From Hyalella azteca (taxonomy: Eukaryota; Arthropoda; Malacostraca; Amphipoda; Hyalellidae): a stretch of 64,000 nucleotides of DNA. Below the pieces are notes generated by a model, which searched no databases, had not been told where the DNA came from, and saw nothing but the letters and a program-made list of their open reading frames with translations. Where the stretch lies: assembly GCF_000764305.2 (NCBI RefSeq), contig NW_025930528.1, forward strand, positions 1 through 64,000, written 5' to 3'. Both the position numbers and the translations under genes were made by a program. Below are positions 1 to 64,000 of the stretch, one piece after another (within the stretch, counting starts at the first letter, position 1; each line of letters starts with the position of its first letter).

Positions 1-95
1 TTACAAATGATCAGTAACTATCCCGTCACTAATAACCAGTAACTGCCCAGTTACAAATGATCAGTAACTATCCCGTCACTAATAACCAGTAACTG
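1..95. repeat. 50-bp direct repeat, two copies
   Basis: Positions 1-50 are repeated at 51-95 without change. Likely the end of a longer array outside the window. Confidence 0.9.
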
Positions 96-245
96 TATTA
101 CCCACAGATGCCGTGAAGACAACACAACTGTTCACATACACAAGTCCCGACCAACGCACTCAGAAACTCCTAAGCTTCAGACTCCAAACCCCACCACTCC
201 CCATCTCCTCGAGGCTAGTATCCCAAAGAATGGATCGAGATTCAT

Positions 246-473
246 CCTAAGCAAGGCGAGATCCCCCTAAGCAAGGCGAGATTCCCCCTAAGTGACGCAA
301 GATTCCCCCTAAGTGAGGCAAGATTCCCCCTAAGTGAGGCAAGATACCCCTAAGCAAGGCAAGATTCCCTCTAAGTGAGGCAAGATTCCCCCTAAGTGCG
401 GCAAGATTCCCCCTAGGCAAGGCAAGATTCCCCCTAAGTGCGGCTAAATTCCCCCTAAGTGAGGCAAGATCCC
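246..473. repeat. ~21-bp minisatellite upstream of GluCl
   Basis: About ten imperfect copies of a unit like aagattccccctaagtgagg. Any minus-strand reading frame across it is a by-product. Confidence 0.85.
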
Positions 474-536
474 CAACTGCCGGGGCCACAATGGACACAA
501 TCGAGGCTGTTCCTCCTCTAGAGGAAGCGAGATTGT

Positions 537-641
537 TCTCAAGAGTCTCTAGCATCTCAAGAGTCTCTAGCATCTCAAGAGTGTCTAGCATCTCTAGAGA
601 CTCTAGCATCTCTAGAGTCTCTAGCATCTCTCGAGACTCTA
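537..641. repeat. 18-bp repeat in GluCl 5' region
   Basis: About six copies of gtctctagcatctcaaga. The unit is a multiple of three, which keeps the frame open upstream of the GluCl start and would encode RVSSIS repeats if translated. Confidence 0.85.
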
Positions 642-721
642 GAAGTGAAGAGGAGTTAGTGAGAGGGAGGCGAGGAGTGGTGGGGAGAGTGAAGGGGAGC
701 TGGGGAGGCGGAGGCTGCCTC

Positions 722-774
722 ATGAGGCACACGACGAGGATATTGCTGCTGGCGGTGCTCTGCTTCGTCTCCAG
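722..774 (+). CDS. GluCl: GluCl exon 1: start codon and signal peptide core
   Basis: Starts at ATG 722 and reads [17 protein letters not shown], a charged start followed by a hydrophobic core, as in a secretory signal peptide. Ends TCC AG with donor gtgagg, phase 2, which fits exon 2. The frame is open upstream to another ATG at 491, but that extension is a repeat-derived Arg/Ser-rich stretch that would bury the signal peptide, so I chose 722. Confidence 0.88.
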
Positions 775-3700
775 GTGAGGCAGAGTGAAGCTGAGTGAGG
801 CAGAGTGAAGCTGAGCGATGCTGAGTGAGACAGAGTGAAGCTGAGTGATGGTGAGTGAGGCAGAGTGAAGCTGAGTGATGCTGAGTGAGGCAGAGTGAAG
901 CTGAGTGATGCTGAGTGAGGCAGAGTGAAGCTGAGCGATGCTGAGTGAGGCAGAGTGAAGCTGAGTGATGCTGAGTGAGGCAGAGTGAAGCTGAGTGATG
1001 CTGAGTGAGGCAGAGTGAAGCTGAGCAATGCTGAGTGAGGCAGAGTGAAGCTGAGCGATGCTGAGTGAGGCAGAGTGAAACTGAGCGATGCTGAGTGAGG
1101 CAGAGTGATGATGAGTGATGCAGAATGAGGCAGAGTGAGGCAAAGTGAAACATAGTGAGACAGTGTGAAGCATTGGGAGGTAGACTATGATAAATTATGG
1201 AAATATGAGGCAGTGTGATGCTAACGGAGACAGAGTGAGGCAGAGGGAGGCAAAGTGTCATAAAGTGAAGAAGAATGAAGCAAAGTGAGGCTGAGGGAGA
1301 CAGAATGCATAAGAATGTAACTGATATAGGCTGAATGTGGCAGAATGAGGCTTAGTGAGGCCAATTGAGATGAAATAACCCCTGGTATAATGAGACGTTA
1401 AGCCATCATGCCGGCAATTATTCACCAGTGAGACGTTGAGCTGTGTGCTGTGTCGGAGTTGTGTTTAAACGTGATATTTCTAATTAATTTTAACTGCTAC
1501 TGAAGATGAGTGTGTTAGTGATTATACTGATTGTACGGACATGTATTTCATGTAATCATTCACTTCTCAAGTTTGAACTGTGAATTATTTCCTAATATTT
1601 TTTAATTGTGTAAATTTAGCAGAACGCCATACTAAGCATGTGCAGAGCGTGAAGGAAAAATTGTATTATTATCATTTTAAATTGATCTGCATTTATGTGA
1701 AACTTAATTTATATTAAATCATAGATTTTTTGCAAAAAATGTGTTTTAATTGCTGTATTTTAATTTTCCTACAGCAACCCCATGGCGCTCGCCGAACCCA
1801 AGTAAGTAAATCCCGATTGTAATATATTAAAATCACTACAGAATTAACTTGAGTATATCCCAAACGCACAAATACCAGACATCTCAAGCCCTAATGGTAT
1901 TAAAATAATTTATGTAAATCATGGTTGTCATTTATTTATATCGATACCATAAATCAATTATATTTCAATCACCGAGATAAGACATCTTAAACCCTTATGA
2001 TATCATAATTATTTCTTTAAAAAAAATCCTCCGAGACAAAATGTGGGTTTAAGATCAACTTTTGGACGATCGCCACGATATATTTAATCTTTGCCAATAT
2101 TGAAAATGGTTTGGGAAACACGGCAAACAAAACAGCAGCCCGGGCACAACTCTCATAAGTTTATTGCTAAATTTAAATCAAAATTCATTGAGGATCAGAG
2201 AAGGATAGGCAATATGCCTGATTTATTTGTTGCTTAGTACAGGTCCGGTGGTGAACGGATTATAGAAGCGATTAATAGTAATTATTTAGTATCGATCATG
2301 CACTGTTTATGGGAAATAGAATAAGAATACGGGGGCTATTGTTTAATAATACGGGGGATGTTGTATGTTGTAAATACAACATTTTCGCTAGATTAGATTC
2401 TTATTTCGCGAGGTCTTACCAAATCTCTATATATGTCCTGAACACAACATTTTCGCTAGATTGGAAACAGTTCAATGGGTCTTGACAAACCTCTGGTTCA
2501 TGGAACTTGATTACCTGAACATAGGAAGAAAGTTTCTCGTTTGTTCGTCTTTCTGGAACATTTATTGTAAGTCTAAGCCACAATAGCCCAGGATTACCAG
2601 TGGCAGCAAGATAGGCGCAGCCAAGACGGGGGTTCGAAACCCATTTTAATGTTCCCCTGGATGTCCCTTGGGAGAAGGCATCGAAGTATAGAATATAGGT
2701 GTCCCTATAAGCGTGGCCGTGGGCTGTCGCTATTCAAAACTTTTGGTAATTGACCATTGAAAAGATGTTATTAACTGAGGGTGATCGAGTTTACTAGAAA
2801 AATGTTAGCTTGACTCTACTGATAAGTTATTTGATGCGATTCGTGTGTTACTCGATATAAATAGCATCTTTATCGATATGCCATACAAGACTTTCTACAA
2901 AACTGATATCCTGATGTAACAGTCTAAAGTAATATAGTGAGGATTCATTGTATAACTTTAGCGCTATTAGAAAAATTAAATTATGCTTAGTTGCCGTTTG
3001 CGACTAACTAGACATGGAGAGCAACATAAAAATTTCTCTTTAAATAACTTTAAAATCCCTCTTTCTTAGCCTAATTGCGTTCTATGGCATACAAATGATA
3101 CCACGTCAGTTGCATCTTGATGCTAAGAGATTAATGTTACAGCCACTCGAAGGACATCTCGAGTTCAAACCTACGACAAATGGAGAAATTAATCCTGGAC
3201 AACATCATCGGCCCCGACAACTACGACAAGCGGATTAGGCCCGCTGGCGTCAACGATACTGGTGAGCATAAGTGTGGAAATGACGTGGAAACAACGGTAA
3301 ATAAGCGTTAGGTTATTAAACGAAAGATTTTTGTTGGCCGGGCTGCAAATATGTGCAGCTAATTAATTTTAAAAATATGCGTTACATGTGATTATGAGTT
3401 GGTTTCGTGTAAATAACGTTTAATAGACGTTTTTTAAACGTCAGGAGCCTGATCGACAATTCAATAATTGTAAGTTATTACGTTTTGAAGAATTTGTTGC
3501 AAGATATGAGCTCCTTACATCAGGTGATGTGATGCCTAACATTTAAACTGTTACTGTAAAGTGCCGGGCAAACGCGTTTTCTGGGTTTAGTTCGAGCAGG
3601 ATAAAATTTTAAATCAAAATTCATTAAAATTAGACTGTTTATGATTTTAATTACCAATTATTTTTGCCTTTTACATGTATCTGGTAGCTCGTCATCGGTT

Positions 3701-6700
3701 AACTGACTTTAATGATTTTTTATGCATCATTTCGTCGTTGTATTTTCATGACAGTGTCATTGTATATGACATGACAATGTCATTGCATGACATGACAATG
3801 TCATTGTATTCGACATGACAGTGTCATTGTATATGACATGACAGTGTCATTGTATGACATGACAATGTCATTGTATATGACATGACAGTGTCATTGTATA
3901 TGACATGACAGTGTCATTGTATATGACATGACCTGTCTCTTATACACATCTAGATGTGTATAAGAGACAGTGACATGACAGTGTCATTGCATATGACATG
4001 ACAGTGTCATTGCATGACATGACAATGTCATTGTATATGACATGACAGTGTCATTGTATATGACATGACAGTGTCATTGTATTTGACATGACAGTGTCAT
4101 TGTATATGACATGACAGTGTCATTGTATTTGACATGACAGTGTCATTGTATATGACATGACAGTGTCATTGCATGACATGACAATGTCATTGTATTCGAC
4201 ATGACAGTGTCATTGTATTTGACATGACAGTGTCATTGCATTTGACATGACAGTGTCATTGCATATGACATGACAGTGTCATCGTATATGACATGACAGT
4301 GTCATCGTATATGACATGACAGTGTCATCGTATATGACATGACAGTGTCATTGTATTTGACATGACAGTGTCATTGTACCCCCAGGTCCGACGGAGGTTC
4401 ACATCAACATCATGATCCGCAATGTGCAGACCATTTCTGACGTCAGGATGGTGAGTGTTGCGTCTCTGGAGCATCACTGTTTTTTCGATGAGAATATCTC
4501 GATGATGTCATTTTTTGCGGAATAATTAGTAAACCATTTTAATTGTAAGGTAAATTATAATTTTTATGCGAATATCAGGAAATTTTGTTTCGAATGTACC
4601 ACTTGAATTGCTATTTTTTGAGTTTAAAATACCAGCAATTGCACGAAATTCGCAATCGATGTTTCACGCCTATTGTTTATCTGGAATTTAATTACAAAAT
4701 AATTATGTTGTCTAAGACAATTCACTGTGCAGGAGTACAGCATTCAGATCACCTTCAGGGAGCAGTGGCTGGACTCCAGACTCAAGTTCGACAGCATGGC
4801 GGGTGGGTGTATAATATGAATATAATATATAATTCATCACATCTAACATGAATATTTTACAACACTTCTCTTTAACAACACTTCTTGTTGTTTGTTTGTT
4901 TGCTGCAAATCTTATAATTGATGTTTAACACACTTCAACCTCTCCAATCGATCTGAAATTCTGCACCCTTGCGTAAAATCGGAGACAATGCGTGAACCGA
5001 TTGAAAGAATAAATAATAAAAAAATTAATATTGACATGTGTAACATCGGGGAGACTGACCTACTTATAAGTGTTGTCTTTAAAAAGTTATTTTCAATCGC
5101 ATATTATTACTCATTATTTTATTTGTAATACAATTAACACACTTTTCAAATCACACTCCGCTGGACATTGCGACTACATAGAAATATTTTCTTCATCACT
5201 TACTCATTTCAATGTTCGAAGCGTTGCATACAGTTGATCACAAACTGCAGTTCGCACACAATAAAATTGGACACTTTACCCTAGCATCGATGCACTTCTT
5301 CCCACTGGAAAAAATGGGTCATCCTGACCCATTTTCGCTCAGCAAAGGCGAATAATTGTAATAAGAACACAATTGTGTTCTTATTTGAATAACACAGGAA
5401 CCATTCATTTTTTGTATTGTACCTTTTTCGTATAGTACGTATTGGATATTTCATGTAATTCATCTTATTTTATTGTATCCTTATTTCTGATCAAATCATC
5501 TTTCTCATTGAAATAAACTCTCATTATCCTCATTAACGATAAGTGATGAATGTTATGGAGTGACATGTGTCGTTGTGGCCCGCAGGTCGCATCCAGTACC
5601 TAACTCTGACGGACACAAACATGGTCTGGATGCCCGACTTGTTCTTCAAGAACGAGAAGGACGGACACTTCCATAACATCATCTTGCCTAACCTCTACAT
5701 CAGGATATTCCCCGATGGCGGCGTTCTCTACAGCATCAGGTTAGAGGAATATCTGTTTCACATTATGTTCCATACTATCTTTTTAATATTTTACTTCTCA
5801 TATTATCTGTTTCACATCATCTGTTTCACATAATCTCTTTCACATCATCTGTTGTACATCATCTGTTTCACATCATCTGTTCCACATCATCTTTTTCACA
5901 TCATCTGTTCCACATCATCTTTTTCACATTATCTGTTTCACATCATGTTTCACATAATCTCTTTCACATCATCTGTTGTACATCATCTGTTTCACATCAT
6001 CTGTTCCACATCATCTTTTTCACATTATCTGTTTCACATCAGCTGTTTCACTTCATCTGTTTCACAACATCTCTTTCACTTTCACATCACCTGTTTAACT
6101 GCATCTCTTCCACATCATCTGTTTCACAACATCTGTTTCACATCATCTGTTTTACATCATCTCTTTCACATCATCTCTTTCACATCATCAAAACATTTAT
6201 TTCTTTGTATCAATTCTTCATGCGCATCAATTCTTTACCTATGTCCGTAAATTTTTTGTACCAATTTAGTAAATTTTATTAATATTCAGAACTAATTAGC
6301 TCCGCTGGAATTTTTGATTAAAATTCAATTTAATTTTATTTTGATATAATTTCCTGAGGTTCAAGATGAATATTAAATTCAGAGGTGCTGAATAATTGAC
6401 GATAAATTCACTTGTGCCACCAGGATCTCCCTGACGCTGTCGTGCCCTATGGACCTGAAGCTCTTCCCTCTGGACCGCCAGCAGTGCCAGCTACAGATGG
6501 CATCGTGTGAGTACTGGCACTGTATCTTTATTTTATTCTATTGTATATATTAATACAAAATTATATTGTATATTTGTATACATAATTATATTGTCTATCT
6601 TTATTTTATTAGATTATTTGATTATAGTGATCTGGGGCTGAACGATCAGAAATAGGCACGCGTTTGTAACTTCGCCAGCCAATCACTGACGGTTTTTTCT

Positions 6701-9700
6701 AGTTTAACCCACCAATCACAGACGATAAATCTGTCGCTACACATGTGGCGGATGGTACAGGTCTTGCTATACAATGGAATTAACTCAAGTTCTATGAGTC
6801 GGCGATGGTTTAGAATGGTTTATTTACGCATGACGGACAATGAAGTATTGGCAGGCACATGAATGACTACACACAGACTGAATTAGTATGACATGTGATA
6901 TGGACGCTTGCTAGTGATTGACTGACGGAGATGAGAAGAATGGACTATCGTTACTTACTAACTACAAGTTACGTGACGATCCCGTATGTTACGGTCGGGC
7001 TTACGTTAGTTTCCCCGACAACACATGCTTAGGCCGCTATGTGTGCGATAGGCCGCTACTTGCACTTAAAATATGAACGCTACGTGTAATTGGGAGCCTG
7101 CGCGTTATACTTTATAGTGATAGTACGGCTCAGACGATCAGCTTTTTCACCGACAATGAATACTTTCATACATTGGATCAAGACTCCCTCTAAATAAAGA
7201 AAAATATTCTACTTTCTTTTTTGAGGAATTGTCTGCTATTTTTATGAATTCTTAGGAATTGAATTATCACCAGAAATTTGTAGTCATTTCTCATGTGCCT
7301 CGCGGGGAGGCAAAAAAAAATCGTCGCTGAGCAGCTTTGCCTAAAACGGCAAGGAAATTTGGCCTGAATTGAGTCATCGTGTGCGGGGAAGCTGAGCGTC
7401 ATTTTCCAGTCTGGCGCCGCTAACGATGTTGACTTGCCCAAGACCGCTTCATCCGGGCATATTCTGGCGACATCCTGCACGGGTCTAAACCAAGAGGCTT
7501 TAAGCCTCTTCTTGAAGAGGAGCGAGGTTATTCTTAAAGAGGCGTTAGGCTCTTCTTAAAGAGACGTGAGGCTCATCTTAAAGAGGCGTGAGGCTCTTCT
7601 TAAAAATGCGTGAGGCTCTACTTAAAGAGGTTGGAGGCTTTGCTTAAAAATGCTTGAGGCTCGCTTTAAAGAAGTGCGAGACTCTTCTTAAAGAGAAGCG
7701 AGGCTCTGTTTAAAGAGGTGCGAGGCTCTTCTTAAAGAAGCACGAGGCCCTTTCTAAAGAGGCTTGAGGCACTTCTTAAAGTGGCATGAGGCACTACTTA
7801 CAGAGGCGCGAGTCTCTCTTTAAAGAGGTGCGAGGCCTTCAGTGCCTCATTAGCTGTGTTACCGAGCACCTGCTCTCATTAAATATCTCTGTGCTAAATA
7901 TTATGTTAACATTATTACTTATTTATTTATTATTATCGGCTGAATGTTATTTGGCTCAGCAGAAACTCTGACTAAGCACTGAGTCCTATACAATTTTATA
8001 CAACTACAAGTATTCAATTCGAGTTTGCTAATATTTTTATAAAGTTTCTTCAGCTGCATGTCGCCGCAAATATCGTGCATATATATATTCACCTTCGATT
8101 GGAAGATTTAGCTTGATTTGAATGCATTATTTTACTGTTATCAATGAGTTTTATTGCGTTGTTGAAAAGTTGAAAAGAGTTGAAAAATGTGATCCAACAC
8201 GCTACGAAGACAAACATTAATAATGACCTAAACAACGTCGTTTGGACCATAACCAGCCACTGAAATGCAAGCCATTCCATAAAGCGGCGTCCTCAGGGCT
8301 GGCCGACCGTCGGCCACTGAATGGCCGCCGATGATCCGTACATAATTTCCACGATTATTGACCTGTTAACTGATCAGGAGCTCCCCATTAAAAGACGGAT
8401 CCGTGCCCACGCAATCACCGGGGCTACCCACACCCTCTGCACCTCACGCTACCCAGTGCAGAGTGTACCTCACGCTACCCAGTGCAGATTGTACCTCACG
8501 CTACCCAGTGCAGATTGTACCTCACGCTACCCAGTGCAGATTACCCAGTGCAGATTATACCTCACGCTACCCAGTGCAGATTGTACCTCACGCTACCCAG
8601 TGCAGATTGTACCTCACACTACCCAGTGCAGATTGTACCTCATTCACATTGTACTTTTTCTAATCCAACTCACGACTTCTTGCGTGCGCGGTTAGTACGT
8701 GCTGAGGCCGGGCCAGATTTGAAATAATTCTCGAGTTCGACTGTATCCAGTGTCAATCAGGCGTCTCATTCTATTCATTATAATTATATTCTAATGTTAG
8801 ATAATCTGTTAGTGCGATGTAAGAATCACTGGACGTGGTAGAGTTTGATCGAAAAGTCCTTGACCTGAGTCGGCAGGGAAAACATCACGTGATAAATCAC
8901 GCGATCAAGACTTCAGCAGTGGGCGGAAGTCGTGATTCTATTGAAGGGCTGGTAACCTTAGTAAGGCTCCATCAACTGACATGTACGCCGTCATGTAATT
9001 CGAGTTAGAGCTACTCCAACCTAACGGTTGACGTCTTAGTATTATAGCACTAATATAACTGATGCATTAGTCATTACCACCCCATATCAAGAAAAGTTCT
9101 CTAGACAGATGGTGTCCTACTTATCCCTCACACATTTAGTCAACGAATCCCTGTCCTCAGGTATAAATTTATAATCAGTCAGGTGCATAGTGCTTAATTT
9201 GGCCGCCTGACAACAGAGGAAGTCGTGGGTTTGGATATCACATAGTAAAGCGGAGCCAAATACTCTTGATGTGCACGATTTAAGAAATTTAGCGCTCTCA
9301 ATGTCATCGCAATGATGAATCGGACAATTTGCACCACACACGATCACTGGTTGACATTACCGGCCCGGAGTCATATGCTTTATTTTCATCAGGATATTAC
9401 CGGCATATTTAGCATCTAACCCAAAAGCCAACGGTCGTATTTCGATAATTATGTAATTATTATAAGAGTTCTTATAATTCTAACTGTTTTTTATTTTGAA
9501 CTATGATAGCTTAGTTTTGTTCAAAGTAATTGAAAGTCCTTATATCAAGTTTTGAGTACGCTAAGGTATATTTGTATCGAGTCGCTATTTGCACCAAATG
9601 TCTTCAGAAGCCAAGTTCAAAAATCCTGAGTGCATATTTTATTCTTTAACTTTCGTTTCTTATCGACTTTAACTGTGAAATTTTGCACTTTTCAATTCTT

Positions 9701-12700
9701 TTACATTCCTGCATTCAAAAAAGATCTCATAGCATCAGAAGTATCGCTTAGTCTTGTATTGAAGTTTGTTTTCACAGTATTTCTGTTATTGGCTAAGAAC
9801 GCGCAGCTCATAGTACGTAATTTAGATTGTTTTGGATTTTCAGCGTGAAATACACGTGATTTCGATATTGAAAGTTTATGCTGTCAGTGTTCCAAGACAA
9901 ACTCTAAAAAATAAATTAATTTCGCAGGAATACAAAATTATTTTTAAAAACTCGATTTTTTTTCCGAATTGTTATTGTCCAGACTGCTAGTGGCATGGTT
10001 TGAACCTGTGAATAGTAATACCTGATTAAACTAGGAGGGTTAATTATGATTGAGCCTGGAAGACGTTTACTGAATCATACACATTATTCAAAACTATTAT
10101 ATAATATTATTTGTGAACGGTTCTTCTAAGTGAAGTTATTTGTGAGAATTTTAATGCAAAAATCACAGAATGCGCGCACTCGGAGAATTGTGACGGCCAT
10201 TGTCCAATAAGCGGTTCATTTTTGCCATTGAATGGGTCATCCTGGCCTAGCGGGTGATGATGGAGTTTTTTGGAGTGCAGGTGATGATGGAGGTTTTTAG
10301 AGTGCGGGTGATGATGGAGGTTTTTAGAGTGCGGGTGATGATGGAGTTTTTTAGAGTGCTGGTGATGATGGAGGTTTTTAGAGTGCGGGTGATGAAGGAG
10401 GGCTTTAGAGTGCTGGTGATGATGGAGGTTTTTAGAGTGCAGGTGATGATGGAGGTTTTTAGAGTGCGGGTGATGATGGAGGTTTTTAGAGTGCTGGTGA
10501 TGATGGAGGTTTTTAGAGTGCGGGTGATGATNNNNNNNNNNNNNNNNNNNNNNNNNNNNNNNNNNNNNNNNNNNNNNNNNNNNNNNNNNNNNNNNNNNNN
10601 NNNNNNNNNNNNNNNNNNNNNNNNNNNNNNNNNNNNNNNNNNNNNNNNNNNNNNNNNNNNNNNNNNNNNNNNNNNNNNNNNNNNNNNNNNNNNNNNNNNN
10701 NNNNNNNNNNNNNNNNNNNNNNNNNNNNNNNNNNNNNNNNNNNNNNNNNNNNNNNNNNNNNNNNNNNNNNNNNNNNNNNNNNNNNNNNNNNNNNNNNNNN
10801 NNNNNNNNNNNNNNNNNNNNNNNNNNNNNNNNNNNNNNNNNNNNNNNNNNNNNNNNNNNNNNNNNNNNNNNNNNNNNNNNNNNNNNNNNNNNNNNNNNNN
10901 NNNNNNNNNNNNNNNNNNNNNNNNNNNNNNNNNNNNNNNNNNNNNNNNNNNNNNNNNNNNNNNNNNNNNNNNNNNNNNNNNNNNNNNNNNNNNNNNNNNN
11001 NNNNNNNNNNNNNNNNNNNNNNNNNNNCCCATACTCACTTCCCTCTCACCCATACTCACTTCCCTCTCACCCATACTCACTTCCCTCTCACCCATACTCA
11101 CTTCCCTCTCACCCATACTCACCTCCCTCTCACCCATACTCACTTCCCTCTCACCCATACTCACTTCCCTCTCACCCATACTCACTTCGTACATCACCGA
11201 CCGCTGTAACAGCAGTAGTCGTGTAACACTCAATTCTCTTGTGAATTAGAATTTTCTGTTTTTTTCATCATATTTTGGCATTTTTTGTTGTTGTTGAATT
11301 TAACTCCTCCAAGGAACGTGTTTGAATAGAAATACCTACATGATGTAGTGTCAATATAATGGCATCCCTACACTGTCACTCTGTCCGCCGTGATGGTGAC
11401 AGCCCAACACTGCATAACTCACTATACAGACATAAAAAAATTCATGATAACCTTAACTATATGATGTAGTATAGTATAGTTACCATCCAAATAAAAAACA
11501 TACCCGTTTCTTATTGTACATTCATTTTATTTCATTTTAAGGTTTAGCCCTTCATTTTAAAAGCATTTCCATATGCTCTTGCTCACATATAAATCACGAA
11601 TACTTATTGATGCGTCGAGTATGAAAAACAGTGTGGCTATTGAATGAGTGTGTTGATACGTTATTAGTGTCCTAGCATATGACTACAGTGATCGCGTGAA
11701 AGTTGTGTTCTTTTGACTTGATGGGAGAGCTTTAATAAATTTCTGCCCTCTTCAATTCGCTCTAATAGTGAACATGACGTTGCAAACAATTTAAATACAA
11801 AGTTGAAATTCGTGCCCTGTAAATTTTAAGAGATTGCCTCTAACAAATTCTGCAGGATTAATTCATCCGTAATCCCCGCCATTATCACAAGGGAAAAGGA
11901 AAAGTTACCCTTATTAAGAATTTATAGACAAATTAATTTCTAAATATGTGTGGAAAATAGATAATAAGATCGGAGGACAAATCCCAGGCTGGATTCTCAA
12001 AAAATAGTTCCGTAACCGTAAATTTTCTGCTGATCACAATCTTTCTGCTTCTAATATTCAATTATTGTTGAATTTTTGAAAGTAAATACTGATCGGCTGT
12101 TGATTTCGAGTTACGGTCTACTTTTTGGGAATCTTCCTGGATGAGTACACCGTATCTGCGAGCGCGTCTGGTGAGTATGTCTCGATGTGTAGATGTTTGC
12201 TGGTATTTTGATGTCGCGATTAGTAATACGCTTCTTGGAACAATATTTTATGATTTATTATGCTGAATTATCCTGATTCATTATTCATCACCAGTTAAAA
12301 ACTGTGAAGGATTTTATTTTTAGTCACTTGATCCGTCTTCACCCGAAATGTGCTTGTCACTGGTATCTTCAACTAAACTCGTTTTCATAATTGTCCTTTA
12401 AGTAATCAAGTCGTTATTATTTAAATTGCACTTGATTCCTCATAATCATCAAAATTTCCCTTTAAATTCCTGAGAATTTGGAGAAAATTAAATGCATGCA
12501 CAAACAAAATATCAAATTCATTGTAGTTTTTGAAGTTACAAGAAGCGTCTTACAAATAAATTATCAAGTCGTGTGCTTTAGTCGCTTTTAATTTAAATTT
12601 TCTTTTAAGGTGGTCCTTAAGGTGGTTTAAAAGACGACTAATGGGCGGCCATTAAAAATGTCATTCATGTCAAGTATTGAGCGCCAAGAAATTTTGGTTT

Positions 12701-15700
12701 TTACTTTCAGGTCGAATTCTTAGTGATATTTGACGAACTACGCGGGAATTTGAGTCATTTTTAATTTCTTTTAGACACAAATGAATAATTTTTTGATCGC
12801 ATCGTGCTTACATTTGAATAATTAAAACCTGTCTTTATTGAAAGAAACTGATCAAAACCTTTTGTTATTAAATGGAAATGATCAAAATCCGTCATTAGCT
12901 TGGAATGAAAAGTTACACCAAATTCAATAAAATAGCTCGGCAAGGATGAGTTGAATATCATATTATTTTAATTTCTCCTTATTCATTTCATACAACAAAG
13001 TGGGGTATCCAAATTTTGGGACCACCTAGGTTGCGGCTGAATAGTCGCTACATTAGGCGCAAAGTTATTCTTAGTCTGCTTGGACACCCGATCAAAATCA
13101 GTTTCTGGCCACAATCTTTTTCCAGCTTTATAGTCGCCTGAGAGTATGACAAGGGTTGGCCGAGCCGAGTCATTCCGAGCTTGCAAGCTGCCCAGAGGCT
13201 GTCATTCAAACCCTGAGCAGAAGCGGATATATAGAAGCTGATTTACGTGCTCCCCGAATCCTAGGGGGCACGAATTTCAGAGTCGGGCATGTATCATAAT
13301 TTTGTTAGGGTTTCTGCCTCGCTACGCTCTAAGAGTGTATATGAAAAATAGCACCTGCAGCAGCCAGGATGTAATTTTGTCAACAAATGTAAAAACTCGG
13401 AGGAGAATTTTATAAGTTATTTCGTTTTTGAAGAACGTTACATTTTCTATGCTGTCTTTGTGAGAAATCACTCAATACAGCAACACAACTTGAAATTATT
13501 CAACTATCACTGTTATTTAACTTTTTTTTAAAGTCTCTAGAAAAGCACCTAAAATATTTATTTCAAAATATAATTAGTAATTTTTGGCCAATCATCTTCC
13601 TTTGCGACTAATCGCGATAGACGACGTTCTATTAAATTTAGCGACGATGTACATTACGTGAAAAGCTTGAGCTTTCGATGGATTCTGTGTGCTTTGATGT
13701 TGCATGAATGTAAACTGCGTGTGCATGCCGCTTATGTTTAACTATATTAGTGATTTAATTGTCGCAGGTGAGTACAGTTGTCTGCGCGTGGACTTTATCT
13801 TCAAGCGGGAGTTCTCTTACTACTTGGTGCAGTTCTACGTGCCCTGCTGCATGCTCGTCATCGTATCTTGGGTCAGTTTCTGGTTGGACCCGAATGCTGT
13901 TCCGGCGAGAGTGGCACTTGGGGTAACAACGCTACTAAATATGTCTACACATGCTTCCAGTATCAACCAGTCTCTCCCTCCTGTTTCCTACACTAAGGTA
14001 TCTTGATAACTGGCATGGTCTTCTTTGCCCGGTTAACGAAACGTTCCGTTCAATCACACAGGTACCTACAGCTGCCTTCAGGTTGACTTGGTGTTCAAGA
14101 GAGAATTCTCGTTCTACTTGATCCAATACTACGTACCATGCTGCATGCTGGTGGTGGTTTCGTGGGTCAGCTTCTGGCTTGATGCCCAATCCGTACCGGC
14201 ACGCGTGTCGCTGGGCGTCACAACTCTGCTCACCATGTCAACTCAGACCTCCAGTATTAACCAGTCGTTGCCACCTGTCTCCTACACTAAGGTACATCTC
14301 TTTCAAAAGAACCACTTAAAGACAATGACCAGCTCTTTATGGCCGTACAGGTTCGTACAGTTGTCTGAGGGTCGACTTCGTTTTCAAGCGGGAGTTCTCA
14401 TACTACCTCATCCAGTACTACATCCCCTGCTGCATGCTCGTCATCGTTTCTTGGGTCAGCTTCTGGTTGGATGCCAAGAGCGTGCCGGCGCGTGTATCGC
14501 TCGGAGTCACCACTCTGCTCACCATGTCGACACAGACGTCAAGCATTAACAATACGCTGCCACCTGTGTCCTATACAAAGGTTAATGGCTGTCGGTGTTG
14601 CTGTGCCACACAGCTCAACTTAATGGCCTTGCATGTTGTCGGCGTCGCGGTGTCTTGAGCAATGCAAAATACCACACACAAACACACAAGAACACACAAA
14701 TGCACCAGCACCCACACTCATCGACAACAGCAATACCAGTACATGCCATATTGAATGTACTGAAGCAGTATTGAAACAGTGTTACTTGTGCGCCTTCAGT
14801 ATCCAGCGGTGAAGTCAGTATCCGCGATCATCTTTGGCATCCTAGAGAATTAAGCTCACTCTCATGTCACCATACAGTTTAGCATCAATTAAAAAGTTAA
14901 TAAATTTTCATCAATTGTTCCATATAAATTGAACTTTATACATCTATTTTTTAGTTTCAATTATCACTAATTTCTCGTCCTGTCACTCGTTTGACCATTC
15001 ATACGTCGCGAAATTCATTTTTAAATGTACATTTGTCATGCTATGCCTCCTGAAGCACGATTAAGTAGAAAATTTCTGGTGCACCTTTTGGTGCCGTCTC
15101 CATTGAAAGACATTAACAAATCCATGCAAAAATCTGCGAACTTTTTGTAAAGTATTCCCTAAAATTGTGTAAGAAATATACATGAATTTTATGACGAATA
15201 TATTGCATGATATAACCTTCCTGTAGATGTAGACGGACCTTTAAAATTCAATTGGCATAACGAATTCACACGAATATTTTTTGATAAAATAACTCCATAG
15301 TTGTCTTCCAATTTCAGAATGATTGATTTTATTCCATATTTGTCAACAAACAAGTGATAAGAAGCCAGTTTGAGTTTCCGAAAAATTGAAAACTAAAACA
15401 GGAAATAATTTCTGTGAATCAATACCAAATTTAATACATAAATCTCGATTGAAACAAAATTCAATGAAGCCTAGTAAAATACATTCGCTTATCAACTTAC
15501 ATTTTACTGTAGAGTAAAATTAATTCAAAATCCGACCAATGAACTGCCAACAAAAGTCGTTCTGGTATCACTGTTACAATGACTGCAGCTTCCCTCCCTC
15601 GCCAACCCTGCATCTTCTCATCTGCACCCACGAAAATAAATGGCTTTATTGTCCAAATAGTGAAACACTTTCTCACTCAACGCACGAGTACGTTACCTCA

Positions 15701-18700
15701 CTCACTTAACGCACGAGTACTGATACTCCTTTTCGTCGGGTCAAACTTGTGTTATGACCAACATAAGCGCATAAAAAGTGCTTCGTTATTTGGACAACTT
15801 CTCCCACAATTCTCCGTGCGTGCTCCTCTCGATGTTACTCTACCCCTCTTTGCGGGGTATCTTAATCTTAAATTCTTCCTTGACGAATTTAAATTTATTT
15901 CCCTTTAAATTTATTCCCCTACATACCCTTTAACTAAGAGTGTCAACTAAACTGCATAACTAATTCATAACTAAATGGGAATGTACATTTTAGCACTATG
16001 AGTGTACAACAAATTAGCACACTATGAGTGTACAAATTAGAACACTAAGTGTAGGGAGGGAGTTAGCGTCAGTTTAACATATTTCGCAACCGTCTAAAAT
16101 TTTCAGCCATCTCTAGTGCACGGGAAGAATAAAATTTTTTAGGCATTGCTAATTTTTTTGTTCTGTTTAATGGATCATTATTTCAAATTATGTGTGATTA
16201 TTTGTTTAAATCCTGTAGGTTCTATTTTATAGCGATTCAATAATATTTCCAAACTTTCATTTATTACAGTTACCCTTAGATTTCCTTTTTACGAGCTAAA
16301 ATCAAGATCAATGTAGTACTTTAATTTCTCCTACATACAGTGGACTTTACTACGTGTCTAAAGTTTATTGCGGTCATTGTGAGCCTTAAACGTAGAACAA
16401 CAATGACGATCACCAGACAAATTGCATGGGTCTAAAATCGTTAGAATATCAGCCCGAAGTCGACAAAATATCACTTCAACATGAGCGGAATATCGGCACA
16501 CCATGCTCATAGTTTTGGCCCTACATTATTAGAATATCAATCCAATATCGGCGAATTATCGGCCCAAAATTGGCAAAATATAGGCTAAAACGGTAGAATG
16601 TTGGTCAAAGCTCAACTAAATATAGCTGCCCAAATCGACAGAATATCGGCACTCAATCTACCCAATATTATCGAAAAAATGTCTCCCCTTTCACTGAGTT
16701 TACCCAATGATAGAACTTTTGCGTTGTCCATGCCTGAAAAAATTACGAATTCAACTTCGACAACTTAAAAGATTTTCATTAAGAAATAAAATTCTTGAAC
16801 GATACAGAAATTTAGCTACACACATTTTAGGCAAACAACACTGCAAACCTTTACTAAACACTCGAAGTTTACGATTACTAACCATGTTAACCGAATTCCT
16901 TAGCTCTTCTTTCCGTCTTTTCTCCATTTTCACGTCTTGCTTTAATCCAAATGTTGTATTCCATTGTTGAGAAATCCCAATTGAAACGATCTACTGGAAC
17001 AAATAGTGAACTACACGCTAGAGTCATTAATATTGAAGAGTACGAAACCAATTATTGAACCAATTATTAAGTACGCAAATAATTTGACTATCATTTTAAT
17101 CATACTAATTTTTCAATCATATATAACATACTTATTTCGCACCCATCATCCCAAACACGAACTCTCCCTACAACGACCCCCCCGGCATTTGTTGTACGCT
17201 TTTTTGTTCGCATTCGTATCCGTTGTCGATGTATTAATTTAGACTTGTTTCTAGATTTAAGATCGCATTTATCTAAGTTAAACTGCATGGTCCTCATTTG
17301 TTTTTAAATGATTGTGCTTTGTCCCATGATTAAAAACTTTTTTAAATTTAGAGTTTAATCTTTAGTTACATAAACTATCATCTCTTATGTCTTCTAGGGT
17401 TAATAATGTTCTAATAATAAAGTTGTTTATTTTTGATGAGTTTCCCATGGAAATAATTTATTGATATTCACTTTGTTTCCTTGTGCTCAGTGCAGGCTCA
17501 TACATCTCCTCTGTTGTCTATGTTTGTACTCCGGGAGTGAATAAGTCACGTTGCCCAGTAAAATCTCTTTTACTGCACCTAGCTCTGGTACGCAGTTTTG
17601 ACGGCCTAATTGGATTAGGATGAGCCTAATAAGGCCTAAAAACTAAATTGCAATTTGGACCAACTTTTACCTAGTAATCTGAATGCATGGCGGTCCGTCA
17701 ATTCAACTTTCATTGGCTGATTTTGCAATTAATTAATCTTCTACAATGTTTTTCTTTATTGTATTAACCCATAAAAAACTGCAAATTTTAGAAACGAAAA
17801 AATAAATTTAAAAACGAATTGAAACTTATTAAGTCGTAACGAACTGAACATTCGCAACATTTTACGAATGTAAAGTAACACAAATTTACGATTTCCTACC
17901 ATATATATTTCATCGAACTCTTACAAATTCCTTGCTTCAGCTCCATGAGAATGCCTAATAATTTTGCTAAATTTGTGAAAATCCATTCGATGCTGTCAAA
18001 CATTTTTTTTTTTTGATAACTAAGCATCTTCCTGTAGCTTTCACACATCTTTCTGAGGCGATTTAACATTTAATTTGGTATTTATGCAAACATCGTTTTA
18101 CGCTCACATTTTTTCCTAACCTAATCAAACGCTAGTTTTTCATAAGAATTTGAAGGAATAATTTTATGTATTCAATCATGTTCATATCATGCCAAACGTA
18201 TTCCTGAGAACCCCGAAAATCATATTCTTCATATTGATATCATTCATGTGAAGTGAAATATGGTTGGGCTAACCGTACATGGTCACGAACTAGTCGTTCT
18301 GTCATACTACAACCAGGGTTGACTGAACCAGTCATTTTGCCATGCCACAACCAGGGTTGACTGAACTAGTTGTTTTGCCATATCACAACCAGGGTTAACT
18401 GAACTAGTTGTTTTGCCATTCCACAACCAGGGATGACTGAACTAGTTGTTTTGCCATATCACAACCAGGGTTGACTGAACTAGTTGTTTTGCCATATCAC
18501 AACCAGGGTTGACTGAACTAGTTGTTTTGCCATTCCACAACCAGGGATGACTGAACTAGTTGTTTTGCCATATCACAACCAGGGTTGACTGAACTAGTTG
18601 TTTTGCCATATCACAACCAGGGTTGACTGAACTAGTTTATTTGCCATGCCACAACCAGGGCTGACTGAACTAGTCGTTTTCATATGCCACAACCAGGGCT

Positions 18701-21700
18701 GACTGAACTAGTCGTTTTTCCATGCCACAACCAGGGCTGACTGAACTGGTCGTTTTGCCATGCCACAACCAGGGCTGACTGAACTAATCGTTTTGCCATA
18801 CCACAACTAGGGCTGACTGAACTGGTCGTTTTGACATACCACAACCAGGGCTGACTGAACTAATCGTTTTGCCATACCACAACCAGGGCTGACTGAACTA
18901 ATCGTTTTGCCATACCACAACCAGGGCTGACTGAACTAGTCGTTTTGCTATACCCCGGCCAAAGCACACGACCTGTGCAGACTGAAAAGGAAGACCTCAA
19001 CAGTATTGCTTTTACATTCTTTCTGTTTGCACTAATTATATTCAATGCAGCAACGCTCTTTGTATTTAATCTCTTACAAAAACAACGGGGATATTATTTG
19101 TAGCGTCCGTACATTGAAGCCCGACTAAATGCGACGCCTGTGGGCAGCGGGTTTACGGTAAGGCATTTTACCAGTACAGTCAGAAAATTCATGCGTCATT
19201 TGTTCAAATAGCGACGCACTTTTTATCCACAACCCAAGCAGAAAGCGAATTTACTTATGCAGCGTTCGGGATGACCCACACAAGGGCAAAAAAATGCATC
19301 GCTATTTGAATAAAGTCACACTAATTTATCTGAGTGAACTTTCTACTCAGCCGTTACTCCCCTCACACAACACAATGAGTTATTGTAAGTCTAACGACCG
19401 CGAGTATTTCCAGACTCGCTTCTTTCTTGGAAGGCGAGAACACCGGCAGTAATGTATTTCTGAGCAGGTGTGTCCTTTCCCACGCCGGCGAAGGGGTACA
19501 AATGTCTTATATTCTGTCTTTTCATATCCTTAATTTACACTTTCTCTCCTGTCTAATATAATATATTTAAAGTATATTATACATCCTGTCTTACATTCTC
19601 TCCAGTCTAATATAATTTATTTGAAATATTATATACATCCTTTTTTACACTCTCTCCAGTCTAATATAATACATATAAAATACTTTATACATCCTGTTTT
19701 ACACTCTCTCCTGTCTAATAAAATATATTAAAAATATATTATACTTCCTGTTGTACACTCTCTCATGTCTAATAAAATATATATAAAATATATTATACAT
19801 CCTGTCTTACACTCTCTCCTGTCTAATAGAATATATTTAAAATATATAAAATATCTTGTCTTACACTCTCTTCTGTCTAATATAATATATTTAAAATAAT
19901 TGCTAACATTCCAGCAATCATCGACCAGCTCAAGATGTTGTAGAGCTGCAGGCAGCCTACCAGCCTGCGAACAGATGATTTACATTACCACTTTTAGAGG
20001 AACCTTCGCTTGAAATTTAACAGTTCAATATCTGGATGAGGTATAGGATTTTTGGTTAATCTTTGATAAGATTGCAAATCTAGTATTTTAGATAAAGGGT
20101 CTGCAAGCGCAAACTTACTTCAAACGTCTTTTCATTTTGTTAAAAAGTTTTCCGGCTGGATAAGATAGGCTGAGACGTCAAGCAAGAGATTAGTTGCCTG
20201 CTTCCAACAATTCAACCTTAACTTGCACTCTAACTCTAGTAATGATATCATCATCTTATCATATCAAGCTTCCGTCAAGCGTAATACGCCCAAGTTATGT
20301 TGCATAGCAATGAAGTTACCGCCCGAGCTGCCATATTAACTTACTAAGAACTGATCGACACGATGTGCGAATATTTGTTCAGTTGAAGGGAAATCGTTTC
20401 ATTTCTTGAGTGAAAGTTTAGCCTTATTTCTTCTTTTTTCAACTAGTGGGAGTTTACCTTTTTTGTTTAACGAGTGGGAGTGTTGCTTTTTCTCTCTTTT
20501 TTTTTCTACCAGTGGGAGTTTAGATTTACTTTTTTTTCAACGAGTGAAATTTTTGCTTTCTTTGCTTAATTTTTTACCGAGTGGGAGTTTTACTTTTTTC
20601 TGTCTTCCAACGAGTGGAAGCTTAATTTTATTTTTTGTTCAACGATCGCCAAAACCATGTTTTTAAAGCCCCAATGCTCAGCGTTCAAATAACCCTGTTA
20701 ATTTTGTTTGCCGAACTGAAGAACTGTATCTCGCCCTGCGCGCTAGATAGGGTCACGATTCGCATGCGTAAACACCGCTAGCAGTAAGAAATATCTGCTA
20801 GAGCTACATCCCCAGAAATCTTCCGGCGTTCGGAGCAGAATTCAGGAATAAAAAAATTTTTAATAACAAAAAATTTCCTAGTTGAGATTGAATGAACTAA
20901 ACGAAAAATATCTACTTTGATGGTTAAAATTCTCTACTTTTTTACTAGCTGAAAAGAGTTTTTCTTAGATTTTTATCGTCAGGAAAATTTTTCTCTTGAA
21001 CGATCGTTGACGCTTACAATTCCTCACGTTAAACAATGAGATTTTGTACCGAAGACTTTGAGCGTATTTTTGTGCACAAATGTGCAGTGTACAAATCCTT
21101 TTGTACAGTGTATTTTGTACACAATTTGAATGAATTTATTTAGACAAATCTCAACTCAAGTCGAGTGACTGGCTTTGTGTGCAGGCCATCGACGTATGGA
21201 CGGGCGTGTGTTTGACGTTTGTGTTTGGTGCTCTGCTTGAGTTTGCCCTCGTCAACTACGCGTCGCGGTCCGACAAACACAGAGAGAAACTCAAGGATAA
21301 GATCAAGGAGTGGGAAGTGGAGCATCAGGCCGTGCTCCAGGCCCAGATGGAGCAAGCGGAGCACGGCAACCCTGGCGACCCACACTCCGGCTTTGCCATG
21401 GTGAGGAGGAACTTTGGTTTTTTATTATTTAATAGTTGAATTAATAAGGATCATTTGTATCCTTTTATATAATAGCTTAATTAAATAACCTTATATTGCT
21501 TTAATATAGGATTTCACTTAAGTTCATCAGCCATCTTTAATATGATAGCGTAATTGGAGCCCTTTCTAGCACGTTTTCTCATTTATGGAAAAAAGGCGCT
21601 ATTGTGCTCGTCATGTCCGTCCGTCCGTCCGTGACCACGTTTTCGTAGACGAGAAAAGGCGCTCTCTGTCACTCACTGCAGTGAGTACTGAGTTACATTT

Positions 21701-22398
21701 TTGCTGTAAAAGCTTATTTAGGTCCCTTGTGGGCTTGTGGCTTCAAAGTCCTTAATGAATCAGAGAGCTTGCAGACTCAAAAGGTTGGTGCGCTTAGAGG
21801 GGTGGAGTGGTCTGAGGACTCAGAGAGCTTTAGGACCCAAATGGCTTGATATCATAATCAGCACTGTGAACATCAATCGGGTATCATATTCACTCTTTTA
21901 TACAATCGGGCATCCAATCTGTGCTCTGTTATGTAAAGCACAGTGCAATTTTTAACCGTATTCTAGGCGTCAAAATTACATTCTGGTCAGAAAAACCTCA
22001 AAAAATTGTCTGTTCTGAATAAGAAATGAAACCAACACGACATTTTCAAAAAGATTGTTTCTCAACTACCGAACGCTTATCACTTTTTATAATCTCCTAG
22101 TCTCCGAACATTTTAATAACTTAAACGTCCCCCCTACCCGGTCCCATAGAAGCCCCTGGTGTCCCGCCACAACGGGGCCATGGGTCCCACCGGCGACAAG
22201 ACCCAGCCCTGCCAGGTGCACCTGACGCAGACCCGCAAGGAGTGCTGCCACAGCTGGCTCGCCAAGTTCCCAACCCGCAGCAAGCGTATCGACGTCATCT
22301 CCCGCATCATCTTCCCGATGGTCTTTGCCTTCTTCAACCTGGCTTATTGGAGTACTTATCTCTTCACAGAGGAGGAGGAGATTCCTAAACAGCAGTAA
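722..22398 (+). CDS. GluCl: Glutamate-gated chloride channel subunit (GluCl), whole gene
   Basis: Pentameric Cys-loop chloride channel of nerve and muscle membranes, opened by glutamate and the target of ivermectin. Exons seen: 722-774, 1775-1801, 3143-3261, 4386-4450, 4733-4802, 5586-5739, 6424-6506, one of three alternatives (13768-13997, 14062-14291 or 14351-14580), 21185-21400, 22150-22398. All junctions are GT...AG and all phases agree, except that one exon after 6506 is not visible. The seen parts give about 422 residues; the missing exon should add about 44, giving about 466, close to the fly protein (about 456). Visible hallmarks: signal peptide, Arg in IMIR and TFREQW (glutamate-site arginines), the 13-residue Cys-loop, TM1, TM2 with PAR at the cytoplasmic end, TM3 and TM4. 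The TM3 glycine in WTGVC, linked to avermectin sensitivity, is present. Identification rests on remembered family sequence and is very safe. Confidence 0.97.
776..1140. repeat. 30-bp minisatellite starting at the GluCl exon 1 donor
   Basis: About eleven copies of a gtgaggcagagtgaagctga-type unit, starting at the splice donor itself. Each unit carries a GTGAGG like that donor. The unit length explains three long spurious minus-strand frames. Confidence 0.9.
1775..1801 (+). CDS. GluCl: GluCl exon 2: 27-nt microexon
   Basis: Acceptor ttttcctacag and donor gtaagt are both strong. Reads through as [10 protein letters not shown]. The ALA motif is a good signal-peptidase site, so this tiny exon probably holds the cleavage point (after ALA, before EPN). 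Phase 2 at both ends. Confidence 0.85.
3143..3261 (+). CDS. GluCl: GluCl exon 3: N-terminal helix of the extracellular domain
   Basis: Reads [20 protein letters not shown] then [20 protein letters not shown]. The YDKRIRP segment matches the family's conserved YDxRIRP near the start of the ligand-binding domain. NDT is an N-glycosylation sequon. Acceptor gttacag, donor gtgagc, phase 2 to 1. Confidence 0.93.
3743..4380. repeat. 23-bp palindromic minisatellite in GluCl intron 3
   Basis: About 27 copies of a unit like tgacatgacagtgtcattgt. The core TGACA-g-TGTCA is an inverted repeat, so each unit can fold. The array runs to within a few bases of the exon 4 acceptor and is broken at 3933-3970 by adapter sequence. 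Confidence 0.92.
3933..3970. other. Tn5/Nextera mosaic-end adapter dimer (artefact)
   Basis: CTGTCTCTTATACACATCT (3933-3951) followed at once by its perfect reverse complement. This 19-nt sequence is the Tn5 mosaic end used in Nextera libraries. It sits inside a tandem repeat and is almost surely an assembly contaminant. Confidence 0.95.
4386..4450 (+). CDS. GluCl: GluCl exon 4: first beta strands, glutamate-site Arg
   Basis: Reads [22 protein letters not shown]. The Arg of IMIR lies 19 residues before the Arg of TFREQW in the next exon, the same spacing as R37 and R56 of C. elegans GluCl-alpha, both of which bind glutamate. This corresponds to the fly exon 3, which has alternative copies in fly; I see only one here. 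The acceptor (ccccag) directly abuts a 23-bp minisatellite, so it has almost no polypyrimidine tract. Confidence 0.95.
4733..4802 (+). CDS. GluCl: GluCl exon 5: TFREQW segment
   Basis: Reads [20 protein letters not shown] then SMA-G. TFREQW is a signature of glutamate-gated chloride channels and carries a glutamate-binding Thr and Arg. Acceptor ctgtgcag, donor gtgggt, phase 0 to 1. Confidence 0.96.
5586..5739 (+). CDS. GluCl: GluCl exon 6: central extracellular domain
   Basis: Fifty codons containing [20 protein letters not shown] and [17 protein letters not shown], diagnostic for this family (fly: WMPDLFFSNEKEGHFHNI). Acceptor cccgcag; donor gttaga is canonical GT but weak. The intron becomes a TTTCACATCATCTG-type repeat array right after the donor. 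Confidence 0.97.
5745..6190. repeat. ~15-17-bp pyrimidine-rich array in GluCl intron 6
   Basis: Many imperfect copies of tgtttcacatcatc. It begins just after the exon 6 donor. The 132-residue frame across it is spurious. Confidence 0.88.
6424..6506 (+). CDS. GluCl: GluCl exon 7: Cys-loop
   Basis: Reads [21 protein letters not shown] then CQLQMAS. Two cysteines spaced by 13 residues form the signature Cys-loop with the conserved FPLD. Ends with one base (T) before donor gtgagt, so the next exon should start with AC or AT to complete a Tyr codon, as in the family's SYGWT. No such exon is visible downstream. Confidence 0.97.
6661..6795. repeat. Dispersed repeat, copy 1
   Basis: Shares order and wording with 54681-54800: gccaatc-ctga-gg, then cgccaatca/ccaatcacaga, then gcta-tacaa. 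Diverged but collinear over about 120 bp. Confidence 0.55.
7487..7830. repeat. 22-bp array (aggctcttcttaaagaggcg)
   Basis: About 15 imperfect copies. No coding meaning seen. Confidence 0.88.
8449..8640. repeat. 26-bp array (gtacctcacgctacccagtg)
   Basis: About seven near-identical copies, one shortened. Three overlapping plus-strand frames across it are spurious. Confidence 0.9.
10250..10531. repeat. 27-bp array running into the first gap
   Basis: About ten copies of gtgatgatggaggtttttag-agtgcgg up to the N run at 10532. Confidence 0.9.
10532..11027. other. Assembly gap (496 N)
   Basis: Unlike tandem arrays lie on the two sides, so at least two array ends and possibly unique DNA are missing. 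The unseen GluCl exon after the Cys-loop could be here. Confidence 0.99.
11028..11188. repeat. 21-bp array (cccatactcacttccctctca)
   Basis: About eight almost perfect copies on the right side of the first gap. Confidence 0.92.
13768..13997 (+). CDS. GluCl: GluCl exon 9a: TM1-TM2, alternative copy 1 (2' Ala)
   Basis: Starts with GT (completing Gly), then [22 protein letters not shown]1 with [17 protein letters not shown]2 [18 protein letters not shown], and ends SYTK before donor gtatct. Length 230 nt, phase 1 to 0. It differs from copies b and c in the pore: 2' is Ala instead of Ser, 10' Asn instead of Thr, 14' His instead of Gln and 15' Ala instead of Thr. No stops or frameshifts, so it looks functional. 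Confidence 0.93.
14062..14291 (+). CDS. GluCl: GluCl exon 9b: TM1-TM2, alternative copy 2 (2' Ser)
   Basis: Same length (230 nt) and phases as 9a. Reads [23 protein letters not shown]1, then TM2 [18 protein letters not shown], ending SYTK before donor gtacat. Closer to copy c than to a (about 8 differences in 76 residues from c, by eye). Lies 64 nt after 9a. Confidence 0.94.
14351..14580 (+). CDS. GluCl: GluCl exon 9c: TM1-TM2, alternative copy 3 (2' Ser)
   Basis: 230 nt, phase 1 to 0. Reads [23 protein letters not shown]1 with the family's [17 protein letters not shown]2 [18 protein letters not shown], then [12 protein letters not shown] before the weak donor gttaat. Nearest of the three to the remembered fly sequence in TM1. 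Lies 59 nt after 9b. Confidence 0.94.
18290..18955. repeat. 38-bp array in GluCl intron
   Basis: About 17 copies of a unit with ctgaactagttgttttgcca followed by cacaaccagggttga. Left and right halves differ by fixed variants (ggttga or ggctga). Confidence 0.92.
19203..19310. mobile_element. Small foldback element (MITE-like)
   Basis: Ends are inverted copies: TTCAAATAGCGACGCACTTT on the left and, reversed, TTCAAATAGCGATGCATTTT on the right. 108 bp, no coding capacity. A similar AAATAGC inverted pair is at 59962-59997, so this may be a family. Target duplication not clear. Confidence 0.55.
19530..19890. repeat. ~52-bp AT-rich array
   Basis: About seven imperfect copies of cactctctcctgtctaatat followed by AT-rich DNA and tacatcctgtctta. 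Confidence 0.85.
21185..21400 (+). CDS. GluCl: GluCl exon 10: TM3 and start of intracellular loop
   Basis: Reads [20 protein letters not shown] then [10 protein letters not shown], the family's TM3. The Gly of WTGVC corresponds to the TM3 glycine that favours avermectin binding (mutated in resistant spider mites), and it is in a constitutive exon. The rest, up to SGFAM, is a charged loop rich in Lys, Glu and Gln that may be helical. Phase 0 to 0, 72 codons, acceptor tgtgcag, donor gtgagg. Confidence 0.97.
21567..21702. repeat. Dispersed repeat with gtccgtccgtccgt core, copy 1
   Basis: Matches 60173-60316 in the same orientation: tagcac-ttttctcattt-tgg, the tgtccgtccgtcc core, and gctctctgtcactcactgca. 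Clearly one repeat family; the class is unknown. Confidence 0.75.
22150..22398 (+). CDS. GluCl: GluCl exon 11: intracellular loop end, TM4 and stop
   Basis: Begins [11 protein letters not shown], matching the fly MKPLVRH junction, then [20 protein letters not shown] and TM4 [20 protein letters not shown], ending [11 protein letters not shown] and TAA. Acceptor cccatag. The coding DNA is much more GC-rich than the flanking intron. An AATAAA lies 33 nt after the stop (22431). Confidence 0.97.
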   Translation, partial: KPLVSRHNGAMGPTGDKTQPCQVHLTQTRKECCHSWLAKFPTRSKRIDVISRIIFPMVFAFFNLAYWSTYLFTEEEEIPKQQ

Positions 22399-22430
22399 GG
22401 AGTTTTGAGAGGAGAAAATTTCCTAGGAAG

Positions 22431-22745
22431 AATAAAGAGCTCAAAAGGAGCTGATTCTCAAGTAATGATAAAGCGGTTCAAGATGTACATGTTCCCAAGT
22501 ATGAATAAAACGGTTCAAGAGGTACATGTTCCCAATTATGAATAAAACGGTTCAAGAGGTACATGTTCCCAATTATGAATAAAACGGTTCAAGAGGTACA
22601 TGTTCCCAAGTATGAATAAAGCGGTTCAAGAGGTACATGTTCCCAAGTATGAAAAAATGGTTCAAGAGGTACGTACATGTTCCCAAGTATGAATGAAACG
22701 GTTCAAGAGGTACATGTTCCCAAGTAAGAATAAAGAGATTCGATT
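22431..22745 (+). promoter_or_regulatory. GluCl 3' UTR with serial AATAAA poly(A) hexamers
   Basis: An AATAAA stands at 22431. From about 22465 a 37-bp unit (ggttcaagaggtacatgttc ccaagtatgaataaaac) repeats about seven times, and most units carry AATAAA. Several poly(A) signals are thus in series just after the stop. Confidence 0.65.
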
Positions 22746-23090
22746 GGTGCATGTTCCGAAGTGGCATGGCTGGAGCTGATTTAGAAGCTAGAATAAAGGT
22801 CTTCAATGATGCAGAGTAAAAAGCAGTAAAAAAAAGGGCTCGGGTGAAGCTTATTCTCAGGGTTAATTGGAAGGTGTGGTATGGCGGAATTTTAGTCTAG
22901 AAAAATTCAGCAAAAAAACTTCTAAAAATTTTGATAAACTAAAAAATTTCTAACTCTCGACGAGAAGAAAATTTCAAGACCAGAACGGTAAGGATTCGGA
23001 AGGTAGAAGATTCTTAAGCGCGAATTAAATGTGATGCTGAGGCACAAGCGATTGCCCGAACTCATATGGAGTTGTGCTATGAAGCGATCT

Positions 23091-23260
23091 CCGATTTGTC
23101 GAATCGATTGCTACGAACCGACCTCCGGGTTCACACGAACTGGTAACATTTGTGTAACGAACAGATATCCGATTGGTCGAACCGATTGCTACGAACCGAC
23201 CTCCGAGCTCACACGGACTGGTAACATTTGTGTAACGAACAGATGTCCGATTCGCCAGAA
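23091..23260. repeat. 78-bp tandem repeat
   Basis: Two full copies and the start of a third (ccgatttgtcgaatcgattg and later units). The unit is divisible by three, which leaves both strands open; no protein is recognised. Confidence 0.85.
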
Positions 23261-25311
23261 CTTCGAACGACGACTTGTGCAAGCGGAGTTGATTAAACGA
23301 AATTTGGGCGCATTTTGAGTTTGAGGTGTGAGAGACTCGAACTTGCGATTCTTTACTTTACTAGTGAATATTATATTGCTAGTGTTACTGTATCAGCTTT
23401 TTCTTGTTAGCATCTTACCCACAGGACATGTAACGTTGAATTCACGTTCATTAATCGTTGTTTGAGTGAAAACAGCTCGCAATTAACGTGGCTATGCAAC
23501 CGGCGGAGTTACAAGGAAGGTTGTTGTTGTATAACTGCTCAGATCGAATCTTAACCTCTGTTGTGGTGTGCTCACTGATAGCTTGAGTTAAAAAAATGTG
23601 CTTTAGAGATGTTGTTATTATTACGTGAAAGTTTTAGTGAGTTGTAAACTTTATGCTTTGTGTCTAAATATCAGAGAAGTAGAGTATTATATAAATATAA
23701 GATTATTACAGGGAATGAGTTGCGCACTTTCTTGAAAGAAAAATAACTTATAAATCAAGATAAATACGTTTCATAACTATTATAAATTTGTTTCATTTTT
23801 AACGACGATAAATCCCGAAAAATAAATTTCATAACTAGCAGAAATTTATTCCGAAATTTAACCAAGATAATTAGGATTTCTTATTTGATCTTTTACGACG
23901 TACTACACATTATCAAAACTTTTTCGAGTATAAAACACTCAAGCTAAAAAATAGCCTTGTATATTCAATCACAAGGCATCTTAATCTTCTAAGTTAAGAT
24001 CAGCCGCCGTCGTGCACTGATAAAAATAACGGTGAAATAAACGGTCCGTCCGACGGAATGATGTTGAAATAACTCTTCAGTTGTTCAAAATAGTGACGAG
24101 TTGTTCATCCGGCTTTTAAATGGCGAGCTGCCACATCAAATTAAACCGATTAAGAGATTATGGTTTGGGTCTTATGTATTGACCAAATAACGGCAACAAA
24201 CTTTAATGTCACGACGTGGCTGGCAACTGAAACGTCGGTCAGACCGTTTTTCCTAACAGTGACATAACAGGGCCAGTGGGTGGCGGCAGAATTGGTATAA
24301 ACGTCGAATCCTCCATGACGGCTCCAAAAATATTTTTGAGACTACAGGCTCAGAATTAATTGAATTTAGTGGAACCCGCCATGATCATGGCTGGTTCATA
24401 AGTTCATAACACGAGTTTGAACATAAAAATGTTCAAATTCGACAATAGTCAATACTAAACATTTTTTGATGAGCATATGCTATTAGAAAATTAAATTATT
24501 GTTCCGCATTTCATACATGATAGAAGCCTATCAGGTGTGCATGCCTCTTGCGTAATGAATTAATCGGAATGAGAAATTGTGAACGATGCAAACTTGATAA
24601 AAACCTCGATCTCACAATAATGTTCAAAATTAAGCGCGGTTAATAGTTGGTCAGCAGATGACCGGCAGGGGTTATCTTACCTATAACAATTATAAATACT
24701 TAATTGAAAATTGATTAGTAACTGGTGTGGTTCCTCAATTAAGAGAACCGTTAATAGACGAAAATTTCTTACGAAAAAAATCTGTTAATAAAGCCGCAAC
24801 AATATTACGATGTGACGTCATCGTACACTTGATTTTCTTCCCGGTGAATGAAAGCGTTTCGTTGCGAATGAGAGAAATTTTTCGAATTTGTTAAATGATC
24901 CCCAATAAAATAATTCATGTCATACAGGTGAAGAATAATCTGTTTTCTAGACTCTCACTGTAGCACCTTGTAGCAAATTTATTACTCTTATGTCTAATTA
25001 TTTATTAGTCGAGGTGAAGCAACACAATCCCCGCGTATGCATTGATTCATTTTAACAAATTCTGCGAATTCATACATGGCCTTAACCTTATTATGAACCG
25101 CCATCAATTTAAACAATATATCAGTAAAAAATATAAAAGTATACGGACAAACAAACAATTGAATATTCTCCACAAAAATTACATTGTATTCAACCAAAAA
25201 ATTTGATGCTATAACACCAATCAATTGAATAATAGGTCAGCAAAAAGTTGAATAGCGTACCACCTAAAACATGAAAAATGCACAAACAACAAAGAAAAAA
25301 TATAGCTTATT

Positions 25312-25440
25312 GATTGAGGGTATTATTGTACCCATTTACCCAGCTAAATGATTGAGGATATTCAGTCATCCAGCTAAATGATTGAGGATATTCAGTCACT
25401 CAGTTAATTGATCGAGGGTATTCCCTTATCCAGTTAATTT
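25312..25440. repeat. Short repeat (gattgaggatattcagtcat)
   Basis: Three to four imperfect copies of about 35 bp. Confidence 0.7.
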
Positions 25441-25959
25441 ACTTTACAGAGAAATACATTGCTTGTAGGAATTGTCGTTTGATATTTGCTGACTGTTGAT
25501 TGTGCGCTAGTTGTGCTCTAAATATATTATCCATATAATTAGCTATGTTAAATAGAATATATATGAATAAATTTTATGTGCTAATATCTTAATTTAGGAG
25601 TTTATTTAAAAAGAATAACTTGAGACTTCTATCGATGTTTTTATTAATTCGTATTGAAGACGTTCAGTCTCTGCCGAGATTGAATAGCTGTCGTTACCAG
25701 TTGGTCATTTTAAATTAATGAAATGTTTTAAATTATTGGATTATTTATTCTGTGTAGCAATGTATAAAGACAATTTCTTCGGGTGATTCGTGTCACGAAA
25801 ATTACATCGTACGTATTGAGCACGTGGTCGAAATATTAGTTTTTACAATTATTTCACCGACGCGCAATTCATTTCACTTTCCAACTATCATTTTCCGAAT
25901 TACATTATTAGGTTTTAAGCAAGTTTGACGGCAGCCAATAAGTGGAAGAAACAAAATAT

Positions 25960-26150
25960 TCATGTTAACTAGTACATGGACATGTGTGAACCTGAGCACA
26001 CGTGTTCTTCCTAACATGTTCATGTTAACAATGACATGGGACATGAACATGTACCTATGCACACGTGTTCTTGTTGACATGTTCATCTTGACAAGAACAT
26101 TGGCGTGAGAACCTATGCACATGAAGCTCCCGTTAACATGCACATATTAT
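25960..26150. repeat. Imperfect repeat (cacacgtgttctt, acatgttcatgttaaca)
   Basis: About three copies of a ~62-bp unit with several nested palindromes such as acatgt and cacgtg. Confidence 0.65.
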
Positions 26151-29100
26151 TGAGAACTAGAACCTGAGAACATGTAGGATGTTGTTCAGTGCTCCTCGAT
26201 ATTGTGCGTCGTGGCGTTATTGTATCGTCCCTACATTACTAAAACCATTATTTGGTTATTTATTACTTAATTAATCTGTACATTAATTAATAAATTAGAT
26301 TTTTGCAACCGTGATTTCGTTTTGAAGTAAATATGGTTGTAATAATCAAATTTCAAATTAATAAATTTGAAATAAACTAAAATAAAATTTTAGGATTTCG
26401 AATTAAAAAATTTGAAATATCTCCATTTGAATTCTTGAAACAAATTGCACACCAAAATTTTATTAGAATACAAAAAATTTTGTATTGTGTAATTAACACA
26501 ATTAGTTGACATTAAATACATGCATGATTAATTGATCGAAAAATTCAGTTGAATTCGAACTGGAAATAATTTATGCATTTACGCCAACTCGTCGCCTAGT
26601 TAATTGTTTGTGGTATTTCCAATGAATGCATTTATCGATTATTCATTATTTATTAACTAATATATGTATAGATGTTTTCTTTCAAGGCTTAAGAGGCGTC
26701 TCAAAATATTGAATAAATGAATGAACAACTATTGATTGTCATGCCGCCCCTAATCACATTCAATTAACTTTTCAGCTTCTTAATCATGCTGATTTCGTTC
26801 GCTCTCAAATTAAAGATATAATGTATCTCGTACTCTAATAAGTTCAACTTTCTCAAGTCACTTCTTCAGAAGATGTTCATCGTATGACTTTAGTTTTAAT
26901 TTCTGAGTGAAGAAATATAAAATATTTTCACTATTCATCATTGTCTAATATTCAGCATGTCAAGTGCATGGTAATGATGCTATCAACTCTATCTATTGTT
27001 GTGCGAAAATTCCATAGTACTGCTTTAGTTAATCTAATTTTGAAAGCTTCTTATGATGAAAATATTTCCTCACTGTATACCTTTATTTTAGTTTGTTACT
27101 AGCAACGCAGTAGAACAAATTTGTAAATAACAATCATAGGTTTTCATCATTGGGTTATATTTGAAGGTAATACTTATAGGTCTTCATCATTGGGTTACTT
27201 GAGTGTAATAATTGAAAGTCTTCATTATTGGACAATCGAAAAGTTTTTTTGCCTAATCTGACCGAAGCCAGATACTCGAAACATACATAATTAATTAAGT
27301 CCATAATTGTAATGATTTCTTAATGATTCTCAAGCAAATGTTCCGCAAATCAGGATATTATTTAAGCATCTCAAAACTGTTCGCTTTGTAGAATTTCCGC
27401 TCGGCCAAGCTCATCATAGAATATATATAAATATATGGAATGAATCAATTACTTTGCTTATTTAACCTTCATATACCTAAGTAAATTCGTTTTGTCTTCT
27501 GCATTTTCAGAGCAAATTCGCAAAAATCCCTAAGTTGAGTAATTACAAGCCATCAAAAAAATCATTTCTTTCACCCTACCCATGATTAGCATTGCAATAA
27601 GAGCATTTAAAAAAGATATCGAGAGAAGAATGGAGGTGAATAAATGATTTTTAAACTATACTGAAATTTGATAATTCTGAGAAAATCGTGGATTAACTCA
27701 TGGATAAATTAGGTATGAAGGTATCTAAATTGTTAATTATATTCATGGATTAACTTGTGGCCATACGACCTGCTTCAGAGGCGATGAAGGCAGGCAGTCG
27801 CAGAGGATGCCGAGGGAAAACTGCGGCCTTCCATGGCAGGATGACACGACGCCGCAGTTCAGATTCCTTGCAAAAATGTCCTATTAAAAACTATTTCGAA
27901 TTCCAAAAGTATTTGCTATTTAATTTCTGGCACCTCGAAAGTTTTATCTGCATGAATTTGAAATTTGCTGAAGAGGAAAATAAAATTTAAGAGATCCGAG
28001 TGCCTGGTCCATGTTGAAGGGTCCATGAACTTTTAGCCAAGAATTTCATGTCCGCTTACAAGTTATGTAGAAGCCTTCAGTAATAAAACTTCTACTTAAC
28101 TCAAAGTACAGTCTTTTATTATGGCGGAGCCAGCTATAACCGGATGCACTTGGCAACTTAAATTAAAAATTTTTTTTTAATAATTTATTTCATGGAAATT
28201 TTTCCTCGTAACGTATCTTGCTCACGAGCGAAGGGGATGACAAACTTTAGAAAAATTCCAACTCTAATGAAAGAAAACTCATTTCCGGACGAGAATATCA
28301 CTTCCCGGAAGAGCAAGTCCATTTAACAATTTCCTTAGGGACTTTTCAAGTCTCTTCCTCTAAGGTCGGCAAGGTTCGCCGCTTTCCAACGTCTCACAAT
28401 TTCTGGCACGACTCGATTTCCGGCGCCGCAGTTCCGGACCTACGAGAAGATCTCATTTTTGCTCGAAGAAACAGACTGACGGCGGAGGAAGTCAGGGAAG
28501 CGGAAATTGTCCTCGGGAAGTATTTACGCAATTTTATGATGTAATATAATTAATCTTTGCGAGTGAGCTATTTATTATTCTTCTTTTACAGGCGAATAAA
28601 AAGTTTTTGATTAGGCTTATTTCATCAGGGCTTCAATAATCCTATACTCGAAACTTGAAGTTAAAAACAAGAGAAGTTCCCAATAGTCTAGCTTCAAATT
28701 TCTCCTAAGTTTAATTTAACAGGAACAATTAATGCTTTGAAAGAAGACTGGAAGACTCTTATATATTCAGAGCGATTGCCTCTGACATATTTCGGCACGT
28801 CTTGTTCTCGCATGAACTACAAAATTGTCGTAGTACTTCTGTTCTTATATTAGGTGTATTTTAGGATGAAATAATAGTGGATAAAAGGATGCTGCTTCTG
28901 CCTGGATAAAATTGTTAGTTTAAAATACGAAGCATGAACAAATTCATCAGCAAATTTTTAACTCGATTTATTCAAGAAATTTATTCAGAAAACTTAATCC
29001 GAAAAATCTTACTGAACTCTTCAAATTAGTGCATTTCAATCATTTATAAATCATGTAGACAGTCAAAATAAACTATTGAATAGCACTATCCATGCGCATT

Positions 29101-29909
29101 GATTATATATTGATAAGTAATAGTTTAATATCTAACTCTCGCGAGGACAACGCGTAGCTTTAAATGAACGATTTGTCAAGCCTGAGCTGGTCTGCAATTG
29201 TGTCGACAGCGAAGCCATTAATCATTTTGTCTATAGCAGACTACTACTTATACGCAGATATACTTACTTGGTTAAGATACGGCGCAGCACCGACGAAGGT
29301 ATTAGCGCCCATACGCAGATATTATCGAGTTATTAATTTAGAGACCGTGTAACCGTGGACACTCAGAACCACGGCCACACGGTTTGACAAAGGACCTTTT
29401 GACACTCGAATTTCCTTTAGTATTACGAAAAATGTTGTAAGTCTTTGCACTGAAGGCGCATAAGCCATTTTCGAATGGACAAGCTTTGAAAAACTATCTA
29501 CACTTTCTTAATGGCAGAAATATGTGCTAGTAAATACTCGATGTTTATAATGGAATTTCGAAAGAAAATCTTGTCATTCGTTGTCATTGTATGACTAATG
29601 AAAACCTAGCGGAAATCTCTAATCTCATTCCCACTGAACTTACATTATTAAATCGGATTCATTCATTATCAGGTTCTTTTTTCTTTGTAACCTGTTCAGT
29701 TTATTTATTCATTATCTTTTCCTTCGCAACTTTTTTCATTCTATATTATTTCGTTTATCTTCATTTTCATTTTAATTAATATTCATTGCAATATTGATTT
29801 TTTTATCTTATACAAATTCAACGCAAAGAAATCGATCACATTCTGCAGCGTGGGAAGCTCGGCTTCTCGACCTCGGCTAATGGGAAAACATCGCGGCGGC
29901 AGAGGCCGT

Positions 29910-30030
29910 AGCCTGACTGTAGCCCGGCCTTGGCACGGCCGTAAATCAGCCGCGGCACGGCCGTAAATCAGCAGCGGCCCGGCTGTGTATCAGCCGCGGC
30001 CCGGCTGTGAATCAGCCGTATCGGCAATCC
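29910..30030. repeat. GC-rich ~22-bp repeat
   Basis: About five copies of cggcacggccgtaaatcagc in an otherwise AT-rich region. No coding match. Confidence 0.8.
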
Positions 30031-30925
30031 ATATACGCGAACTAGAGCCATAAATCAGTGCCACTCGGCACTCAGTGCCACGAGAACAACCAGCCGATGG
30101 TGGCACCTCAAGCAGCTGCGCCGAGAAGCAACACACAGGAGCTCATTACCTGATGGGCTTTGTTGTGCCCCTTGTGATGGAGGCTTCGAGGCTCCAGGGT
30201 AAACTGAGTAGTTGTAAAATACTTGTTTAAAGTGCGTATGTAACAGGAATAGTTTGATAAAGTACTTATTAGAAGAGTTGACGTAACGCAAGATGCTACT
30301 TGAAGAACTTGTTGAAATAATATGATGATATAGATAATATGATGATATAGATAAAATATATGATGATATGGATAAAATTAAAATGAATATATGTATGGAT
30401 ACTATATAGTCGGATATTCATTTAGATATATGCGTGGTTTAGAGTAAATTGACGCACGGTGTGTAAATTGTGTTTCTGTAGCTTCAATATTAGTTTTCCT
30501 AATAAGCTCCCTCCGCAGAGTGCTCTGTTTATATAGGAAATTAGCCTGAGTATTTCCAGACTATCAAGAGCCTTTCTTTACTGTCGCTCATAAAAAAACA
30601 ATTAAGTCTCCCTTAATGAAACTCTGCGGACGAATTAGAGGCCAATATTTTTCTCCGCGAACGAATCTCCACACAATCTTCACATCCAATAGCCGCGGCG
30701 ATGCCGAAACATTCTGCACTGTACGAGATGCAAACATTACGATAAAAAAATGTTTATGTCAAATTGTGCTGAAGCATTATATCAATCAATCAGCATTAAA
30801 TCAATCAAAATTGTCTTTTTTAATCACATAAGGAAAGAGTTGAAAATGGGTTACAGAATGCTGACAGTTGATTCTCTGCAAATTTTTGCGCAGTGTTACA
30901 GAATATCTATTGCTTACTTTATTTT

Positions 30926-31105
30926 TAGCACTCTGCTCATGCACAGCACTCTGCTCATATACAGCACTCTGCTCATGCACAGCACTCTGCTCATGCACAG
31001 CACACTCTGCTCATCCACAGCACTCTGCTCATGCACAGCACTCTGCTCATACACAGCACTCTGCTCATGCTCAGCACTCTGCTCATGCACAGCACTCTGC
31101 TCATT
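30926..31105. repeat. 18-bp array (cactctgctcatgcacag)
   Basis: About ten copies; explains overlapping frames in several phases on both strands. Confidence 0.9.
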
Positions 31106-32304
31106 TTTGTTCAGCGCCACAAAAAAAGCTTCCAGCGATCGCCTGCCGGCGCATGAATGCAGCAGTTTCATGCGCTGGTGAATGTGAATGTGAAGAAAGC
31201 CGATGAATTCGGCAGTTCCTGAGCGGGAATGAGAGCCTAGAATGGCCCGGGAGGTTTGCTACACACAGAGTAATAAGTGGGACTTTGACCAAGGAACTAT
31301 GCATTTTTTGTCTTACTGCGGGTCGTCCTGACACACTTTGGCAGTATCATTGCGTATCACAAAAGAGGGTAACATCGCTCTTTGCTTGTGCTTTGGGTAA
31401 AAAGTGTTTCATTATTTATTATGTCATACTTATTATATTATTTTATTATTAAAAAGTGAGAAGTGTTTCATTATTTGAACAATACGACCCATGAATTCTT
31501 CCCAGTATAAGCGCTATGTATTGTAACGAGATATTGGATCCATGCGATGGAACAGTGTATTGCCTGGTGATTCGTAGAGCTCGGCAATGGTCGTCGCAAT
31601 CGTTCTAGCACGATTGCCGGGATTGCCACGATTGCGGGTCTCGGATTGCAGGGAAATCAGGGATTGGCAGCGAGGAATTGGCACCTGTGGATATAAATGG
31701 GGAGGAGAGAGGATTGGCTTGATTGGATGGACGAATAGAGAGGCAATATATTTTGAGAGGAACTTAGCTTTCAAAATAATAGATACAAAATTATGAATGA
31801 TGCCATGGAAGCAATGCACATACAACTGATAACCTAGAGGGGAAATTTCTAATATCTTCAGAACATTAGATGCTAACTGTATACAAAATCTCGACACTAT
31901 ATAAGGATAAAGCGTGGATAAAAAAAAATCTTCAGTAACAATTGGGGGTTTTTTACTCTGCGCAGTATACGGAGCATCATGTAAAATAGCAGTCTATGTA
32001 CATTTTTATACTATGTTCCTTTAAATGAATTTAATGATTGTTTGAGAAGATTGAAATATTCATTCAGAAGACATAATTAAAATGAATAGTTGCTAGTCAA
32101 GATACTCGATTATAGGTAAATTAATTATTAAAGAATATAATAAATGAAAAAAAATAAGAAGAGGTAGAACTGAATAACAGATGTAAAAAATTACCATGAA
32201 AATAATTTATTATTAAAGATGTTCGAATAGAATATATGGGAATTAATGAGCAAACTTCAGATCTTTACGAGATAATTCAAGATAAGTCAAATGAATCGCC
32301 TAAT

Positions 32305-32690
32305 TGAAGTATCACTCACAATTGTCACTCTGCTGCCTCTCATCCTCCCACTCATAATTGTCACTCTGCTGCCCTCTCATCCTCCCACTCATAATTGCCA
32401 CTCTGCTGCACTCTCACCAACCCACTCATAATTGCCACTCTGCTGCCCTCTCACCAACCCACTCATAATTGCCACTCTGCTGCCCTCTCACCAACCCACT
32501 CATAATTGCCACTCTGCTGCACTCTCACCAACCCACTCATAATTGCCACTCTGCTGCACTCTCACCAACCCACTCATAATTGCCACTCTGCTGCCCTCTC
32601 ACCAACCCACTCATAATTGCCACTCTGCTGCTCTCTCAACCGCCCACTCACAATTGCCACTCTGCTGCCTCGCATCCTCCCACTCATGTT
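32305..32690. repeat. 37-bp array (ataattgccactctgctgcc)
   Basis: About ten copies with c/a variants. Confidence 0.9.
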
Positions 32691-33748
32691 TCTGTGTTGC
32701 TTGTTGTATGAATAATCTCGCCTGAATGCATTCAACTCACACAATTTGAAATTATTTTTCAAATATAATAACTTCTATCAATGAATAATGAAAAAAAAAA
32801 TATTATTGGCTATATACGTGAAGTCGAATGGGAGAATGGAATCATTGATATTGTAGAATCGGCGACAGGCCTCTGGCCTAATAAACGCTGAAACCGCTAT
32901 TATTATTATATATTATTATAGTAATGTTATTGCTATAATTTTTATTATTCGAAGAAACAATCGTGAGGGCTGGCATCAGAGGACAGGTTACATATTGGGC
33001 GAATTGAGAAAAGTTTAAAAGTAGGCTGTAAGTGTAAGTCAGATGATTGGAAAATGAATATCAAACAATTTTTAGCCGTATAAAATAGTTAACATGGATG
33101 ATCTCAATTGATGTTAGTTACATAAAGCGATTATTGTTGTCGTGCCAAGGCAGGAATGATAAACTAAAGCTGCCAATTAATGAGACGCCATTTTAGCAAG
33201 TTTATAAATGGCCTCGTTTGAAATACAGCATAGCATAATATGCATGATGAGTGCATCTATGCAGAATGTTGTGACCATTGTTATGCTGACAAAGCACATG
33301 TGTTGCGCTGCACAGTTGCAGTATAGATACTGTATATGCTAAGTAGGTCTCACAAATTTCAGGTGCGTAGAAGGTTAGAAAACCAGAAATCATTCAATTT
33401 CAGGTTGAAATATCAAGAACCCATGAACATTTTACCATGAATTCATACATATTTTATATTTTGACGCCCAAGTAATCCTTACGTGTTTGTTACTACAATA
33501 TGGCCACAGATGAATAATAGATATTTTGTTTCGATAGCTGTTGTTAAAATTAAAGCAGTTGTTCAATAGCTGTCCAGAACGCAAGTTCGCTAATTATATC
33601 ATAATGGCTATGTCGAGTTCAATTCACCCGAAAAAAGATTTAATTATCATTTTGTGCGTCCAACTCAGTAATTTTTTTGTGTGTATTATTCAATTATTGC
33701 GTTTAATCTTCACTGATGAGGTTTACTGTTGCCTGGTGGCAGTTGTTT

Positions 33749-33958
33749 ACGATGGCGAGATGGCAACCGATGGCAAGATGGCAACCGATGGCAAGATGGC
33801 AACCGATGGCGAGATGGCAACCGATGGCAAGATGGCAACCGATGGCAAGATGGCAACCGATGGCGAGATGGCAACCGATGGCGAGATGGCAACCGATGGC
33901 GAGATGGCAACCGATGGCAAGATGGCAACCGATGGCAAGATGGCAACCGATGGCGAGA
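33749..33958. repeat. 18-bp array running into the second gap
   Basis: About 12 copies of gatggcaagatggcaacc. Open in several frames only because the unit is divisible by three. Confidence 0.92.
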
Positions 33959-34708
33959 NNNNNNNNNNNNNNNNNNNNNNNNNNNNNNNNNNNNNNNNNN
34001 NNNNNNNNNNNNNNNNNNNNNNNNNNNNNNNNNNNNNNNNNNNNNNNNNNNNNNNNNNNNNNNNNNNNNNNNNNNNNNNNNNNNNNNNNNNNNNNNNNNN
34101 NNNNNNNNNNNNNNNNNNNNNNNNNNNNNNNNNNNNNNNNNNNNNNNNNNNNNNNNNNNNNNNNNNNNNNNNNNNNNNNNNNNNNNNNNNNNNNNNNNNN
34201 NNNNNNNNNNNNNNNNNNNNNNNNNNNNNNNNNNNNNNNNNNNNNNNNNNNNNNNNNNNNNNNNNNNNNNNNNNNNNNNNNNNNNNNNNNNNNNNNNNNN
34301 NNNNNNNNNNNNNNNNNNNNNNNNNNNNNNNNNNNNNNNNNNNNNNNNNNNNNNNNNNNNNNNNNNNNNNNNNNNNNNNNNNNNNNNNNNNNNNNNNNNN
34401 NNNNNNNNNNNNNNNNNNNNNNNNNNNNNNNNNNNNNNNNNNNNNNNNNNNNNNNNNNNNNNNNNNNNNNNNNNNNNNNNNNNNNNNNNNNNNNNNNNNN
34501 NNNNNNNNNNNNNNNNNNNNNNNNNNNNNNNNNNNNNNNNNNNNNNNNNNNNNNNNNNNNNNNNNNNNNNNNNNNNNNNNNNNNNNNNNNNNNNNNNNNN
34601 NNNNNNNNNNNNNNNNNNNNNNNNNNNNNNNNNNNNNNNNNNNNNNNNNNNNNNNNNNNNNNNNNNNNNNNNNNNNNNNNNNNNNNNNNNNNNNNNNNNN
34701 NNNNNNNN
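33959..34708. other. Assembly gap (750 N)
   Basis: Flanked by two unrelated arrays. Confidence 0.99.
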
Positions 34709-34860
34709 CCCTCACTGCCCTCACTGCCCTCACTGCCCTCACTGCCCTCACTGCCCTCACTGCCCTCACTGCCCTCACTGCCCTCACTGCCCTCACTGCC
34801 CTCACTCCCCTCACTGCCCTCACTGCCCTCACTGCCCTCACTGCCCTCACTGCCCTCACT
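34709..34860. repeat. 9-bp array (ccctcactg)
   Basis: About 17 copies right of the second gap, one variant (ccctcactc). Confidence 0.95.
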
Positions 34861-35473
34861 TGACAACACCCCGTGATTGCAGTGCACCAATACTGGCCAT
34901 AAATTCAAGATGATTAAAATACTTCAAATTTGTTGTTTTAGTGAAATTAAACTTAGAAGATTCGGCGTGAATTTTCCAGCCAATAAAAATCTTAGTATAA
35001 ACTGATTGCGGGTGTGGAAGGAAAATTCTCACTAGTTTCGAAAATGTAATATGCGTAAGATTTCTTTGCTGCTCTTTTTTTTCTCGCCAGTTTCCCCAGT
35101 ACCTCAACATTTATACACAACTTTTATCATAGCTAACAGAGGTTACAGCTTAACATATAAGCAACATTTATCATATTAAGATAATATCATGCTCACCAGC
35201 AAAATGTTTTTCATCTAAAGCAACATTTTCTGCATTACACGAACATTTTCAAGTAATGTGCTACGCGTTGTAAAAGAACGATGACATTGAACATTGAAAC
35301 ATTGAATTATTTTCATTAATTAACTTTTTTGAATGCTCACAATGCGGAGAAATGAAATTCAAAATGAACCTGAATTGGTTTTGAAAATTCTCAAATCATT
35401 AAATTAAAAATTAAATTAAAATAACAGTCTGAGCCTTCACGTGCACCGCGTGCTGTACAGTCTGTGCCTTCAC

Positions 35474-35552
35474 ACACTGCCCTCACTGCCCTCACTGCCC
35501 TCACTGCCCTCACTGCCCTCACTGCCCTCACTGCCCTCACTGCCCTCACTGC
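35474..35552. repeat. 9-bp array (ccctcactg), second locus
   Basis: The same unit as at 34709-34860, about nine copies, separated from it by about 600 bp of unique DNA. Confidence 0.93.
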
Positions 35553-37139
35553 ATCAGCGTCCTGACAAGCACGACCGACAGTCTCAAGATCTAAACTAGA
35601 TTGACGTGATTTGTGATCACTTGGGGCCGTTATTTTCCACGTTCACGGTTCTCGGTGAACTCGATTAAGGGCAACAATTACGGCAACATTTATTTAGAGT
35701 AATAGAAGTATAGTGCAGCCTTGAGTCATGCACGAAACTTAGGGGGAAAGTTAGGTCAACTTAGCCTCCAGCAATTGCAGTGAGTAGCGGCGAGTGACTT
35801 GAGTGCTTGAGCTTCAGGCATAAAAAGTTTACAAAGTTTCTTCCAGACAAATGACGTTGAAACGACTTTAACTATGAGTTTATGTCGTTGAAACAACGTT
35901 TAAAAAACGGCAGATGCTAGTGGATTGCATTTCTTTGACTCTCAGGCTCTGATTGTAAGTTGGATTGTGATTGGCGCATAAAAATGACTTCTTATATTAT
36001 TTACTTTCAGGCTATTTGGCCAAGTTGTGGCCTAAGTATCCCAATTTAATCATGATGCTTATACGTGACACAGTCGGTTGTATAGCGTTGATGGTGGCTC
36101 ATCATCAACACTATTTGATTCATATTTTGTTTTCTTTTCGAAGTCAGTTTTACGGAGCATCTGTAAAAGATGTGCATAATTAATTTCATGTTATCAAATG
36201 CTAGTGAATTATCCTGACTGAAAAGAAAGGTGTAGTCATTTTTCATGATCTAAAATTAAATCCAGCATAAAAAACGGATTATGAAAAAACATTCGGACTC
36301 GAAAATATATGTGAATGATTTACCTCAATAGACTTTATAGAAGGTAACCTGGTAACATAACGAGCAGCTCTCCGGCAGGTAATCCGGTAACGTTACGTTA
36401 CTTTACTTGGCTCGTAACAATGACCATCGTTCCTGAAACTGCGGCGTCAGCGAAAGCTGGGCGGCATTTCAAATATATCCCAGAAACGTGGGAAATTCTC
36501 GAGGATTGTGAGTTGAGTTTCGTGATAGTGACGTCGAGAGATCAGGATATTTTTTCAAGATTCCATCGAAGTTGCTCACAAATCATGATCAGGTTAGTTC
36601 TTTTTTGAAAATATATCGTCTGTTAAGCAAATTAGTTCGAGGTGTACTGCGGAATTTCTCTTTTTTTAAATAAAAATTAAATTAATTCCATTACTGTAAA
36701 AAATAAAACCTTTTATATATCGTACTATCTAGTTCAGAATAAGAACAATTTGTTACAGAAATACTCGTATGTCTACTTTACTGTCTGTCTTGCCTTGCCC
36801 GTCTGTTTTAATTCATTTATCTTCAGTTTAACTGAAGATAAAACTGTGTCTTCAGTTTTATCTTCAGTTTTATCTGCCTGCTTTAATGTCTGCTATGTCT
36901 TATCTGTCGATTGTAATGTCCTTGTTATCTACCCCGCCTCCTTCAATGTACATATTTTCTTGACGGCTTGCCTTGATATGTCTTGTCTATTTGCTTTGAT
37001 GTATGTCTTGTCTGTCTGCTTAATTTCTGTCTATTCTACTTTTCCATTAATTCAGTTAATGACTATCTAATCCATTCTATTGTCCAATTTACAAGAGTTC
37101 GTATTATCTGACATGGCGCCAGCTGCTCCAATGAGACCC

Positions 37140-37310
37140 AGCACGCTGCAGGGTACAAGGGTCCCGCAGGTCCTTAGAAGTCCCAGCACTTTCCACGCTG
37201 AAGGGTCCAAGGGTTCCGCAGTTCCTTAGAAGTCCCAGCACTTTCCACGCTGCAGGGTCCAAAGGTCCCGCAGTTCCTTAGAAGTCCCAGCACTTTCCAC
37301 GCTGCCAGAG
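37140..37310. repeat. ~52-bp repeat (aagtcccagcactttccacg)
   Basis: About three copies of a unit with gggtccaa and ccgcagttccttag. Confidence 0.85.
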
Positions 37311-39829
37311 GTCGTTTGCCGCGGGCCTTGATTGCATTATCGCCGGGAACAAATGACACTGCGCCTGAACGTGAGGATGAGATTAGAAAGCCCGCCATTG
37401 TGAGGCAGGAACAACGTTCAGGTTTTTATTTGGCGTCCCTGAGCTCGACTGTCGTCCATCTTTGTGGCTTTCAGCAACGACGAAGTTGGCAAGCGTCTGA
37501 GGAAAAGCTTAGCGCAGAGATAAATGATGTTGGTGTCCCGGGGCTCTCCTGGCCGTCACGTTCATCAGTAGCTTTTCTTGGAGGTCTTCTTGTCAGGGAA
37601 CATTGTCATGACATCGATTTCCTTATATATAATATAGTCGAAATAATGAGAATTCGCAGTGATTGCGTTGATTTTTTAAACCTCGTAATTTGCGTTTGAA
37701 GCTACTGTAGTGTAGTGTAAAACTTTATTGAGTTACAGGTTTAACAAACGAACTTGTAGCCAAAGCACAGCTTGCTTTCAAGCTCCGCACAAGTATAAAA
37801 TCACTCATCATTAATACTTAAATAAGTTAACATCCATTAACTCACTTAGAGCTGAGAGTACATCCCGCAGTACAGACATAACCAACCCATCTCGCCGCTG
37901 ACAAAGTACATCTTGTTAGACAGCGAAAAATTGGCAAATATGGATACAAAAATCTCAAGTTAGAGGAAAAAATTTTTGCAAAAAAAAACTAATTTTTTTC
38001 ATGGAAATCTGAGATGGCGGGTAGGTACAAAATCCTAATTAGATGTGAGAGTAGAGTGAGATTGGTGATATTATATGGCGATATTTTTTTAATGTTTTCA
38101 TTACACGACTACGAATTAGCTGAGAGTTCTTGATAATCTGAGTAACTAGTTTAATTGGTTAAAAACATGAAGCAGATACGGAACCTTTTATCTTTGCATA
38201 TTTTATCCATGGATGAGAGTAGGAGCTTTGCTGTAGACATGAATTAACTTAGGCGACAGCATGGACGGGGCGACAACATGGACGGGGCGACAGCAAGTGT
38301 GTTAGTGGAGCTTCTAGAATTAGCATTAATTCGTCTATTTAGAATAAAAATAACGAAAGTTTTCACAATAACATTTTTGGGCGCCAGAATGCAATGATGA
38401 AACTTCAATGCCTCATTATTAATTATTATTTACACTATGTAAAATTTTTCCTTTGTCAATGAATATTAAATAACATTCTTTAGTGTTACGTTACCAATTC
38501 TATATATTTTATTGCACATTACATTGGAAATTCTAAAATAATGTTTACTCTCATGGGGCCAGGGCAGAGGTGCGTGCAGTACAGGGAGCTGTAAAAGCTG
38601 TCAGAGCGATGACAGTGTGATTATAATATTTCGTAATAATAATAATAATATGCCATATATAATTATTTATTATAAATATTTTTAATATTATTACATATAA
38701 TTATTGTATATTCTATAAGAATTAGTTAAATAAAAAACCTGACACCAGCATTTCCGTTAAAAGTCTAGTAAGTAATGGCAGTTTAGACTTTTTAAAAGCA
38801 AGGCTCTTCTCGCTCTCCAGGTTAAATCCTTGTCTTGGTTCCTTGGTTAAATCCGCTCTCCAGGTTAAATCCTAAGGAAATGAGTAGAATTTTGCAATAA
38901 TATCAATACATTTTTTGCCAATGAGTGAGACATCCTCGTCCAGTTTGGCCTGGCAAAAAAGTGAATCAATACAAAGTCCAATCTTTACTTGCGCTGTGGA
39001 AAAAAATGTCACTCATGGACAATATTCCCCTATATTTTTCTGAGTATTCCGTTATCACAAAATGCTGTTCCGCAATAACAAGAACTCTAAAGATTGGTTT
39101 ATAATATTTTTAAAGCAAGGAAATAAATGAATATATTAATAGAAAGGCTGTTTCTTAGAAAATAGCTCATTTAATTCCATGATTTGTGTCCACATTTAAT
39201 ACATCGATAAAAGGAATGGGTTTAAAGGAAATAAAATTTTTACAAGGGAAATGGAACCTAAAATATAATAAGCTTCAAGGGAAAGCACTGGAAGTGCGTC
39301 ATAACGAGCCCCGGAAATGAAAAATTTTTTATTATGATATGAAATGATTTCCTTGCCGGACTGAATATTATAAATGATAATAACTTCAGAACTGCAATCA
39401 TAACAAGACTAACGCTAATGGGACCAGCGGCCGCAGATCTCATTAATACGACCGACTTAATGAGAGGTGCAGCTACCTCATTAAGCAGCTCATACCTACG
39501 TCTCTGAATGTTTAGTATCAGCCGTAATTAAGGCATTAATGAGATTTATTTAATGAGAAATATGATGAGATTAGAATTAATGATGCAGGGGAATAAAGTG
39601 ACTTAGTTGAAGTATTGTAATATTTTCAATTAATATCATTAATAATAAGATAAGTAATGCACATATAAATAATAAATAACAATACAGCAGCATTAATACT
39701 GTAGTGAAATTGTAACAATACGAATTCAGTACTGCAGCTTGTTCTAAAAATGTGTGGTTGGAGCGTGAAATGTAATTTTTGTATGATTGGCATGATTACA
39801 ACACATGAAACTTATGTTGAAACTGTCCC

Positions 39830-40010
39830 GAATGCGTTGAAAACCTGAACAAATGCGTTGAAAACCAAACAATTGCGTTGAAAACCTGAACAAATGCGTT
39901 GAAAACCTGAACAAATGCGTTGAAAANGGAGTGAGGGGAGCAGAGGGTGGACGGGGGGAGTGAGGAGAGCAGAGGGTGGACGTGGACGGGGGGAGTGAGG
40001 GGAGTTAAGT
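39830..40010. repeat. Two unlike arrays joined by a single N at 39927
   Basis: Left: about five copies of aatgcgttgaaaacctgaac. Right: gggagtgaggggagcagagg-type repeats. The lone N marks a collapsed junction. Confidence 0.85.
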
Positions 40011-41719
40011 TGTAAAGTTATGTTGGAGTAAAAAAATAAAGGGAAATCTTGGGGAGGACCAAAAAGAGGGGAGGGATGGAGTGAGAGGGTCAGAAGGGAG
40101 AGGAGGGATGGGAGGGATGGGATAACTAAGGCATAAAAATGTGCGTTTGAGTCAAAATATTAGAACGGATAATATTTTTACTTTAATAATAACAATATTA
40201 TGAGAACTTATGTTATTTCAGAGAACTGTGCCCAGAACCTGGGCTGAAATTTACTAATTAGTAAATATATTAAATTATTTTTTTATTTAAAGAATAGAAA
40301 TTGCTTTTGTGTGATTTATGTTAACTGAAATCGAAGCTTCAGCCTAAACAATGGGATTTTAATGTTAACTCCTGCTTCTTCTTTCAGAGAACTCGGCTGT
40401 ATAAAGTATGAACTTTTTTTCTTATCATTTTATGAAAATTATTTTCTTTTATAAAAAGTAATTGTTCCAAAAAATGACCGTGAAAACTTATTTTTAAAAG
40501 GGTAATAAAAAGTAGCAAGACTATGAACTTTATTACTCCGGTCCAGTGAACTAAAATTTAAAGACTATGACCCACGTTTGAAAACATTATCGCAGTCGCA
40601 GAGTCACACGATAGAAGTTAATAATTCTTCACATAATTCGGTGAATAGTCAGAAACTGAATTCGGGATCTTCGTCAAATTTAAAATTTTTTATTTATTTC
40701 TAATAACTGTTAATAAAAACTCAAGCTTCCGAGCTGATGGCCGCCCTGATACTTTCACTGGCTAGTAGTGGCGGCCACTACACGACGCCAGTAGTGGCCG
40801 CCAATGCCTGGGTCACTTAAAGCAATTAAATAGTTTGAAATTATGGAGAAAACTAAATGTAAAAAAATGTGAACATTTTCTTTCGTTTTTTGAAAATTTG
40901 CAATAGTAAAACATTTATAAGCGACTTTTGCAGCTCATCCACTAATACCTCCAGAAACATTATTTAAATTCCAAAAATTACAGACGATAAGAATTTTTTT
41001 CAGGAGCGCGTAATTGAATTTGTCCATTGCTGAATTATGGAACGAAAAATTTATGCGAATATTGCCATAACTTTTAAATTACTCAAAAAATGTGTGAGTT
41101 AAAAATTGGTCAATAGTTCAATTATACAATAAATAATAGTATTTCAATCCTTCGACAACTCGTACGTTGCGTCACTGAAACAAATGAAAACGCGTCCGGA
41201 GTTGCAGGACCAAAACTTTCTGATTGCGTATTTCAGGCGCGTCAATTTCAGAATAAAAAATACGCATCTGAAGCTTTCAGCAAAAATCTCCTCTTAATTC
41301 TGAGAACAAATTTCATGTAGGAGTGAATTCTTGAGCAAATTTATTTTTACCCAGTAGCTAAAGGGGATGAATTCAACGTATTTTGTCGAACAGTTCAACA
41401 TTTTCGTTCCATCTCTGAAAAAAATAGAATAAGACATAACCATTCCCAAGTGTGAACTGAGTTTAACGCAGCTACCGAACAATGGCAGCGCATTGCCAAC
41501 AAAGTAATGTATGTCCAAGACGTTATTGAATACGAACATTGAAATTCCTAACAACAACAACTCGTCTAACTGAAGGACTAACCAAATACCGCACTGAAAT
41601 TAATCTATGTAATGCTAAATGCATGCAAAAGTTGTTTAACGCCCAAAATATATCAATTCTATAACTAATAAGGGAGCCAAAAATCTTAATACAATACAAT
41701 TCCTTTCTTTAGCTAATAA

Positions 41720-42385
41720 CACGTCACGCTAACATGTCACGCTAATATGCCACCCTAAAATGTCACGTTAACATGACACGTTAACATGTACCAATAACAT
41801 GTCACGTTATGTCACACTAACATGACACGCTAATAAGTCACGCCAAGCTGTCATGCTAACATGTCACGCTAACATGTCACGCTAAGATTTCACGCCAACA
41901 TTTTAAGCCAACATGTCACGCTAACATGTCACGCTAATTTTGACTTTTGACGTGCCACTTTTGCCTTTGTTTTACAAGTCACGCTAATAATTCGCGCTAA
42001 AATTCCACGCTAACGTGTCACGTTAGCATAGCCCGCTAACCTGTCACGCATGCCTGTCATGCTAACATGTCACGCTAACTAGCACCACTAGCATCATGTC
42101 AAGTTAACATGCCCGCCAATAAGTCACGCTAACATGTCACGTCAGCATGGCCCGTTAACCTGTCACGCTAACCTGTCACGCTAACATGTCACTCTAACTA
42201 GCGCCACTAGCATCATGTCACGATAGCATGGCCTGCTAACATGCCACGCTAACCTGTCATGCTAACATGCCACGCTAACCTGTCACGCTAACATGTCGCG
42301 CTAACCTGTCACGCTAACATGTCATGCTAACCTGTCATGCTAACATGTCATGCTAACCTGTCACGCTAACATGTCACTCTAATAA
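41720..42385. repeat. 13-bp array (aacatgtcacgct)
   Basis: About 45 imperfect copies with some length variants. Confidence 0.9.
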
Positions 42386-42904
42386 GCCCAGGACTCTGAA
42401 CGAAGTCGGTGAACATAAGTTCTATCGAATGTGTTTCACGAAACTAACTATAGTTTGCGGTGTCATTACACTTCAATAATTATTATCACTTTAATTAATA
42501 TCTTAATCACCATACAATTAATGCTAAGAAGACAGGCTTGATTTAATATATCTCTGATAAACTTCATTTAAGCCAGCAAAATTAGAGGCTAGTGTGGTCA
42601 ATTGGCAGTGAATTTGATTGTATAAGGAATTTTATCTGGAAAAATTGTGGACGTTTCGCTATTTTCTAACTAAATTGCGGATTTGTAGTTTGCCGAAGCA
42701 TTTAACGTGGCAAAACGTGTAATAAAGAATTATTTTTAACCGTAAAATACGATGCTGCGAAAATAATCTATATATTCGTCTTTTGATTTGTTTCTACATT
42801 CGAATTAAATATTTGTGGGCGACATTCTTCCTCGAATTTGTCTATATTTATTAACCGGTAACCGAACGACTAACCGACAAGTAATTCATGGGTCGAAAAT
42901 TACC

Positions 42905-43115
42905 GGTTGAGGAAAATTTACCCGCCACCCGAATGTTGAAGATGCTTTACCCGCTACCCGAATGTTGAAAATGTTTTACCCGCCACCCGAAAGTTGAAGA
43001 TGTTTTACCCGCTACCCGAATGTTGAAAATGTTTTACCCGCCACCCGAATGTTGAAGATGTTTTACCCGCCACCCGAATGTTGAAAATATTTTATTCGCC
43101 ACCCAAATGTTGAAG
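42905..43115. repeat. ~29-bp array (acccgaatgttgaagatgtt)
   Basis: About seven copies, alternating 'gaagatg' and 'gaaaatg' forms. Confidence 0.87.
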
Positions 43116-43177
43116 ATGTTTTTAATTAAAATGACTCTTTCATCTCATTTCAAAATGCTGCACCAAAAGTTATTTGA

Positions 43178-43516
43178 GTGTTGGTTAGCTTAAATTATCT
43201 CATGATTAGATTGAGTTTGTATTCAAGGTTTATTGATCTCAGTGAGTATTTAAATAAGAATCTATTATTTGAATATGTAATATATGCTTGTAAAACATAT
43301 GGCACAAAATCTGTGATTTACAGCTTACGAGATTTGTCACGTCTAAAGCAAAATTTACCTCAAGGTACAAATATATCAAGTGATTCATGTAAAATTATAT
43401 TGGAAATGAATTATCTTGGCAGACAATTACTCAGTATTCATGTTGAATTACTCGTTCGGGTTGTTCGACAAGGAGATATTCGGCACATTTTTATTCACCC
43501 TCTAGTTTCGCATTAA
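43178..43516 (+). other. Unrecognised 112-codon open frame
   Basis: One of the few longer frames not made by a tandem repeat. AT-rich, no motif, signal peptide or family that I recognise, no clear splice signals. It could be chance, or a decayed transposon piece. Confidence 0.15.
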
Positions 43517-45224
43517 ATTTCAAAAATTTAATGCGGAAAAATTTTTTAATTAAAATTTTTTTTAATGTGAAAAAATTTTTAAATTTAATTTCAACGCACG
43601 CTAGTTTCGCATTAAACACAAAGACACAGACAGTGAATTACAGACTCTTGACCTCGCTTTGTTTCGCAGAGAAGAAAAAAGAAGCAATGCTAGAGTTAAG
43701 TCTAGTAGCCACGCCTCTAGTAGGGAACTCCTGAGAATCACAGAAATTCTTTATAAATAAATAACTAAACTATCAATGAAATGCACCTAAACTATCGCTG
43801 CGTCATTCCATTGAACAATCGAAGCAGCTGCTAAACAAGCTTTTGCCCCTGTAAATATAAAACATTTGAAAGAAAGTAGGTTCATGAGGGAAAAGTTCCT
43901 TGTACTTTAACGAAAGTCTAATTCAAAATTACACCAAAACATTATAACAGAACGTAAACAAAAAAACTTTTTTTACTTGATTTGAAATGATGTGATGCAG
44001 GTGGTTTATTTCGAACTATATTCTTTGCAATATTGACACTGCCAAAAAATAACTATTAATAATAATTTCTTTCGATGTCTTTACCGTGCAAACAGCCTTT
44101 AAATTTTTGATCGGAATATGAATTATTGAGAAACATGACAGCAAAGTCGAAAGTTGACAACACAAACGTCAAATACTTTAATGAAATGAAGTAATTAAGA
44201 TATTGTCGTAGAAAAGTAAACAGAAAATTCATGAACATGAAGCTGAACAACATTTTTTTTAACCAGCTCTGTCAGACTTAAGATGTAATGTCGCCCAATC
44301 AAGGCCTATATAATTGCAAATAAAAGCAATGATGGACCTAGATAGACATACTATTTATTTAAGTTAGATTCTCTTAGAAGCAGCATTTAAATTAATCCTA
44401 ATTCTATATTTCCTTTATTATTTTTATGATTTTAGACGCAACGAAGACTTCTTAGAGGCAGGCTAGCAAAAATAAAAAGAAGTTACATTCCTGCAACACT
44501 CCAACAACGCTGGAGAAGTTGAAAGTAAAATGAAGGCAATGTGAATATCATGAATTAAGACGAATAAACGATGTTCTGAATACAAATTAACACAATATTG
44601 AGCTTTGTTATTAAAATTCATATGTTCTTCATAAGTATTCGATAGTTAAAATACTTTTCAAATTACAATTATTATTTTATTGGATACTCTTAGCTTCGAA
44701 GTTACAAACTATATGAATAAGCAGAGAAAATTTTTACGTTCGCTGCTATAATGCAAAATTTGTGTATATTATCCGTATTCAGAAAATAAAATGAAATTGA
44801 CGACATAAAATCATCGAGTTAATCATCTTCATCATCGGTTATCATGCAATCAATCATTACGTGAACTTAAAGATGTCATAGTGTAATTATGTCTTGATAT
44901 TCATCATGAAGGTGCTGTAGTAATCATAAATAGTTAATTATTATAATAATATCATAAATAAATTAACTATTATGATATTATGAATTATAATATCATAAAT
45001 AGTTAATTAATAACACGGTCATATAACACGGCATCATGCACACTCTATAGCACAAAATTACATGTCCTAAAATCTCTGCAATGCGCGATAATCTCTGAAT
45101 ATAATAAACAGCGTATAGACTAAACATCCATCAACAAATTCCTAATCAAGTTCAGAAAACATCAAAGGCTATTCTATGTATAAGACTAATTACAAGTTCT
45201 TGCGTTCACCAGTGCCTCGTAAAA

Positions 45225-45480
45225 AGTAGGAGTAGGAGTGGCGTCTCATACTCGCAGTAATGTAGGAGCAAGAGTAACGTTTCATACTCGTACAAAATTG
45301 GGAGTAAGAGTAACGTCTCATACTCGTACGCAAGTAGGAGAAGCAGTAACGCCATATTTTCATACTAAATTGAAAGTAGGAGTAGCGCCTCCTACTCCAA
45401 CGTCAGTAGAAGCTGGAAAAACGCCTTCTACTGCTACGCTATCAAGAGTAGAAGTAATGCATTTTTCTCCAACGCCAGTA
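45225..45480. repeat. ~30-bp repeat (gtaacgtctcatactcgtac)
   Basis: About seven imperfect copies; the open frame across them is a by-product. Confidence 0.8.
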
Positions 45481-45590
45481 GGAAATAGTTGTAAGGTGCT
45501 CAGCAACTTAGAGTAGTACTTGAGCTGCTAGGGTAGAAATTTTAACCTTATTGTCATGTTGAACAGTCAAGCGTACAGAAATTCACCTTA

Positions 45591-45919
45591 GGGTACGCAC
45601 ACAGTGAAAGCAGGTTGCCAGCGTGCTGGTTACCTGCTTAGGCTGGCGCCTGAAACCATAGAATACAGAAACCTGTTCGTACAGGTTTTCACTGAGAACA
45701 CTGACATTATTATCCTATGTTCATTCTTGTGGTAGGTTGGAGCAGGTTGCCAGCGTGCTGGTTACCTGCTCAGGCTGGCGCCTGGAACCATAGAATACAG
45801 AAGCCTGTTCGTACAGGTTTTCACTGAGAACACTTACATTATTATCCTATGTTCATTCTTGTGGCAGGTTGGAGCAGGTTGCCCGCGCGGGCAAACCTGC
45901 TTTCACTGTGTGCGTACCC
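45591..45919. mobile_element. 329-bp MITE with TTA target duplication
   Basis: Starts GGGTACGCACACAGTGAAAG and ends with its exact inverse; the inverted repeat runs on through caggtt (about 26 bp). TTA stands directly outside both ends (45588-45590, 45920-45922), the target pattern of PIF/Harbinger-type elements. No coding capacity. Inside, a ~132-bp unit (from 45611) is repeated from 45744. Confidence 0.85.
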
Positions 45920-46754
45920 TTATACAGCAGATTGCCTCAGTGAACTCGGTCATTAATTATACCTGCGTGTTGTAGGAGAATTGAGACGTATTAGCTGCAG
46001 AAATTGTACGATTTTCTGTGGAACACACCGAGCTACCGAAATTTGTAGAATTAAATGAAGCGAGTGCCAGAATAGTGAGAATTTTTTTAGTTTAATCGTC
46101 TACGAAACTTTTTTCAGAAAAACATTTTATATTAGTCGATGGATAACTATTTAAAGCTAATTACATTGTTAGAGATAACCTATCATTTAGTAATTCATAT
46201 CATGAGAAAGTAAACAAGAGTCTTTAGGAGTCTACAGAAGTCATCTACAAGCTTATCCTATAGTGTCGATGCTCTCTATAAACCATAAATTATACGTATT
46301 TGGATCCAATAAAGGACCATGAATGCATAAAATACATAGACATGACTTAAAGAGTTTAGTTTGTTTATGCTTAGATTGTTAACGACAAAGGTGTTGAAAG
46401 TGAAACATTTTTAACGTACTTCTAATTTTCTTGATTGCCTTCCAAACAATTTCATATTAGTTTAGCTCAATTTAATTGCACGCTTATTTTACCTAAATTA
46501 AACTTATACATGCTGAATACAATTTTGAACTGAACTTTGACAATATTATTGAGAAATTCGCTACTGACGAGCAATGACATTTAAACCTCCGTTACTGAAG
46601 AGCTTAGCGTCATTTAATGCATTAAAATATTCGTTACTACTGAGCCTAGAGTTGCGTGTTGTCCGGGACGCACAGCCTGCAGTTGATATTTCATCAATAA
46701 CTTGAGCACTCGAGTTCGTTCCTGACCTCTTCATGTGAACTCGTCAGACGTTAA

Positions 46755-46935
46755 AAGGGTCGTGTGGTGAGGGTTAGGTGTGAGAGGTAGATGTGAGGGG
46801 TAGATGTGAGGGTAGATGTGAGGGGAAGGTGTGAGGGTAGATGTGAGGGGAAGGATGTGAGGGGAAGGATGTGAGGGGAAGGATGTGAGGGTAAGGACGA
46901 GAGGGGAAGGATGTGAGGGGAGGATGTGAGAGTTA
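46755..46935. repeat. ~14-bp purine-rich array (gtgaggggaaggat)
   Basis: About twelve imperfect copies. Confidence 0.85.
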
Positions 46936-49900
46936 GATTATGAAGCATTCTAGATCTTCTGAGAGTCAGGCCATTATAAATGGAATACCTGCATGATGGA
47001 TAAGTCATGATGAATGAGAGGAAAGTAGTTGAGAGTCAGGCCATTATAAATGTGAGACTTGAGGATATTATCATCGCGAGAAACATCGTAAGATACTCGT
47101 TGAAAAAAATGCAACCGGAGTGTCTGCAATTGTAGCTATGAACGCTTAATGATCATTGAATAAGATTGACTTTTTCAATTTTTTGCATAGAAATCGATGT
47201 TTAATCATTGCATGCGTTATCATGGTCTCATAAGACAGCTCATGCATCCATTCAGTCATAATATCATCTTAAACAGAAATATTACGTGTACTCGAAATGG
47301 AGTACATATACTCTCCATAACTCAAAAACCACCTTATAGAGAGAACATTTAAAACTCAACGTCCCACAATAAATTCTTTCACAATAAATTTTTTATTTGT
47401 TGTAAAATAAATTCTTTTCTCCAACTTTTACCATTCCTCTGAATTCCGATCCAGTAACACGTTTACCGCAACACTAACGCACTTATGCACTAGCAAACTC
47501 TAAGCATTCGTAGCACTGTTCCAGGTTCGTTTAAATTCGTGTCCGGAACACGAAAAAGTTCTCAAATATGATAGCTACTTCTCGGATAAATCGAATTTGA
47601 ACAATAAACGGTCATTCTTTACCGCCTGCATTTCCTTATTTCGTAACTGTATTGTATTTCAAAACTATAGTTTGCGCATGAGTGAGCGGAAGCTCATATG
47701 AATAAATTGAATTGATGTTTAATCAGATGAATATTAATTTTAATGCCTTGCTACATCGCGGTATTGCAATTTATATGTTTTTCGTTTAAATTAATGGTAC
47801 AAAGAACATTCATAAAGCAAATTTAAGAAATAAATGCCTTGATTTCATAAATTTTCCATGAAAGTTCATGGGACTTGTTTATTGCTTTAACTTTGATATT
47901 GTTTTGATTTCTCAGATGGTTTTCAGATTATCATTTGCGTGGCAAATTTTTCGTGCTTTGAACTAACTCTCTTCAGACTCGTTTTGTCTCCCTCAATAAC
48001 TTACGGATGTTCTATTTACAACTTTTTAACAAACAAGTTCTTTAGAAAAAGCCCCGAGAAGAAGTTCAGTTTTCCATATACCGTATAAAGTTGATTTAAA
48101 GATTTAAAAAACGACGACACGCAAAATTCGTTCTATCATTCTAAAAATGTCATCCACGCACTGCAGAATTTCAGCGAAGTAGAGATGCGTTCGATCAAGA
48201 TACACTTCGTAGTCGTGCAATGGTTTTGAATTCATTAAAGACGCTAAACGAAGCCACTTATATCATAAAATAAAATCAAATTATCTAGAAAAAATGCATT
48301 TTACTGACGACACATTATGTTTAGTTTAACTATTTCAACGCTACAGATCATTAACGAACATAACGATTACAGTGCTGGATTAAAAGCTATACGAAGACTG
48401 TGATAGACGGAGAGAGTCTGAGAGAACACGAGCTGTGAAGGCCGCAGCTTCAAGAGAGCTGTGGAAGCCTCACTCTACACCAAGACAAACTCAAAACTTC
48501 CACACAGCCGTATTTATGTTAACTGTTCTTATTTAGAAAGTTAATTAATAGAAAAATCGGAACACCAAACCCCGTCTTACCGTCAATAAAGAACCCGTAA
48601 AGTAACTAAATAAGACAAACTTTTTATAAATTCAATACATTTAACACAAAAGTGTTTTTAGCTATAAATCGAGAATTTTTTATGATGTTAGAATGATGTA
48701 GATTACATCCAGTTCATGGAGTTTGAAAGTTAATATCAAATGTGAGATTTAAAGAAATTTAGTGTACAGTGTTAGGCTTGGAAACTTATCTATACATGGT
48801 TTATATGAAAAACTATGAACGCTTGATGCTCGAAAATTGTCTGGACTTAAATGTTTGTCATGCATTCCACACCTTTAATATTAAACTTTATGTAAGCCGT
48901 TGATGGCAACTGGCGTTTGAGTTTAGATGTTATGAAGAGATCATTTCTCGAACGTGAACTCAGTTTTAATTTAAATTTGTGTGGCATCTCTTGTATGGTT
49001 ATCGGGAAGGATAAACGTTCGGAGAAAATCGTTTGATAGACGAAAGAAAAAACAGAATAAAGGAGGCAAAGCGTACAGGCAAGTCGTTTTGTTTATGGTG
49101 AATTGACTGAATATCATTGCAGGCTTTCAAGTAAGAAACACGAATTACGAAGAAGATTCAAAATATGTATCACCATTGACAGATATTAATTTCTTAATAT
49201 TTTTCATATGGAATCATTTCTCGGTTCCAATCATGACTCCATAATGCCTTTGGCAAGTCCGGAAATTAACATACATAATGAAGAAACCGTTTTAAAGAAA
49301 TTACAAGTCCGTGCCGGTTCAGAAACGAATTTGTTCAGTTCGATTTGTTATATTTTAACCCGGTTAATTCATCTACTAACATCGCAGTCTCAGTATTTTC
49401 GGTGTTCTAAGCGCAATGCAAATACCAGTAAATAAATCAGTCAAGGTTATAAAACATTATTACTGCATTTTGTTGCCTCAGTAAATGCGGTTCACGTTCA
49501 TGTCTCGCAAACCGAATTCATTAAAATTATAAATAAATAAATAAATATTTTATTCAGCTATGCCTCATAACATGAAAATTCAATGAACATACACTCATGA
49601 ATGCACTGGCAGCTCCGTGACAGAGATCCGCTTGGAGTGTTTTCCATGAAAGTGATCTTCAAAATTAAATCGAAATAATTAGCATGTATGAACCTGGAAC
49701 TGAATTTCATTTCACCCAGGATTCACCCAAAACCTTTTACAATGGAAACATGGAATTTGAAAATTATGCTAAAGACGCCACGTTTACGAACAAATTAATT
49801 GCCTTTTCTTTGACACCCACTACTGAAATTCAGGATAAATATCAATTAGTCATAAATTTTTTTAAAGCTTCCGTAAACTGGACATCTTTTTGGCCTTCTG

Positions 49901-50483
49901 GTCACGGAAATATGAAGATTGTACAGTAATTAGAAAATAATTATTGTTCAGATCTGCATGAAATAAATCCAGATGAATCAAAGTTATATTGTGCCACAAA
50001 AATAAATACTGGATTAAAATTTTCCGAGGATTTTTGTTCAGCCTTGAGGGACATCGCAGCTTGTGACGTTGGCCTAAGGAATAGTTGTTGCGATAAAAAC
50101 TAAAATGTCCTCGAATCAGTTCACCTCATATCCAAAATAACGGCACATAGTCCAATAGTCTTCACCAAGCTCATGTCAGATGAACTAGACTATTATTGAG
50201 GCTATAATTGATCATTTGCCAAACTGTTGCTTCCTGAGTTTGTCTTACATCTTATACGGTCTTGTCTTCTTGGAAATACTCTGTGTGCCCGCCGCAGGAT
50301 AGTATTACATTTTATACGGCCTCTTGATCTGGGCAATACTTGGAGATATTGCTGGATATTCTTCAGCAACGCTCATCTCATATTACGCTGTAGAAGTTCT
50401 TGCCTTGAACAAACAAATAATCTCAGCGTAGGTTTACCGCTGCATCTTTGGCTGGCAAAAAGAGAAGTAGAAACATAGTCGCG

Positions 50484-50568
50484 TTACGCTTGTATTCTGC
50501 CGCAGTCCACGATGGTGATTTCTTGGGTCGGGTGGTAAGCCTGGTCTCCGTCACCCAGCTGCGTCAGT
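50484..50568 (-). CDS. RING-cyclophilin last exon and stop
   Basis: Reads R-LTQLGDGDQAYHPTQEITIV then DCGRIQA and TAA. The ending matches the cyclophilin terminus ITIADCGQL. Acceptor gtttgtccag, phase 2. Confidence 0.87.
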
Positions 50569-53500
50569 CTGGACAAACAAGAAATGCTCTGTTATAATAT
50601 ATAAACTACTTTACGGCGTAACTGACCAATTTAGAGAAAATATGATTAATATTTTTAATTACGAATAAGGCCTCACCTGCCAGCAACATAGCTAAAAACC
50701 TGTTCATACATCGATAGATATATCACTGTTGATACTGACTTTACCTATCTATGTAGTCTCGGTTCCAAGTGACGTGCCAATTACTTACTCTGGTATATAA
50801 ATTCCAATGTCATTCCTACCAGGACCCAGAACTCACCTCTCGACGAGGTCCAGGCCCTCGATGACGTAGGCGAAGACGTGCGTGTAGCTGTACTTCTTGA
50901 CGTGCACGAAGAACTGCGATGCGACCATGAGAGACCCGCGCCCGCTGCTCGACACGCACACCATCTCGACCGCCCCGGCCTTAGCCTCCAGGTCTGCGCG
51001 GTGCGGTGAGCATAATTTTAATGATTATTTTATTCAGTTACACCTCAAAAATATACATTCAATGAAGATATCGAACATGGAGGGGGGTTTGTGGTAAAGG
51101 GGCGCGGTGAGGATAATTAAATGATTATTTTATTCAGCTACACCTCGTATGATAAAAATTCAATGAAGATATCGAACACGGAGGGGGGTTTTATGGTAAA
51201 GGGGAATATTTTATGGAGGAGTTCGTGGGGAAGTGTTAGGTCAAGAGGTTGAGTTAAGGTTGGGTTAGGTTACAAGCAGTGCTGAAGTTAAGGTCGGTTT
51301 CGGAGCAGCGAGAAGGAGAAGCTCAAGGTGCCGGGCATGTTGGGTGAGGGTAATATTACGGAGCAGTGCATGGGGGAGGGCGAGGGTAATATTATTGAGC
51401 AGTGCATGTAGGAGAGTTGTTATGCATTAGAGGGAGAGAGGCAACTTCCGAAACAATATGAGAGAATTATTGGTTTGTCTACCACGAAGCTAAGCCAGGC
51501 GCTACAATTCCAAATAATAATTACATCTTTAGTACATATTTAAGTAGCGAAGCTTGAATCTTAATATACGAGAGAAATTTAGGCATCGATAAATTATAAA
51601 ATATATGAAAGCAGCGTAACTGAAGTTTGATTAACGGCACCCTTCTTCCATACGCATGGAAATGTTCGTGCCATCCCATGTATAGATGTAGCCACCAAAA
51701 AGCGAGCAGATCTCACCAGTTGTCTCGGCCTCTATCATATCCTCTTCCAGCGCTGACTTCCCGCCTTCTCCGTCGTTGGATACGAAGTCGCCGGCTTGAA
51801 TCCACCAGCCGGGTAGGCACCTGAAGACCTTCGAGCCGCTGTAGCCGTAGCCGCGTTCACCCGTGCACAGCTTGCTGAAGTTGTCGCACAGCCGCGGCGC
51901 CTTGTCGGGGCGAAGCTCGATAACGATACGGCCGCGTTGCTGGAGGTGAAGATAGACCAAGTAAGATATGAGATAAGATATTATTTTAGGTGAGATAAGA
52001 TGTTATTTTAAGTGCCCTTGATGCCCTTAAATTCCCTTTATGGCCCATCAGGATGCTCTCGATGGCCCACCTGGATGCCCTCGATGGCCCACCTGGATGC
52101 CCTCAATGGCGCTCCTGGATGCCCTCGATGGCCCACCTGGATGCCCTCAATGGCCCACTTGGATGCCCTCAATGGCCCACCTGAATGCCCTCAATGGCCC
52201 GGCTGGATGCCCTCAATGGCCCACCTGGATGCCCTCGATGGCCCACCTGGATGCCCTCGATGGCCCACCTGGATGTCCTCAATAGCCCACCAGGATGCCC
52301 TCAATGGCCCACCAGGATGCCCTCAATGGCCCACCTGGATGCCCTCGAAGGCCCACCTGGATGCCCTCGATGGCCCACCTGGATGCCCTCAATGGCCCAC
52401 CTGGATGCCCTCGATGGCCCACCTGGATGCCCTCGATGGCCCACCTGGATGCTCTCAATGGCCCACCTGGATGCCCTCGAAGGCCCACCTGGATGCCCTC
52501 GATGGCCCACCTGGATGCCCTCGATGGCCCACCTGGATGCTCTCAATGGCTCACCTGGATGCCCTCGATGGCCCACCTGGATGCCCTCGATGGCCCACCT
52601 GGATGCCCTCAATGGCGCTCCTGGATGCCCTCGATGNAGGAGAGATAAGGAGAGATAAGGAGAGATAAGGAGAGATAAGGAGAGATAAGGAGAGATAAGG
52701 AGAGATTAGGAGAGATAAGGAGAGATAAGGAGAGATTAGGAGAGATAAGGGGAGATTAGGAGAGATAAGGAGAGATAAGGAGAGATTAGGAGAGATAAGG
52801 AGAGATAAGGAGGGATAAGGAGGGTGAAGAGGGGAGAAGGCTGTGGAGGGAAGGGGCGGTGAGAAGGGGAGGGACTGGGAGGGGAAGGTGAAACGAGTAA
52901 CCGGTAGTGGGTAGAGGGCAGTGTGGAGGGGGTGGGGAGTAGTGGGGCATGAAGAGGGCCACACAAAAATGCCGCTTTCAAGATATAATCCATATAGGGA
53001 ATGATTTTACAAATATGTGGACTTTTTAATTCATTTAAGTATATAATGAGCTTTATGTTTTCTTCCTTTGCTAGGAAATTAGCACAAATGTCAGTGAAAA
53101 AATATAGAAACATATTAAAACATATAAATATTAAATATTTTCTCTGAAACTATCTGACACGAGAAAATGCAGGGTAACGAGCTTCGTCTTTGTTTAATAA
53201 TGAACGCCTTGACTGCCCTTACCTCCTCCTTCTTATCACTGGACAGTGCCTTATGCTGCGCCTTAAACTGCGCCTTGTCTCTCACCTCCTCCTTCTTATC
53301 ACTAGACAGTGCCTTAATTAGGGGAGCGTCTAGGGTAAAATTTTGGATTTCGGCTTTTCCGGTTTTTAGTTTCATCTTAAAGCTGACATTCTGACCTATC
53401 CAGCGGTACCAAAACCATCTCTGTACGTTGATTTATGCGTTCACGACAGATCATGAAAGGGAGAGGGGTGGGGTAGTTCTTCAACAAACAGAATGGGATG

Positions 53501-56500
53501 AAATTCGCTGCGAGCACTTTAAATAGAGTGTCTGCTTGAAGTGCACTTTGGTTACCCGCCTGGCGTCGTATGAGGAGGTGTGCATGCAGTCGCTCCCTCC
53601 ATCCTTGACTGGAATCAAGCTCCAATAACGTTTAGTTTCGTATCCTTGCTACATTGAGTGCCTATTCCGATGCGCGCGGGACTTTGACGGGCTCTACTGA
53701 AAAGTTAACTTATTGTCACTGCAAACCTATCTCCTCCTAGAGTTTTTAAGCTACAACAATGAGACATATACCATTCGATGCGCAACAAAATTATCTAGAA
53801 CGTAACACGTGTCTCTTATACACATCTNNNNNNNNNNNNNNNNNNNNNNNNNNNNNNNNNNNNNNNNNNNNNNNNNNNNNNNNNNNNNNNNNNNNNNNNN
53901 NNNNNNNNNNNNNNNNNNNNNNNNNNNNNNNNNNNNNNNNNNNNNNNNNNNNNNNNNNNNNNNNNNNNNNNNNNNNNNNNNNNNNNNNNNNNNNNNNNNN
54001 NNNNNNNNNNNNNNNNNNNNNNNNNNNNNNNNNNNNNNNNNNNNNNNNNNNNNNNNNNNNNNNNNNNNNNNNNNNNNNNNNNNNNNNNNNNNNNNNNNNN
54101 NNNNNNNNNNNNNNNNNNNNNNNNNNNNNNGGGACCTGCACGGTAAACGTGTCTTTACGGGGACCTGCACGGCACACGTGTCTTTACCGGGACCTGCACG
54201 GTAAACGGGGTCTTTACCGGGACCTGCACGGTAAACGGAGTCTTTACCGGGACCTGCACGGTAAACGTGTCTTTACCGGGACCTGCACGGTAAACGGTGT
54301 CTTTACCGGGACCTGCACGGTAAACGTGTCTTTACGGGGACCTGCACGGTAAACGTGTCTTTACGGGGACCTGCACGGCACACGTGTCTTTACCGGGACC
54401 TGCACGGTAAACGGGGTCTTTACCGGGACCTGCACGGTAAACGGAGTCTTTACCGGGACCTGCACGGTAAACGTGTCTTTACCGGGACCTGCACGGTAAA
54501 CGGTGTCTTTACCGGGACCTGCACGGTAAACGTGTCTTTACGGGGACCTGCACGGTAAACGTGTCTTTACGGGGACCTGCACGGTAAACGTGTCTTTACG
54601 GGGACCTGCATGGTAAACGGGGTCTTTAGGAATCCTTGTGACGTCAAAATATGAATCTAGTGAGTAATCAAAAATAGTTACGAGTTCGTAATTTCATCAG
54701 CCAATCCCTGATGGCTATTCAAGCTATACTCGCCAATCATAGATGAAAAAGTGGCCGCTCCGTGTACTTGCTCCATTTGCTATACAACAGGGGACTCAAG
54801 GCATTAAATGTACTCAATGTACTATTAAGCAATGTAGTAAATGGTCCTGGGACCTTTGCTTTTACTTGCCAAAATGGAGATTATGGAAGATCATTAAGAA
54901 TTAATTATGTTTTCCGCAAACCAAGTTCATAGGAAAACTGTTAAAGATTTGCCTACTGCCTCGTGCAGGTTCAGAGAAGACATGTCACGGAGGCTCACCT
55001 ACTGCCTCGTGCAGGTTCAGAGAAGACATGTCACTGCTCACCTACTGCCTCGTGCAGGTTCAGAGAAGACATGTTCAGCACTAGTGTCACCAGCTGCGTG
55101 TTGTCGGGCAGCTTAGACACCGACTCCACCTCCGTTGGCCGGCTGCATGTAGGGCACGCCACCTGAAAATTTGTTTCATTTCTTAACAGAACTACAATTT
55201 TCCTAAAACTTGTCTATTCTCGAAAATTTTAGGTTATGTTCAATTCAATTTCAATGCGTGAGATGAAGTTCGCTGCGAGATGAGCATTCCCCACAGTGTG
55301 GGGCTGGCTTCACTGTCGGGGAACATGTATATTGCAAGGGAGGAACGCAGGAAAGAGCATGTAGCGGTTTCGTTCAAGACTCTGAATTGAAATAATAAAA
55401 ATATTTTGAAATTTAGAATTAGATTTAATTGTAAAAAATATTTGATTATATATGAACGTCACCACAATGAACACAACAATAGTTAACTTCATTCCAACTT
55501 TTAATATTTCGATTCATTCCACCAGAACTTCTTATTACAGGTTCTATACATAGACCAAAGAAAAGCGTCTTTATTTTCCCAAATTGAATGAATGATGCTT
55601 TAGGTAGAACATGATTTGGTCCGTAGCCTTAGAGCATTCGTTTTAAATCAAAAGTTATTCAAAAAACTTAATCGAATTACCTTCAAGGAAGTTTGATGAA
55701 TGAACCACCACTCCTCAGGATCACGTTCGTATGTCATAATGTATGGTCCATGCAGTTAGAAAGTTGAATAAGAGTTAACTTTGGGTGTAGCGCAGTTAAA
55801 TAATGAAATAAAATGGGGTCTTTACCGGGTTATTAAAAACAGTGCCTTAATTTGGAAATATAGAATAAAATTACAGCAGCCAATTAACTGAAGAGTTTTT
55901 TTATAATTATTTATGGGGCAAAAGCCAAGCATTACTGACTCGGCAGTTGAGCTCGACGCTGCAGAGTACTCTGGAGCATCGTAATACAGGCCAGGGACGC
56001 AGTAATTAAAGATAACAGCCCCGTAGGCCTTCAAAAAATGTCCGAGCATCATGCTAGTAAACAGGCAGTTCTGAATCCGTCTTCAATCCTTACTTACTTC
56101 GGCCTAACCTATTCACGCTCACAAACTTATTGCGGCTAATGAGGTTATGTGAGGGGTATGTTTGTTCATTCGTTTATTTTATTACTTATTTTTTAAGGGA
56201 TTGGAGAAATGTTACAACATGAGTGGATTAGGCCCAGGATCTGGTATGACCAGGCTTAACTTAAGCATACTTCAGCAGTGTCTCTACAGTGTACGCGTAC
56301 GGCGCTATTGCTTTAAGCACTTGACTGCTATGCACTATAGCAAGCTTACCCATGGAAAGGAATGTGAGCCAAACTAAAGCGCACATGCAATCTCATTCTT
56401 GATCAAAGCGGAAAATGGCCACAGAAGTTTACGACGCTTTGCTCTAGCAAATCTTTGCAGTTTGGTAATCTTTTTGCCAATTACCATATATTATTGAAGT

Positions 56501-57095
56501 CGCAATCTAGAATAGCATATAACACTGTGCTAATCTTCAATATTGTTATATTAGGTCTGGGCACCTTGCCCCTGTTTGAAGACCTAATTAGGCAGATACC
56601 TTGACCTGTTTGAAGGTCTAACTAGACTCATACCTTGCCTTGCTTGAAGACCTAATAAGGCTCATACCTTGCCATGTTTGAGGGCCTAACTAGGCGCATA
56701 CCTTGTCCTGTTTGAAGGCCTTATTAGGCACATACCTTGCCCTGTTTAAGGCCTTCTAAGGCACATACCTTGCCCTGTTTGAAGGCCTTATAAGGCACAT
56801 ACCTTGCCCTGTTTAAAGCTTTATAAGGCACATACCTTGCTCTGTTTAAGGCCCTATAAGGCACATACCTTGCCCTATTTAAGGCCTTATAAGGCACATA
56901 CCTTGCCCTATTTAAGGCCTTATAAGGCACATACCTTGCCCTGTTTGAAGGCCTTATTGAGGCATGTCTGGCAGGCTGTATGGAAGCACACCAAGAACTT
57001 AGGTCGGCGGCCTGTGTCATCATAGCGCTGGTTGCACACCGAGCAGGTCAGCACGCTGCGCAGCGGCGTCGCCAGACCTTCGCTCACCGACGAAC
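50484..57095 (-). CDS. RING finger-cyclophilin domain protein, gene as far as visible
   Basis: Exons on the minus strand, in order: 57095-56935, 55162-55042, 53329-53286, 51939-51717, 50993-50837, 50568-50484 (stop TAA). Every junction is GT...AG and every phase agrees. The product joins a complete C3HC4 RING finger (likely E3 ubiquitin ligase function), a short charged linker and a cyclophilin-type domain ending ITIVDCGRIQA. About 263 residues are visible; the first exon upstream of 57095 is unproven. The cyclophilin part keeps the catalytic Arg and Gln (FRCLP, WWIQAGDF) and QFF, but the usual FHRVIP and the NAG region have changed and the cyclosporin-binding Trp seems lost, so isomerase activity is doubtful. 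A fly RING-cyclophilin protein (CG5071) may be the relative; this is from memory. The domain identification is firm; the biological role is unknown. Confidence 0.85.
50837..50993 (-). CDS. RING-cyclophilin exon: second half of cyclophilin domain
   Basis: Reads D-LEAKAGAVEMVCVSSSGRGS then LMVASQFFVHVKKYSYTHVF and AYVIEGLDLVE. QFF, the His of THVF and VIEGLD match the cyclophilin core (SQFFITT, KHVVFG, VVEGMDVV). The WLDG loop with the cyclosporin-contact Trp is shortened to YSY. Acceptor ccgcgcag, donor gtgagt, phases 1 to 2. Confidence 0.88.
51001..51200. repeat. ~105-bp tandem duplication next to cyclophilin exon
   Basis: gcgcggtgag...tattttattcagctacacctc...aatgaagatatcgaaca-ggagg occurs twice. 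A related piece (tattttattcagctatgcct) is at 49547-49590. Adjoins the acceptor of exon 50993-50837. Confidence 0.8.
51717..51939 (-). CDS. RING-cyclophilin exon: first half of cyclophilin domain
   Basis: Reads QRGRIVIELRPDKAPRLCDN then FSKLCTGERGYGYSGSKVFR, CLPGWWIQAGDF and NDGEGGKSALEED. Compare GRIVIEL..D..PKT.ENF.ALCTGEKGFGY and QGGDF..HNGTGGKS of cyclophilins. Catalytic Arg and Gln are kept; the preceding His is Phe and the following Phe-Met pair is Trp-Trp. Acceptor ttcacctccag, donor gtgaga, phase 0 to 1. The first beta strand of the fold is not clearly encoded; reading a few codons upstream (VYLHLQ) would resemble it, so the start is not final. Confidence 0.88.
52037..52636. repeat. 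22-bp array (cccacctggatgccctcgat)
   Basis: About 27 copies with g/a variants in the intron before the cyclophilin exons. Ends at a lone N (52637). The 218- and 157-residue frames across it are spurious. Confidence 0.93.
52638..52815. repeat. 10-bp array (agagataagg)
   Basis: About 17 copies following the lone N at 52637. Confidence 0.93.
53286..53329 (-). CDS. RING-cyclophilin linker exon with alternative donor
   Basis: Acceptor attttaccctag, then AC completing Asp, then APLIKALSSDKKEE, donor gtgaga. Entry phase 1 and exit phase 0 fit the exons on both sides. A tandem copy of KALSSDKKEE with its own donor (gtaagg at 53222) follows in frame, so a longer form ending at 53223 would add 21 residues. 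Found from phase and splice signals, not from similarity, so less certain than the other exons. Confidence 0.6.
53810..53827. other. Tn5/Nextera adapter remnant at gap edge (artefact)
   Basis: TGTCTCTTATACACATCT, 18 of the 19 mosaic-end bases, directly before the N run. A contig end not trimmed of adapter. Confidence 0.92.
53828..54130. other. Assembly gap (303 N)
   Basis: Lies in the intron between RING and linker exons of the minus-strand gene. Adapter on the left, a 29-bp array on the right. Confidence 0.99.
54131..54635. repeat. 29-bp array with 206-bp higher-order period
   Basis: Units of gggacctgcacggtaaacgt-gtctttacc. Variant units recur in the same order 206 bp apart (e.g. ggcacacg at 54171 and 54377), so a seven-unit block has been duplicated. 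Confidence 0.9.
54681..54800. repeat. Dispersed repeat, copy 2
   Basis: Diverged partner of 6661-6795 in the same orientation. Confidence 0.55.
54951..55072. repeat. Tandem repeat of RING exon end plus donor
   Basis: Three copies (starts 54951, 54997, 55040) of a 43-46-bp unit with cctactgcctcgtgcaggtt and cagagaagacatgt. On the minus strand the third holds the true exon end and donor GTAG|gtgagc, the second an identical donor, the first a decayed GTAG|gc. Confidence 0.9.
55042..55162 (-). CDS. RING-cyclophilin exon: end of RING finger
   Basis: Reads VACPTCSRPTEVESVSKLPD then NTQLVTLVLNMSSLNLHEAV. The CPTC pair completes the RING; the following KLPDNTQLVTLV resembles the usual segment after TRIM-like RINGs. 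Acceptor ttttcag (phase 0), donor gtgagc (phase 1). The exon end and donor are tandemly repeated just downstream (54951-55072). Confidence 0.86.
56560..56960. repeat. ~34-bp array copying an exon end and donor
   Basis: About a dozen copies of a unit like ggcacataccttgccctgtt. On the minus strand each unit reads caGGGCAAG|gtatgtgcc, the same as the end and donor of the RING exon. The array starts inside that exon. Confidence 0.92.
56935..57095 (-). CDS. RING-cyclophilin exon: first part of RING finger
   Basis: Reads x-SSVSEGLATPLRSVLTCSVC then NQRYDDTGRRPKFLVCFHTA and CQTCLNKAFKQGK. Supplies six of the eight zinc ligands: C-x2-C, x15, C-x-H-x2-C-x2-C. Acceptor gcgttacag (phase 1), donor gtatgt (phase 0). 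The last ~24 nt and the donor are the first unit of the repeat array at 56560-56960. Confidence 0.87.
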
Positions 57096-57711
57096 CTGTA
57101 ACGCACGAAATATTCTTACTACAAATTAAAAGTTATATGTAACGGTTAATATAAATAATTAAATAAATCGTGGATTGTGTACGAATTGAGGATTTATTTA
57201 TGTCGGCGTAGTCATAATCATGAAGTTAATGCTTTAGTTTACGATGAAGTAGACTATAAGGAAGCGGGTCCCAATTTAAGTCATATAAGACTAGTAAACC
57301 TGACATTCGTTACCTTTCCTCAATCATAATAACTATGATTAATTTGTGCATTAATTAAGCAGTAATTTGGCCTTAATCACTGCTATGTGATATTAAAAAA
57401 GCATATAAAAAAAGAATCACCTAAAAGTTTGTATCTCTTCCAAAAAGTCAAAGGCACCGGAAAAAAACGACAGTTTGATTAATTTTAAAATATTAAAACA
57501 ACGTTGAATTGTACCAATTTTATTATATTTATTTCGTCCACGAGAACTTTTCCATTCAATTACTCACATATTTCTCTACGAAGTGACATCCGCCCCCAGC
57601 AACCTGTCGCCATTGAACAAAATCGGAAACTTTAATTGAAACAAAATAAATAATTTCATTGCATCGTTTATATTTTTATTATTAATACCTCATATATAGC
57701 CCGGGCCACAC

Positions 57712-57756
57712 TCATGTTGGCGGGGACGCAGCAGGTGAGGGGAGGAGTCGTGGCCT
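57712..57756 (-). other. Possible first coding exon of the RING-cyclophilin gene
   Basis: A GC-rich island in AT-rich DNA. On the minus strand an ATG (57715-57713) followed by A and a weak donor gtgtgg would splice in phase to the RING exon and give MS-SSVSEGLATP, a plausible start. The alternative is an exon using acceptor cctcgccag and donor gtatta, but that ends in the wrong phase. Only a candidate; transcript data decide. Confidence 0.2.
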
Positions 57757-57779
57757 CGCAGCCTCCTGGCGAGGGGAAA

Positions 57780-59085
57780 AATTATGAGGGTCGTGGTGAG
57801 GGCCTCACATAATTGCGATGAGGGCCTCACATGAATGTGATGAGGGCCTCACATAATTTTGATGAGAGCCTCACATAAATGTGATGAGGGCCTCACATAA
57901 TTGTGATGAGAGCCTCACAAAAATGTGATGAGGGCCTCACATAATTGTGATGAGAGCCTCACAAATGTGATGAGTGCCGCATATGAATGTGATGAGGACC
58001 TCAAGTGATGAGGCCTCACATAAATGTGATGAGGGCCTCACATAATTGTGATGAGAGCCTCACAAAAATGTGATGAGGGCCTCACATAATTGTGATGAGA
58101 GCCTCACATAAATGTGATGAGGGCCTCACATAAATGTGATGAGGGCCTCACATGAATATGATGAGGGCCTCACATAAATATGATGAGGGCCTTGCATAAA
58201 TGTGATGAGGGCCTCACATGAATGTGATGAGGGCCTCACATGAGTGTGATGAGGGCCTCACATAAATGTGTTGAGGGCCTCACATAAATGTGATGAGGGC
58301 CTCACATAAATATGATGAGAGCCTCACATAAATATGGTGAGGGCCTTACAATAATGTGATGAGGGCCTCACATGACTGCGATGAGGGCCTCACATGACTG
58401 CGATGAGGGCCTCACATGAATGTGATGAGGGCCTCACATGAATGTGATGAAGGCTTCACATGAATGTGATGAGTGCCTCACGTGAATGTGATGGGGGCCT
58501 CACATAAATGTGATGAGGGCCTCACATGAGTGTGATGAGGGCCTCACATGAATGTGATGAGGGCCTCACATGACTGCGATGAGGGCCTCACATGACTGCG
58601 ATGAGGGCCTCACATGAATGTGATGAGGGCCACACATAAATGTGATGAGGGCTTCGCATAAATGTGATGAGGGCCACACATAAATGTGATGAGGGCCTCA
58701 CATAAATGTGATGAGGGCCTCACATGAATGTGATGAGGGCCTCACATAAATGTGATGAGGGCCTCACATGAATGTGATGAGAGCCTCACATGAATGTGAT
58801 GAGGGCCTCACATAAATGTGATGGGGGCCTCACATAAATGTGATGAGGGCCTCACATAAATGTGATGGGGGCCTCACATAAATGTGATGAGGGCCACACA
58901 TAAATGTGATGAGGGCCTCACATAAATGTGATGAGGGCCTCACATAAATGTGATGAGGGCCTCACATAAATGTGATGAGGGCCTCACATAAATGTGATGA
59001 GTGCCGCATATGAATGTGATGAGGACCTCAAGTGATGAGGACCTCACATGAATGTGATGAGGGCCTCATATAAATGTGATGAGGA
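57780..59085. repeat. ~22-bp array (gtgatgagggcctcacataa)
   Basis: The largest array in the window, about 58 copies with several variants (tgaatgtg, tgactgcg). gaggcctc-like cores give local dyad symmetry. Confidence 0.95.
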
Positions 59086-59299
59086 AGAATCCTGACATAA
59101 CAGATGTAATGTCTTAATAACCGTAATGTAATAAAAGTGTAATGACTTTACAGGTGCAATGCCGCGACAAACTTAATGCGAGAAAATATCCAAGCTTGCC
59201 TCGCTTAGCCTGATATAAAGACGTATCTGTGCTACGGTCAGAGAGTGAGTCATGATTTGCATGATATGACGGAGACATTTTTATTGGTGTATGCTCAAT

Positions 59300-59505
59300 C
59301 ACTGAGTGGCTGTCACTGAGTGGCTGTCACTAGTGAGTGGCTGTCGCTGAGTGGCTGTCACTGAGTGACTGTCACTGAGTGGCTGTCACTGAGTGGCTGT
59401 CACCCGTGAGTGGCTGTCACTGAGTGGCTGTCACCCGTGAGTGGCTGTCACTGAGTGGCTGTCACCCGTGAGTGGCTGTCACTGAGTGGCTGTCACTAGT
59501 GAGCT
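59300..59505. repeat. 14-bp array (gagtggctgtcact)
   Basis: About 14 copies with inserts of agt or ccgt. Confidence 0.92.
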
Positions 59506-60172
59506 CTATGGGGTCAATGAGATCATGAGGTAAAGGTGTACTGTGGTTATAGGCGAAATATTATATTTCAATAATGGTATAACATTTTATTATAGACATC
59601 ATCCTGATGAGATGGAAGCATCGGTTTCTATGATATAGCGCACATTTATAAATATTGATGCGAAATTTACTGACGAATTCGTCATGAAATTATTTCGACG
59701 TAATTTCACGAGCTGACCGCGGTCATATAGCGAAACAATTATGAAGAACAATATACTTCAAACAAGTCATTACATTGCTTGAAGATCCTTCAACTAGTTT
59801 TTGTTTGGCTGCTCTATTATTTGAATAAAATATTTTTTAACGTAATATTCACTATGCAATTTAGAGGCTCTGCATGGACACTTTGTGCAACAGAATTTGT
59901 AGCGATTCAAGATTACGCAGTGATACACTAAAAAAGTGTGTTTTTGCACTTGTGTGTCACTAAATAGCGACCCAAATAATAAAATGTGTGGCTATTTGCA
60001 CAACATGACCCGTCTATTTCTCTCAGTGCTCCGTCATTTCTTGCATGGCAAGCGCGTCTCGTCATCCTGATCGATGATGTAGGATTTTTCAGGCCTGGAT
60101 CTACGGAGGTCATCGTATGGAGTCATTTATGATAGCAAAAAATTGTTGACAAAACTGAAACAGGAATATTTT

Positions 60173-60316
60173 TAGCACATTTTCTCATTTGTGGAAAAAT
60201 GCCCTATTATGCTCTTCATGTCCGTCCGTCCGCCCGTCCGTGACTTCACGTTTTCGTCGATTCTGAGAGAATGCGCTCTCTGTCACTCACTGCATTGAGT
60301 ACTGAGTTATATTTTC
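60173..60316. repeat. Dispersed repeat with gtccgtccg core, copy 2
   Basis: Partner of 21567-21702. Confidence 0.75.
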
Positions 60317-60324
60317 TCTTGTCG

Positions 60325-60660
60325 CTATTACTAAGCCATACATGTTGCTGTTACTAAGCTATCCGTGTTGCTGTTACTAAGCCATCCGTGTTGTTGTTAC
60401 TAAGCCATCCGTGTTGTTGTTACTAAGTCGTGCGTGTTGCTGTTACTAAGCCATACGTGTTGCTGTTACTAAGCCGTGCGTGTTGCTGTTACTAAGCCAT
60501 ACGTGTTGCTGTTACTTAGCCATTCATGTTGTTGTTACTAAGCCATACGTGTTGCTGTTACTAAGCCGTGCGTGTTGCTGTTACTAAGCCATACGTGTTG
60601 CACTAAGCCATCCGTGTTGCTGTTACTAAGCCATACGTATCGCACTAAGCCGTACGTATC
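60325..60660. repeat. ~24-bp array (gttgctgttactaagccata)
   Basis: About 14 copies with cgt/tcc variants. Confidence 0.92.
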
Positions 60661-61159
60661 GCTGGATAAAATCTGTACGCCTGACAGAGAAACACGACAA
60701 ACACAAATTAATTTCATTCTGACAAATATTATTTCCCTCCGTGAAAGTTATTGCTCTCGTTAATCCGAGTACCAATTACAATGTCTGAAACCTACAATAT
60801 AGAATAATATTAGATAAAAATATGGAACCTAAGTCTACGGAATTCAATACCAGTATTTAATTATCTTTCTTAGTTCATTCACTATTACATGGAAGCTCAA
60901 CATTCAATAATCTCGGTCTCTATACAACAATATTTCAAACCTAAATAAGCGAGTAATAAAATTCAATGTAACTCGTTCTGACATTACCAATAAAAAGCTG
61001 TGTATGGGCCCTAGGCCTGATAATCACGCGTGAAAATTACAACTTTGCATGATAGGCCGTCATGCATGGGCCTGCCAGCACGGCCATCACGCGACAAGAT
61101 GCACGACATTATGGAGCCGTGCCACGCCCTCCCGCTGTCACGGCACGCTAACTCTTCTT

Positions 61160-61700
61160 GTTTATTACGCCGTGACTTCACTGCTTGTTTATGATGCCGT
61201 GACTTCACTGCTTGTTTATGACGACGTGACTTCATTGCTTGTTTATAGCGACATGACTTCACTGCTTGTTTCTGATGCCATGACTTCACTGCTTATTTTT
61301 GATGCCGTGACTTCACTGCTGGTTTATGACGCCGTGACTTCACTGTTTGTTTATGACGCAGTGACTTCACTGCTTGTTTATGACGCCGTGACTTCACTGT
61401 TTGTTTATGACGCAGTGACTTCACTGCTTGTATATGACGCCATGACTTCACTGCTTGTTTATGATGCCGTGACTTCACTGCTTGTTTATGATGCCGTGAC
61501 TTCACTGCTTGTTTATGACGCCGTGACTTCACTGCTTGTTTATGACGCCGTGACTTCACTGCTTGTTTATGACGCCGTGACTTCACTGCTTGTTTATGAT
61601 GCCATGACTTCACTGCTTGTTTATGACGCCGTGACTTCACTGCTTGTTTATGACGCCGTGACTTCACTGCTTGTTTATGACGACATGACTTCATTGCTCA
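61160..61700. repeat. 27-bp array (gccgtgacttcactgcttgt)
   Basis: About 20 copies. The unit is nine codons long, which gives a 267-codon plus frame and a 133-codon minus frame; both are by-products. Confidence 0.94.
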
Positions 61701-62164
61701 GATTGCGAGCCTCCTTACGACCTTCACTACCAGCCCCATATATTCAAGCAAAATACTCAAGCAAATTAGTGAGATATTTCAAAATAGCGAAGCAATTTTT
61801 TCCAGTACGTAAATCGTCCAGACCTAGTGTGGCCCGGAAATATACCGTGTAAATGTAACGTCCGCACTTTGCTCGTGCTGCGGTTGTAAAAGTGCATCGC
61901 CTTTGGGAAAAAATAGCCCATTATTTTATGAGCGTAGTTACTGCTGCAACATACGTTAGTTTGGCGTTTAATGATGTGTTTGGAAAATATAATTGATAGA
62001 ATAGTAGAATTTTAAATTTTAATATTAATTCAGACATTTGAGTCTTGCGTTAGTAGGTCGCCTAGTAAAAGCCGTTTACTTACTTCTTTGGGTCATTTAA
62101 ATTATTAAAAATTAGATATTAGAATTCCTTAAATCAATGCTTATGGTCAGAGCACCACGCCTCA

Positions 62165-62545
62165 CTGCCCTCAGCATACTTAGCAGGATGCTGTGTAATA
62201 TGTACACTGTACTCAGTATACTTAGCAGAATGCTGTGTAATATGTACACTGTACTCAGTATACTTAGCAGAATGCTGTGTAATATGTACACTGTACTCAG
62301 TATACTTAGCAGGATGCTGTGTAATATGTACACTGTACTCAGTATACTTAGCAGAATGCTGTATAATATGTACACTGTACTCAGTATACTTAGCAGAATG
62401 CTGTATAATATGTACACTGTACTCAGTATACTTAGCAGAATGCTGTGTAATATGTACACTGTACTCAGTATACTTAGCAGAATGCTGTATAATATGTACA
62501 CTGTACTCAGTATACTTAGAAGAATGCTGTGTAATATGTACTCAA
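62165..62545. repeat. 42-bp array (actcagtatacttagcagaa)
   Basis: About nine copies, nearly identical; the 14-codon unit again leaves both strands open. Confidence 0.94.
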
Positions 62546-62734
62546 CACTCTGTTCACACAATATACACGCTTCACCCTGTGCGCATTCTGCACAGTGAGT
62601 ACACTCTCTACAGGCTGCACACTCTGAAAACTCTGAAAATTCAACGCATATCACATTAGCACACTGTGACAACTCTCTTGTAATAGTATGCTAATGGATT
62701 TTGGGACGCAGGAACAGTTGATTCATTCTATATA

Positions 62735-62865
62735 TTTCACACTGGGCCCAGTCTCCCCACGCTGCACACTTTGCACATATCACACTAGGCCCACTCTCCC
62801 TACTCTGCACACTTTGCACACATCACACTCTCCCAACTCTGCACACTCTGCACAGCCTGCAGTGC
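62735..62865. repeat. ~42-bp repeat (ctctgcacactttgcacaca)
   Basis: Three imperfect copies. Confidence 0.8.
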
Positions 62866-63009
62866 GATAACAGCGGCAGATAAGGCACGGCGGAGAGGCC
62901 TTCATTTCCGTGGTCTTGAGAAAACGCGCGAGGAAGGCGGCTACTTAAGCTCTGCTAAACAACGCCTACGTAATAATTTGCAATTGCCTCCAATATAAAT
63001 ACATTTATT

Positions 63010-63305
63010 TGTTAGAACGTAGTTGAACGTTCAATTATTATAACGTAGTGGAACGTTGGTTTATTAGAACGTAGTAGAACGTTGGTTTATTAGAACGTAG
63101 TTGAACGTTGCTTTATTAGAACGTAGTAGAACGTTGGTTTATTAGAACGTAGTTGAACGTTGCTTTATTAGAACGTAGTAGAACGTTGGTTTATTAGAAC
63201 GTAGTTGAACGTTGCTTTATTAGAACGTAGTAGAACGTTGGTTTATTAGAACGTAGTTGAACGTTGCTTTATTAGAACGTAGTAGAACGTTGGTTTATTA
63301 GAACG
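63010..63305. repeat. 26-27-bp array in dimer form
   Basis: Units with acgtagttgaacgttgcttt and acgtagtagaacgttggttt alternate, making a ~53-bp two-unit repeat. Confidence 0.92.
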
Positions 63306-64000
63306 TTCTGCCGTAAACGGTAGGAAGACTGTCATGAATGTACTATTTTATTCACTTACGGAGATTCAAGTTTGCGTCCAATTCAATTAGGAAAACATTT
63401 CTGCAAATAAATTATTTTAACTTTAATATGGACATAAACTACATAGACAGACGCTACAACAGACCGCAACAATCGCACTTACATCTCATAGTTGAGCTGA
63501 TGCTCATCGTTCTGATACACAAGCACCATTTGGATTGTTAAAGACGTACATTTTATCATGTACAGCACGTCGTCGCTAATAAATTTTATCATAATGAAAT
63601 TTTTATCATTTAATATGTTATTTTAACAGTTAACATTTTTTATCATAAAAAAGTTCTTTAATAATAAATGTTATCATAATTTTTATCATGCAGAGCACGT
63701 CATCGCTAATTTTAAATAAAGAAAAGAAAATTAGTGCATTGGCTTTTAACTTACCATTAATGGATGACCTAATATTGAAGACAGATTTACAATCGCATGT
63801 AGTCCAGTATATAAGGTTAACAATTTACTGCAGGCCGATATAACAACTAACATTATTCGAACATTATTAAATGCTATGCGAATATTGGAAAAATAATCCT
63901 TAAAGAAGTGCACGCATGCCAGATCATTATGCCACAGATTATTCATCCGTATATTGTGATTCATATTGAATTTCCTGAAACCTGAAGTAAGAACTCAAGC

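What the first reader, a model, noticed from the sequence alone, without database searches (positions are those of the whole stretch)
13768..14580. Three tandem, intact copies of the GluCl TM1-TM2 exon
Three exons of exactly 230 nt, with the same phases and all open, encode alternative versions of the loop C end, TM1 and pore-lining TM2 of one glutamate-gated chloride channel. In fly GluCl, the known alternative exons are in the extracellular start and the intracellular loop; the closest parallel known to me is the triplicate exon 8 of insect nicotinic alpha6. I do not know of a described GluCl with a choice of three whole pore exons. One gene could thus make three channels with different pores.
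Basis: partly seen in the sequence, partly recalled or inferred. Interest (0 to 1): 0.9.

Follow-up and report, generated by a model that had tools for sequence, protein, structure and literature searches.

The report
Three alternative pore exons in GluCl
One gene for a glutamate-gated chloride channel in a freshwater amphipod carries three intact, interchangeable versions of the exon that builds the channel's pore, and crabs and crayfish show a two-version form of the same arrangement, so splicing probably decides which pore, and perhaps which drug sensitivity, the channel gets.

Summary
Observation confirmed. Exons A (13768-13997), B (14062-14291) and C (14351-14580) are each 230 nt, open, in the same phase, with AG/GT splice sites, in one GluCl gene (3143-22398). 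They share 62-68 of 77 residues and their silent sites are near saturation, so they are neither haplotypes nor an assembly echo. The genome is almost surely Hyalella azteca (matching contig length and peptide). Its other two GluCl genes have one copy each. Only inclusion of exactly one copy keeps the frame, and the 64- and 59-nt introns between copies are shorter than all 80 other introns estimated: this fits mutually exclusive splicing. No RNA data were available.

Decapods show the same choice with two copies: Portunus and Procambarus isoforms differ essentially here, one type with Ala at pore position 2', the other with Ser. Hyalella A has Ala, B and C Ser, the two states of the Rdl dieldrin-resistance site. 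B and C share the TM2 core, so two pore classes, not three, are predicted. I saw no description for an arthropod GluCl in ten paper searches. New variant of a known kind; orthology with decapod exons favoured, not proven.

The parts
13768..13997 (+). Alternative exon A: loop C end, TM1, TM2, start of TM2-TM3 loop; Ala at 2', Asn at 10', His at 14', Ala at 15'
14062..14291 (+). Alternative exon B: same segment; Ser at 2', Thr at 10' and 15'
14351..14580 (+). Alternative exon C: same segment; Ser at 2', Thr at 10' and 15'; nearest to the decapod downstream exon (72 of 77)
13998..14061 (+). 64-nt intron between A and B
14292..14350 (+). 59-nt intron between B and C
3143..3261 (+). GluCl exon, start of the extracellular domain (first exon found; signal peptide exon not identified)
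4386..4450 (+). GluCl exon, extracellular domain (the position of insect exon 3; one copy found)
4733..4802 (+). GluCl exon, extracellular domain
5586..5739 (+). GluCl exon, extracellular domain
6424..6506 (+). GluCl exon, Cys-loop
10532..11027 (.). Run of N; probable place of the missing loop-C exon, which was found neither between 6508 and 13767 nor anywhere on this contig
   Evidence: place inferred
21185..21400 (+). GluCl exon, TM3 and start of the intracellular loop, shared by all three versions
22150..22398 (+). GluCl last coding exon, end of the loop and TM4, with stop

Best explanation
A, B and C are mutually exclusive alternative exons of one Hyalella azteca GluCl gene; each productive transcript takes exactly one, joined from the upstream loop-C exon and on to 21185. 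Shown: one gene, three intact interchangeable cassettes, frame kept only with exactly one, purifying selection on all three, and an equivalent swap in annotated decapod isoforms. Inferred: exclusivity comes mainly from introns of 64 and 59 nt that are too short for A-B or B-C splicing, while A-C joins shift the frame and are lost. Inferred: A makes a pore with Ala at 2' (the picrotoxin- and cyclodiene-sensitive state of Rdl) and without a hydroxyl at 15', an ivermectin contact in C. elegans GluCl; B and C make 2'-Ser pores with the same TM2 core and differ from each other in TM1, the TM1-TM2 linker and the outer mouth.
For: Structure and phase. Old and selected: pS 0.66-0.78 against pN 0.09-0.13. 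Each single copy gives the full downstream frame, while none, AB, AC, BC and ABC stop early. Inter-copy introns of 64 and 59 nt against a minimum near 97 and a median near 425 in 80 estimated introns. The only tandem case among the three GluCl loci of the genome. Portunus X2/X3 differ at 6 sites in this exon and 1 outside; Procambarus X2/X3 at 10 in it plus one 18-residue indel. Both exon types seen in 5 of 11 decapod species. The three donors score 0.53-2.31, below the other six (2.38-5.99) on a nominal scale. Residues at 2' and 15' read against PMC4569296, PMC4019635 and PMC12960926 (passages).
Against: No RNA evidence for any copy in this species. The loop-C exon that must precede A is missing from the assembly. 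Donor scores of A and B are only just below the weakest constitutive donors (2.38, 2.43), and the acceptors look alike. Intron estimates are rough and would miss tiny open in-frame introns. Another alternative-exon array in this genome (myosin, C3480) has spacings of 320-1030 nt, so exclusivity does not need short introns. PMC12960926 questions the weight of Ser260 for ivermectin. The pharmacological prediction rests on analogy.
Confidence: 0.82

Rival explanations
1. Only one or two copies are used. The rest, A (odd residues at 10', 14' and 15') or B, is not spliced into stable mRNA.
For: No transcript data here. A and B lie on long branches in the exon tree (0.18 and 0.16). C has the weakest donor (0.53).
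Against: All three open, with splice sites and low replacement against near-saturated silent change. Both types appear as annotated isoforms in decapods.
Confidence: 0.13
2. Same mechanism, but the copies arose separately inside the amphipod line and resemble the decapod pair by convergence.
For: The AU test does not reject A, B and C as one clade (p 0.123), and A with the decapod upstream type is not a clade in the best tree (AU p 0.094); support for B and C with the downstream type is only 72/89. A matches the upstream type at 4 of 6 separating columns, B is mixed.
Against: C is nearer to the crab downstream exon (72 of 77) than to A (63) or B (68) of its own gene, and matches it at 6 of 6 separating columns; A is nearer to the crab upstream exon (67) than to B (62) or C (63); the order Ala first, Ser last is the same.
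Confidence: 0.25
3. Assembly artefact: copies misjoined or alleles laid side by side.
For: The assembly has N runs and a leftover Nextera junction adapter in this gene.
Against: Copies share only 72-78% of bases; they lie in 813 bases without N; decapod gene models carry two copies in a row.
Confidence: 0.01
4. Two or more copies enter one protein, giving a subunit with extra membrane segments, as some predicted decapod proteins suggest (P0001, P0016, P0121, P0122).
For: Four crustacean gene models hold two copies in one protein.
Against: In the window every such combination shifts the frame. In P0121 and P0016 the second copy follows a read-through of a 46- or 58-nt gap, and in P0001 and P0122 it starts inside the exon: typical prediction errors.
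Confidence: 0.02

Closest known systems
Decapod GluCl isoforms in NCBI annotation (Portunus, Procambarus, Homarus and others)
   Same: Nearest full-length relatives found (best BLAST identities 67-74%), same exon exchanged, Ala-2' copy before Ser-2' copy in the three models that hold both.
   Different: Two copies seen, three here; copy B has no clear decapod counterpart. Annotated, but not described in the papers I found.
Nematode avr-14 (gbr-2) GluCl subunits
   Same: One GluCl gene, common ligand-binding domain, alternative channel domains (PMC4095040, passages); in the nematode models the swap begins at the same GEYSC point.
   Different: The nematode swap takes the rest of the protein (TM1-TM4); here one internal exon, with TM3 and TM4 shared.
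Nematode unc-49 GABA receptor
   Same: Three alternative channel parts on a common N-terminal domain (PMC6920096, passages).
   Different: GABA receptor; whole 3' exon blocks; not tandem copies of one exon.
Insect nAChR alpha6 exon 8
   Same: Three alternative exons that change TM2 in a Cys-loop receptor gene (PMC2064938, passages).
   Different: Cation channel; other exon and other family branch.
Insect GluCl exon 3 (a, b, c)
   Same: Alternative exons of a GluCl gene, three in Tribolium (PMC2064938, passages).
   Different: Extracellular, near loop D; does not touch the pore.

Membership tests
Glutamate-gated chloride channel gene (GluCl) | Sequence relation to known GluCl over extracellular and membrane parts, PAR motif before TM2 | tested here: met
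   Best hits are crustacean GluCl models, 67-74% identical; C. elegans GluCl alpha is the best PDB match of the exon C-TM3 piece; PAR present in A, B and C
Glutamate-gated chloride channel gene (GluCl) | Opened by glutamate, passes chloride | not testable with these tools
   needs expression
Mutually exclusive tandem exons | Homologous neighbouring exons of equal phase, each able to replace the other | tested here: met
Mutually exclusive tandem exons | Double inclusion or skipping breaks the frame | tested here: met
   5 of 5 other combinations stop early
Mutually exclusive tandem exons | Transcripts hold exactly one copy | not testable with these tools
   no RNA data for this species; decapod isoform models fit
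Mutually exclusive tandem exons by steric exclusion | Intervening introns too short to be spliced | tested here: inconclusive
   64 and 59 nt against a smallest estimate near 97 in 80; splicing itself not tested
avr-14 type swap of the whole channel part | Each alternative brings its own TM3, TM4 and 3' end | tested here: not met
   One TM3 exon and one TM4 exon in the window
Decapod two-exon GluCl choice (orthology) | A and C descend from the decapod upstream and downstream exons | tested here: inconclusive
   6/6 and 4/6 separating columns, tree 72/89, AU p 0.123 for the opposite view

The most novel reading that the evidence does not exclude
A splicing switch of drug sensitivity, old in malacostracan crustaceans: one GluCl gene keeps a sensitive-type (2'-Ala) and a resistant-type (2'-Ser) pore side by side as exons, the two states that insects exchange by mutation in Rdl, and cells set their response to picrotoxin, cyclodienes, phenylpyrazoles and avermectins, and perhaps conductance, by exon choice. 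A much less likely twist: copy A opens with GTGAGT directly behind its AG, a strong 5' splice site, so A could be removed by a second (recursive) splicing step that then joins B or C.
Probability: 0.35. Interest if true: 0.82.

Novelty: new variant of a known kind. Interest (0 to 1): 0.63.

Why it matters
Crustacean inhibition is a classic subject of neurobiology, and a two-species decapod transcriptome paper counts one GluCl transcript per species (PMC5096308). A pore exon chosen by splicing would mean that this count hides channels with different blockers and perhaps kinetics. The choice falls on 2', the site of the best-known insecticide-resistance change, so it bears on how crustaceans, Hyalella being a sediment-toxicity test animal (recalled), respond to fipronil-like and avermectin compounds. 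It is also a natural experiment on pore residues: same binding domain, same TM3-TM4, different TM1-TM2.

Tried and rejected
Set aside: assembly echo (copies too diverged); a second GluCl gene downstream, suggested by a weak loop-C-like hit at 40908, which is chance, as its frame is full of stops; further copies elsewhere in the genome (one each on C3980 and C4571, the rest at most 60% identical; one search found no neighbours in the stretches held around them). A third exon type in other species: in the 283 proteins held, four crustacean GluCl models show two tandem copies and none three; these are only the best 120 of each of three searches, only part of the candidates was scored, and clustering at 90% identity can hide isoforms. 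RNA families: none at gathering score in the window. Not done: base-pairing elements in the introns (one genome gives no covariation); structure prediction. The recursive-splice idea rests on one hexamer that the codons GGT-GAG-TAC would give anyway; the C4571 paralogue begins GTGAAT and C3980 GCTCAT, so it is not kept among paralogues.

Limits of counts: one search used 34 of 223 proteins then held, chosen by me; the exon types are read from the same residues that define them; the second copies of P0001 and P0122 lack the first 13 residues. One search named 34 proteins; P0181 did not fit the pattern and fell out, ten sequences identical to others were dropped, and P0122, P0162 and several paralogues were not entered. 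The intron control took 57 of 61 chaperonin matches and 89 of 90 myosin matches and kept neighbours whose profile gap was at most 25 or 15 positions.

Full report
What is there. On the + strand lies one GluCl gene: exons 3143-3261, 4386-4450, 4733-4802, 5586-5739 and 6424-6506, then three tandem 230-nt exons A, B and C (13768-13997, 14062-14291, 14351-14580), then 21185-21400 and 22150-22398 with the stop. The loop-C exon that should precede A was not found between 6508 and 13767. A genome-wide search with a decapod version gives four matches, two on C3980, one on C4571 and one on C286, none on this contig. The N run 10532-11027 is its likely place (inference).

The three copies are real and old. 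All are open, begin behind AG with two bases that finish a split codon, and end at AAG before GT. Identities are 62 (A-B), 63 (A-C) and 68 (B-C) of 77 residues; silent sites differ at 66-78%, replacement sites at 9-13%. That is purifying selection on all three over a long time; alleles or assembly echoes would be nearly identical.

Which animal. The genome held has 519 Mb in 4890 contigs. Protein P0156, named Hyalella azteca, comes from a contig of 964,873 bases, the length of contig C3980 here, and its exon peptide equals that of C3980. I take the window to be Hyalella azteca.

Controls inside the genome. Exon C as query gives five matches at 82-100% identity: A, B and C, and one each on C3980 and C4571; the other 38 are at most 60%. 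Tandem copies are thus peculiar to this GluCl gene. The myosin gene on C3480 shows another apparent array of alternative exons: five matches to one stretch of the profile, 320 to 1030 bases apart.

Why one copy per transcript. Each single copy gives the full downstream frame of 232 codons with the stop last; none, AB, AC, BC and ABC all stop early. The introns between copies are 64 and 59 nt. From profile matches to chaperonin and myosin genes I estimated 80 other introns: smallest about 97, median about 425, none at or under 64. The estimates are rough, and a tiny open in-frame intron would be missed. The other introns measured in this gene are 282 to 6604 nt. A likely branch point in A-B (TTAAC) would lie about 39 nt from the donor; in B-C only one match, 11 nt from the end, was found. 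Read-through models imply gaps of 46 nt in Petrolisthes and 58 nt in an Oratosquilla paralogue; such models arise only where the gap is open and in frame, so they are a biased sample. Steric exclusion plus loss of frameshifted joins is my inference. The donors of A, B and C (2.09, 2.31, 0.53) score below the six others (2.38-5.99) on a nominal scale, A and B only just.

Decapods have it too. In 34 proteins that I picked, 11 decapod species show a gene of this kind. Eight show a version with a VALIF-like start, Ala at 2' and INQS; eight show Ser at 2' with INNT or INST, most of them with a visible VDLVF start; five species show both. Portunus X2 and X3 differ at 6 sites in the exon and 1 outside; Procambarus X2 and X3 at 10 inside plus an 18-residue indel in the TM3-TM4 loop. 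Gene models of Homarus, Petrolisthes and Chionoecetes carry both copies in the order Ala, then Ser. [quoted passage not shown] the Cancer borealis protein held is of the 2'-Ala type, though I did not check that it is the same record. A lobster transcriptome table lists 18 GLUCL entries (PMC4715275, passages), whose nature I could not see. An Oratosquilla paralogue carries two copies, both with 2'-Ala.

Counterparts. C agrees with the crab downstream exon at 72 of 77 residues and at 6 of the 6 columns that separate the two crab types. A agrees best with the upstream type (67, against 65) but at 4 of 6 columns. B is mixed: 3 downstream, 2 upstream, 1 neither. Several of these states are also those of insects, so not all are informative. 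The tree puts B and C with the downstream type at 72/89. Against: the AU test does not reject A, B and C as one clade (p 0.123), nor does it reject C with the downstream type without B (p 0.478); A with the upstream type is not in the best tree (p 0.094). I favour a duplication older than the amphipod-decapod split, with B added later, at about three to one.

What the choice changes. Placed on C. elegans GluCl (3rhw), the copies differ at the counterparts of 218, 220 and 222 in TM1 and of 247 (2'), 255 (10'), 259 (14') and 260 (15') in TM2. A has Ala at 2'; B and C have Ser. Alanine to serine at 2' is the Rdl dieldrin-resistance change, and the site is implicated in picrotoxin and ivermectin action (PMC4569296, passages; PMC4019635, passages). 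Ser260 hydrogen-bonds ivermectin in C. elegans (PMC4019635); a 2026 paper doubts its weight and finds no such bond to the mosquito Thr there (PMC12960926, passages). Decapod 2'-Ala exons carry Thr or, in Homarus and Procambarus, Arg at 15'. B and C are identical from 0' to 19' of TM2 and differ at 20' and 21'. So I predict two pore classes, A against B/C.

Known relatives. nAChR alpha6 exon 8 and GluCl exon 3 are alternative exons of insect Cys-loop genes (PMC2064938, passages). Nearest in kind are nematode avr-14, two GluCl subunits with a common binding domain and different channel-forming domains (PMC4095040, passages; the title of Laughton et al. 1997 seen in its reference list only), and unc-49, three (PMC6920096, passages). 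In the nematode gene models the swap begins at the same GEYSC point. The window differs in exchanging one internal exon, sharing TM3 and TM4, and in tandem copies. A sea-louse GluCl paper has no mention of splicing or exons (PMC10038264, term search). In ten searches of an open-licence library I saw no description of a pore-exon choice in an arthropod GluCl; I saw listings, not every paper, and most subscription journals are missing.

Verdict. Use in RNA and pharmacology remain untested.

Noticed in passing
window 3933-3970: A complete Nextera junction adapter (sequence recalled) sits inside a tandem repeat in an intron of the GluCl gene: a library remnant left in the assembly.
   Followed up: partly
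window 13768: Exon A begins GTGAGT straight behind its AG, the form of a recursive splice site; on a nominal scale this is stronger than the exon's own donor GTATCT.
   Followed up: partly
L043 (G000:C3980:754448-754686, minus strand): The loop-C exon of another GluCl gene has a partial tandem copy just upstream (first about 20 codons and the acceptor), nearly identical, so recent or an assembly product.
   Followed up: partly
G000:C3480:70706-73952 (minus strand): Five matches to the same stretch of the myosin head profile in a row, apparently an array of alternative exons as known from insect muscle myosin (recalled).
   Followed up: no
P0123-P0142 and other nematode proteins: Most carry two channel domains in one predicted protein, each starting at GEYSC: avr-14 alternatives fused by gene prediction.
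   Followed up: partly
P0224 (ostracod Darwinula), P0144 (sea spider Nymphon), P0143, P0146 and P0148 (ticks), P0227 (Diaphorina): Predicted channels with two or three membrane domains in one protein; neighbouring genes fused, or avr-14-like swaps. P0224 has two complete TM1-TM3 stretches.
   Followed up: partly
P0013/P0014 and P0002/P0010: Decapod isoforms also differ by an 18- or 26-residue stretch in the TM3-TM4 loop, a second, independent alternative exon.
   Followed up: no
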